Part shown: one piece after another, positions 1 through 64,000 of the stretch
Position numbering within the stretch: position 1 is the stretch's first letter
Layout of the letters: the number at the start of each line of letters is the position of its first letter
NCBI RefSeq assembly: GCF_024713975.1
Contig: NC_091095.1
Coordinates: 19,438,501 to 19,502,500 of the forward strand
DNA from: Paralichthys olivaceus
Taxonomy: Eukaryota > Chordata > Actinopteri > Pleuronectiformes > Paralichthyidae
DNA length: 64,000 bases
Reading direction: 5' to 3'
The notes under the pieces: model-generated
What the model saw: only the letters and a program-made list of their open reading frames with translations
What the model was told of the DNA's origin: nothing
Database searches by the model: none
Translations under genes and position numbers: made by a program

Positions 1-32
1 TCAATATGGAGATCTTATTTATTCTGTCTCAG

Positions 33-3000
33 CTTTGCGTTGGCCTGTCTGGACATCGGCTCAGGTGTGGTTGACTGCTTGTGTAAACGTGGTTACAGTG
101 GATCCACATGTGAGAGGTTAGTTTGCTGGTTAACCGAACACATACTTTATATTTCACATGCATTATAATTAAACATCAGGATCCTTGGTGCACCACAACC
201 TGCATCCTAACCCCTATTGTCCTCTGCAATACATAATGTGGATATGCAGGTCTGCCTCTTAAAGTAGAGAAATCCTAAGCAGCATTTTCCTTCTTGTTTT
301 TCCTCTCTTTAAGATGTGCACATGGTTACTACGGCAATCCATTGGTGCCTGGAAGCAGCTGCAAGCCATGCAACAGAGGGGATGGCATCAACATTTGTAA
401 TCATCTTACTGCAGGTTAAAATACATTTTCATATACAAATACAAACATAGTTATTATGTTTTAAAGGGTTAAAGTGATTTGATGTTATATTAAGGTCTGG
501 GAACTCATGAGACAGAATAAAGATGAAATTATCAAAATTTAAGTTACCAGCTGAGATATCCTGAGTATGGATTCAGCTCAAAAACAGTGGTTTCTGTCCG
601 ATAAGAGTCACAGAAGACATTATACAACTGGTTAAGGATATTTCAAAATCATGTAATTTGATACAACACACAACAACTGGTTCCAGCAGCTATGATCACT
701 GCCACAGCTGTGGTTGTAAAGAAAATCATCAACTCAGAAAAAAAAACTAAACTAAAAATCGTTTATTTACTGACAGACTGTGACAGTTGCACTTTGTCTT
801 TATGGGCTGACTTGGAAAAAATGGACAATGGTCTGATTTGGCTGGAGCAGCAGCTGAGGAACAACAGTCTTGTCTTTGGTTCAAACTCACTGCTGAACAA
901 CGTGGAGACTAACATCTCTAAAACCAAGGTACTCGTACATGGAGCCATTATGAATCTTTATGCTTAATAAGCTAACATTTAAAACATCTATTTAGTCACA
1001 TAATCCATGTTCAGAGTATTTCTGCCCTGTTTTCCAGATTCAGTTTGCGAGCTACGACACTGCTGTGAGACACCTGGAACCAGAGGTTGAACAGCTGGAG
1101 GCAGATGTGAATGTTGACGGTGACGACTTGAGTGAACTGATTGACAAGGTTCACGAAGTAAATTTTTCTTCAGTTAATCAGAGTAAAATTCAGGAGTTAA
1201 ACGATGAATAGTTTTGTGAATTGAAATTACTGTTTCAATAATGCCGGAGGTATCTCTACAAATTGATCATGTCATTATCAAAGAGATCTCACAAAGCGAC
1301 AGCAATAAAACTTAGAGTTTATAAAACTATTTTTGGTGCAGAGTTAAAATGATCTGGAAACATTATAATCTATCATCAACTTTCAGACTCTTCGATTTGA
1401 ATCAGATCTGGAAAAGGTTTTGCAGAATGTGAATCAAACCAAGTTGAAGGCCGATGATCTTCTTTCTGAAGCTGAATCTCTCTTCACAGTCATACGAGGT
1501 ACAGCACTCAAATATGAAGGTTACATTGTTGTGGCACTCCACCACTGCTCTGATGATGGTGTCACATCTCATATCAACAGAAATCATATATATTGATAAC
1601 ACTGAGTAATTGTAATGGATTTAAATTCAGTCTGATCTTCCCTAGCACTTGTGTCCGGGAATTTGTGGGAAACTGAATTATTGGTTATGTCAAAGTGATC
1701 CTCTACACTGTGATGTATCATCAACACTGTTATCTCTGTTATTGTGGTTTGTCAGATTTGATAAAGCAGCTGTCTGTGGTAAAGCCCAGGGGATCAATCA
1801 CTCTCTCCCTGAACGACAAAGTCAGGATGGCGGAGGAGGCTCAGCGCATCGTGCAGGAAATGAGACAGAGAGGCTGCAGTGCGCAGAGGGAGCAGGAGGA
1901 GGCACACAAACGTAAAACATTTTCTTGCAGAGCTTAACATATCTGATTAATTACTTCGTCGTTTTATTCCAGCCATCTTTCGAAAAAAAAAAATCTTTAG
2001 CTGCATATACACTTTTCATTGTGCTTTAAAATGGAGAGTTACAGAGAAAACCACTTGACTGATGCACTGATGAGAAAGTCAGTAACATCACGCTCATTTC
2101 TGCATGGTAAATTTGAAGCGACAGCCAGCATTAGGTTAGCGTAGCTTAGCATAATAACTGGAAGCAGAGGGATATAGCGAGCATGACAACTTGAACCCGG
2201 AGTTCAGTTCTGGACTATTTCTTGGCTGGGTGCATTGACTTCTTTAAAACTAAGGTTGGTAATCCTGGAAAAGTCATGAGGTGCAGACTACACTATTAAA
2301 TAGGCATAGACTCGAAGGAGAACTAAATTCATTGCTTATTAATGAACCGTAAAGGTGCTAATAGGTCGATTGTGTTAGCTGCTGCACTTTGTATGCTGAG
2401 CTAAGCATCAAACTCTCAGCAAGAAAACAAATAAACATATTTCCTGAAATGTCAAACTATTTGCAGAAGGATACACCAAAGGAAGAGAAGAACAATCTGC
2501 ATCATATCAGACCTGGATGAAACCGATTGGGCGATATCCAACCATTATGATATATGTCGCAAACTCTGTATGTTCTCCACAGCGTTGAACTTCATCCACG
2601 ACAACATGACAAGCCCTGCACTGAGTCGGACGTCAGACTCTCTGATGGTCTCTGTCCTGTTTCTGATGGAACTGACTGAGCTGCTGTCAGAGGCAGAGGA
2701 CAGAGTCAACAGGACGCAGAGCCTGAACCTGAGGAGTCACACTGCTCTACAACGTCTGCAGGTGAAATGCGCCACTCGATTACTGTGGCATATACTTCAG
2801 ATGTACACAAAAATGTTCTGTAGTCTTGTTTGTCTTCACCTGTCTCTGTTCATCATTTCATTTTCAAACTCAGGTGGAAAGAGAACAGAGCTCACTTCCT
2901 CCTGTGACTGAAATGACCAAAGATCTGCTGATAAACATCATGGACGTCTTCTTATTGCTTGAGGAAATTAAAAAAGTAAGCTGCCATATTTTACCACCAT

Positions 3001-4349
3001 GATTCCACAAGACAATCTTCAACAAGACAATTTGATTTGGAAACTGAATTTATTATATGTAAATTGCAGGAATTTGAGAACCATGCAGGTCAACTGGATG
3101 GTGCCAAAAGGGAACTTGTCAAGAAGTTTAATAACATCTTCCAAATTAAGGCCAAAGTGGAAACTGTCAACAAGGCCGAGGAACAAGCAGAGCAGCTTAA
3201 CAAAGATGCAGCAGAACTTCAGTGAGTTTAAAAAGGAAGAAAAAAGGAGCCTAGATATAATTACCATAAAGACAATGTGTTTATGTTGACATAATGTATT
3301 ATATGACTTTGCAGAATGCTTCATAATGCTATTAACAGCAATGAACGGCTCAGAGTTATGAGTGATGGAGATTTTATCAGCATCATAAAGGCCATACAAG
3401 AGACAGAAATAGCAGCTAATCAGTCCAGAGAGGCTGCTTATGGAGCTTTAAAGGTAACTCTGTTGTTATTAATGCTGCATGATGTGTTCAATTAAATGTT
3501 TAGTTGTATAATGTTAATTTAAATTCATATCAATATTATTCTCTTACTGTAAACTAGGATGTGCAAGAGGCAAGTCTGGACAAGGCCGAAGGACTCAATA
3601 ATAATTCAAATAATTTGCAAACAGAAGTCGACAACTCTCAGGGTGACCTGAAACGTGTGTAACAAGCATCATTTGTTACAAGTCACATGAGTTATTTTAA
3701 TTTGAACACACAAAAATTAAATGCTGTTTGATTTTTTTTGGACAGAGCTTTCCCATACAGTGAACGCCTGTAGAGACCGCGTGAAGAGGCAAAAGGAAAA
3801 AAGAAGATCACTGAGAATGAGAATCACAGCCGTCACTGATGACCTTAAAACAAATAGAGGTCAGTGGATTTCAAGTGAGCAGATTATTTACTGCAACTAC
3901 AGCACAGCAGATCATCATGGTGTTTTAAATTCCAGATGACACCACACTCCTGATAGACTCGGCGAAAAAAGCGGCCTCTGCGTCTGCCTCCACAGTCATT
4001 CATTTAACAGATAGACTGAGGAACATCAGCCAGGAGGTAGAAAGAATAACTCTGAGCAGAGTCAGTGTCAACATGGACAATATGTTCGTCGATGTAGAAC
4101 AATCATGTGAGTATTTAACAGTAAGAATCTGTTATTAAATTCTAACAGCGCCCTTTTCCCTTATATTTGTTAATTATTTTGAATGTATGTGTTTCAGTGA
4201 AGAAATTGAAAATCAATCTCCCTGTGTTGATGAACAACCTCAAACAAGTTGAAGCTCTCAAAAGGAAAGCGCCCCCTAGTGGCAACATGACAGAAAGCAT
4301 CTTGAAAATCAAGGACGTGATAAAGGAGACAAGAAACTTTGTTAACAGG
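33..4349 (+). CDS. lama3: lama3 exon block: last LE module and coiled-coil domain II/I
   Basis: Exons: 33-116, 314-414, 777-928, 1038-1157, 1387-1498, 1756-1911, 2583-2761, 2874-2975, 3070-3221, 3315-3453, 3558-3654, 3746-3859, 3936-4106, 4198-4349. The first two encode cysteine-rich LE sequence (VVDCLCKRGYSGSTC, then CNHLTAG). The third starts DCDSCTLSLWADLEK, the usual opening of laminin alpha domain II with cysteines for interchain bonding. The rest are Lys/Glu/Leu-rich heptad sequence expected to coil with the beta and gamma chains. The exon 1038-1157 could instead end at 1148 (also phase 0); I prefer 1157 because GAA|gtaaat is the better donor. The join 1911 to 2583 is supported by phase and coiled-coil content but is the least certain. 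Confidence 0.88.
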
Positions 4350-7300
4350 GTAAAGTTTTCCCTTGAATCTGATGTTTCTTACCTGTCAGCTTTGATTTAA
4401 AGAGAATATAATCAATATCAATGACGATGGAACAAATAATGATGAACTGATGAAAGATTATCACCCGATCCTTTTTCGTCAGCTCTATGGAGCTTTAAAG
4501 TGTCGTTTGACTTATTTTAGTACAAAAACTAAAAATAATATCTACTGTATTTATTTTCTTTATACATTCATATTTACACGGATCTTCTTACAGCTCTCCA
4601 TCGCCACAACCTTCAATGGAAAAGGCCACATTGAGCTTCATCCTCCGAGAAACCTTGAAGACATAAAACCATTTACAGCTTTCGACCTGCTTCTCAATCA
4701 TCATCAAACCAGTCCCTCCAAGCCTGACCACAGGTGAAAGCGACAACGACAGAACAAACGAGGAGATGTCAATCTCTTTGTTCTCTACTTGGGCAACAAG
4801 AACGTGAGCGGGCCTCCTTGTGTTTCACAGGAAGTCAGGATCTTTTTCAGAATATCTATATCTTTATTTATCTCATTTTATTTACAGGCCTCTGGAGACT
4901 ACATTGGGATGGCGATCAGAAACAACGTATTGATTTGTGTCTATAAATTGGGTGGAGTTGTCCATGAGGTGGAAACCAAGCACAAAATAACTTCGACCAC
5001 CAATGTGAACGCATCAGACTTTGACAGGATTATCTTCTCCAGGTATGTGAAATACTTTTAGAGAGCGAGGAAACTTAGTTTCCTCTACATGTAATCAGTT
5101 TTGTGATTTTCTCTGTGTTCACGATTCCTGCAGAGTTTACCAAGATGCTGAAGTCAAGATCATAAAGAACTTCACATCACAGAAGCCCATCAGCCTCGCT
5201 CCTTATCAAAACCTTCCAAACACGATGAGCAGTGTCCTCAACCTGGACCCAGACAGTGTTGCTTTCTACGTGGGTGGATATCCTGACGACTTTACGGTAA
5301 TAACACAGCTGTTATTTCATTATGTCTGCATGGATTGACTTCTTACACCACAGAAACAGAAGACGGACAATCATACAAGGCTTTATCGATCTGAAGTGAC
5401 AGCCAGTAAGATCTGAAAAATCTCAAAAACACAATAAACAGTAAACAAGCCTGTGCACTCATTGAATCAAACTGCCTTATAAAGCCTTTTTCTAGAAATA
5501 AAAAAGTATGATCATTTTGACATCATGAGTCTTATTTTTGACCACTTAATACAAATACTTTTTCACTGGGTCAAAATTCTGAATCAGGCAACTTTAAGAT
5601 TAAGTTTATATTTAATAAATCTGAATTTTAACTTCTTACTTTTGACTTGGCGTCTCATCATTTTCGCAGACAATCTCATATATTTGACCTGGTATGTCAG
5701 AATGAGATTATTCTCTCCTATAATTTTGAATTAGTATCAAATAATTATTACTAAGTGAAACTATTGATATGATAAGTAAATAGTAAGTTTAATACTGTGC
5801 ACATAATTGCTAGTTACATAATTTTTTTGAATTTTGATTTTTTTTTTTTTTTTTTGGGTCTTTTATCTTTTACGTTTTTTCTTTTCTTGACAGAAATAGG
5901 CTTCCATATGTAATTGACACAACCGAAAAAATCCCACCGAGCAGTTTAGAGCACTGATGAAGTTGAATCCAGAGAGTACAGAAGTTCCTCACTGACCTTT
6001 TTGACTGTTCAGTGGCAGAATAATGAGACTGTGCTGCAATGGTTACGAGTTTTAAAAAAGGAAACAGAAATCTGACCAATTATTAACAAACCATTGGCAA
6101 AAAATATCCAGTGTCATGAATATATTCTTATTGAAGTGTTGTTGAATGTTCAGTCCCTGTTGCTCTGACTCCTCCAGCCTCCACTGCAGCTGCGTTACTC
6201 CAGATACAGAGGAGCCATGAAACTCTCCTACATCAACGATCATCCTGTTTGTCTGTTCAACTACAAACATGCAGTCAACATGGACACTAGGCAGCCTCAT
6301 ATTAAGTACGTTTTAAAAATGCACTGTGTTTTTAGACGTTTGTTGTTGCAGTCACAATGACGATTAATTAATTTTTCAATTGGTTCAGGATTCCACAAGT
6401 GGAGGTGTCAGATTACTACGATGGAACAGGTTACCGCATGGCGTTCATGAAGGAGTCGGGCAAGAAAAAGAGACAATTGTTAAGGTTTCACACAAACAGC
6501 AGAGAGACAGACGCCTTGTTATTCTACATTGGAAATGAAGTATGATCTCTTAAATGGAACTGAACAGATTTGCAGCTGCACAGCTCAGACGCAGACTCAG
6601 TGTTGAGCTGTGTGTGCTCTATAAAAAGACTGATCTTGTGTTTTATGTTGCAGGAGTCTTTCTTCTGTGTGTTTGTGGAGAGAGGCTCCCTGGTGCTTCA
6701 AGGACAACAAGCAGGTCAACAGCTCAGAGCTCAGAGTGCGGAAAAAGTGTCTCTCTTTGTAAGAGGATCTAAATATAGTTACGCACCGTAATGAACACTA
6801 AGCAAAGCAAACTGAAACTTCTGAATGCATGAATGTAGTTGTTCCATTTATAAACTGTTCTACTTAAAAAAATGTCTCCTGTCTCAGGACCAACTCTTTA
6901 CAGTCACTACAGCAGAACGATTTATTGTGCACTACGGACGACAGCAAATCTCCACGGATCACATTCATACAAACTACATGACTTATTACATCGGGGGTTT
7001 ACCAGCACAGCTCAGGTTGAGGTAACACAACCGATACTGTACATACAGTGTTAACAGCTTTAGCTCATCAGATTAACCCTTCCCACTGGTTTCTGTGGTT
7101 TCTGTGTCTGAATTTCAGGCACAACATCACAGCTCCACCACTGAGAGGATGTGTGGATCACCTGACAGCAGACGGGGAGATTGTTGAGTACAACAGGACG
7201 ATAGGTGTCAGCGATGGATGTCCAGTCTCACTACTGGTAAACTGACAAAAAGCGATGACCAACCATACACGGCTGAATGAATTTGACTGAACATTGTCTT

Positions 7301-10300
7301 AAAGGAGACAAATCACACTGATATTCTGTTCTGTCTGCTCTGTGCTGATTGGTCAATTGCTTCGAGTGTGTGACGAGGGGCGAGCCACATTAGCAGCTAG
7401 GTGTGCATTTGTGGCGTTGTGATTTCAAAATACTCCGGAGGTATCAGCTGGACTTACTGAAGTTTTCTGTTTTCACTGCAGACTTTTGGCTCTTTAACTT
7501 TGTAGAACTTTTACATTTGCAAAAAACAGACACAAGACAAAAGAGGAAAGAAACACTGGAAAAAACAATCTCCTTTAAAATACAGCCTCTATCACAGGCT
7601 CGAGATCAGTATTGAAAATAAGAATCCTTAAGTGGGAAATCAGAAAGCTTAAAGGTAAAAGCAAATTACAGCGTTTAAAGTGAAATGTGAAAAATGAAAA
7701 ATGTAATTACATCAAATAGAATAGAACAAATTGTCATTATCTTTTTTTGTAGTAGAAATTTAAGTGAGCAGCACTTAGACATGTGAATGTAATATGTGTG
7801 TTTCTGGTTTGTGCAGAGTGTCCGTGCAGCGACACGGAACTCAGCTCTGTCCATGGATTCCCTGACTGTGTGGGACGAGCAGCCTGTCAGAGTCTCTCTG
7901 GGCTTCAGAACGTCACACAGACACGCTGCTCTTCTCAGGAGCAGCTCTCAGGTCAGCTCTCCCTGCAAGTGTCAGATTTAAATGATATAAACTGATCAAC
8001 ATGACTCTGTTAGTCTTCTCTCATCTTCTACAGGGCTCCACCTCTGCCCTGGACCTTCAGCTGTCCCTGGATGATGGCTATGTAATATTTAACAGCAGAA
8101 ATTATACACTGAGGTCTGATGAAAGATACAGTGATGGAAAGTGGCACTACTTGTCCGCAGTGAGGAGACCAACAAGGTAAGATGTGCCCTCCGTTTGTAC
8201 AACAGTTGTACCTTTACTTCATTTAAATAAATAAAAAGGCAAGTTGTCCTGATTCTCTCAGGTTGGAGCTCAGCATCGATAATGTGAATGTGACTCAGGG
8301 GCGATCACACCACATCAGGCCAGTGGATCAAAACTCACAAGGAAAGAAATTCAAAGTCTGCATTGCTAACCTTTACACCAGGAGGTTTGGATACATTATA
8401 AATCGTTTACCACTGTTTTAATAGTACTGTTGCAATATAGATGCTATGCAGTGTGGTTTTGTCTTATGACAACAATAAAGGAGAATTCTGTTCATTTTCA
8501 ACTTCTCCTAGTTTATAAATGTGTATCAAATATGAATGATACCCACAAACACTTTTGAAACCATTCGAGTAGATCGGCTACGACACGGTGGAAGTGGCTA
8601 CGATGTAACCTTATGTAGCAACTGCGACAGTCCAAGAAATGTTCACCCTCAACATTATAAACCTGTGATATTAGGGTTTAGCAATACATGCAACTCTACC
8701 CAGTTGCAAGGGAATTTTTTGTTCCTCTCTTGGGCTTTTGTATGTAGTGTAGTGTCCGTTCAAGCTCCTTTGCCCTCAACCAATCAGGAGAGTGCATGCA
8801 TTGTAGTCAGTATACAAGCTGCTGACTGTATGCAGTTTGTAAGCTGCGAGGAAGTGAGCATTCAGCTACCACCTCCTGCTTTATGCACCAGCGTCACAGT
8901 ATCATAATCTATGTTGGGCTGTATTCTTCAGCTGGACCCTGAGTCTGAATAATAAAATATCACTCACAAGTCTCGTGAGTCTTGAATGAAGATGGAGGTG
9001 GAAAGTGAGAGAGAGTTGGAGAGTCTGGATTTTACTCAGAGAAACTGTTATGATCTAATCTTTTTCTGAACAATGTTAATGAAGTATTTAACTTTGATGG
9101 ATGTCCCAACTTGATTGAGCTGCAGTATACAGATGAAGAGAAAAACTGAGCGAATGAGGAGAGAGAGGACACAAGCAGAGGAGGTCACGCAACATCAGGT
9201 GGACTGTCGACTGTCATAGTTGCCCTATAAGATTACATTGTAGTCACTGCTGCCAGTGGGGGTGATCTACTGGATCGATTTCAAAAGTTTTTAAAAGTAC
9301 TACTGATTTACACACCAACATTTATAAACATAGTGCCCAGGGTTGACAAACAGCAGAATTCCTCTTTAAGTAATGTTTTATAAAATCTGTAATTTGTGCC
9401 AGGCCTGAGCAGAGCTTTATCCCTGCGGATCTAAGCTCATTTTCACACATGGGAGACAGTGTTCTTGGCCGGTGCAGTCTCCATAGTTCACCACATCCTG
9501 AGCATTTACCTGCACCACTGCTGAAGAAGCACCACAAATACAAACCTGTGAGCATAACAAGACGCCATCATTACAGCACCACAATAATGCTACCGTTGCT
9601 TTCAGTACTAGATAGTGATGCAGGTTATTTCTCCACTTCCTGTCAGATTCAGGCTCCTGTGGGCAGTCAGTGTGTACACCGAAGCTCAAAGCTCGGTGAA
9701 CACCAGCTCTATGATGATCACAGCTGGCTCAGTTACACTCTGCCACAACAGGACCTTAACTACAGGTAATGTTCGCTATGGTTTCATAAAAACATCCATC
9801 TATTCATTCACATGAACAGTAAAGAGGGAGACCTCACTGGTGTGCTCCTCTTGTGTCTCAGGCCTCACTTCTCTCTTGATATCAAGACCAAGTCGTCCAA
9901 AGGTCTGATCCTCCATGTGGCAGGGAGAGGAGTTGTGCCGCTGCTGGCTCTGTACATGGCCAATGGCAAGATCAAGGTGTCACTGGGCCAAGACAGAATC
10001 ATCCAACACAAGCAGAAGAGCAACGATGGGAACTGGCACAGAGTAAATGACCTTTTGCTAACCCCTACCCTAGTAACTGTTGATGTACCTGTTAAAAGTG
10101 TGCACACAAGATATTGATAAACGTTGATCTTGTTAAATAGAATGAAGAGCACATCTCAGAGGCTTAAAGCTAAACTGTGAGTCTTTGTCAACTTGCACAC
10201 TGTGAGTTGGTTGATGACTATATCCAGATTTTTTTCTAACATTTCTAGGGTCTCAGTAGAGCGCATACCTCTGCCAAGGCCCTTAAACTCAATCTGCCCC

Positions 10301-12304
10301 AACTTGCACACACTTATAGACATCAGTCCCCCAAATATGCATTTTTTCATCAAGATCCATTAATCATTTCCAGGGAAATCTGTGAAAATGTCAAATCTTG
10401 CCATGACTGTATCCTTCCCTGACTCATACTGCTCATACATATTTTTCTGACCTAACCTGCAACAGATTGGTCAGGAAAACAAGTAATTAGTTAGCTACCT
10501 GCTTTATTTTTAAGGTAGAACAATTTGCTTAGGCCACTATGCTAAGGTAGTAGTGAATGGCTATGCAAGTGTTGGAAGTTTACATTGGAGACATTGAAAA
10601 AACACACAGCTTAATCCATTCTTATATAAGGAGGTTGTTATAAGTCATTTTAGTAAAGACTGAAAACTCAGTCTAAAATGTAGAGAGATCACTGATGCTT
10701 TACAAGAACTTGATATGACATCAAAAATGCTCACTTGAATAAAAATTGTGTATAAAGTACTTAAGCCGATAAAGTGTTCTAGTTTCCAGGTTTGCCCTTG
10801 TGGCCCACAGCACATGCTTTTTAGTGTTTCACATTAGTTGGCCCAAGCCCATGCATCTCTGCTCATGCCATAGATCCACATAAAAGTAGCTTTTCAAGAA
10901 TATGGGAACGCTTTAAAGATTTAAATTCATTGAACAAATAGTAATAACTGATTCTTTTTGATGTTTAAGGTGTCTAAATTGGAGAATTGGAGACCTACAA
11001 ACTCTTTGCCCTCCGACTTGTTTTGATTCACCCGACTTGTGTGACAGATTGTATGTGTGTGTGCAGGTTGAGTTCAGTGTGGAGAAGAGCACCTTTCATC
11101 TGCTGGTTGATGGAGTCCGTGTGACTGATGGTCGACTACCGAACAATGAGGGATCATCTTTAGACTTTCACAACCCGGTGTATCTGGGAAGTGATCTAAA
11201 AGGCAGAACCATAAAAGTCTGTATCAAACCTCAGTCGCTGTTTGATTATTCTTTAAAAGTCATGTCACAAGACCATGTCGTCTCCTCCCACAGGGACAAA
11301 ACATTCCCATGAACAGTGTTACCGGCTGTATAAGGGGTTTCAAAATGAATGATGTCACTGTTGGTGAACTCGAAGGAAGTCATAAAATATTACCCTGCTT
11401 CGATGGGCTCATGGAGATGGGGACGTACTTTGGTGGCGGTCACATCGTCTTGGGTTTGAAATAGTATTTTATAGAATCTGATTCATTGCAATTTACATCA
11501 ATATTAAATATCTAAAAAATAACATTTCTATTCTAGATAATTACTTCAATGTTGGCTCCCACTTTGTGTTGTCCTTCGAGCTGCGTCCTCAACACCTGAC
11601 AGGTCTTCTTTTCTATGCTCAAAGTGACAAGGCCAGCTTTAATGTGTTCTTATTGGAAAACAAGGTAAAACCTCCACTCTTAGACTGAATAATGACAGCT
11701 GATCAGGCAGAGATGAAAAAGAAAAGCTGCATTGAAAGACCACATTGACTGACTGCTGTCTATTACCAGGTGGTGGTCAGCGTTAATGATGGTCACAGAG
11801 CTGTCGGTGTCTCTGTGACTCCTCGTGAAAGTCTTTGTGATGGAAAGTTTCACATGGTCACAGGTACGACTTCACATGATGACGACATTACACAAACCAG
11901 ATCATATTTGAGTGGCTCTACGTTTTAAATTGTTGTGATATCATCCATCAGTCTCCAAACAGCGTGAAGTTGTCAAACTAGCGGTGGACTCCATGTCTGA
12001 GGAGAAAGCTGTGGCCATTACATCCACCTCACACGCAACCACACTGGATTCACTTTCCATTGGAGGTAAATCCATCAAACATTTCACAGCATGTCTTTCA
12101 CCAAATATTAGCTGCTATTATTTCACCCTGACCTGAATCTTCTCCTCTCTCCATTCAGGGACAACAACGTACAGCAGAGTCCCTGTGTCCTCACCATTTG
12201 TGGGCTGCTTACGAAATGTGAAGATCAATGGAAAGCCTGTTGTATATAAAGCAGAATCTAGGGTGTATGAGCCTGTGAGCATCGATCGATGCCCTAAAGA
12301 CTAA
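33..12304 (+). CDS. lama3: Laminin subunit alpha-3, 3' part of gene (34 exons, 5' end outside window)
   Basis: Secreted basement-membrane glycoprotein; the alpha chain of laminin-332 type trimers, which bind integrins through their LG modules. The visible reading frame has 1,544 codons including the stop. It contains the end of an LE (EGF-like) module (codons 1-61), the heptad-rich domain II/I coiled coil (about 62-610, opening with the alpha-chain motif DCDSC) and five LG modules (611 to the end). I recognise LAMA3 by stretches shared with the human protein as I remember it, such as FVLYLGNKNAS, LNLDPDSVAFYVGGYP and DGTGY, and by the neighbouring osbpl1a and impact. All introns are GT-AG and phases agree throughout. 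The gene continues upstream. One in-frame TGA lies at 4735-4737; every other exon is open. Exons are listed in the three block entries that follow. Convergent with osbpl1a. Confidence 0.94.
2120..2450. repeat. Fish repeat with ttagcttagcataa core (copy 1)
   Basis: Core gttagcgtagcttagcataa then ctggaagcagagggatatag. Similar cores occur at 16140-16440 and 63655-63740. Fills most of the lama3 intron 1912-2582. Confidence 0.5.
4594..9547 (+). CDS. lama3: lama3 exon block: LG1-LG3 modules (integrin-binding part)
   Basis: Exons: 4594-4803, 4888-5042, 5134-5296, 6178-6305, 6389-6539, 6654-6758, 6888-7021, 7119-7236, 7817-7951, 8034-8176, 8262-8384, 9403-9547. LG1 runs to about 6305, LG2 to 7236, LG3 to 9547. 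LG2 ends with the usual module pattern RGCVDHLT ... SDGCP. LG3 carries FKVCIANLY and later LGRCSL. In laminin-332, LG1-3 is the integrin alpha3beta1/alpha6beta4-binding unit and stays on the mature chain after proteolysis. Oddities: a TGA codon at 4735-4737 inside the first LG1 exon, and LG1 lacks the cysteine pair that the other four modules keep (GCC Ala at 6214-6216, CAT His at 6298-6300). Confidence 0.9.
4735..4737 (+). other. lama3: In-frame TGA codon within lama3 LG1 exon
   Basis: Exon 4594-4803 is 210 nt, phase 0 at both ends, and reads lama3-like sequence on both sides in the same frame (FNGKGHIELHPPRN before, GDVNLFVLYLGNKN after). Codon 48 of the exon is TGA, in the context CAC AGG TGA AAG CGA. 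One C-to-T change from CGA (Arg) would explain it and would suit the surrounding Arg/Lys-rich loop. No GT-AG intron of plausible size removes it while keeping the frame. Confidence 0.85.
5297..6177 (+). other. lama3 intron (881 bp), no other feature
   Basis: AT-rich, with a T17 run near 5838-5855. Nothing coding is visible. Confidence 0.6.
7300..7620. repeat. Fish interspersed repeat, partial copy, in a lama3 intron
   Basis: Shares gattggtcaattgcttcgag and the gcagctaggtgtgcatt stretch with the outer parts of the composite repeat at 14883-15955. The intron 7237-7816 holds nothing else recognisable. Confidence 0.45.
8385..9402 (+). other. lama3 intron (1,018 bp)
   Basis: Holds a 123-codon frame at 8536-8907 that has no family resemblance and no splice context. 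The GC-richer middle may be an old interspersed repeat, but I cannot name it. Confidence 0.5.
9647..12304 (+). CDS. lama3: lama3 exon block: LG3-LG4 linker, LG4 and LG5, stop codon
   Basis: Exons: 9647-9765, 9862-10042, 11067-11216, 11294-11453, 11537-11664, 11770-11863, 11952-12065, 12159-12304. The stop TAA is at 12302-12304. LG4 shows FSLDIKTKSSKGLILHVAG, NDGNWHR and the cysteine pair in VTGCIRGF and ILPCFDG. LG5 shows FELRPQHLTGLLFYAQ, LCDGKFH and the pair in FVGCLRN and DRCPKD. In mammals the linker between LG3 and LG4 is cut by BMP1-type proteases and LG4-5 is released; the fish linker is encoded by exons 9403-9547 and 9647-9765, but I cannot identify a cleavage site by eye. Confidence 0.92.
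10043..11066 (+). other. lama3 intron (1,024 bp) with repeat family B copy
   Basis: Apart from the repeat at 10230-10445 nothing is recognised. Confidence 0.6.
10230..10445 (-). repeat. Teleost interspersed repeat family B, copy 1
   Basis: Contains actcaatctgccccaacttg, tcagtagagcgcatacctct and tttcatcaagatccattaat. It is the reverse complement of part of the family represented at 18300-18650 (shared gaggtat-g-gctctactgag). Intronic in lama3. Confidence 0.55.
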
Positions 12305-14222
12305 TGCCATAATCAAAGTAATTATGGATCTGACCCCTTATCATAAAAGGCATACAAGCTTTGCCAAAACCCATTAAGGGGAAAAAATCGGACATTTAGA
12401 GAATAAAAAAGTCGCAATATCAGGCGACATGTCATTTTACAGGGGGACTATCAGAAGATAAATCTGTCACCTGCGTCAGAATGAATAATATGGAGCATCT
12501 TGTTAGGTTGTACTACAGTAAAGGTTTCACAAATAACAAAATACTTAAAATATTTTGTCTCATCTGCACTACATTATCTTTGTGTTTGTTTTATCTTGTG
12601 AAATGTTTGCACATCTTTTTGTTAATCTTGTTTTCTCTTGGTTGTTTAGAGTCTTTCTGGGATCTATTCTCTTGGGGATTGTATCTTTGTTGTTAATTGG
12701 CATCGTTTGTGGTCATTTGGTTTCTTTGTCATTATTTTACATCTTTTGTTTTTTTGTGTGGTCATTTTAAAGATCTGTTTTTGACTCCTCTAGAAGAAAT
12801 ATTACCAATATGGGGCTGTACATAGAGGAGCAAAAAAAGGTCATGTTCAAACAATAACATGATCCTCTTAGTGTCTGCACTTCACTGCACTAAAACAACA
12901 ACAGCTGTACTTGCTTCTCTTTTCACCACAAAAGAGCAAAACTACTTGACTCTTCACTTACCCTAACTGCAAGTTATAAAAAAAAACACTTAATCCTTAT
13001 GGAGTGGGATATGCAAATATTGACACTAAAAACCTTGCTCCATCTCTTTCAGTATTGAAAAAATAACAGCAAAAAGCAAAGGTAAACTGCATTTACTAAA
13101 TATTAAAAAGTGAACTGCCCCTTTAATGCTGGAGCATTTGTTTTATTCCTTAATATCATTATTGAATTATTGTTCCCTGATATAATTTGTTAAACTCCAT
13201 TAGCACATACACTGAGGGCTGTCTCCTATACGCTACACATTTATTTCACTTGTTGCATGAGGGTGTTGTATCTTTTTTTTCAATACACATTTTGTATAAC
13301 TGAAAAGTGGGGGATAAAGTGTTCCACTGGATTACAGCATGTCTGTCTAATCCCCAGGTTAATAGTTGGATGCAGTTCTGAGCTCACGTTTATTATCGTT
13401 ATTAAATAAAGCATTTGATCAGATCCCACTTTATTTTCAGATTCCTCTGAAATTTGTCCTGCACTCCTATCAAACCGAACATAAAAAGTAAAAACAAACA
13501 TGAATACACTGAAGGGATTTATTTTAAAGTGATTTTTTCATCATTTGACCGAATCACACACAACCAACTTTAGTTCTGTTTGTCACACATTTTACACAAC
13601 AGCAAAAAATATGAATAGACCTCACTATAAAAGTTTCAAGTGTGTAATGATGTATGGAGGATCACAGTTGAAGGCCTCAGTGGACAAAATGATAAAAACA
13701 ACCAAAACATGTGCCAGTCAATTCTTAAAGTCAGTATACATGTGTAGTAGTGATATAGAAATTATACTATATGTTAATGATGTTTTATACACCTTATTGT
13801 TTCATAAAGTAAAAGACATAAGGAGAGATACCTTAACGTCACATGAAATGAACTGTTAGTGGTCTTGTGAGAGGAAATATAAATGAGGTCACTGACGGTT
13901 TGTGTGACGTATATACACAGATACACACAGTCTGAACGTTTAAAATACTACAGCTGGACATTAAAACACATGTGCATCAGCACCTCACCACTGTCTGTTT
14001 AAAGTCCATCATCTTCTCTCAGTATAAATACAAACATCACCTTTCAGGAAGTCTAAATATTGATTACTGACTTTTTATGCAGTTTCACCATAATAAAGTA
14101 GATTAAGGCCACACAGTTTAACTAGATTGTTTGCATATTACTTGGAGTTATTGTAGCTCTCATTAAAAACAGCTAATGCTGCTCTGTACAGAGGACACTG
14201 TGCAGTGTGCAGGAAATGTCTG
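12305..14222. other. lama3-osbpl1a tail-to-tail spacer (both 3' UTRs)
   Basis: No coding sequence seen. It should hold the lama3 3' UTR on the plus strand and the osbpl1a 3' UTR on the minus strand. Minus-strand AATAAA candidates (TTTATT on the plus strand) occur at 13518-13523 and 13389-13394. The sequence is T-rich at 12540-12780 and otherwise featureless. Confidence 0.6.
12402..12407 (+). promoter_or_regulatory. Candidate poly(A) signal for lama3
   Basis: AATAAA about 100 nt after the lama3 stop codon, in the A/T-rich sequence expected of a short 3' UTR. Chance occurrence is possible. Confidence 0.5.
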
Positions 14223-17200
14223 TTAGTAAATGTCTGGGAGCTGGCTATATTTCCTGTCCCAGTATCCAACAGAAAAGAGCCAGTCCTGGGAGCTGTTGTG
14301 AGGGTTTTGACCTTGTTGAAACCACCTGAAAACACAGCAGACAAACATGACATTCAGTGACCTGAGCCACAAAACCATAATTCAACAAATAACACACGGT
14401 GAGGGAGGTCAGGCTTGCTGGTTTGCTTTTTACTAAAATGAATTGTTGTGTTATTATATCTCTAGTGCATGAAAGCAAGGAGGGGAATTATTCAGAGGGA
14501 GGACTCCTGTAATCTTTGAGTAATTCCATAAAGTGCCAGTAAGTGGAGCTGCCATGCTGGTGGAGAGAAGAGCAGATGAAACACAACTGTCTCCAAACTG
14601 TGAGTCTCTACATCTGTGAATCTCTGCTCTATCCTAACAGAAAGCAGGATAACAGGAAGAAGTGCTGGGAAAAACACACAATCACTGCAAACATTTCAGA
14701 AGAAATCAGTGAAATAACAAGCAGCTCTAACCTCGGACCCAGGGCAGGATTCCTAGAATCATCAAAGAGAGGATGCAATGGAAAAATAAGACAAGTGAAG
14801 AGAAAATGGAGATTAAGCTTGAGAATTTCAAAGCAATTAAGAATGTAACAGTGCAGAAACAGATGATAAAATGCAGTATTAAAGGAGACACATCATGCTC
14901 ACATTCAGGTTCATAATTTTAACTTGGGTTAATGCTCAGAAAACACAACACTGTCCTCACACTGTCCAATGCTGCAGCTCCTCTTTTCAGCCTTTGTCTG
15001 AAACACTTGGTTTTAGCTCCTGTCTCTTTAAAGCTCTGGCCTTGATAAAGCCCAGTTATCTCTGGTTGGCCTGCTGGCCCACTTTGTTGTGTTTGGTCAA
15101 CTGTTTCAAGCTTGTGTAGGAGATGTCGTCCTCTGCTGTCGCTGCTGCTGTGTCTCAATTCAGGGACTGCATCCTACAGAGGACATGGCCTACCCAGCCC
15201 ACGAAGACCGCCTTCATCGTGGGCCGCGCAGACTGTGAAGGGCCAAACTGAAATGAAACGGTCTGGTCTACAGAGGATTTCTGTGATCAGCGTCACCAGC
15301 TTATCAACAACGCTTATTGCTGTTGCCAAGCAACAGAGCTGCAGTTGGACACAAGATAATTGCCTTTGTTTTTTAACATGTGTATCATTGGCTGTAAAAA
15401 GAGAGTTAAAGCTTGAAAGTCAAGATTTGGATGTCTTGTCTCTTTGCTGGTGCCAGGACCCTTTTAAACAACAGTTTGTCACTGAAGCACAATTAATTCT
15501 GGTAAGGATCCACCCTTTGGAGCCTTTATTTCTCTGGGGATGGAAGGATGCCACAAATAAAGTAGCTTTCCAAATGGGGTCTAGTTGCACGGCTGTGACA
15601 CAATCGGACCTTAAATACAGCCTCAGAGTGATTCCGCTACTGAACTGAAACATAGCTTTTATATGGCTTTGTTAGTGGGCGTGCCAGACTAGCTGCTAAG
15701 AGTGCAAATGCAGGGCATTTCAATGTAATGTGGCGCGATTCCCACTTCTGCAGAGGTGTTCTAGGTGTTTCACGAGCAGTGTTTTCTTCGGGGGAGAGGA
15801 GCTCCTTCAACACATGTTTGTTGGATTCGCTCTAGAGTTTACGAGGCTGCATTTAAACATCATGAAAAAAGAGTCCTCAACACTCAACACGAGACGTGAA
15901 GTGCACAATCAGGACTCAAGTGAGCGGAGGATCCTTAATACATTATCGTAAGTTTGTCACCTGCATCATAACCATCCCAATAAAAAAAATGGAACAAATG
16001 AATGTGAACTAGTTCATTTTTGGAACTGTGAACTTAGTTCAGAAAGTTAAAGAATTTACGATAACTGTGAACTAGTTATTTTCATCCGTATGAACTGAAC
16101 TTTGAACTAATTCTTGTTAAGTGTCAACTGGCACAACACTGGCTGCTGGATAGCTTAGCATAAAAAGTGGAAACATCTCGTCTGCAGTGTTAAAAGGGAA
16201 CATAATACACCTCTGAAGATCACTAATATTCTATGTCCATTTTTTGCAAATATATACAAAACCTGATTTGTGAGGAAAAACGTGCCAGACAACACATTTA
16301 AACCTTTTCTGTTTTTTGACAGCAAGCTTAGCAAACCAGCTCTTGGTTGTAGCTTAATTAGCAGAAAGCTATACGTTTGATAATCTTGTCATCTAACCCT
16401 CAAAAAGAAATTCAGTTAAAGAGTGTATTTCCTGAAATGCTGAACTAATCATTTCTAGACACAAACTAGATGTAGCTATAAGTGCATATGAAGTAAATGT
16501 GAGTTATGTGAAAACCAGTTTAGTTTAACAACATTTAACAAGGGGCTGACAATGTTCACACTGAATATTAAATATCAGTTTCTTACGATCATTTGGAACT
16601 GGTTTGTTCTCTCAGTCACAAAGACTGAATTAACTAAACTTATATCACCCTGAAAATGTACTGCATTCGTTAACTGATTGATTAAAATCTTGTTTACTGA
16701 AGCAATTACGAGGAAACACTTGTTCTGTCCAGTTCCTCTCTCAGTCTCACCTTGCTTTCCACTCCTCGTCAGACTTGGAGCGGTTCTTACGAGCAGCTCT
16801 CTGTTTTTCCTCGAGCCTCTTCTTCTCCTCACTGGCGAGATCTATGTGGTATAAATAATAATACTATTATTCAGACTACTGTGAGCATTATTTCATGTTA
16901 TTCACATGTATATTAAGTAACAGTTATTACCGATGTCGCCGTTCTCCATGGCTCGTATGTCTGGTCTGAGCCTGCAGTCTGTCTGAGGAATGACTCCCTC
17001 CATCTCCTTACGCAGCTCATTCAGCTGCATGGCGAAGGACGTAAAGCTGTACATCTGGCATTGAATACATTTTTGCATGTTAAAACATTTTATATAGTGA
17101 TATAAATAATAAATAAGATCTTCCAACCAACACTTTCTTGTGGTTCAAATCTGGTAAATAAGGGTGACCAGGTTTTTGACATCAGGGCTCAAAGGCTTTG

Positions 17201-20200
17201 AACGTATTTGTCAGAGGAGATGAGACTTTCCCATTTTTAAATCATTGTTTAAAACATATTTTCACAGTATCTTATGTTATTTTAGCTTTGTTTTGTTTTC
17301 TTCTGTGCTGTTCATGCATGTATCTTTTAAAGTACTTTGTAGCCCTAATTAAATAAGTCTAAAGAAATAAACTTTTTTTCTTTCATCATTTATTATTATT
17401 AGAATGAGTCCGACCTGGGCAGAGTTGGCTGGTCTGGGTGCGATTCTCCACAGCAGCTGGCTGCCAGGAATCATTTCCACAGTGTCTGCAGCACGTGAGG
17501 GAGTCTCCTCCTGATCCTCACTGCAACCCTGCAAACAGAAATAATGATGCACTGATAAATCTTCATATTAATTAAGCTTGATAGACTAGTGTTAAATATG
17601 GATGTCAGTAAGTATCTTTGTTTTTATTCAACATGGTGCTAATGGCCTTCAGTAATCAACTACATCATTCACACAATGAATCATAGTAATAATCATATAA
17701 TCACAAAGTGAAGTACTTCCTGACAGGTGGTTCATACCGCTTTGCTGCCTTTTTTCTCCTCTGTCCCCTTCTTGTCATTTTTCTTATGTGCTTCAAAGGC
17801 AGCATGGTCGACAACGTACAGACACTCTGTCCATTTCCCATACAGAGCACAGAGCTTCTTTTTGCTGTTGTGAAAAAAAAACCAAATTCAAACAAATAAC
17901 CTCAGGAAACAAACACTAGATATAAAAACAGACAAAAAATTCCTGGCAATCAAAAGCTCCAAAAATCTAAATGAGCACTTTGATGTGTGGCTTCACACTG
18001 GGGATGTTTCTGAAAATCCCATTTAAGAAGTTCAAAAGCCGCCCTTCACAGGCTCGGCTGTTATCAGGCGTAAAGATTTTCTTTTCTCTCTGCTTGTTAT
18101 CGTCTTCTGTTGTTGTTACATGGCTCCCCGTCACTGTTGTGATGTGTCTTCATCTGTGTGTTCTCTATCTCATGTATTTCCTCCTCTCATGTTTATGAAC
18201 GCTGCTTGTGTCTAGTCATTCACGTTGAGTCATTGGCTCTGTCCCGATAGAAACAGCTTATCCTCCATTTTTGATTGAACCATCTGCTCCTCTCTGTTTT
18301 TACCTGAACCAAGGAGGTTATATATTCACCCATTTGTTCATATGTTAAGTTTGTCTGTTAGCAAGATTATCCAGAAGCTACTGAATGGATAACCACAAAA
18401 CAAACAACCAAACTAGATGTAAAATAACACATTTCATCAATTTCTATTCTTACATTTTCATGATTTCTCAGAGAATAATTCATGGATATTGCTGAAATAA
18501 ATCAGACATACTTAAGGTACTGATATTTATGACTGTGTGAAATGGGTTGCAGATCAAAATAAAAGTCTGGATCTAGTAAATATAAATGTGGTTTCATAAG
18601 GGGACTGTTGGGCCTTGGAGGAGGTATGAGCTCTACTGAGTTGTATGTGCTTCAGTGAAATATTTAATTCATATTAATTTCACACTAAAGCCCATGTCCT
18701 TCATGAGATGGTTTGATGGAAATAAGTACATTTTAGAAGGTGTATATTGTAAATCAATGATGTTATTTTTTATAATGGGCTCTGATGTGTTACACTTAGG
18801 AAGATAGAAATTAACTTAGTATGGTGACCTCAGTGAACTTACTGAACTGAGTAAATCCTGATTTACAAATTAAGCTAATCAAACAGTGAGACGGATTTGC
18901 AGTATGACACAGACTGTCAGTCCTTCAATAATCCTCCAGAGAACTCGTCTTTTCTGAGGCTCATGGCTTCTTATGTTTTGTTACAATGTGCAAACGAGTG
19001 ATGAGTAATCCAAAGTGTGGTGTGAAATCTGAACAAAGCCCTGGCAGGTTACGTCAATAATGTTGTCATATCACTATGATTATCCAACTCATTTTACAGA
19101 AGACTTTCTGAACATGATGCATCAGTGTTAGCTGTACCTTTTATCCACAATATAACCTTCAACCTTGTGCAGTTCTTTGCCAAAAAGGCCACATGGTTTG
19201 AAATTCAAGAAGCACCTTTCTCCAGTTCTGGGTGGAGAGAGAGGAAAACAGGATGTTATAACATGTCTCACTTTTGCTGAGTCATAACATTGATCTGTTG
19301 TCGTCCTTGACAGAAATCTGTTTTGACCAACATGTTCTAAATTCGTTCCAAATTGATTTTCTAAAGAGAAAAAAAAGTCCCCATTCAAGACAAACATTTT
19401 ATTCACTGGATGTAGAATGTGTGTTGTCGTACCTGTGGTTGATCACCTCTACATTCCCATACTGCTCGATCCACAGCTGACCCACAATGATGTTGTGAAC
19501 ACAACATGTAGGATTTGTCCATGTATAGGCTTCATTGTGCCTGGAGAGAAAACAACTTAACTTACACTTTCAAATTACTTTTTTGTGATCAGTTCTTTTC
19601 ATCTATTTCAGAAATTTGAAAATACAAATAACTATACAAATAATAATAATGATAATAAATGCTCAATGCTACTTGAGCATGGGACTACAAAGTACAAAAG
19701 TATAAAATTTCCAGGTACGTCAGAACCCAAGGATGTAGCTTGATTCTTCTTGCAGTGCCCACCGACCCATAGCCTACACCATTCTCTTTCTCCTTTTAAC
19801 TATCCTGTCAATAACGGCAAAATGCTCAATAAAAAAAATAAAGAAAGGGAGTTCGGAGGCTCCAAAGTCATGGCGACCAACGATTTTGCTGCTGTAAGCT
19901 CAGTTAATAGTTTTTAAAACAAAATGTAGTCAAAATTCATTCGGAATAACCTTCTACAGACGTACATACATACATAGTACATACAGAAGATAAATGTTGA
20001 TGCTCAGCCACAGGGTCTTACTTGGGCAGCTCCAGCGTGATAATCCCTTTTGGCTCAGCTTCCACACTCTTACCCCAAAACTTGAGTTTGGGGTATATGG
20101 ATCCATGAAACACAAAGTCTTGTTTCAGACCCTCAGCGTGGAATGCGCTGACCGGTGGGTGGTGGCTCACCTGCTCCGAAATGAGCCTGAAGCCCAGATC

Positions 20201-22155
20201 CTCTCTAGGAGATCAGGGAGACAGACGATCAGAGTTTTTAATTGTATGATACATAGCTTTATAATCAGTGTTAAACATGAGCTGTATAATCCATCTTACC
20301 TGACCAGTTCATACGTTTCTCCCAGCAGGGGGTTGAAAGGTTTACCTGTCCGCTCCCACTGCGAGGCCACAGCAGACACTGCAAACGAAGCCACACACTG
20401 CAGACAGCAGAGAAACACACTATCTCACACACTCATACGCACTAGCTAACCAGCAAAGTGGATAAAATAAGCTTCTATTTAACACAATTTAAGTAATTTT
20501 CACATGATATTTCCAGGATGTCACAGAGTGTACCACCTTCATTCTCTCAATAGAGTCTGAGGAGGTGTTGGCCTGGTGGATGAGGTACGTGTGCTCCATG
20601 TACTCTGTCAGACGCTGCAGAAAGCTGAGCGGCTCATTGAAAATCACGGGCATTGTGATCTTAGAGAGTTCCTGAAATACAAGTCAGAGGAACGGAGCAA
20701 CAAAGTTTCACTAAAAAGAGAATATTAAGTCCCTTCACAAAGAAATCCTTTCAAAATGTCATATTCATGCTGAATGTTAAAAAGGTTCAAGGGAATTGTG
20801 GACTTTAAAAGAACCATCATTTGTGTCATGTTGGACGTCTGCAGGATGAATAAATGTAAATGTAGAGTTGAATCTATTGTGTTCTTCTCCGGGGTAAAAA
20901 GAAACAACCAAAAGCTTTGGAAATATAATATTAACATAAAGGATTAATGAACATAATAGGTTTTAGACATTCCATGTGAAGATTACTGTGCTGAACTCTT
21001 TTAACACCTAATCTGGAAATACAGGAACCTACACACTAATACTCTACACACTGCTCACTCTGCAGCCATGCTGGTGGCTCCACTGGGCTGTATTGATCAT
21101 CATAGCATGACAACATGCTTACAGGAACAATGCCAACATGCTGTTGTCAGGCAGGTATAATGATATGTTCCACATTGAAACCTCATGTTGTGATCACTAC
21201 TGGGGAACTATTTCCACATTCAGCTGCGATGGAGAAACATTATCATTCATTTGGAGTCGTGTTTCTGACCAGTTAATGAATTTAAGTCTAAAATGCACTC
21301 TCTTTCACCTATTTTTGGTCTCTACCACAACAGGATGTCTCTTCGGCTGCTAAGTGCAAATTGTTCATCAGCTGATATTCAATTGTTTTTCAGCTGTGAC
21401 CAAAATGTGAGAGTGAACCATTACAGATGCAGTCCAGGTTGCAGGCTGGATAATAGGACTGAAACCTATTGTAAAGCTCTGTAAAGCTGCATGAGAAAGC
21501 TCTCATTCAGGTTCTCACATAATTGTCACAGTGTTGTTTCATTCACTGTTCATACACTGTTCTTCTGACTCCGAGGTCAGTGTGTAAGGTTAATTACTCA
21601 CAGAGAGGAAAGATGAAAAGGATTAACCAACCAGACGATTGAACAAATTAAGTTTGGCCAGATAATTGTGACAAATTAAAATCTAAGACATCACAAAAAT
21701 TATTCATTTAGATAAATTAATCCGGATGGGGACATTAATGATTTGTTTCATTTTTTTTTCATGGAAATCCATCCAATAGCTGGTGACACATTTAAAAAAA
21801 TGAAAATGTGACCATCGAGAGGTCAATGGATTCTTAAAGACTGTACGATAAATCCTTTGAGGAGCAATAACTGACCTGAAGGCATAGCTTAACACTGAAA
21901 TATGTTGAGATAGGCCTCTATGGAAGCGTATTGGATTGAGTAGAGGAAAAAAAATACTATCTTGTACTAAAAGCTATCATGTTGGTTCAGAAAATCCAAA
22001 CAGATTTTTTTCAGAGGTGAATGTATTTCTGTACCTACTATAAACAACATTAAAATACAAATAAAAACATGATTCTCACCATTCCAATGCAGTTCCTCAG
22101 AATACTCCATATGCTGAAGTCATTTCTTGAAAACATCGGTGCAGGTAAGCTGCTC
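14223..22155 (-). CDS. osbpl1a: osbpl1a exon block: oxysterol-binding (ORD) domain and C-terminus
   Basis: Exons: 22080-22155, 20537-20671, 20300-20397, 20022-20204, 19433-19540, 19138-19227, 17738-17864, 17415-17528, 16931-17054, 16751-16841, 14223-14325. Hallmarks in order: RNDFSIWSIL, KITMPVIFNEPLSFLQRL, GKPFNPLLGETYELVR, EQVSHHPPVSAFHAEG, FKPCGLFGKELHKVEGYI, LWRIAPRP and TDCRLRPDIRAMENGD. The final exon starts RWFQQGQNP and ends in LPDIY plus stop TAA. The last intron (14326-16750) is unusually repeat-filled. Confidence 0.96.
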
Positions 22156-25100
22156 CTAAAATAACACACACATTAACACACAGGTGTATTACTTCTATAA
22201 CACATTGACTCTTCCAAGAGAGCAAATATTCCAGACATATAATGGGTTCAACTGTCATTTCTTATTCAAGTGAATATTGTCAACAGATTTTGTGGGTTGA
22301 TACTGGAACAATGCTGCATTTAGCACAGGTATCACCTGACTGGGACAGATTCAGATGTTAACCTATAGGTTTTATTAAGTGTCATGTAAAAGACACATAC
22401 AACAACATAGTGACTTAAATTCAAATTCTGCTTAAAGGATCTGCCAACATGGGATCAAACTACAGACTGATTACTGCATTACACTGTGACCTTATCAATA
22501 TTTAACAGCTCCAACACACCGCTCCGTTCTTTCAATACAACATTTCTCCTGCCTCTACCAGGCTGAGTACCTAACCTTACCTAACTCTAAATTATTCAGT
22601 GTGGTGTGGACAAACTTAAGTTTGGGGTAGATGAATCCATGAAACAAAAAGTCATGTTTGTTTCTGAGCATCTAAAAAAAGATCAGTGAAAAAACAGAAC
22701 CTGATACCACTATAACATATATTACAGCAAGAAAAATATACAACATCAGCAACAGTGTAATATGACCAGACCCTTTATTGATCTTCTGATGAGAGGTAGT
22801 TAAAAACACAGGGGTCAGCAGTCCATAAGAAACTGTGTGGGCATCCATGCAGCACAGCTGACCTGTGCTTTGTGATCCCATTGGGCTGAGTCTCGTCTTT
22901 GTCGCTATGGTGATCCTCCTGCATGGTGGGGCTGCCGCACGGGCTGCTTAACATGACAGAGCCTTCGTCCTCTTCTTCGTCCTCCTCAAAAGAACGGCTG
23001 GCCACCGTCTCAAAGCCGCTCAGGGAGATCTCCGAGTCTGATTCTGACAGAGGTGAACAGATGGAGATGATTCAGTGGGAAAACAAAATTAATGACATAT
23101 AAGGAAGCGAAAGCAGACAATTTCTGAGTGAATGCAGGTCTCAGAAAAATCGAATTACCTGCTGAAGAGGGAACATTGCTATATCTGTGGGTATCTTTTA
23201 CAGTTTGTTAAACCAGTGTCAACACATAAATGACAATTGGAGAACGACAGAAAAAACAGCCAAGCCGATGTGTCCGTCTTGGTTTTGGCTTCTTGGAAAT
23301 ATATTAATATCTATTTAATGTCGACAGGTCATTAACATTAAAGGTCCAGTTTGTAAGATTTAGGTGAAAGGGATTTTTGAATATGAAATAATCCTAGTGA
23401 TGCTTTCACTGGTGTGTTTCATCTAAACTGTAAGAATTGTTTTCTTTACCATAGAATGGGCCCTTTATATTTAAAAACTTTATATTTACATGGAGGGGGG
23501 GGTCCTCTCTGTGGAGGACGCCATGTTTTTTCACTGTCGTCCAAACTGGACAAACTAGAACTAAACACTTTTCATGACAACTGAAGTTCACCACAACGTC
23601 TCCTTCATGTTGGGAAGGGGAGGGTGAGATGAGGAGCATTCAGCTGCAACATGAAACCTCACCTGTAGATGTCACTAAATTCTACACACTGAACCTTTCA
23701 ACTGCAACCCAGAAATGAAAAATGTGAGGTTGTTTGGAAACATGTTACACAAAGTTCATTTTTCAACTGTAAGATCTTCCTCAGTCATCCAACCAAGTGT
23801 TGAGAGTTTCGTCCATTGGCTGCTGTCTTTAAAAATGAATCGGCATGAGTATTTCTATTACGTCTTTTCTATTACTCGCTTCAGTAAGTGGCACAGAGGT
23901 GGAGCAGAGGTATTTTGTTACTCAGATGGAGGCTGGACATAATGTGAAATTAAAATAAAGTAGAATAGAATAATCTTTTGCTCGACCATCATACGAGAAC
24001 AGCTCTTGTCTTTGAGTTGTGTGTAGTTTGATTTTGTCAGACGAAGTCGTAACAACATCAGGATTTTAGCCATGCAGAGCCGCAGCTTAGAAACGTCTTT
24101 GAAGTGACTGCTTTCATCTTCATGTTCACTTCCTTACATTGCAGTGGTTGCCAGAGAAAGTGTCGAGTAATTATAAGCCAATTAGATTCAAGTTTTTCTC
24201 TTCACCACCGAGTTTTAAATATAGAACAAAAAACAAGCATCATCTCCAGCAAGTGCAACCATTTCTGATTTGCAGTCATTCTGAAAAAAATCCTCGAGCA
24301 TCAGTCAGGCCCATTTTTTACTACATGCAGGTTTTTCCACATCAAAAACAAAGCATTCATGTGAAAATGACTTTTCCAACACAGTGTTACAACACTGGAG
24401 CTTATGTCACACGTCACGAGTGGAAAACATACCAAAGACATTCCTCGGCAGGAAAAAGTATTCCAGTGTCCTACAGGTGAATGACAGAGCAGTGAGTGTG
24501 AGTGGGAGCTTGTCGCAGAGTCTCCTCCATCCCCCCGAGTACGTTTGATCACTTGTCAACTCACCAGACACGGCGTCGTGGAACTCATCCTCGCTGAGGA
24601 CACTCCGCGGCGAAGATCCCTTGACGACGGATTGCTCAAGTTCGTGGTGCTCCGTGGCCAGAGTCTGCAGCGCTTCTGAGAGGATCTTATTCTTCTCCAC
24701 CTCCTGCTCCAATTTCAGACTGCGCACCTGAGCTCCCCACACACACACGCACACACAAAACACACAAACACACAAAAGAAAGACACTAATTACTCATAGT
24801 AACATAAACACTTTGAATCCTATCTTCCACGTTTTAAAACTGATGTTATGCAATCTCAACTTTTGTTCTGACTCTCTTTTTACAAACAGAGGAGGAATGT
24901 GGCTGAATTAGATGAGCTGTGGTGGCAGTGGGTGTGCAAATACACATCATGTTGACTGACTGATCCTCCTGTCTGCACTGTCCTCTCATTATCAGACCCA
25001 CAGAGAGAGAGAGAGAGAGAGAGGCAGAGCTGGAGCAGAGGGATAAGCCATGTTTATCTGTAATGGGGTACAGCTGCCATGACGCTGCCATCTCAAATGG

Positions 25101-28100
25101 CCTGCTGCGGAACATGATTCCCATGGAGGAAAGAGGATCAAATGACACGTAATGGACTCAGATATAAACCATTAACCAAACCTGCCATTACAAAAGAGGC
25201 ATTAATGATGATAATATCCAGATGTGCTCAAATATTCACATTTCACATAAAAGAAAATATTATTTATAATTCAAAGTGTTGCTCTGGACTTCCAAAGAAA
25301 CAAATGAGGATGAATTCTAATCCTCAAGACTGTCACTAGGACTGTAACGGGTGAGGTAAAGTGTGGATAAAGACTGTGGATCACTCGCCATTGTTGCAGT
25401 AAACTGAACTTTGAAGAGAAGCTTCCTGCCGCTTGACCCCTCCACAGGGGTTGCTGGAGTGCAAAGAAGCACTGCGTGAGCTGGAAGTGACTCACAGTGG
25501 GAAAAGAGAACAGCCCCCCCTGCTTAATTCAGACTGTGTAGTATCTTTTGCAGACTGAGATGTATACTCTATAAGTTTGAGTTATTCCCATTGAGCATTG
25601 GCCTATTCATGGCAAGCTCTGAGACTCTGTGTGTCCTTTATGGTGTGCTGTGCGTCTGTGGATCCCAGTTCAAAAGGCTGCACAGCTGAGAGACAGAGGC
25701 AGCTGCCCAGGTGTAAACCCTGAAAGCAGTGGACTGTGATAAACTGAAAACGCTCAAGTGGCTTTTTGGCAGCCTCTGTGCACACCTCTAAAGATCCCAG
25801 AGAAAATTCCGCTCTCTTGTTTCTGAGATGAGGCCGCGTTGTGTGAATGTGAAGGGAAAATGAGATGGTTTGTGTAAACATCATGACTGGGATGGATTTT
25901 TTTTTGCAACACCTAGTGATTTGACTAAATCAGGCTGGTGTATTAGTATAGTCTATAATAATATGCTAATTTCCAGTTTTAGATGCAGACAATGACAAGC
26001 TTGAGGCAGGCAGAATAACAAATCCTTGATTTACACATCCAGCTATTCAAGTGCGAATTTATTGGTGCACTCAATCGCTCCAGTGCATCAAAGGCAGCAG
26101 CTGTACTACCGATCAGTTTAAACAGGGAAGAGACAGTGACTAATTCCCATTCTGATAAGATAAACATCTGGTTCAGAAAAGTGACCGTCTCACTCTTAGA
26201 TCTTTAGTGTTGGGAAAATAAGGTTTGTGTCACAACATTCAAAAACTGAGATAAGATATTAGGATTATGATGAAAATTAATTACGCCCGCTTTGATATTC
26301 ACAGTAGATTTCATGCATCATCAGTAAAACGGCACATGCATGCACATACACACATGCCAAGATCACTCCGTATAAATGTCAAAGTAGCACTGAGACTTTT
26401 CTCAGACAGAATATTATTAGCACTAAAAAGTCATCTCAAATAATTTTTTTCTCAAAAATGGTTTCTGTCAGTTTAGTTCATTCTTACCACACTGATGTTT
26501 GTTCTGTTTTCTTGTAAATATTTTTTTATTTAGTTATTTGATGCTGTAAAAAAACATTATTATTAAACATTATAATGAACGGCAGAGACTGATACGCATG
26601 TATCAGATGTTCTCGATTCCTCCTAATGATGTTATTAGTGCAAGATGGCAGTGTTCGTATCCGCCATATATGTGGCTCAATTTTTCTAACATGGAGGAAG
26701 TGGAGACATCTTTTCCACCTATATATAAAATCTTTGGGTAAAACCTGATCTCACAGAGCTGCCGTAAGAAATTCATCTTATTTTTAGTTTGCATCAACAT
26801 CATGAAAATCTTGATTCTCTTTATTCCTGTCCATTAATGTCATTAACAAACACTATTTACGATGAATAAACTATTTCACTATACCACAACATTGTCAATT
26901 TCATAACACAACATTTCATACGTGATAATGCAGGTGTTTTGTCATGTTGCCTCTTCCCTATTGAGCATGTTTTGTGTTTCAGTGTCTGACAGTAAATGAG
27001 TCAGAGTGCTGCTGGGCTCGAGACCAGTGTAGTAAAACGCTGCTGCCTTAGTGTTGTTTACCTCTATACACACATATAGTATTGTACCCCTGCAATCTCA
27101 CAACATAATGCCTGAAAGAATTCCAAGAATCCAATGAATAACTTTAAGCTTTAGGTTTTCAACCAGTCATACATTTACACACATCAGCACATAAATTATT
27201 ATGTAAAGCCCTTCAAGTGAATAACCATGTAAACAAATGCTACATAAATTAAGTTTTACAGTAGGAACAGATTAATGTTACATTTTCTGGAGGTATGTAT
27301 GAATCCAATGAGCCCATCAATTACAATCAAATCCATTGAATCACACACAAAGAACAGCAGCTTCATCACTGCACTGAGATGAACCGCTTTCATCAGTAGA
27401 CACACAGACGCTTTCATATTACATATTTTATTCTCTACATCTTATTTTTTTAAATATATAAATATAAATCTGGGGGTTAAAGAAACTAAGGATCCTGTTG
27501 ATTACTGTATTTATATAGTCAAAGGTCAATTCAATTGAATCACATATTTTTAAACTTAAAACATAATTTTACTGTGTTGGCTGCAAAAGATTTAGAGCTG
27601 AATATTAATATAAAATATCAGAATATAAACTTTTACTAGAATTCCCACCCTGCGAATGTATAGCAGACTCATATGAGGTGACTGTGAGCTTTGAGTCCAA
27701 GTGACAACTGGTTAAAAAGGACAAAATCATGTTTTAATGAGGCCACCATTACATTGACATTTGACCTTTGACCACCCAAATCTTAGTTAATCTTTGAGTC
27801 TAAGGGAATATGTGTGGTAAATTTGTTGACAGTTTTTATAGGCTCTTTCAGTAATTTACTGCTCCTCTCTGTGTCTCTATCATTCGCGTTGCTCACTGGC
27901 AGCTGAATCCAGCCAAACCGAGCGCCCCCCCACCATCTCCTCCGGCTCTCCATACATTGTCTAGGTTTACAAATTCTGTTGCTGTAACCCAGTCTTTGTT
28001 TACACATGTCCGATGACACTGTTTGTTTGTGAGAATGTGTGTCTGGCTGCCTCAAAGAGAGAGAGAGAGAGAGAGAGAGAAAAGTGAGCAGCAGAATCTG

Positions 28101-31100
28101 TGTGTGTGTGCGCATTACCTTTCTCTCAAGTTTCGGGATTATTATACAGAAGCTACGCAATTAGTTTATAGCAATCAAACGCTTATAGTGATACATGTGG
28201 CCCGGGACAAACTTAATCACTATAAGTTTCCCCTTTAATCAAATTCTATCAATTCACTATGCAGAAAAAAACCCTTAGTATTCAAACAGAAACAAATCTG
28301 TGGTCAGGAAACTGACACTTACTCCTTCCTGTCTGGAGAAGAGGCTGAGACACACACTGAGACTGGAACTGGTCTCATTGGACAACTCACAGATTTCTTG
28401 CATTTTCTTTAGAACAGCGAGTGGAAAGCCTGATGGAATAAACAAATGAAAGACTGAAATGAAAAACTAAAGAAAATGTGAAAATCATATTGTATTTTTC
28501 AAGCTCTTAGAGAAGCTACAAACCGTGAGCACAGCGAACCTCTATCGACAGAAACAGATGGTGTAGACTATTACAGTGTGTGTGCTTCAGTGTGCAAAAG
28601 TAAATGTAATCAACAATGAAATAACAGGCTTTACTTTCTGCCAGTGCTTCATTTTTCACCATGGACAGGAAAGCTGCCACCTCCTTCTCCAGCTTCTTCT
28701 GGCTGCTCTCTGCTGCCTGGTTATAGAGACAAGTGGAGATATGCAAATGAACTAAAGTAGTGCAGGGAGGGAGGGTTGAGGGAGGGGGGGTTCTATTTCA
28801 GTGACTGCACAATGGATCATCATGCTATTCAATGTAATGACATGTTAATTATGGATTTTTGGTTGCAGCCACCTGTAGTGAGTCTGTTAACTCTCCGAGT
28901 GAGATCACTTCCTCCTCCTCCTCCTCCTCACTGCCCTGCTCCTGGGAGCAGTAGTGTGTGCTGTAAGCCGAGTGCTCCTCCAGTGCATCCAGCCAGGCCT
29001 GGAAAACAGTTACACATTTTTCTCTAGAAAAACCCTGACCAGGTTAAGAGTGGTTTTGAGATATTTAGGTTAAAGGTTCTCACATCATACAAACTTACAC
29101 AAATTCTCCAATATTTGTTCGGTTTTCTCAGATTAGAAATTGTTGCTATTATATCTACAGGGGTCACAGTAACTTGTGTTACTAACAATTCTTTGGAAAC
29201 AGTCTTAAGCATGAGTTGTCTATTTAAATCATAGACTGTATACAAAGATGGACGATGCGTGTCCACTTCCTCCCACTATCCAGAAATGAAGCAAACATAT
29301 TTTGAATACATTCGCTGTTGCTACGCGCTATTGCTATCACTACGGGGGCCCGTTAGCGTTCCAGGGGATGGAGCCACGATACTGGAGTACCACCAACACA
29401 CGTGTTCAACCACTCACAAGTATTCAACCGCTCACAAGTCTTTCTTGTACTTAAAACCAAACTTACTAGACAAAAAACACTTGCACAAACATCAGTGTGG
29501 TCAGAACTACCTAAAATAAGATAAACCATCTTTGAGAAAAAATTATTTGACATGTTTGTTGATGTTTTACTTTGGTCCATGTCCCGTCCACTAACATGGG
29601 GGAGGCAGGGTTTATGAACCTACTATAACCCACCACCAGGTGGTGATCGGTACATTTCACTTATGGGGAGCAGTCATGTCATCCATCTTGATATATTATG
29701 ATAGTGAAAAATCAGCTTTCACCATGTTCAGGGGGATAAAGTGACTCTTAACTCTGTTGACATTTTTTATCAATAACACTTACATGTTTGTGTTGTTGAT
29801 AAAAATCTGAAATTTCGAGACTTCAAAATGTTGTTTTAGCTGCTTCGTCATTGAGCTTGATGACATGGTGGAGAATTGAAACCTGACTGTATTTGATTAT
29901 TCGGAACAGTGATGGTGCTTCACAGATGGAATCTTCCAGAAGAAAGTTTGGAGAATGAATTTGGAGTCTTCACTTTTCTTATATATTGAGCCATCAATAC
30001 ATTATAATAAGAGCAACCCACAATACATTAATCATTTGTTTGAGAAATGAAATATACTTTTCTCGTTGCCTCCGGGTTGTCTTTTGGCGACACCTTTAAG
30101 TGATGCACGCTGTCATCAAAGCACTTGAGGGTAAAAAAGCAGTTGTCTTTGGCTCTGATCTGGAAATGAGGATATCAGAAATATATATTTTAATTCAAAT
30201 TCAACACGGTGAATTGTGCAGTTTGTAATTGCTGACTCACCAAACAGTGGGCGTGTGTGAGGGCCTTACAGCCTTGCCTTCTGACATTAGAAGCTGCGTC
30301 TGACCTTTATATGAGAGGAATAAAAAGAGCTGATTTGCTGAGTTCTTTTCTTTAGCCAGCTAGAAACGTTTTGTGTTGACAGGTGGCATATTTTCAACAG
30401 AAGGATAAAGAGAAAAGCCTTTTATCTGTAACCTCCAGCACCTTTCAAAACAAAAGGGCACAGCACTCCATTTATCTACTGCTGAGAAATCTCCACATCC
30501 TCGTTTCAAGAAGCAGAAACAAGGGAAGAGAGGGCACCTACTGTTTCGAGTACCAGGACAAAACACCGTCCTGAAGGACGACCCAGTAGGAGCGCCAGCC
30601 AAAAAACCTGGAGCTCTGCAGGACGACACACAGGAGAAAAATCACTGACTGATTTTCACTGATTTCTACTATTGATTTTACTGGTGGCAGAGAGCGAGCA
30701 CAGGAACTTGAGAAAACACGATAAAGTGGACATGCAGAATGTTCACAAATTTGACAATACAAATGCTGCCATGCAAATATTGAAACATAAAAAGCTGATT
30801 CACACACACGAGGAAGCTGTGTCTTGCTTTGCACTGATTAGCTCAGCAGGTAGTGAATTTGGAGTCGATATTTAGGGTTCCCCAATTCGCTCTTCAAGTC
30901 ATTTGGGAGCCGCTATAATTGCCTGTTTCTGACTTTAAATAGCACGCAAGTGAAGATCCAAGCAGTAATTACAACTGAGACTATTTTCAGCTGTGGTTAA
31001 TACACATTCACTGTGCTGATATTTCATCAGGACACAGTGAGTGGGATGAGTCTAAATGAACTGGCTGTGTTTTATTGTAATGAGGGAATGTCCCCCAGTG

Positions 31101-34100
31101 TAACAGTGTGGCTCACTGATGTGCTTTAAATAGTCCTGTGGCACAGAGGAATATGCTACAGGCTACAACACATGCTAACAGGATATAGTATTAGTTCACG
31201 ATTGGATTTTAATAATCAATATGTTTCCTTTCAAAACAGATTACGTGACTACTTATACTTTTTGTATAAATGGTTGCTGCAGTTCCCTTCACCTCTGATT
31301 GTTTTAGCATCTTTTTGCTTGTTGTTTTGGTTTTCCATCTTTTGACTTAACAGTTGTGATTCTGTTGTGAAGCTGTTTTTGGTAGAAAACCTTGTGAAGC
31401 TGTGTGTAGACTAACTTCACAGCACCAAACAACAGACTCACAAAGTAAAAGGCAAGTTGTCAACATAGTGGCAGGTAAATATTTCCCTCAGGATCTGGTG
31501 GAGACAAAAAATAGAGCAAAAATTGATATTGGACTGGCATTTACCAAGTAAATAAAAATATGACGTGTTCCTTCTTTCAATAATTTGAAGGGTGTGGTGT
31601 CAACCTGTATTAACCAGCCGACACTCTTTGATGATAACATCATCTACCATCTTTGCTTGCTTTTAGCTAACCTTTCTGAATTAAAACCCTATTGGCTTTA
31701 GCTGTGCTTGCGGCTTAATTTAAAAGCAAATGTATGGACAGGTGTCTTCAAAACAGACATTCTTACATATAATAGCGGGACATGCAGAGGTTACAGTCAT
31801 ATAATACATTCACAAAAACATGCAAACATGGGGTTAATGTGTTGTGTAACTACATGTTTTAAAGATTATTTTTTCACACAGTACATCTTGAGGACTGGCA
31901 GAGACAGATTAACTGTTTAGTGCTTTGTTCACTGTATTCCATTCTTATTATTTGTCGCTGATTGATGCTTTGTCTTTTACATGTTTTTTATGTTACATTC
32001 AGTGAGCATTAAACAGTGCATTACCCAGTAATAAACTGTTTGCTTAGGGTGTCTGTAGAAGCAGGGTCTCTAAATGCAATATACTAAATGAGCTGTCGAA
32101 TATTTAAGTATAATAGCTCCATTTTGCTGGATCATTTCAAACCTGAACCGACATGTTTTCTGAGCCACTGATTCCCTGACTTTACCTTCCACAGGAGTCC
32201 TTCATACTTCTTCACATGGTGGGTCATGCCCTGCAATGCACAACCAGACACACGAGGAAAGTAAAGAACAAATCAAAGAACAAATCAGAGTAGCTTGAGG
32301 GAGTCGACTATCAGCTGAGCACTTACTCGATGAACGCTGCCCTCGAGGACCTGTTTCATTGCTGTATCGCTGGCCAGGTCAAACACCGTCTGGCCTGCGA
32401 GTTATGAAAACACCAGACAAGCTGGAGTTTAGCAAATATGGGGAAAATGCTGCTTGATTGATCAATATTTAAGAGGCTGGGGACAAAATATAAAAGAGCC
32501 GTTCACTGCTTGTTCCTTTTAAATAATCACTGTTAGTACATTTTTCTTGCATTGATAAAACAGTCAGGATGGGGAATTTCCTCTTACAGCTTGGTACTGA
32601 AGTATTTATCTAATGTTGCTCAAATATCAGTAACTAGTGCATTTGATCTTATACTCTAGATGAGCATTGGTGAATGTATGTGTGATTGACTCAACATGAA
32701 GTCTCTATGACAAAGTAATAGAAGAGCAGGTCACCCAGTGTAACCGTGCAGTTAACTGATTTGTTTTAATAGTGTTTGCACAACCATAAAGCTCCATTGC
32801 AGGACGTATCAGGCGTTGGCTTCACGAACAATACTTGTTATTAGAATCAATTCATTGTTGGTTTTGGTCTTTGAAGTGGAGAAATATAGTTGTATCCTTT
32901 ACAGACAGGAGTCATTAATAACTGACACCTCTGACTGATGGCTCTTACCTTTCTTGTTCCTGATGGTGGGCCCAGCTCCATTCTTGAGCAGCTTCAGGGC
33001 GCACTGCCTCTGGCCTCGATAGCTTGCACAGTGCAGCGGCGTGTTACCCAGCAGATCGGTGCAGTTGATGTCTGGAGGCTTCTTCCTGCTGAGCTGCAAC
33101 GATCACACAGGAAAAAAAGGAAACCGATGTGTTGTCTGGACCCAAGCGTCCTGCAGATCTTTATTACTTTGCTGAAGAACTGAGGCATGACTCTTAAATT
33201 TGTCAAACTGTGACCACAAGCTGTCTTTCCACAACTGTACCCCCACTGTTCATTTTGTGAGCTTTTCTGTGAGAGCTTTTCCTAATGAGGTTTTATTGCC
33301 AATTCTGTTGTCAGAGGGTGTAGTCCACTATAGACCAACCAGCTGACCAGTCGACCATCTTTCCATCAGAGTCTCCAACTAAACCAGGCTGAAGGAGAAG
33401 GCAGGACTACCCACACAGACACTAAGAACCAACAATTGTCATGACTTGTGAAAATGCACAGATAGGTATAACTGTCATTTTGGATACAATAACAAAAACA
33501 GCAATCCCTTTCCTTAAATCTTAAACACAGAAATGATCCCAAATTGATTACTGTTCAAAATGTAAGATAAATGTGCATGTTTGAGACTACAACTTCATAT
33601 CTCTTGGAGTTTTAGATCAGGAATCAGTGACCCTGTTCAGACCTTGTATTACCATCCGTCCTGAGAGATCTGTTCCTGTTCATGTGTTCACACCTGACAT
33701 TACAACGGGTCTCCTCTGACGACATAAGATACATAAGATCTCACTTCCCTGCTGTATATTCAAATAATCACATGTGTCATTTCTGTTCGCAAAGACCCAA
33801 CAATGTGTTTTTTACCCAGTATGAGTTTACAGATGTGTCTGATGACAACTTGTGTGTGTGTGCGTGTGTATTGGCTCGAGCGAGCGAGTAAGAGAGAGGT
33901 AGAGAGAGAGAAGACTCAGGAGGGGCTGTGCTGTGGAAAAAGACTTTTAAAAGTCAAAGTTGATATTTTCAACTCCTTCATATTTGACCCTGGACACATT
34001 CCTGTTCACACAGCAAAAAGAATGTGGCCCCCTCTAAATGTTGTCTGAGTGATTGGATCTTGAGACGCATTGAGGCCACATTTGGGTGCGTTCAGACCTA

Positions 34101-35123
34101 AACAGAATGCTGACCACTTGTGATGAGATCACTCAGGACAGATGTTAATACCAGGTCTGAATGGGGTCAGTGTCCGGCACTAACCAGCTGAGTCAGAGTT
34201 GTCAGGTCTCCTTCTCGTGCAGCGTCCAAAAGTTTTTCCTCTAGTTTCCTCTCTTCTGTTCGTTCAGCCGCTGGTGTCAGTGCAAGCACGAGGCATACAA
34301 AAAAAAAAAAGTACGACATCAGAATGTATGCGTTATACAAATAACTTGTTTTAAAATAACCAATATGCAGATTTCAAACAATGTGCGTTAGTGAAATTTT
34401 CTTAGAAAAGAACATATCCCTCTCACCTTCCAACATGCCTCTGATCTCTGCGTTTTGCGTCACATCTTTGGGAATCTGTGCTGTCCCATTGATGACAGTA
34501 GCGCATGCATCATAGTGCAGCAGCAGCATGACAACCTCCTGATCAATATGTGATTGATTGAATGATTGATTGATTGTTTTCTCAATTAAATAGATGAATA
34601 CATGCATCCACAAAATCGTACTATCAACAAGAGATGCAAAGATTAGATGGAAACTCAAAATCTGAATGGAAATAGAAGAACACGTTGAGATACCTTTCTT
34701 CCTGTGAAGGCGGCTTTGTGCAGTGGCGTGTCTCCGATATTATTGGGCAAGTTAACATCTGCCCCTGCCTGCAGAGTGGAGCAACACACTCGTTAGCCAT
34801 GCAGTGATGTAAAACCTACAGCATGATGTGATAGGATTTACCTTAAGCAGTTGCTCAACTACATCTTTGTGTCCAAAGTAACAAGCCAGGTGAAGAGGCG
34901 TCCATCCCAGGTTGGACTTACTCTTACCTGAGGAAACATGACACACTGCATCATACCAGCGGACTGTGACTGATATTATTCTCAGGTGGTAACACATACC
35001 TTTGCAGTTGATGTTGATCCGCGTCTCCTCCCTGATCGTGGACATGAGGAGCTTCTGAATCCCCGGCAGGTCTCCATTACGGGCACAGCGCAGAAACTGC
35101 TCCTCTGGCTCCAGCTCCTCCAT
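14223..35123 (-). CDS. osbpl1a: Oxysterol-binding protein-related protein 1 (ORP1L form), complete
   Basis: Lipid sensor and transporter at late endosome-ER contacts. In mammals the ankyrin region binds Rab7, the FFAT motif binds ER VAP proteins, and the C-terminal domain binds sterol or phosphoinositide. 27 coding exons sum to 2,889 nt, giving 962 amino acids (human ORP1L about 950). The start ATG is at 35121-35123 (MEELEPEEQFLRCARNGDL), directly before the first ankyrin repeat, as in the human protein. The stop is at 14223-14225 after LPDIY, the family's C-terminus. Order: ankyrin repeats, PH domain, coiled coil, FFAT-like motif, then the oxysterol-binding domain with signature EQVSHHPP. 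Exons are given in the four block entries that follow. Head to head with impact, tail to tail with lama3. No frame breaks. Confidence 0.97.
14883..15955. mobile_element. Composite repeat: fish repeat split by a nested hAT-like insertion
   Basis: The outer parts (14883-15145 and about 15655-15950) resemble one family also present at 7300-7620: compare ggtcaactgtttcaagcttg with ggtcaattgcttcgagtgtg, and agctgctaagagtgcaaatg with agcagctaggtgtgcatttg. Between them, about 15149-15651, sits another element whose left end gtgtctcaattcagggactg and reversed right end tgtttcagttcagtagcgga are imperfect inverted repeats. A 178-codon frame across it is not a gene. Lies in the last osbpl1a intron. Confidence 0.5.
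16140..16440. repeat. Fish repeat with agcttagcataaa core (copy 2)
   Basis: Contains ggatagcttagcataaaaag and agcaagcttagcaaaccagc. Lies in the last osbpl1a intron, immediately before exon 16751-16841. Confidence 0.45.
17865..19137 (-). other. osbpl1a intron (1.27 kb) with repeat family B copy
   Basis: Carries the family B repeat at 18300-18650. No further feature seen. Confidence 0.6.
18300..18650 (+). repeat. Teleost interspersed repeat family B, copy 2
   Basis: Runs from accaaggaggttatatattc through gactgttgggccttggagga to ggtatgagctctactgagtt. Opposite orientation to the copy at 10230. Lies in the osbpl1a intron 17865-19137. Confidence 0.6.
20672..22079 (-). other. osbpl1a intron (1.4 kb)
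   Basis: A stretch near 21720-21870 (catggaaatccatccaatag) resembles a common fish repeat; otherwise nothing recognised. Confidence 0.5.
22612..22659 (-). pseudogene. Partial duplicate of an osbpl1a ORD exon inside an upstream intron
   Basis: These 48 bases match positions 20078-20125, inside exon 20022-20204, at 43 of 48 bases by hand alignment. On the minus strand they read KHDFLFHGFIYPKLKF, close to QDFVFHGSIYPKLKF of the real exon. The copy lies in the intron between exons 22863-23043 and 22080-22155. A possible acceptor (tgctcag) precedes it and a possible donor (gtaagg) follows on the minus strand. It is a decayed exon fragment, or less likely an alternative exon. Confidence 0.7.
22863..28998 (-). 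CDS. osbpl1a: osbpl1a exon block: acidic linker, coiled coil and FFAT-like motif
   Basis: Exons: 28873-28998, 28635-28716, 28323-28429, 24565-24727, 22863-23043. The first encodes AWLDALEEHSAYSTHYCSQE followed by a seven-Glu run. The next two encode a Lys/Glu coiled coil (QKKLEKEVAAFLSMVKNE). Exon 24565-24727 encodes LKLEQEVEKNKILSEALQTL and ends in SEDEFHDAVS, the FFAT-like VAP-binding motif (human form remembered as EFYDALS). Exon 22863-23043 encodes a Ser/Asp/Glu-rich stretch likely to be disordered and phosphorylated. Confidence 0.93.
23339..23699 (+). mobile_element. MITE family A, copy 1
   Basis: About 360 bp with imperfect inverted ends of about 25 bp (aaaggtccagtttgtaagat at the left; ctacacactgaacctttc at the right). 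The interior matches the copies at 40692, 44374 and 53102. Intronic in osbpl1a. No reading frame of note. Confidence 0.8.
24728..28322 (-). other. osbpl1a large intron (3.6 kb)
   Basis: Separates the coiled-coil exons from the FFAT exon. Contains CA-rich sequence at 24737-24775 and two (GA)n tracts. I see no exon, RNA gene or mobile element. An internal promoter for a short ORP1S-like form would be expected in or downstream of this region, but no sequence evidence singles one out. Confidence 0.5.
28056..28081. repeat. (GA)n microsatellite, osbpl1a intron
   Basis: About 13 GA units. A shorter (GA)n lies at 25002-25022 in the same intron. Confidence 0.95.
28909..28932 (-). repeat. osbpl1a: Coding trinucleotide repeat (poly-Glu) in osbpl1a
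   Basis: Plus-strand tcc repeats read as GAG/GAA on the minus strand and give seven Glu residues between QGS and VISL. The human protein, as I remember it, has a shorter EEEE tract here. Length may vary between individuals. Confidence 0.9.
29231..29700. mobile_element. Teleost-type interspersed repeat with inverted ends
   Basis: Begins agactgtatacaaagatgga and ends catccatcttgatatattat, which are imperfect inverted repeats. The interior includes the ccatgtcccgtccactaaca stretch that I recall from many fish genomes. Lies in the osbpl1a intron between exons 28873-28998 and 30058-30159. No coding content. Confidence 0.6.
30058..32230 (-). CDS. osbpl1a: osbpl1a exon block: PH domain
   Basis: Exons: 32186-32230, 30542-30615, 30241-30304, 30058-30159. 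The joined product reads KKYEGLLWK, SSRFFGWRSYWVVLQDGVLSW, then RRQGCKALTHAHC and NCFFTLKCFDDSVHHLKV. This is the beta-strand pattern of the ORP1 PH domain, which binds phosphoinositides on endosomal membranes. Exon 30542-30615 starts at AGC TCC AGG (S-S-R) after tgcag and ends at CA|gtaggt. Confidence 0.94.
30616..32185 (-). other. osbpl1a intron (1.57 kb), no feature seen
   Basis: AT-rich unique-looking sequence inside the PH-domain region. No exon with acceptable splice sites on either strand. Confidence 0.5.
32327..35123 (-). CDS. osbpl1a: osbpl1a exon block: N-terminal ankyrin repeats
   Basis: Exons from 5' to 3' on the minus strand: 35000-35123 (coding part; exon extends to about 35129), 34842-34927, 34694-34768, 34427-34538, 34185-34270, 32949-33093, 32327-32394. 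Ankyrin signatures are clear: GWTPLHLACYFGHKDVVEQL, GDTPLHKAAFTGRK and GNTPLHCASYRGQRQCALKL. In mammals this region binds GTP-Rab7 and distinguishes the long form from ORP1S. The intron between 33093 and 34185 carries a TIR element ending close to the donor of exon 34185-34270. Confidence 0.95.
32395..32948 (-). other. osbpl1a intron (554 bp), no feature seen
   Basis: Nothing recognised. Confidence 0.5.
33630..34167. mobile_element. Non-autonomous TIR element with 5-bp flanking repeats, osbpl1a intron
   Basis: Terminal inverted repeats of about 40 bp: the left end begins accctgttcagaccttgtat; the right end, reversed, begins accccattcagacctggtat. Both ends are flanked by cagtg (33625-33629 and 34168-34172), a plausible target-site duplication. 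No transposase frame inside. The right flank repeat lies 11 bp from the donor of osbpl1a exon 34185-34270. Confidence 0.8.
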
Positions 35124-35129
35124 GGACCC

Positions 35130-36932
35130 CTGCAGAGGAAACAAGCAATGGTACAATAAGATGCTTTTTTATTCATATGAGTCAAAAAAAGATCAAAAGA
35201 TCCATTGCACAAGACACATGCTCAGAATGTCTGAGAAGAAACACAGAGGGTAAAACCGATGACTCTGGAGGTTTATTAGAAGCAGGAAAGTAATTTTCCA
35301 AGGGCAACATTTAACTACTTTACATTATTATTCCATGATAACAAGAAAAACAGTTTGCCATACAAAGAAGATTATATCACAGTTATAAACAGGAACTGTT
35401 TAAATCAGAAGAAAAATAATCGTCAGAATTGAAGCAGCACGGGCCAAGATATCCTGGCTTTTAGTCCAAGCTAAATAAATGACACAATATATCCTTCATT
35501 TCCCACAATCCACAAGTATAATGTCTTTCATCAGACCCTACCTGTCTGGCAAACACCTATGTCCTTCAAACTCCAGCCCTAGTTGAATCTAACTCAGGCT
35601 TTCAGCTAAAAATGTGTAGTCACAAGCGTAAATATGAAATCACCGGAACCTCATTGATTTATTCTCTCAGACAATATACCACAGTTTTAGTGCAATAAAC
35701 AAACTGAAGTTATGTGTCAAATCAGCTATGTTCCACTTTCAGAACCTTTCCTGGTGTTCAGTCTGGAGACGTTTATGAAGAAGTCACCATCCTTTGTTGT
35801 GTAGGACACACGAGGGAAAGATCACAAGAGTTTCTTTTGTCATGTGATGAGGAAAAAGAGGAAATGTTCAAATGAGAGTTAGAGGTGACAGTCACCAGAT
35901 CTGGTTAGAGGAACAGGTCCTCCCTTCCTCTCCCCTTCATAAAGCCTGAGTCAACATGACGCTCTGTATTTACAATCAAAACTGTGGCATGCAGAGACAG
36001 AGGAGAGAAAGCCTTCTTTAAGCAGTGTGTCAGATTATCACGTGTCCATGAGGAAGGGGGAATGAACCGCACAGACAAGAGATGAAAAGTCACACACTGT
36101 CACTAGGAGAGAAGAAAAACATAGACTGACTCAGAAACAGGTTGTGTAGAAAAGCATGTGACGCTAACGGTTACCCAACCTGTCTTTCTGCTGATCACTT
36201 GATCATCAGTGACAGAAATCTAGAAATCCTGAGACATGCAGTTGCTATACAATCTTCTTTATCGTTAGTATTTTAAATGTCTTTTCATTTGAGTTTTTAT
36301 TCATTTATCAAGGGGTTTAATCACATTTTAATTACCACATGTAAGAGTTTATTTAAATAATGGTTGGATATTTGGAATATTTGGATAATCTAAATTGATC
36401 TGTTCCTGACATGGTTAAAGAGATAATCCATATGGGTTAAAACAATATTTATTGCAGTAAATGGAGAAATCCCAAGCCTGGTTTTGAATGGTTTATTAAT
36501 GATTTTAATGATTTGTTCATCACTTCAGACAATTCACTGTGAAAAGCAAGGACGTTTTCAAAGAATATATGCAGATTCTTGTTATTTTGATTCAAGTTCC
36601 AGGGTGTGTTGTTTGAAATAATCTGAAGTGTTTTTATTGGTGTAGAATCACCTCAATGCACATTGAACCTGAGTATTTGCTATTGACTTTGTCTGTTTGT
36701 GTTTGTTATACATGTCTAGTTAAATATGACATATGTATGTATATATGTTATATATCCCCCTTTTCTATGTTTGATGACACTCTTTTTTTGTACTCATGTG
36801 CTCTCTGGGATTGATTAGTATGAATTTTGCGTACGTTTCAATCCAACCAGGTTTTCGCATAAAGCAACAGTGACACGAAGCAGACTGATATGATCGATTG
36901 ACAGACGCGCGCGCACACACACACACACTTAC
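35130..36932 (-). other. Probable osbpl1a first intron (1.8 kb)
   Basis: Lies between the acceptor before the start-codon exon (35130) and the proposed untranslated exon donor at 36932. No coding sequence seen. Confidence 0.45.
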
Positions 36933-37564
36933 TGCTTCAGCTCGTCCAGTCCTGTGTGTGTGTGAGCTGAAATCCAGAGGTGCTGTCTCTTAGTTGCATG
37001 TGATGATGGTTGAAGTGACTCTGAGCTGATTCCTGCTGCTGCACCACGACTCATCACACACACACACACACGCACACGCACACACACACCTACATGTACG
37101 CGCACCGTGTGTAACTAACGCTTACAGCTGTCTCTCTCTCTCTCTGGTCTGTTTACACTCACATCAGCTGATCTCTGTGGAACGGAACTCGCCTGGACAA
37201 ATCGTCCGTACCTTTCAAAATAAAAACCAAGAGAGTTTTTTTCAAACGATAATAAGGTTTTTATCAAATCCAAGCCACGGTAACTCATATCAGATACTTA
37301 GAGTTTAAAAGGTAAACCTGAAAACCGGTGATTAATTGGTTCATTTTGCTGTTAAAAATTTTGCCGAAGTGCTTTGTTGCATGAAAGCCCCACAGAACCC
37401 GGAAGTCAAAGCGCACACGCAGCCAATCCTCTTCTGCCCTGGAAGCACTCACAGAGACAGGACTTCAGCATGTAGCTCATGTGCTTCAAGTTTCATTGCT
37501 TTGTTTATGTTTATCACGGACCATTCATTTTTAAACAGATGACACCTGATGACGAAATAAACTA
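36933..37564. promoter_or_regulatory. Probable bidirectional promoter and 5' UTRs of osbpl1a (-) and impact (+)
   Basis: The two genes are divergent. A non-coding first exon of osbpl1a may lie at roughly 36933-37040, because the minus strand shows a consensus donor there (gtaagt, plus-strand acttac ending at 36932) that could join the acceptor at 35130. The impact ATG is at 37565. Between them is CCGGAAGT at 37399-37406, the ETS/GABP site typical of bidirectional housekeeping promoters. No TATA box is obvious. (CA)n tracts flank the area. The transcription start sites are inferred. Confidence 0.5.
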
Positions 37565-37881
37565 ATGGCTGATGACGCCATAGATCCAGAGGATGACGGA
37601 GATCTACAGTCTCAAGTAAGCTGCCTTTACTTTGACAACCTCTGTGATAAAGTTCAAAACAAACTGGCAGGTTGTGTTCCTGTGTCCTGCGAGGAGCAGA
37701 TGTTGGCAGCTGCGCCAGATGTGCAGCAGCTGACATGTTAATAAAGCGTTCACTGACAAACAACACAGTGACAGCTCTGAAATCAACTGCACTTACAGAT
37801 CTGTTCACTATCTCTCTGGGTCACACAGTGCTGTTCTAATTTAAGTCCACATGCATGAGCAACTGTGCAAAGATCATGAAG

Positions 37882-37950
<69 letters not shown>

Positions 37951-38831
37951 TCCTTGTTAGGACTTTGCACTGACCTCCATAAATGTGGAAAGCCCAGCCC
38001 AAGTTATTGTATATTTTCCAGAGATGAGTAATCGAACAGTACAAAATGGTCTTTTCCTGATTTCAAGTGCGCCCGTATTACAGAATGTATGGCAAATGCA
38101 TGTAGTCCATGATACGGAGCGAGCAAACCTATTACTCTACTGTAAAATCTCTTTGATCCATAATTTCTGACAAAGATTGATACACTTGAATTCAGGACCG
38201 TGCTGACTGTTCACTCACTCAGCATCAAGCATATTTACTTTATCATTTTGGAGAAATTCAGCCTCAAAGTTCCTTTTTTTTAGTTGAAAAGGGCATAATG
38301 CCTTTTTACAATGCAAAAGAAGGAACTTTGAGGCTGAATTTCTCAAAAATGATACAGTAAATATGCTTGATGCTGAGTGAGTGAACAGTCAGGCTGGTCC
38401 TGAGGACAACTTTTGACAACCTTTGTCAGAAATTATGGAATAAAGGGATTTTACAGTAGAGTAAAAGATTGGCTCGCTCCGTATCATGGACTACCTGCAT
38501 TTGCCATACACTCTGTAATACGGGCGCACTTGAAATCAAGAAAAGACGAACGTCTGCTCACTTGACTGCAGTCAAAATAAGTATGAGTTCAGAAGAACGA
38601 AGGCCTGGTGAAAAAAACTGTTGGTGTGTGCAGCCCTGCTCCTGTACCATCAGTCAGACAGTAACAAAGAGAACTCTCTGGCTGTGGTTCATGTGGTTCG
38701 TGCCTAAGCCTCACCTTAACCTAACCAAAACCCACATCTTACCCCTAACCAGGACCTTAGAAATGGTGTTCTGCCTCATTAGGACCAGTATTTGGTCCCC
38801 ATGAGGTCCACCAGTCCTGATAAGGTTAGTG

Positions 38832-38869
<38 letters not shown>

Positions 38870-41800
38870 GCAGGCTCCTCCCAAATTGCTTGGATTAATT
38901 ATCACATATGCATGTGATGCTGTGCAGGTACGCAGAGGTCATATAAAATGGACAGGGATTAACACCATCACACGCAGACACATAATTAACCTGTGTTTCT
39001 ACACTGTGTCTTTGTTGTAGTTCTTAGCTACAGCTTGTCCGTCTGCTGACATTACATTCAGGTCACGGCATCCGATTATCCTAAAAAGTGATTAACCTGT
39101 GATCTTGTGAAGACACAGGGGGTTGTTTCACAACACTTACCACTGTTCACCTGTGTCACTCTTCTAACACTTTGGATGCAAAAACATAGCTTGGCATGGT
39201 AGAGGAGCCTTTAATCCTTTGACTAATTGTACTACATTAAGTTATAGGTCATCAGCAATGTCTCTGCTCATTTTGTTTGGAAAAAAAAGAATAATATCAA
39301 CTATTTTGGAATGAAAATATAGATGGAGACTCAGAGAGTGTCTACCTCCTGCCAAGGCTGATTAGCCACTTATACACATGTATTGAAATCAGAGATAACC
39401 CATCATGTACACAGACAAAAGGATAGGTCCATAGGCTGAAATGACCTTGTGGATTAATTATTTTCTACTGACTCACACTGATGTGTGTTCTTTGTTTTTT
39501 CACCCCCCCATGTAGATCGAGGAGGTTGAGGCTCTGTCGTCCATTTATGGTGATGAATGGTGTGTTATAGATGAAGCGTCCAGAATATTTTGCATCAAAA
39601 TATCATACGACTTAGAGGAGCCAAAGCTGACAGCATGTTTGCAGGTAGAGGAGCAAAAACCTTGCATAACAGCCACAAGTGTCAGTCCTTGTAGCTCATT
39701 TGTAATCCAGGTTATGGCTCTATTCTTATTAATCAGATAATTCTCCCACCTGATTATCCGAGCGCAGCACCCCCCATCTACCAGATCAAGTAAGTCAATT
39801 TGCCTTTCAAATGTAATCTTGATCTGCTGAACTGACTGAACAACATCCCACTCAAAAATCCACTCCTTGTCCTGTTCAATAATCCTCTGTTTGTTCTGGG
39901 CTTTTGTAGTGCGGCGTGGTTGCGAGGCCCTGAGAGGGCCAAATTGGCAAACAGCCTGGAGGACCTCTATGTGTGAGTGCTTCTCATAATTTGTGACTTC
40001 GCGAGGAGGTGCTGTGGAGTGAATTCAGCCACAACAAAAGCTTTTCATTATTCCTTTCGGTGCCGTCTCTCTTCAGTCTGTGTAATATGGAATGGGGATG
40101 TTTGAATTTTCAACAGGGAGCATGTGGGGGAGAGCATCCTCTACCTGTGGGTGGAGAAAATTAGAGAATTCCTGGTGGAGAAATCCCAGAGCTCTGAAAC
40201 AGGTGAGGTGTTAAAAATGAAATGTATGCTTTAGGGCTCCCTTAGTGACTGTTGCTATGCTTGTCTAATGCACAACATATATGTGGTGTGTTATAATATG
40301 GTATATTTAAATGGTCTGTATTTATATGGTGCTTTTCTAGTCTTGATGACCACTCAAGGTGCTTTACAGTACAGTTTTACATTAAATCATTCTAACACAC
40401 GTTCATACAGTGCATTTATGTGCAGCACTTTTCTCTATGACAAGGGGCAATTTGGGGTTCAGTGTCTTGGGGACACTTCACCCTAATGATGATATTGATA
40501 GATATTGATCCAAGCACTTTGTAGTTGTTTAGATAAGTGATGTACAAATTAAGTAATATTATTATTATTTATTTATTTAGTTATTTATTATAATGATAAT
40601 GGTGAAAAAGATACTCAAAATTATTATTATTTTTTTAATTTGTCTTTAATTTTACACAGGAATGAACAAAAGTCAAGATTTTTAAAAGGTTTTAAAGGTC
40701 CAGTGTGTAAGATTTGGGTGAAAGGGATCGATTGAATATAGAATAATCCTCATGATGTTTTCACTGGTGTGTTTCATCAAAATTTTATGAATTTTATTTT
40801 TCTTTGCCCCAGAAAAGGCCCTTTATATTTAAATACTTTATATTTACATCGAGGGGGTCCGCTCTACAGAGGCGGCCATGTTATTTTTACAGCAGTCCAG
40901 ACTGGACAACCTAAACCCCTTTTGAGTTTTTATGACCACTGAAGGCTATCACAGGTTTTATGTCATGTTTGGAAGGGGAGGGTGAGTTGAGGGGTATTCA
41001 GCTGCAACATGCAATTTCACCACTAGATTTCACTAAATTCTTCACACTGTACTTTTAACAAATTTGATCATCTGTAGCTAGCCAGCATGAACTAATTTTA
41101 TAGCAACACAATGATGTTTTTTAACCTTAAAATAACAGCTTCAACATTATTTTTGATAGGACACAAACTAATTATAAGGAGAACTTCATCCCTGCCATAG
41201 CCACAAATATTATTATGAAACTCTGGAGGGACAAATACATACTGCAATCTACATATAAAGCATGTGCATGATATACATCACCAATTTAGACATGGGAGTG
41301 AAGTTGCTCTAAGACTCATCCTAGTATTATACGTATATTATATTGTCATTAAAAAAAATTTATGTAAAAAGATACTTCGATAGGTTGGATGGTTACATCG
41401 TGATAACAACATTGTGTCGGTTTTTATGTTTTAGGTATATGTCACTTTTTTAAAAGAGATGATCAATATCTGATAAGTACAAGTCTGAATGAAGTTGATG
41501 AACAAATAAAAAGCAGGACAAAGCTGTTAATGGGACTCTAGCACTAGTTAGGTGGCTAGTTAGCCAGGTATGCGAACAGTTGCACACACACACACACACT
41601 CACACTCATTTTATTGCATTCTTTATGCCTGTTTATTTACTTTTTTGTAACAACACTTCTCACAGCATGTGGAGAAATCTAAATCCTGATAGCCTGCTGT
41701 ATTGAGTCATGGCTGTTAAGCTGTGATTTGACAGCCTCTGGTCAGGGGCGGGGTTTAGCAACCAGTCAGTGACGTGCTTTCCAACGTGCTAGAGAACACG

Positions 41801-44800
41801 ATAACTTCAATTCATGTTTACAACTTGGGTCTGATAAAAATCACTGTTCGTCGTCTAGGTAATTATTAGATAAAGTCTTACTCAGATGAATTTACTTCCC
41901 TCCTCGACTAATGGTGTGCTCCATCTTCTACTAAGATGCTCCTCCATTAGTGATCTGTCTGATGCACTTTAATGCTCTGCAAAGATGAACACAAAGGCCT
42001 TTAAGGACATTTTAAAAACCCATCTGTTTGAGACTTTGAGTGACTGCTCTGAATTAAGATCGATATAATGACTTCTGATACCGTGGCAGAACCTTTTAAG
42101 GTGTAAAAAGACTAAAAAACACCCTGAGTAAAAAAATTTCCCCAAGTCTCAGCGTGAATCAGGTCTTCTGGGATCTGTGGGTGGGTGGGTGAGTGGGTGG
42201 TCTGTCTGGGTTTTCTGTATCCAAGCCCAGCAGTATTCGCTATTGAGGCAGATGGTCTCCATTGAGCAACAAGACTGAAAACTATTAACTATCCTCCCCA
42301 TTGTTGTGAGATATGAATCCTCCTCTCTCTGCAATTCCAGTGATAATACATATGACAAGTCACAGCACCTTGGGTCAGCAGAGTGGGTCTAATGGCTCAT
42401 TCCCTTTCAGATTAGTGGGACATGGTGGAGAGAGGGAGAAAGAGAGAGGTGGTGAGTTGGAAGTGATAAGGTTGAAGATGCACATTTCACAGAGAAGGAA
42501 ACGAAAAGGGAGTAAACTGGAGTGATGATGAAGTTTGATTGAATGAGGTCAGATACAAAGGAAAGGATGAAAAAGCATATTTACCTTATTACAGCAAGCC
42601 TAGAGTTCTCAGCAGTTCGACTTTGATCATTTCATTTCTTACTATTACAGTCATCTAAGTATTAGCTGGAAATGTATTAATAGGTTTGGTGATAACATAT
42701 TTTTCATGATAATTTGTCAATGGAAACCAAAACCAATCCCATTGAGGCCTGGATTCAAAACCAACAAAACAGTAAAATATTGAAATCACAGGCTGATCCA
42801 GCTTGTGTGAATTTCCTCACAGCAACTTATAACTTTACTCAGTATTGTGTATGGTCCCTGCGTGCATGTGTGCACTCCCGACAATGTTTGGGCATGCTCC
42901 TGATAAGTCAGCTGTTGGATCAGGGCACCAGTGAGCTCCTGGACACCGATGCATAACGTCTCATAGGTGCTCAATTGGATTTAGGTCAGAGGAACGTGAG
43001 GGCCAGACAATGGCATCAATGCCTTCATCATCCAGGAACTGCCTACACACTCTGGCCACATGAGGCCAGGCATTGTTCTGCACCAGGAGGAACCCAGGGC
43101 CCACTGCACCAGCGTAATGTCTGACAAACACTCTGAGAATTTCATCCCAGTACCTAATGGCAGTCAAGGTACCATTGGCTATGACATGGAGGTCTGTGCG
43201 ACCCTCCAAGGATCCGGCTCTCATCTGTGAAGAGAACGGGGCACCAGTGGCGGACCTGCCAATTCTAGTGTTCTCTGGCAAATGCCAATCAAGCTGCTGG
43301 GTGCTGGGCTGTGAGCACAGGTCCACTAGAGGTTCTCGGACCCACATGCAGCCCTCATGGAGTCTCTCTCTGTTTGGTCACACACCAGTAGCCTGCTGGA
43401 AGTCATCATGTAGGGCTCTGGCAGTGCTCCCCCTGTTCCTCCTCGCACAAAGGAGCAGATAGCGGTCCTGCTGCTGGGTTGATTCCCCTCTATGGCCCTG
43501 TCCAGCTCTCCTTGTGTAATCTCCTCCATGTTCTTGAGACTGTGCTGGGAGACACAGCAAACCTTCTTGCATGTATGGATGTGCCATCCTGGAGGAGCTG
43601 GACTACCTGTGCCACCTGATTGGGCTGCAGGTACCGTCTCATACTACCAGCAGTGACAAGGACTCTAGCAGAACACAAAACTAGAGGAGAATCAGTCAGG
43701 AAGAATAAGGAGAGAGCAACTGTCTGTTGCCACCACATGTAAAACCATTCCCTTTTTGGGGGTTGTCTGGATTTTACCTCTCCATTGCACTTGCTGTCAC
43801 TTTTATTTGCACCAAACCATTTACAATCAATTGTGTGTCCTGAATGGACAGATTGATAACCCTGAAGTTTAACTTATGTGTTATACTGTAATGATCAAGA
43901 GTTCCCTTTATTTTATTGAGCAGTGGTATATACACTGTTTATTTATGATAGATATTGTTGTGTTTGTGTCTTTTCTATCATACATAGAGCACTGTGCAAA
44001 CAAGACACACCATTACTATGTCCCCTGACATGTAAAACTTAGGGCTAAAAAGCATCTACAATGGATTCCTAACTTTGCCTTAATCTCATTGCTTCAAGTA
44101 ATAATTTAATTCACGTCTGATGAGTGAATCATTATCAAGTCAGATCTTGTCTAGTCTAGACTGTGCTGACTGTTCTTGACCTGTAAACAATACGAATGAG
44201 GAGAACATGTCTCCATCACCAATGGGAATTAAACTTTTGGTAATCTGAAAACCTTAAAAAACAAAAATCAATGTACTGTTGCCCTGGTAACATCAGGTAT
44301 AACAAGGAACATGGGGTCTGTAGTCTAACTTACACACTGTACACGATCCTGCTGCTAGAAATACTCACAATATTAAAGGTTCAGTGTGTAGAATTTAGTG
44401 GTGAATTTGCATGTTGCAGCTGAACACCCCTCACCTCACCCTCCCCATCCTAACATGAAGAATACCCATGATAGCCTTCAATTTTCATGAAAACTAAAAA
44501 AGGTGTTGGATGACTAAAAAAACGTGGCAGCCTCCGTAGAGAGGTCCCCCTCCATGTAAATATAAAGTTTTTAAATATAAAGGGCCCATTCTATCGTGAA
44601 GAAAACAAAAATTCATACAATTTAGGTGAAACACACTAGTGAAAACATCATTAGGATTATTGTATATTCAATTTCTGCCAATAGATCCCTTTCACCTAAA
44701 TCTTACACACTGAAGCAGTAAAGTCACTGGTCACTATTTTCCCCTGTTTTGGTAACATTTGCTTAGAAGCACAGAGTCCAGCTGCTGTTTGACCGTTCTG

Positions 44801-47800
44801 AGCCTGTCTGAAATCACACTTCACACAAGTCCACTATATTGTGTGTATAAATGTAGTGTTCACTACATAGTAGCCTCAGAAATTGCAAACTGGAACAAAA
44901 GTTCAGTGTGGCAAAAAATACGATAAAAATACTCCATTTGGAATTTAATGTGCAAATTGTACTTTTTTACATTTTCTGACAGGTCCATGGTGAAGAATTT
45001 TAGTGTTTTTTGATGAAACAGGAAGTTCTCCACAAATGGCCTACTTGGTCAAGTCTAAACACATCTACATGATAATATTAAGTCTCCATCACATTGCCAC
45101 CTAGTTGCAAAGGTAAATGACAGCTTAAACACTGACATCCTCCTCACAAGGTGAACTTATGACTTTACATTTAGTCAGAAAAGCCTTAAGACCTTGATGA
45201 TGCTTAATTGTTTGGTGAGTTTCACCAAATGGTGTCACGATTGCAGTGTGTTGAATTTCAATCCTTCTCCACTCAGTCACTTTACTGTAAGTGTTAAGGC
45301 CATGTAATGGTAATTTGGTTAGCACAGTAGGAGTCATTTTCATGACAAGCTGACTGGCCTGTAGACAACTCAGGGAAAACAGGCACCAGGTTGGGGATTT
45401 AAAAGAAAATATACATGACCACATTTTTACTTGATCTCCTTCAGTGGATCAACCAGAGAAGGTGAACATGACGACTGAAGAGGAGGTGGATGATGATGAT
45501 GATGAAGACATACCTGACCTCAGGACTCTCAATCTTAACCCACAAAATGCACATCTTTTCGTGGATCATTCAAACGGTACAACTCATTTGGTTTATATGG
45601 ACTCAGTGATCTAATTAAACAGAGCTCAGGTGTGATGTTTTATATTTTATCATGTAGATGAAGAGGTTCCTCCAATAAAACATGGAAGTACCATCACAGA
45701 CCGACGCAGCACCTTCCAGCCACACTTAGCACCTGTGGTGACTCCCAGACAGGTAAAATCCATCGATCCTTTCATCCAACCATTCATTCTTCCATCCTTC
45801 TATTCATTCATTTATCCTTCCTTCCTTCCATCCATTGATCTCTCCATCACACTTATCCCGTGAGGGTCACAGGTGATGGGGCCAATCCAAGCTGACGTAG
45901 TAATTTAGAGTCCCCAAATTACCTTAAAACTCCATAGATAAAGTCCTCGGCCAAACTGGGTTCTGGAAACTTGTTCCTGGGTGTTGACGGTGCTAACCAC
46001 TGCTCCACCATGCCACCCTCACACTGATTACTTGGTTGTTTTAAATTGCCATAGAAGACATGGGTAAAAATGGATACAGCTCCTACAGTTTGTATAAATG
46101 TTTCACACACTGCTTCATTTTTCTTAAGGCATGAAGCAGAAGTAGAAATTCCTCAACGAGGGTCTTGCAGAGGAGAAATACATAAATGTGTTAATTCCCT
46201 CAGCAATCTTCCAAACTGAACATCATCTGACTGCTTCCTGCATATTATGCATCCTCTGGCTCTCTGCTAACACACCAGCCCATCTTAAAAGCTTCCACCT
46301 GCTGTGAAGTGCTATTTGCACAAAAATGTTAACAGTATTTTCAGTCGTCCTCAACAGACCAGATGAAGTGAGGAAACTGAGAGCCGTCCAGGATTTACAT
46401 ATTTCACTTGTAATCTTCTGTGTTCAGTTGATGAAGATATAATTGAGGTTAAGACAACACCAGTCCATCAAAGCATTAAGAGCAGTCACTGCTTAGTGGT
46501 TGATCAGTGTAACCTAATGTCTTAACTTATAATGTCTTCATTTGGGGAACAAATACATGGAAAATGTCTCGGGGTATTTTTTAAAGGAACACTGTACATA
46601 TACTATAATATACTGCATGATGTGAAAAACTTTTGATCAGTGAATGATAAAAGCTTTAAGGAAGAGCTCCACGTTCATATGACATTAAAATCTGTGTATA
46701 AATGGGTGGTGATTGAATAGAAAAATACCGTCCAGTACTTTAAGTAAGATTACTGATTTAACTTGTCCTGTTTAAGGTCAGACCACACATTGACCTCAAA
46801 TGTCATCTGCACAGACAGAGCTTCATTTTCAGTCTCACATAATTTCACAATTGATCTTCTTTTCTTGACATACATACAGCCAGGGAAGAAAAGGTTTTCT
46901 GCTGAGGTAGATTTTAGGGTAAACTCATTTTATCAGCAGTTTTCCTCCACACTCAAGTTGTAGATACATGCGGATGTGAAATGAGGAATATGTCATATTT
47001 ATTGTTCTGTGTATTGCAGGTTAAAATGGTCCTGGGAAACCTGTATGAAAACAAGAAGATTGCTAGTGCCACTCATAATATTTATGCATACAGGTCAGTA
47101 TTGTCGGATATATATATATATCTTTATATGAAGTTTATGTCATTGCTTTATAATGCAAATCTTGTTAACATCTGCAGGTTAGTTTAATAGTCTGTCTAAT
47201 TAGAGGAGGAAAAAGTGAGATAAGTAGAGATTCCAGGCCTGACTGTCTTCTCTAAAGGCCATATTACTGCAGTTAAAGGTCAAAAAAGCACCAGAGAAAA
47301 TGACAGTATTGTGTATTATGTGAACAGATGTGTGTCCTGCATGCCTCTCAGTGTGTGGCTGTGTTGTCCTTTGCCCATGAGAGGTTTTTTAGTGTGGTCT
47401 AATGAGGTCGATGTCGAGCTGCTGATGCACTGCCTGGGTAGTCATTACTCATAGGAGGTGGATGTTGACATTTAGACCACCACTTAAATAAAACTTTTCT
47501 GATGAAGTGTCAGTGTCATTCTCTGAACAGAATGTTTTAGTGCTCTCCCCCCTAATTCCAAGCTGGTGTGATTCTCTTTGCCTTAGGATTTTCTGCGAGG
47601 ACAAACACAGCTTCTTGCAGGACTGCGAGGACGACGGCGAGACAGCTGCAGGGGGGAGATTGCTCCACTTACTGCAGGTTATCATTTCTCACTCACAAAG
47701 CTTTTCCCCACAGTTAATACTACAACCACGATGTTAAATTTCCTCCCTTCATCAAACTTTATTTTGGCTTATGCCTCCTTAATTGTATGTTCTAAGCTGC

Positions 47801-48044
47801 CCTGTTCATTTTTATAGACTGTTTAATTTGGCATTTTAAACTTCATCATCAAGTCATCATTATGAGTAAGGGCCATTTCACTGCAGTACTAAAATGTCCT
47901 ATTGTCTGTGGTAGTTCCATCTACAATTTAAGACTTGTTCTTAAAACACAAAGTAAGTTTGTAATATTAATATATATATCATATACACATATATACATAG
48001 TCAATTTTACATATTGTACACATCACAAGTTAGTCTACACACAC

Positions 48045-48078
<34 letters not shown>

Positions 48079-48087
48079 TATATATAC

Positions 48088-48144
<57 letters not shown>

Positions 48145-51100
48145 TACGTTGGTGTCTGGAATTAAATGCTTGCAATGGCTTACAGTAGCAATACCATCAT
48201 GCTCATGTTAAGCAGGTGTAACCAAGTTCACCAGCTTAGTTAAACATATTAGCAAGCTAACATTCACTAATTAGCACTAAATTGCTGCGATGGATGGGAA
48301 GGGGCTTTAGCTTTCTCAAATCTCAACTGATATAACACAGACAGAAAAGCAGCAGTACATGTGTGTGTGTGAAAATGAATAAGGCTAATAGCTGCTAATT
48401 ATGTTTTGATTGACTAAGTGCTAAAGTGGAAAGCACTTACAATGATCACATTTTACAAATTGATCACTTAGATGAGTGCATGATTATTATAAACAGATCC
48501 TTCTTTTATTTTTCTCCTATCTCATACAGATTACCCTCTGATTGACATTTGTATATTCATTGCATGAATGTAAAAAGTTATTACTTTGCTACTTAATGTT
48601 TTAAAAGGAAAATATCATGAACTGCACTGTGGCTCTCCCCTGCTCCAAGTCTGAATCGTTTGTGAGCTTTATGAAAAATACCTCCTGCTGTGTGAAAGCG
48701 GGGATGGTAATGAACGCAAACAGAGCAGGAACAAGAGGGCAAAACAACTTGCTGAGTCTTGGTGGTGTGAGTAGAGGAACATGTCCCATGGCACCTGACT
48801 GTTCACCCACAGGGACAAAAACACGCTAGTGAACTTAAAATGGGAAGGTAGACAGAAATCATCATTACACAGTCACAGTGTAAAGCATATTATATATCAT
48901 ATCATATCAGCAGGCTACAACAGTCTCATTTTTATTCCATATGTTGTCATAAATTAAAAGGCAAAGTCACATTTAATGAGTAATTATTAGAACTATTAGA
49001 TTTTTATGTTTCACAAACAAACATGAGATGATTCATGTAGAGAGCTTCTTGAGCTACACAGAGATTGAGTCTTTATGGTTTTACACAGAGAAATAACCGC
49101 ACTAGTAAAACTCGCACCACTAGTATTAACATAATGTGTGAACTGCCACTCTGTTCCTCTCCAGAGAGTTTTAGTCCCACAATAATAATTTCACACAGTT
49201 ACTAATCTTTTCATTCCACATTTCAAAGACGCACTTGTTACTGGCTTGTGCTGTCAGATGGCACCGTGATTCACACACATACACACGCACACACCCACAT
49301 CACACTAAAATGTGCAATTGTCCACATTGTAATATTGTTAGAAGACCAGTGAAAGGTTTGTGACACAATAAAAAGTTTGCTGTAAACAGAGCTCAGCAGT
49401 GAGTTGAAGAACTTCTGAAACGCTCATTACCACAGGATGCGGAGTCGTGTTAGAGCTTAACCCGACGATATTCATACTGATTCATAAGATGGCGGCGGTC
49501 CTCTCTAGCAGTGTGACCCCTTTAGAGAAATAAACCAGTGTGAAATAGTGCATTGGATTTTTTGGTGAGGATGTCAGAAGCTGTGATAGGCTGCACTGAA
49601 TTCAGATGACTCAAGCTGTCTTTGACTAATACAGTGTTCCCTTCCAAAAGAGTTAGCCACTTAAAAAACACTGCACAGACAGTTTTGACTCAAATTTGTG
49701 AAATGTCGTTTCTGATGAATGAGGAAAAAAGCAACAAACTTATGTAAAAAGTTTGAAAGTACAAACTCTATTGGGAGTTCATGCTTCTTAGTGAGAAATC
49801 AGACCCATGAAACATGGTTTTAGTCATGTGGATGTAAAGACTGCTGTTATACATTTTTATTAACACTGGTTTGGATGTTTAATGTGAAAAATCACCTGTA
49901 GTGATTTTCTGAACCTGTAGAGAATTTTCAGCAAATCAATAGTTTTCCTCAGCTGAATGTAGCATTGTTGCCTTTCAGCTCATTGTTTTGGTTTTAAGGC
50001 CTGCAACGACACAATTTTGACCCACTCACACAATTTGGGTGTTCTTTCCGGTTTTCATTAAAAAGCTTCTATTCAATCCAATGATTGAAATCCAATATAC
50101 AATATTCATAACTCAATAGTCCTCCCAGGAGTTGGTTTAGACCAAAAACACAGCTAAAAGAGGGTAAAGATCGGACTTACATTTGACAGACTGACATTCA
50201 CTCACACACTCACATAATGTTGTGTTTATTGCTTGTTGCATTACACTCAGAATTACAGGTTTGAATCACAATTTCTTTACATTTGAAACCTGGTGCGTCT
50301 CAAAACAATAAGAAAAACCAATGTGATTCATTAGCCAAGAAAAGATAACTGCAGACTGAGCCACTTCCTATAACACTTTTTTTTATACATGTGGATATAG
50401 CAGTAGGTTAATCAGGTAACTTTCTGCAGCTGACTGATCAACTGTAACTGCGGTGATAGCATCAGGTCTGCCGTCTTCCTGCTCCTCCCTCTGAGCAACA
50501 CACTGATTAATACTGTGCTTGTGACACTCAGCATACTGGGAAATTTACATTTATCCTTAATCTCATTCTTCTCCACAAGGCTTTTCCCCCATTTCTTAAT
50601 TTAGATTTTGTGCTTTCTGCTCGCGGATGATGAATAAAAGTAGGGTCTGATTAAGAGTGTCAGCTGCCAGATGTGGATGAGTTCCCCTTAAAATGACAGA
50701 TTGTTCTTTTTGTGTGTTGCAGTGCAAGAACCAAATTCTCCTTTTTATGTTTAAGTAGTGGTCTGGTGAATGAGGCTATTTTCTGTCTCCCAGGACTTTG
50801 ATTAAATTAATGTAAATTGAATCTTTACATGTTCAGTAGAGAGGATTATCCTAAACAAATCTAGAAGCCCTAAAGTCTTCAGTTCTTATCATGATGGACC
50901 TATCAGCAGCCATTGATACTGTGTGCCAATGCATCCTACTCTCTCTTCTCTTCAATCTAGGCAAGACAATGGGCCAACATTCTTATCCCATCCCATTCCC
51001 CAGCATTTACTTAAAGGTCTATACTGTACTGAAAATGTAGCCTCAAGTGCCTGCCAAAATTTTTTGTTAGCTCACAGACTAGTCAATAGTGCATCCTACG

Positions 51101-54100
51101 GGTACATCCTACAAGGTTTTGTTGAATACAAAAACTATGGAAAGACTGAAATGTACCTTTGACTGCACTCAGTTAGCTGTCCCTCGGCAAACCTGATGCT
51201 ATCTGATTTTTGACCAATTGTGTCAGTGTAAACAAGCTTTACATCGATATTATGAACTTTTTACAATATGGATTTAGAAATCCAAGACTGTTGGCTTCCC
51301 CCCTCTGACAAAGGTACCTTAGTTTACTTGCCTTGTGTGCCTTGATTTCTGACTGCCTGTGCACAACTGGTTCACAGGACTAACAAGCTTAAACTGCCTT
51401 TTGTGGCAGCTGAAGCTTGAATATTTTAAAAATATATTTTTTTAGTATTATATTATATATGTATATGTATTTTATTTGATCATTTTGACTTTATATTTTT
51501 GGCAGCTGAGTCAGACACATGTAATGAAGACTCATCCACCACATCGCATCTGGTGTGAATTATTTGGGTGCTTGAAAATGACTGTCAGGGAATGGTGTTG
51601 TGTCACAATTTATTGTTTGTGTGTCTTTCCTGGCTCCCTCAAATTCACACTCATTTCACATGTACCACGTGTTTCTCACCACAGATTCTGGATGTGCGTA
51701 ATGTCATGGTGGTCGTGTCTCGGTGGTATGGAGGCATTTTGTTGGGTCCTGATCGCTTCAAACACATCAACAACTGTGCGAGAAACATCCTGGTGGAGGA
51801 GGGATTCACTGCCTCCATGGTGAGACACTGTCTGGGCCTCTTACATATTACTCTGTCATCGTCCTCTGACACATCATCAGTCAATTTTGACTTTCCCTCA
51901 ATTTTCTGATGCTGAGGCTGAAAACCATCTGGTATCTTGTAATTTAATGGAATTACACACTGATGTTTCTCCAGATATCTGAAAGCAAACTGATGGTTTT
52001 TTCTAGCCTTACTGACAACCAAAGCAGAGTGAGAAAGTCACCTGTTAACCAAACACTGTCAGACTGTAGGATATACAGACATATTATTATGATAATAGGG
52101 AGTGTCTTGCTTTTTTTCCACAGGAACTTTTCAGTAGCTGCCATATTAGGAATATTGGTTCATTTGAAGTATCTGGTTGCCACATGTTCTGGAGATCAAA
52201 CACTCTCTCCTGGCACTCACCTGCCTGAAGTTAGGTCCAGTCTGCTTTGAAGTCGTCTCTGTGTTCTGCAAAGTTATTCCATTGATAACATGATGGACCT
52301 TTGAGCCGCAGCCACAGATAGATTAAAGGTACTGCAAAGCTACTCCTAAGAGTATCCTACTTCAAAACCCCATCAATTGCACTGTAAAAATCCACACTTG
52401 ATTTCATTCCCCATCCTGGCAGCGAGGGCTCCATTTTTCCTGGATGTCGAGCCTGGACTCTGTGAGAGCTAAATAGACCCCACTGCCTGTGGATGGATCG
52501 ACTCACAACCAATGCAGAATGGCTTGTTTCTAGTTCATGATGTACTTTAATAGCCCAGAGGTTATGATGTTATTCTAAAACAATTTATTTTGTCCTAAAC
52601 TGACTGGAGTCGGTTTGAAACTTTTTGATTGACAGGTGCACAATAATTCAGACATGATAAATATCTACAATAGATGTGCTCAATGAAAGCATGTAATTAC
52701 AGTGCCCTTAGAATGTCAGACTGAATCCCTCTGCTGTGCTCCTAAGAAGATTAAACACCTCAAAGTTGATGTGATATTTAAAGGTTAAATTTAGAGCAAA
52801 TCTTATTGTGAGGTCACCTAGATTTCATGGCAATCCATTCTATGAAATGTCTTAAAAATGTCCACCAGTTGGTGGCAGTAGAGGTAAATTCAGGGGATCA
52901 CCAAAGTAATGAGTCAGCCATTGGGGAAAATAAATCTCCATAAGATATTTCCTGAGAATTCATTCATATTTAAATTAAAATTAAAATAAATTGTTTTAGG
53001 CATTTTTATGCCACTATTGATGATAAGTGTGCGGCTGGAAAAAAACCAGGGCTGTTGCAGTTCATGTTCACTACTTGGCCACTAGGTGCTAAAATCTATC
53101 TTAAAGGTCCAGTGTGTAAGATTTAGGTGAAAGGGATCTATTGGCAGAAATTTAATGTAGAATAATCCTCATAATGTTATCACTAGTTTGTTTCATCTAA
53201 ATTGTGTGAATTGTAGTTTTTTTTTACCCCAGAAAAGGTCCTTTATATTTAAATACTTTAGATTTACACCAAGGGGGTCCTCTCTACAGAGGCCCCCATG
53301 TTTTTTACATCAGTCCAGACTGGACAAACTAAACACCTTTTGAGTTTTTATGACAACTGAAGCTACCACAGGTTCTTTTTCATGTTTGGAAGGAGAGGAT
53401 GAGGTGAGGGGTGTTCAGCTGCAACATGCAATTTCAACACTAGATATCACGAAATTCTACACACTGTAACTTTAATGATTTTTCTGTTTGGACCAAGGTA
53501 ATTAATAGACCACCATTGTCATCTCTAAACTAAAGCCACTATCCAAGACTCTTGAAAAGAGGATGTACTGTATATACAGGGAAAACAAAATAGGACCCAG
53601 AATTGATCCTTGAGGTTCACCAATTTGAATCTTTTTCTATGAAGACATGTTGCTGAGCGAAACATTGAACTTTCTGTTGCCCATATAACTCAAAATAATT
53701 CAGGTTAGTTCCTGCTATTCTGTCTCAACCTGTCATAAAAAAGGTTTGTTATATTGAACTGTACAACAGCTCATTCAAGTTAAAAAGGTTAATTTCCAAA
53801 CAGGACAATAATTCTGTGGAAGAGACAGTGTAGTATATATTTGCTATTGACGAATTACAAAAAATAGATCAAATCTATGAATACTTGGATTGGATGCAGG
53901 GGTAAATTGTAATAAGAAAACTAACTGAACTGGTTTTACACAGGATCTCACAAAAGGAAAGGTTGCCGTCAGTTAACTGACTTGTTTATGAGATGCAGTA
54001 ACAAGGCCAGCTCCTATTGACTAAAACTGTGGCAAAACTTCAAACATTCAAACCATGTAATTAATGAGGAGGATGCATGAATGTTTGTCACGTTTTCTTT

Positions 54101-54579
54101 TAATCTTTGTTACCCTGCTGTATGTCACAGGATTATCATTAATGCTTGTTTTCTGTCCAGGCAAGCTGTTAATGCGTTGAGAGCTCTACGAGTTGGCAGT
54201 CTGTATTGTCAGTAATAATTAGTAGAGAATGTTTTACAAGAGTACTTAATGCAGTGTTTGCTGCAATCATTTGAATACATTAAAACAGTATGGTGCGTGA
54301 CAATCAGTACGTAGGAAATTACATTACCCAGTAATTTCTGTAAGACTGACAAACACAGCAGGAGTTCAGGCAAAAAGTGTCTGTGAAAAATTTAGACAGA
54401 GGCTTAAAACACTATAGAAATATTATGCCTGGAAAAGGCTTTGCCACCATTAAGCAGAGTGCTAATGTAAGATAATTATGAGTCTGTTCATTTGCTAATG
54501 TTTTCCTCTTGTTTCACAGGATGAGCCCACCAGATCAGCAGCCAAGACCAAAAAGCCGAAAAGCAAGAAGGCAAAATGA
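37565..54579 (+). CDS. impact: Protein IMPACT (RWD domain regulator of GCN2 signalling), complete
   Basis: Cytosolic protein that in mammals and yeast (Yih1) binds GCN1 and so limits GCN2 activation under amino-acid starvation. Eleven exons: 37565-37615, 39516-39644, 39737-39789, 39910-39972, 40117-40202, 45445-45576, 45658-45752, 47020-47093, 47587-47677, 51685-51819, 54520-54579. They total 969 nt, 322 amino acids (human 320). N-terminal RWD domain (about residues 18-110): [18 protein letters not shown] and [13 protein letters not shown]. Then an acidic linker with a run of Asp. C-terminal Impact/UPF0029 domain: [51 protein letters not shown]. The Lys-rich tail KKPKSKKAK ends at TGA. Start chosen as the first ATG, which splices in frame into the RWD exon. 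Divergent from osbpl1a. Confidence 0.97.
37887..37948. repeat. (AC)n microsatellite, impact intron 1
   Basis: About 31 uninterrupted AC units. Confidence 0.98.
38049..38547. repeat. Long fold-back palindrome (arms about 230 bp, loop about 35 bp) in impact intron 1
   Basis: Left arm 38049-38281 and right arm 38317-38547 are inverted copies, over 90% identical by eye along most of their length. Outer ends: gtcttttcctgatttcaagt on the left against acttgaaatcaagaaaagac on the right. Inner ends: gcctcaaagttcc against ggaactttgaggc. Homology stops abruptly at both outer ends, as for a fold-back (non-autonomous DNA) element. No clear target-site duplication found. Confidence 0.9.
38835..38867. repeat. 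(AC)n microsatellite, impact intron 1
   Basis: About 16 AC units, shortly after the fold-back palindrome. Confidence 0.97.
40305..40490. repeat. Teleost interspersed repeat (tatttatatggtgctttt type)
   Basis: Contains ccactcaaggtgctttacag and ggggcaatttggggttcagt in the order known from a common fish repeat. Intronic in impact. Confidence 0.6.
40692..41057 (+). mobile_element. MITE family A, copy 2
   Basis: Same orientation as copy 1. Starts aaaggtccagtgtgtaagat, ends ttcacactgtacttttaa. Intronic in impact. Confidence 0.8.
42840..43645 (-). pseudogene. Degenerate Tc1/mariner-type transposase
   Basis: On the minus strand, from [20 protein letters not shown] near 43642 through a helix-turn-helix ([10 protein letters not shown]) to a DDE-type catalytic region ([20 protein letters not shown], then [12 protein letters not shown] and [10 protein letters not shown]) and a C-terminal remnant ([10 protein letters not shown]). 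Pieces lie in different frames, and the usual catalytic QDNARPH has become QNNAWPH, so it is dead. Right end of the element may be near 43930; left end not found. Lies in impact intron 5, antisense to impact. Confidence 0.85.
44374..44715 (-). mobile_element. MITE family A, copy 3 (inverted)
   Basis: Opposite orientation: begins aaaggttcagtgtgtagaat and ends aaatcttacacactgaa. Same interior in reverse complement, including the gggcc...ttatatttaaa part. Impact intron 5. Confidence 0.8.
45753..47019 (+). other. impact intron 7 (1.27 kb)
   Basis: Starts with a tccttcc-rich tract and the degenerate repeat at 45840-46020. The remainder is unremarkable. Confidence 0.5.
45840..46020. repeat. Degenerate teleost interspersed repeat
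   Basis: Shows the run gtgagggtcacaggtgatgg, aatttagagtcccc and gctaaccactgctccaccat, a decayed form of the common fish repeat ending gctaaccactgcaccaccgt. A tccttcc-rich tract precedes it. Impact intron 7. Confidence 0.6.
48049..48142. repeat. (TA)n microsatellite, impact intron 9
   Basis: Nearly pure TA for about 94 bp, broken by cagta and cata interruptions. Self-complementary, so able to extrude as a cruciform. Confidence 0.97.
50870..51180 (+). pseudogene. Fragment of a LINE reverse transcriptase
   Basis: Reads [20 protein letters not shown], resembling reverse transcriptase motif A (LDLSAAFDTVDH) of L2/RTE-like fish LINEs. About 150 bp later [10 protein letters not shown] resembles the GVPQGSVLGP motif. 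Stops and frameshifts intervene. Impact intron 9. Confidence 0.6.
51820..54519 (+). other. impact intron 10 (2.7 kb)
   Basis: Contains MITE family A copy 4. A stretch at 52830-52990 (atggcaatccattctatgaa) resembles another common fish repeat. No coding sequence. Confidence 0.5.
53102..53475 (+). mobile_element. MITE family A, copy 4
   Basis: Starts aaaggtccagtgtgtaagat, ends ctacacactgtaactttaa. Closest to copy 2 in its interior (accccagaaaagg). Impact intron 10. Confidence 0.8.
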
Positions 54580-54798
54580 ATTTGAAAAGAAGAAAGACCT
54601 GAACTCAAACACATTTGTGTAATGTTTTACATTAATTCAGCTGATTCACATGCGTCTTAATGGACAAACAAACAGTAATCCTTTGCTATTAGAAATAATT
54701 TATTCAAGGTATTAAGATGTCAACTGTTATTTCAAGTGGATGTTTTAACATTTTTGACAAGCAAACCTTGAAATGAAATATTTACAGTACATTTTTTA

Positions 54799-54804
54799 AT
54801 TAAA
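54799..54804 (+). promoter_or_regulatory. Candidate poly(A) signal for impact
   Basis: ATTAAA about 220 nt after the impact stop codon, in T/A-rich sequence. It is the nearest good hexamer I see. Confidence 0.4.
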
Positions 54805-54893
54805 GCAATCAAACCATGGGGATTTATACACAAACTAATGCAAGCAGATTGTGCTTGTTTCTTTCCATCCATTAGCCTCACACTCTTTATTCT

Positions 54894-55092
54894 TCTTCAT
54901 CCTTCGGCTGCTCCCTTTTCGGGGTCGCCACAGCGGATCATCTGCCAATATATCCACTACCCCTCCTATTTGTGATCCGCATGTTTGTTTTGGCACAAGT
55001 TTTACGCCGGATGCCCTTCCTGACGCAACCCTCACCATTTATCCGGGCTTGGGACCGGCACTAGAACTACCCAAAAGAGTATCCCTAGTGGC
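54894..55092. repeat. Widespread teleost interspersed repeat
   Basis: Contains ggggtcgccacagcggatca and atccgggcttgggaccggca, which I recall as hallmarks of a very common fish repeat. Class not assignable by eye. Lies about 300 bp after impact; a plus-strand 100-codon frame here is spurious. Confidence 0.65.
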
Positions 55093-56750
55093 TGGTTTAG
55101 CCTCACACTCTTTATTAGAAAACAATAAAACCATCACACACCTGAGTGAATGACTTTGCTCAGGAGAAAACAAATCAATTTTTTTTCTACATCCATTTCA
55201 GATTCAAAGTCTGTGTTTGGTCATGGTGTTGATTCCATCCCTGCCCTTCAGCTGAATCTGCATCTTAATGAAAGTCAAACACAATTCATTTCACATTTCC
55301 AAAAAATATGATCAGACACAGCAGCTCAACAAAATTTGCCTCTTTGAGTATTATTGACACAAAGAGTCATACACACCATCTTCTCCTTTGCTAAAAAAAT
55401 CACAGTTTTCTCTGGGATATACCTCACACTGGCTCCTGTGGGGCTTTGCCTCAGCTCTTTGTCTTGATGTCCCTGGAAAGACAAAATCTGCATATTAACC
55501 ACTCCAGGGTTGGCTTTAGGCAGCAGAGGACTGCTCTCTAAAAATATCCAGGGCTCGTCTGCACAGTCGGCATTTTGGTTTCTTCTCTCCAACTGTTTTG
55601 TGAATTTATTGTGATGTAAAGAACAGTTTGACTTTTATCTTGGTTTAGTGTCTTAAAGGAATGAAACTGAGAGCATGATCCAAGAAGGATATTTTATTTG
55701 AATTACAAATTGGTAGGTTCTTCAAACGTCCTGCATGTCCATATACGAAGCCCCCTGCCCATTTCTACCATTCAGGATAATTACAGCTAATTCGCTCAGC
55801 AGAGTTGTTTCTCCCTGGCAAGCTGTCATCACGCTGAACCCATCATCTAAACCCTTAATCATATTTATTACAGGCTTGTGAAGAACTCATGCAGCTTAAT
55901 TCTTACTCCAGGCTGAGGACAACCCTTGCAGATCTCAGATTTCATTCACACTAGTTGCTTTCAATATTCACATTGAGGGTGAACCAACGCGAAGCCTGCA
56001 TTGAATTGCCTTTTGGATTCTTTGTCTTTCAAAATGAAGAGCGCATGCTTATGGGAGCAGCAATTTAAACAGAGTGAACTCCGTCAGAACAAAAGTCAAA
56101 ATGTGAGTCTGAGGTCACAGTTCACAGGACCTAGTGGATGGTGTGATAGCATGGAATTTCACTGTCACAGAGTTATAAAAAAAAAGTTATAAAATAAAAT
56201 TCATCAAAGCTGTTTTACTGAGAAAAGAATGTTTCTATAGTTAGATTCAGACTTATTATAGTGTGTTTTTTCTAAATATTGCCTCATATTTTTACAATGC
56301 TTTTTCAGTTTTTATTTCAACCTTGTGAGGAAGATGGATTTCTGACAGGAGAGAACAGAACCATATGGTGCACCAGGTCATATTTGCTAAGTATTTAACA
56401 TTTTGGGGTTTCATTGCAATCATTTGATATATTTCCGTTTTAAAAACCTGTGATCATCAGGATCAAGTGGCTGAAAGACTCCGATCCTCAGAGTAAACTG
56501 CATATTTTTTGAAATTGCAAGAAGAACCATTATGTTGTCAGTCTTTCTTGTTAAATGGTGGGGACTGACATAATCTTGGAGGAAAATAAAACAAAGGAAG
56601 AAGAAGAAGGTAATCCCCCAGTCAATTGAATTTATCAGGACTGTGAACTCAGGGTCACTTGACTAAAGCCTTGATGCTTGGTGGAAACCTCTTTGTGCTG
56701 ATGATGCCCTGCAGCTTGCAGACACCCTGCAGCTCAGGTCCTCCACTCTT
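55093..56750. other. impact-receptor intergenic stretch, no feature seen
   Basis: AT-rich sequence without recognisable exons or repeats between the post-impact repeat and the minisatellite. Confidence 0.5.
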
Positions 56751-57347
56751 GATATAAAAAGGTCTGCCCAGAGATTGGATATGAAATGGTCTGCACCATA
56801 GACTGTACATAAAAAGGTCTGGACCAAAGACTGTACATTAAAAGGTTTGGACCAGAGACTGTACATTAAAAGGTCTGAGCCATAGACTGTACATTGAAAG
56901 GTCTGGACCATATAAAAACGTCTGGACCAGAGACTGGATAAAAAAAGGTCTGGACCATAGACTGTACATTAAAAGGTCTGGACCAGAGAATGGATATGAA
57001 AAGGTCTGGACCATAGACTGTACCTTAAAAGGTCTAGACCATAGACTGTACATTAAAATGCCTGGACCATAGACTGGATATGAAAAGGTCTGGACCATAG
57101 ACTGGATATGAAAAGGTCTGGACCATAGACTGGATATGAAATGTCTGGACCAGAGACTTGATATGAAAATGTCTGAACCATAGACTGGATATGGAAAGGT
57201 CTGGACCATAGACTGGATATGAAATGTCTGGACCAGAGACTTGATATGAAAATGTCTGAACCAGAGACTGGATATGAAAATGTCTGGACCAGAGACTTGA
57301 TATGAAAATGTCTGGACCATAGACTGGATATGAAAATGTCTGGACCA
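56751..57347. repeat. 28-bp tandem minisatellite (about 21 units)
   Basis: The unit reads gaccatagactggatatgaa followed by aaggtctg. Units up to about 57060 carry mostly a gactgtacatt variant; those after it carry mostly gactggatatg. Because 28 is not a multiple of three and the unit has no stop on the minus strand, all three minus frames stay open for over 100 codons each with a 28-residue period; these are artefacts. The array ends about 660 bp before the receptor start codon. Confidence 0.95.
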
Positions 57348-58003
57348 CTTCGTGCGCTTTGATCGCAGACTTCAGTAGCTGCGCTGGCACAAAGACGCAA
57401 AACTATCAAGCGCACAGAAATCACCTGACGAAGACCGGAAATTGTTGCATCTCTTTGTCTCGGGAAAAAAAGCAAAACATTTTTCAAATGATTTACGGTT
57501 TGAATCATTCTTGAATGCATGAACACCTGAAACTTTATTATGGCTGAAGAAGAATAAGCTCATTGAATATAAACCCCTCTTGGTTTCTTTACCTGACAGA
57601 CCTCCCTCTCATCAACTGGTTTCTATTATTAGTTTTATTTTGAAAATGTGAGCGGATATGGCCCTTATTTTCTACTCCAGCAGTCTTAACACATGAGACA
57701 AAATAAAGTATGATCTCGGTGGTACCCGCACATCCAGCTGTCAGCTGTGTGGCACACACTGAAGAACTGGAATACACCTTTTATTACTGATTGAAAAACA
57801 GCAGGCTTGAACTCCAGCTCGTGTCTCTGCATCTCTTATTAATGGACTGAAAATGGACATTTGGATAAAAGTGTCTTTATTGAACCACAGCTTCTCGCTC
57901 ATGTGTGACTCTCTGGTAAAGTGGAGCGCACGGGCTGGACTCGGACTTGTCACTTGTGCGTGAGATGAAAAAGCTCTTCGAGGGTTTTCACGTTAAATTC
58001 ACA

Positions 58004-58938
58004 ATGAGCGCGCACATCCCGGAGTCCAACTCCAGCGGCAACTTGACTCCCGCGGTGACCGGGGCTGGCGCCGCGTTCCAGGGCTACAAGGTGATCATCC
58101 TGTCGGTGCTCATGGTGGCGCTGGTCGTGGTGGTGGTGGCCGGGAACGCGCTGGTCATCACGGCTTTCATCGTGGACAAAACCCTGAGGACTCAGAGCAA
58201 CTACTTCTTTCTGAACCTCGCCATATCTGATTTTCTCGTGGGTGAGTTGATGGTGCATCTTCATGTCTCTTTGTGTCTCCTCAGTTTCTTGCTTTTGTTC
58301 CCGCCTGTGAATGAAACACCACTAACATGCTCATTGTGCACACCCACCACAACGCATTGTCATTTTCCTACAATATAATTATAGTGATTCACTGTTGTTC
58401 AAGTGTGGCTTGTTCCTGATGACCTTACCGTCCTTGTGTTGCTGTGCATTTGCAGAGAGCCACTATTTTATATCTAATCAGCCTCTCACACCCCTCTATA
58501 GTGTGCTGCTCTTAAACCTGCAGCATTGGATCAATTACAGCCTCCTCCTCAGTGATGAACTATGAATGCACACTGCTTTTGCCATCACTCATTGTGATGG
58601 AAACAAACAGAACCTGAGTAATTTTTGTATCAAATTGAACAGGTGTCACTCCCAGACAGTCTGGAGAGGTGTGACTGTTCACACTGGATTTGTTCTGGCA
58701 TTGGATCATCATGCAGAGTGTGTCTGTTTGTGTGTGTTCCAGGTGCCTTCTGTATCCCGGTGTACATCCCGTACAGCCTGATGGGTCGATGGATGCTGGG
58801 TAAGGGTCTCTGCAAGGTGTGGCTCATCATGGACTACCTGCTCTGCGCTGCATCAGTCTTCAACATTGTCCTCATTAGTTATGACCGCTTCCTGTCAGTC
58901 ACAAGAGCTGTAAGTACAGGCTGAAGAGGTGCTCATTA

Positions 58939-58986
<48 letters not shown>

Positions 58987-61900
58987 TACTGACATACTGA
59001 CACAGTCATTTACATTCACAGATTTCTGCCTCTTTAAAGGGATAGTTCACCCTCACCACTCAAATGAAAATGAACTCATTATCTACTCACCACTATGCCG
59101 ATGGAGGGGTGAGTGAGGTGTTTACCCCTGAAGTGTTTTGTGGACTCAAACACTTCATTCACCCCTCCATCATTAATTTTGGGTAAACTATCCCTTTAAG
59201 AGTGTGCAACTTTAATCCATCATTTTCTTCCATCTATTAGAAAAGAGATTTGAACTGTCTGACTAATCTGGTCAGTAAATATTGTCATGACATGAGCTTA
59301 TAACTCAGTAGTCCAGAGGTATGGACATAAAGGCACATTTTACTGTAAGAGTACCACCCACTTACTAAATAGTGCACTACTTTCACTGTCCAGGTTATTT
59401 TATTGTCCCAATTCTGAGTGTGTATCCACAACATTGTGTCTTCAAAAATTGCACAAATTTGTGGTGTTCATGCCTTTTGAGCTAATCTTCTTTCTATTAA
59501 CAGATTAATAGAAACAGTGATAAACCAAAATTATGATGATTAACACGTTTCCAAAATCAACATTTAATGCTAGCTGATGGTTAAACTAGTAAGTGTGTAT
59601 TACATAGGAAGTAGTGAATGAGAGAATGAGAGTGTAATATCAGACAGTTAAAGTTAGAAAAAATGTACCATGGTAACGTCATAGTCTGTTTTTAGACACA
59701 ACCTTTGCCTTTCACAAATGAACAATGCAATGTGTTCTCATTGTTTTGCATCTGTTGCGTGTCGTAACTTCATGTACTCGCTCACTTAAATTTTCTGAAC
59801 ATCTTCCTGCTGTATTCTGACATGTGTTCACTCTGACATTCTCCGGACATTTTACACGGGGTCTGACAGGAAAAATTCTGGAGAATGTCTGGAGCCACTG
59901 TCTCAGCCCCGCTGGATAATTTCAGGAGAAAGCCTGGTGTTCAATGCGTGTCTGATAGCATCAGTGGTGATGTTTCAGGGTAATTTGAGTTCGGGACAGA
60001 GGCTTTCCTTCCTTATCATCTTTTAGGAGGTGTAAGGTGTGGAAGATTTGGGTTGTCGAATGAAATATGCCGTTGAGCTGCTTTATGGGAAATAGAGTTT
60101 GGGATGTAGGGATTTTGGGGCTTGACTCACACTGTAGACCAAGATTTAGGTTGGATATCTCCGCCTCTGCTGCTTTGATTTCAATCATTCGTTGGTGAGC
60201 CCTTCTACCTTTAGGTGAAAGTGAGAGGGACTAAATGGCTGCAGTGCTCCTTTAAAGAGGGTTCTAACCAGAAAAAAAGAACAACCAGATATTTGTTGCT
60301 TCGTATGACCCTTTCATCGTAAAACCATTCTTAATATTCCATCATCATGATTTTTTGGTGTTGGACCCTATAGACTGTATGCCTAGTATTGATCATCAAT
60401 TATTAATTTGTTCCTGAGATTAAATCTGAAGATCCACCAGACAACATGATCATCTGAGCTTTATTTAATCATATTTATAGTCTCACAGCCTGTGTTATCT
60501 TTAATGATTTTGATTGACGTTTTAATCTCAGTATCTTCATACTAAATATTATTTATTAATGTAATAATCTTTGATCAGTAGTGAGCAGGATTTCTGTAAT
60601 TTAAAATGGAATTGCGGCTGTGCTTTAGGAATGAATTTTCAAGACTGGGGCCAGAATCTAGTTTTATCCTAAAGTGGCTGGCTCTATTGGAATTTGATTG
60701 ACTCCAAAAAACTCAGTTAATTCTTGATTTCCAGAAAGCCTTACAGTCGCAGAGCAGAACTACAAACAATCAGAGCAATTAATCATGCGATGCATAGAAA
60801 AATGAATTAACTATTTCAGGATTCCCTCAGTAGGATCAGATATCACAACTCAAAAACCTGTGACAGTGCAGTTGTTTGTTCTTGTTTTAGAGGGAAATAT
60901 ATTGTTAATATATTGTTTAGCACTGCCTGATAATGGATTCAACAGACCCCTCAATGTCACCAGCAGCCATCTTGATGTTAACAAAAATGCCTCAGCAGTG
61001 CTCCTATGTCCGTCAAACTGACCAAACCCGCCCCATTTTAGATAAATGATTGTGATTGGCCTGGTCTGAAAAGGGGGGGTTGTGGACCCATCTGTGTGCG
61101 CAAATAAACATGAGCTTGCTGATTGGTCTGGTTTCAAGGCTAATTTGCAACTGCATTGTCTCATGCTGACATACCCAGCTGTTGCCAATGCAGAGAGACA
61201 TTTGATGGTTTCTGGCAATGTAAAGATGAAAAACTACAACAACAAAAAGGGGAGAGTGGAAAATAGAGGGGCCCTGCTCAATGATAGATGTTAGACTGAG
61301 AAGAGGTGAAGTGAAAATGGAGCAAGTGAAAACAGAATGAGCGATGGGTGATGACGAGGGAGGAGTGGATTGGGAGAAACCAGATGTCTCTTTCACACTT
61401 CTGATCAATGTGGCTCTCAGCCCGAATATATATGAGGCTCATGTGTCGGTTTCACTTACAGCGTCTCCCTGCTGCTCAGAGCATAATACAAACAGCGCTT
61501 CATTTGAACAAGACACTCAGAGCAGAAGCAAGTGCATTTGTCAATCTGATAAAACTGCATCTGAGCAGCTGAGGCTCTTTGATATGCGACAAATAGCAGA
61601 AGACTTTGTGTTCATGGTGTATCACTCTTGAGTCACACTTGTGTTTCTCTTTTGGCACAGGTTAAATACAGAGCACAAAGAAACATGACCCGCCAGGCTG
61701 TGTTCAAGATGGTGGCGGTGTGGGTGTTGGCCTTCATCCTCTACGGCCCTTCCATCATCTTCTGGGAGGCAATCTCCGGAAAGACCATGGTCCAGCCCCA
61801 CGAGTGCGAGGCAGAGTTTTATCACAATTGGTACTTTCTGCTCTGCGCTTCGACCTTCGAGTTCTTTACCCCATTCGTGTCGGTGGCCTTTTTCAACCTC

Positions 61901-62509
61901 AGCATTTACCTAAACATCCATCGCAGGAACAAGAGCGGAAGCGCCTGTGCCGGGGACGACGTCAAGACTCAGAAGAACAATAAGAAGTCCAGCGACGGTG
62001 GAGCCTGGACTGTGTTTTTTGTCAAAACTCGAAAGGTGTCATCCAGCGAGCCCACTGCTATCTCTGCAGTTATCGAGGATGATGACATCCTTTCCAGTGG
62101 GGATCCAAATACCAGTCAGATATTCACGCAGAGGGAGAAGTGCTCTCCGAACAGAAAAAACTCCAGGCTGTTTCAGCACACAGCCTCCTGCATGGCGCCC
62201 GGTCGTAGGACACAGGGATCTCGCCTTTCCAGAGACAAAAAGATTGCCAAATCTTTGGCCATTATCGTCTGTATATTTGGGATTTGCTGGGCTCCTTATA
62301 CTCTACTAATGATTATCCGTGCTGCTTGTAGTGGCAATTGTGTGGCAAAACACTGGTATGAGATAACATTCTGGCTTCTTTGGTTGAACTCTGCCATCAA
62401 CCCGTTCTTGTACCCTCTGTGCCACAGCAGCTTTCGAAGGGCTTTCTCAAAGATACTGTGTCCTAAGAGACAATCAGTGCAGCCTCAGATTGAGACTCAG
62501 TCTTGTTAG
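58004..62509 (+). CDS. hrh4: Histamine H3/H4-type G protein-coupled receptor, complete
   Basis: Class A amine receptor of the plasma membrane; the H3/H4 group couples to Gi/o. Exons 58004-58241, 58743-58909 and 61661-62509 total 1,254 nt, about 417 amino acids. Exon 1 holds an N-terminus with two sequons (NSS, NLT), TM1 (GNALVITAF) and TM2 (LNLAISDFLVG). Exon 2 holds TM3 with the amine-binding Asp in MDYLLCAASVFNIVLISYDRF (DRF instead of DRY, as in H3). Exon 3 holds TM4 (WVLAFILYGP), TM5 with the histamine-contact Glu in STFEFFTPF, a long third loop, TM6 (FGICWAPYTLL) and TM7 (NSAINPFLYP). Introns after TM2 and TM3 match the family. In-frame ATGs at 57947 and 57965 could also start translation. 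Sequence looks H3-like, but the position next to impact fits HRH4; hence the symbol is tentative. Confidence 0.9.
58940..58983. repeat. (CA)n microsatellite, receptor intron 2
   Basis: About 22 CA units starting 31 bp after the exon 2 donor. Confidence 0.97.
59034..59199. mobile_element. Short MITE with perfect-looking inverted ends
   Basis: Left end ttaaagggatagttcaccc, right end gggtaaactatccctttaa; about 166 bp; the interior is partly palindromic (cacccctccat). A common teleost repeat type. Lies in intron 2 of the receptor gene. Confidence 0.85.
59200..61660 (+). other. Receptor intron 2, distal part (2.5 kb)
   Basis: No exon seen. A stretch at about 60940-61180 (gattggcctggtctgaaaag; caaataaacatgagcttgct) looks like an interspersed fish repeat on the minus strand, low confidence. 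Confidence 0.45.
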
Positions 62510-62763
62510 ACAAACTCCACTACACTTCCATGCTTAATGAATGCGGTAACTGTTGTTGGTCCAACACTGTAAAAACCCATGTACTGTTCTTCCGTCAGAA
62601 AAGATTAAGACAAATGTTTACATTAAAGTGAGGATTGTCAGAGTATATTTGATAGCAATATAACAAGACGTAGTGTGAGAATGAAAAACGGCCGATATGA
62701 TTTTCTTAATGAAAGGGTAAAGCAGTGGTCTATGTCTCACCTTTAAAAGTGAAATTGTCCTTG

Positions 62764-62769
62764 ATTAAA
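62764..62769 (+). promoter_or_regulatory. Candidate poly(A) signal for the histamine receptor gene
   Basis: ATTAAA about 250 nt after the stop codon. A canonical AATAAA lies farther away at 63532-63537. Either may be used. Confidence 0.35.
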
Positions 62770-63654
62770 GTGCCTCAATGATCTGATGTGAGATTTTCAT
62801 CTTTAACCTTGCCAGACAATCTCTGCAAACAGGACTCAAAAGAACGTTATGGTAAGGCTTTCTCCCCACTGAGCTCTTTATGTGCTGAAGACATTAAATT
62901 ATACAGCCGGGCAGAGAGTGATTACCATAATTTAGTCAGAGATGTTATACAAAAACTCGAGCATACCAGGTTCTTAAATTGCAGTGTGTCGGAATTCAAG
63001 AATTCAAACAAAGGGAGACAACAGTGCAAACATCTAGTTTTTCACAGGGCTGCTGTTGCAAGAAAAGATTTGTATGCACGGCAATTCATTTGAAAATGAG
63101 GGCCCTTTGCCTGTAGTTTGCAATTTCAAGTTTTTCATCATGCAGCAATAGAACTTGGTACATTGACAAATGTGGAGTCCTTGAAGCTGCTGAACAGAAG
63201 CAGTTAAACTGCATTAGTTCACTGAATACTGAGTGTACTTTTTACCACAGTGATGTTTTCTATCATTTTATCTGAAAAGCAAGTGAGTGGCAGGGTGAAT
63301 CAGCTATTTTCTGCCAATACTGTATCTGGACTTAATTTCTTGTTGATGTTCAAGATGTACAGCACTACAACATGAGGAAAGCATTAAAACTTTTGTACAA
63401 TAATGTCTGTGCCAAGCTAGATGGATGTGTTCTTTAGTATTTATTCAATGAATGGTTTGTACCACCTGAACTACTACTTTACTACTTTGTATGAAGGCTA
63501 TGAATGTGTTGGTGTAAGCAGCCAATCAATTAATAAAAAGGACTGCCTACAGGTTCTGCGACTGTGTGTTACTGGTAATGTTTGGAATGCAGGTAGTGTA
63601 GAATATAGTTTGACAGTTTGGGAAATAAACCAAAGAAAGAAAGATGGACAATGC

Positions 63655-63745
63655 TAACATGTCATTAGCTTCCCTTAGCATTAAGATTGGAAATGGGAGA
63701 ACAGCCTACTGACTCTCTTAATGTAACAATGTATAACTTAGCTTA
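63655..63745. repeat. Fish repeat with cttagcattaagattgg core (copy 3, fragment)
   Basis: Contains cattagcttcccttagcatt followed by aagattggaaatgggagaac, similar in layout to the copies at 2120 and 16140. Beyond the receptor 3' end. Confidence 0.4.
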
Positions 63746-64000
63746 TGGCAAACAGTCTGTTCAGGACAAATAATCTGATTTACCTGGTATGACACAAAGA
63801 GAACTTAACTTTTTGTCCTAACTAGTAAAAAGACAATGGAGTGCTATCAATCATCTCATGCAACCCATGCAGCAAAGCAAAATTATTTGCCAATATGTTG
63901 AACTAATGCTGTAAAGGCCTTGTTCAGAACAGCAGTCTTGGATGATCCGATCACAAGCGGACAGCTTCAAGTTCAGGTGTGGTGCGTTCACAACATGCTC

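Follow-up and report, generated by a model that had tools for sequence, protein, structure and literature searches.

In Paralichthys olivaceus, a lama3-type laminin alpha gene, coding for a protein that anchors the skin, carries a single in-frame TGA within the first part of its LG1 module and is free of any other disabling change over the part that could be read. The reading favoured here, which is given about an even chance of being right, is that one base of a functional lama3 changed recently to give a nonsense codon on the sequenced haplotype, and that this change is not fixed or became so only very recently. The gene lies in a window of 64,000 nucleotides (assembly GCF_024713975.1, contig NC_091095.1, positions 19,438,501 to 19,502,500 of the forward strand), which is the whole stretch of DNA that was analysed; its first modelled exon lies at the window edge, and the gene starts upstream.

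The gene model gives a reading of 1,539 codons including the TGA and the terminal TAA at 12302-12304 (1,537 sense codons), with all phases chaining from one exon to the next and 33 compact introns of 76 to 1,024 nt; this compactness and the gene content suit a ray-finned fish. Exon ends were set by eye on GT/AG and the model was then tested by script. Because the ends were placed by hand, the presence of GT-AG at 33 of 33 introns holds partly by construction and is not independent evidence, and a few ends, such as the exon 21 donor, could move by several bases; the real test of the model is that one set of exon ends produces a single open, laminin-like reading. In Pfam, the product matches Laminin_II (E 4.8e-15) and, over five stretches, Laminin_G_2 (E 1.4e-60), the coil and all five LG modules thus being recovered; Laminin_I fell below its cut-off (25.6 against 34.6 bits), and the exon 15-16 peptide by itself gave no Pfam match. 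A 316-residue query, built from exons 16-22 only, matched nothing in viral_contigs or genome_contigs, which is unsurprising for a vertebrate gene. The LG1 module is of the alpha-3/alpha-5 type, since among PDB sequences searched with phmmer human laminin alpha-5 LG1 (5xau) aligns at E 4.3e-24, against 0.0036 for alpha-1 and 0.019 for alpha-2. Alpha-3 versus alpha-5 is not settled by this comparison, no alpha-3 chain being among the six PDB hits of the LG1 query, and the assignment to alpha-3 is made because of the neighbouring genes.

Adjoining lama3 on the minus strand is osbpl1a, of which 380 residues from 10 joined exons align end to end with human ORP1 (E 2.3e-225 for the lipid-binding domain). 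One of two impact-type peptides matches UPF0029 (E 3.2e-12), and exons of a rhodopsin-type receptor lie further downstream. The human LAMA3 region at 18q11.2, which holds osbpl1a, impact and hrh4 as well as TTC39C and CABYR, fits these neighbours, the comparison covering the first three. The neighbourhood, with its osbpl1a, impact-type and receptor genes, agrees with the lama3 locus. Between the genes, an open stretch at 42964-43377 on the minus strand weakly resembles the DDE_3 transposase family (E 7.1e-05, 23.1 bits against a curated cut-off of 28.6) and is probably a Tc1/mariner-like element. Just 3' of the lama3 stop, Rfam gives at 12762-12855 on the plus strand a MIR5743 match of 32.2 bits, below the gathering score of 111; it is the only hit in 12290-14300 and is probably a repeat or chance.

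Table 1. Features of the lama3 locus, with positions in the window (a slash marks a splice boundary)
Feature	Position	Strand	Basis or remark
lama3-type laminin alpha gene, 3' part	33..12304	+	34 exons; laminin EGF-like, coiled coil, LG1-LG5, TAA
Exon 14, end of coiled coil	4198..4349	+	ends in phase 0; gene model
Exon 15, first part of LG1, 210 nt, phase 0/0, holds the stop	4594..4803	+	model, homology, site scores
13-codon insert relative to human alpha-5 LG1, stop inside	4720..4758	+	alignment gap, query residues 43-55
Donor-like CAG/GTGAAA overlapping the stop	4731..4739	+	scores 8.47, real exon 15 donor 7.01 (gene's own matrix)
In-frame TGA, exon 15	4735-4737	+	sequence and gene model
AG of cryptic acceptor; exon would resume at 4851	4849..4850	+	score 5.31; frame restored if joined to 4733
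Exon 16	4888..5042	+	phase 0 at start; gene model
Rhodopsin-type receptor exons, probably hrh4-like by position only	57920-62506	+	7tm_1 E 1.3e-27, last part

The TGA is the sole in-frame stop before the natural TAA, and 33 of the 34 exons have no internal stop, in accordance with the exon count of the preliminary description. That description had also given exon 15 correct splice sites and phase 0 at both ends, and here too it stands: the phases chain, and the acceptor atcttcttacag/CTC and the donor AAC/gtgagc, each scored against the gene's other sites, are average (ranks 17 of 34 and 14 of 33, respectively). Its claim of laminin homology in one frame on both sides of the TGA is likewise borne out by the alpha-5 LG1 alignment, for which the phmmer query was 218 residues with X at the stop and the aligned span was 4-214, and conserved LG1 residues go on in frame past the stop. 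A frame error by indels was rejected on these grounds, the remaining two forward frames of exon 15 carrying one and three stops while the residues that match alpha-5 lie in a single frame on both sides. No run of more than three bases occurs at the stop site. What the earlier reading of LG1 missed, its frame being right, is that the stop (query residue 48) falls not in matched sequence but within an insert that has no counterpart in alpha-5. To our knowledge, the insert is absent from human alpha-3 as well. It is basic, and of the gene's 12 CGA codons three, at 4741 and 4747 within the insert and at 4759 immediately beyond it, fall in the eight codons that follow the stop. A C-to-T change at a CpG in this arginine-rich stretch is a plausible source of the TGA.

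According to the favoured reading, such a C-to-T change would have created the TGA in exon 15, and, since 2,506 nt separate the stop from the last exon junction, nonsense-mediated decay would remove most mRNA of that copy; under the usual rule, a stop so far ahead of the last junction is expected to lead to mRNA decay. The preliminary description held that the chain would end before LG1 is complete with the loss of all integrin-binding modules, and at face value all LG modules would indeed be lost, but at that distance decay of the mRNA is the likelier outcome. In the 593-residue piece up to the stop the Laminin_II match runs to residue 575, and any chain that survived would thus retain its coiled coil and could enter a trimer, but would lack LG1-LG5. 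In laminin-511, docking on integrin alpha6 is by the bottom face of LG1-3 and above all by LG2 (PMC8241838), and because LG1-LG5 would be lost, a surviving truncated chain should not bind integrin. A second intact allele, or a very recent origin, would account for the lack of further decay of the gene.

The age of the damage can be bounded. In the part of the gene within the window, 562 single-base changes would make a stop, to which 132 invariant splice bases and frameshifts are added, and a unit of neutral divergence should then bring 481 to 850 disabling changes, according to the indel rate that is assumed. No disabling change besides the TGA was found in the 1,537 sense codons and 33 introns; neutral divergence is therefore bounded below 0.0035-0.0062 at 95% under assumed mutation and indel rates. 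If 2-5e-9 per site per year is assumed for the conversion to time, any loss of the gene is limited to about the last 0.7-3 million years, a figure good to an order of magnitude. The bound speaks against an old pseudogene, not against a new one. Unitary pseudogenes are recognized by several accumulated disablements, and the gene part in the window has one stop only. The earlier characterization of the gene as otherwise intact holds for that part.

The preference for an allele over an error is supported by the quality of the sequence: the window contains no N, and this, together with the end-to-end alignment of osbpl1a with ORP1, indicates good sequence, no frameshift being needed in the 34 lama3 exons or the 380 osbpl1a residues. 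The remaining neighbour peptides were taken from stop-free stretches and are uninformative on this point. In the TOPMed data, the mean number of stop-gained variants per human individual is 72 (PMC7875770), and when many genes are scanned a stop in a large one is thus to be expected; a lone stop of this kind, found by scanning many windows, needs no special cause. Two considerations count against the allele: a consensus base error would look identical, and the position of the stop in a non-conserved insert, with a coincident donor-like site, leaves a bypass by splicing possible. Among the matches listed on fish lama3 or on LAMA3 nonsense and exon skipping, no report of the allele was found, which is not proof of its absence.

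That the assembly has a wrong consensus base at 4735-4737, where the animal itself carries a sense codon, is unlikely though by no means negligible, and the weights placed on the allele and on the error are judgements rather than computed values. One substitution without other damage is exactly what such an error gives, but the freedom of the window from N and of both genes from frameshifts argues against it, as does the shortness of base runs at the site. Distinctly improbable is a fixed, very recent loss of lama3 in the species, that is, a young unitary pseudogene. A stop ahead of all LG modules would abolish their function; however, no second hit has accumulated, and the neutral phase would have to fit within the dating limit given above. 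A laminin survey reports one lama3 in Sebastes schlegelii and no expansion relative to zebrafish and other teleosts (PMC9504374), and a single lama3 in teleosts speaks against a fixed loss and weakens the earlier proposal of a recently silenced gene with a functional duplicate elsewhere. The zebrafish fransen mutant, with a nonsense change in lama5, dies at ~11 days (PMC2855323), which also tells against loss, though a different alpha chain is concerned. Recoding of the TGA by readthrough, selenocysteine insertion or RNA editing is scarcely credible. The one point in its favour is the continuation of the frame past the TGA, but no Rfam family reaches its gathering threshold in the window, and no SECIS was found up to E 1 in 12290-14300; Rfam includes SECIS families. 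The TGA is followed by A and not by the leaky C context, which counts against readthrough. The region around the stop has no special fold, behaving as its shuffles do (z -0.04, with 97 of 200 shuffles at least as stable), and RNA editing, one of the alternatives first put forward, accordingly finds no support.

Splicing offers two further ways around the stop. The earlier reading recognized the TGA but missed that its T also makes a donor-like site, with last exon base 4733, and that joining 4733 to 4851 removes the stop in frame. That the stop is bypassed in this manner is a long shot, and that a self-rescuing nonsense change has become fixed in the fish, leaving a lama3 with a remodelled LG1 segment that lacks most of the insert, is a longer one. 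The bypass would exchange exon 15 residues 48-70, which cover the greater part of the insert and the conserved stretch that follows, for 12 residues encoded in intron 15; after the join no stop precedes the natural one, the donor-like site outscores the exon's own donor, and the resulting chain is near alpha-5 LG1 in length here, as counted by eye. Four internal donor-like sites in exons 1-33 score at least 7, this one included, and two of the four have an in-frame open partner, in one case with an acceptor score of only -1.5. A first simulation found a strong in-frame bypass for 14 of 534 nonsense changes, 11 of the 14 being in exon 15 with the same donor. Outside exon 15, none of 514 simulated nonsense changes had such a bypass at donor and acceptor scores of at least 8.4 and 5.3, and three of 514 had one at 7 and 5; against this, the background grows to 22/514 at 6 and 4, 72/514 at 5 and 3, and 134/514 at 4 and 2 (all as minimum scores), and the cut-offs were chosen after the site had been seen. 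Moreover, the acceptor at 4851 is far weaker than those at 4831 (10.3) and 4888 (11.01), and the replaced stretch NLFVLYLGNKN is the part that matches alpha-5. Because these two stronger nearby acceptors are out of frame, with stops at residues 688 and 669, and because the cut-offs are post hoc, the bypass is retained as a testable long shot.

The other way, which is very improbable, is that normal transcripts leave out exon 15 and the chain lacks the first 70 residues of LG1. Exon 16 starts in phase 0, and exon 14 can be joined to it in frame with an open product; but a length divisible by three is shared by 11 of the 32 internal exons, which makes this no special sign, the splice sites of exon 15 are ordinary, and skipping would remove LG1 sequence that matches alpha-5. 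A mini-intron within exon 15 was rejected, because the in-frame GT..AG pairs that would remove the stop measure 51 and 54 nt, less than the shortest real intron (76 nt), and their donor scores -0.58. In-frame GC..AG pairs in the exon span 63-198 nt and were set aside; with the longer of them, LG1 residues matching alpha-5 would be lost. Retention of intron 15, whose 84 nt are open in frame, was rejected also, as the TGA stays.

LAMA3 nonsense alleles exist in junctional epidermolysis bullosa, a human disease with patients, whereas here there is one fish sequence. LAMA3 is among the disease genes for laminin-332 in that condition, and changes in LAMB3 are mostly nonsense (PMC12594917). For a bypass, a parallel is found in nonsense-associated altered splicing, such as the skipping of COL2A1 exon 2 caused by a nonsense change; in the examples cited (PMC6060985), single-base changes that create donors are intronic and the altered-splicing cases are reported from transcripts, whereas the lama3 candidate donor is exonic and its use is suggested by site scores only. 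The nearest known case to the lama3 TGA is zebrafish fransen (tc17), likewise a nonsense change in a fish laminin alpha chain, by which most of the C-terminal LG domains are lost (PMC2855323). It differs in that another alpha chain is affected and in that the mutation came from a mutant screen with a known phenotype, whereas the lama3 stop is known from sequence alone. The lone lama3 stop is most likely something fairly ordinary, either a recent faulty copy or a mistake in sequencing, and not the loss of a gene. An error would call for correction of the lama3 annotation, and if the bypass is true in RNA, it would be a neat example of a mutation that undoes itself. A real allele would amount to a naturally occurring lama3 null in a fish, with which the need of teleost skin for laminin alpha-3 could be studied.
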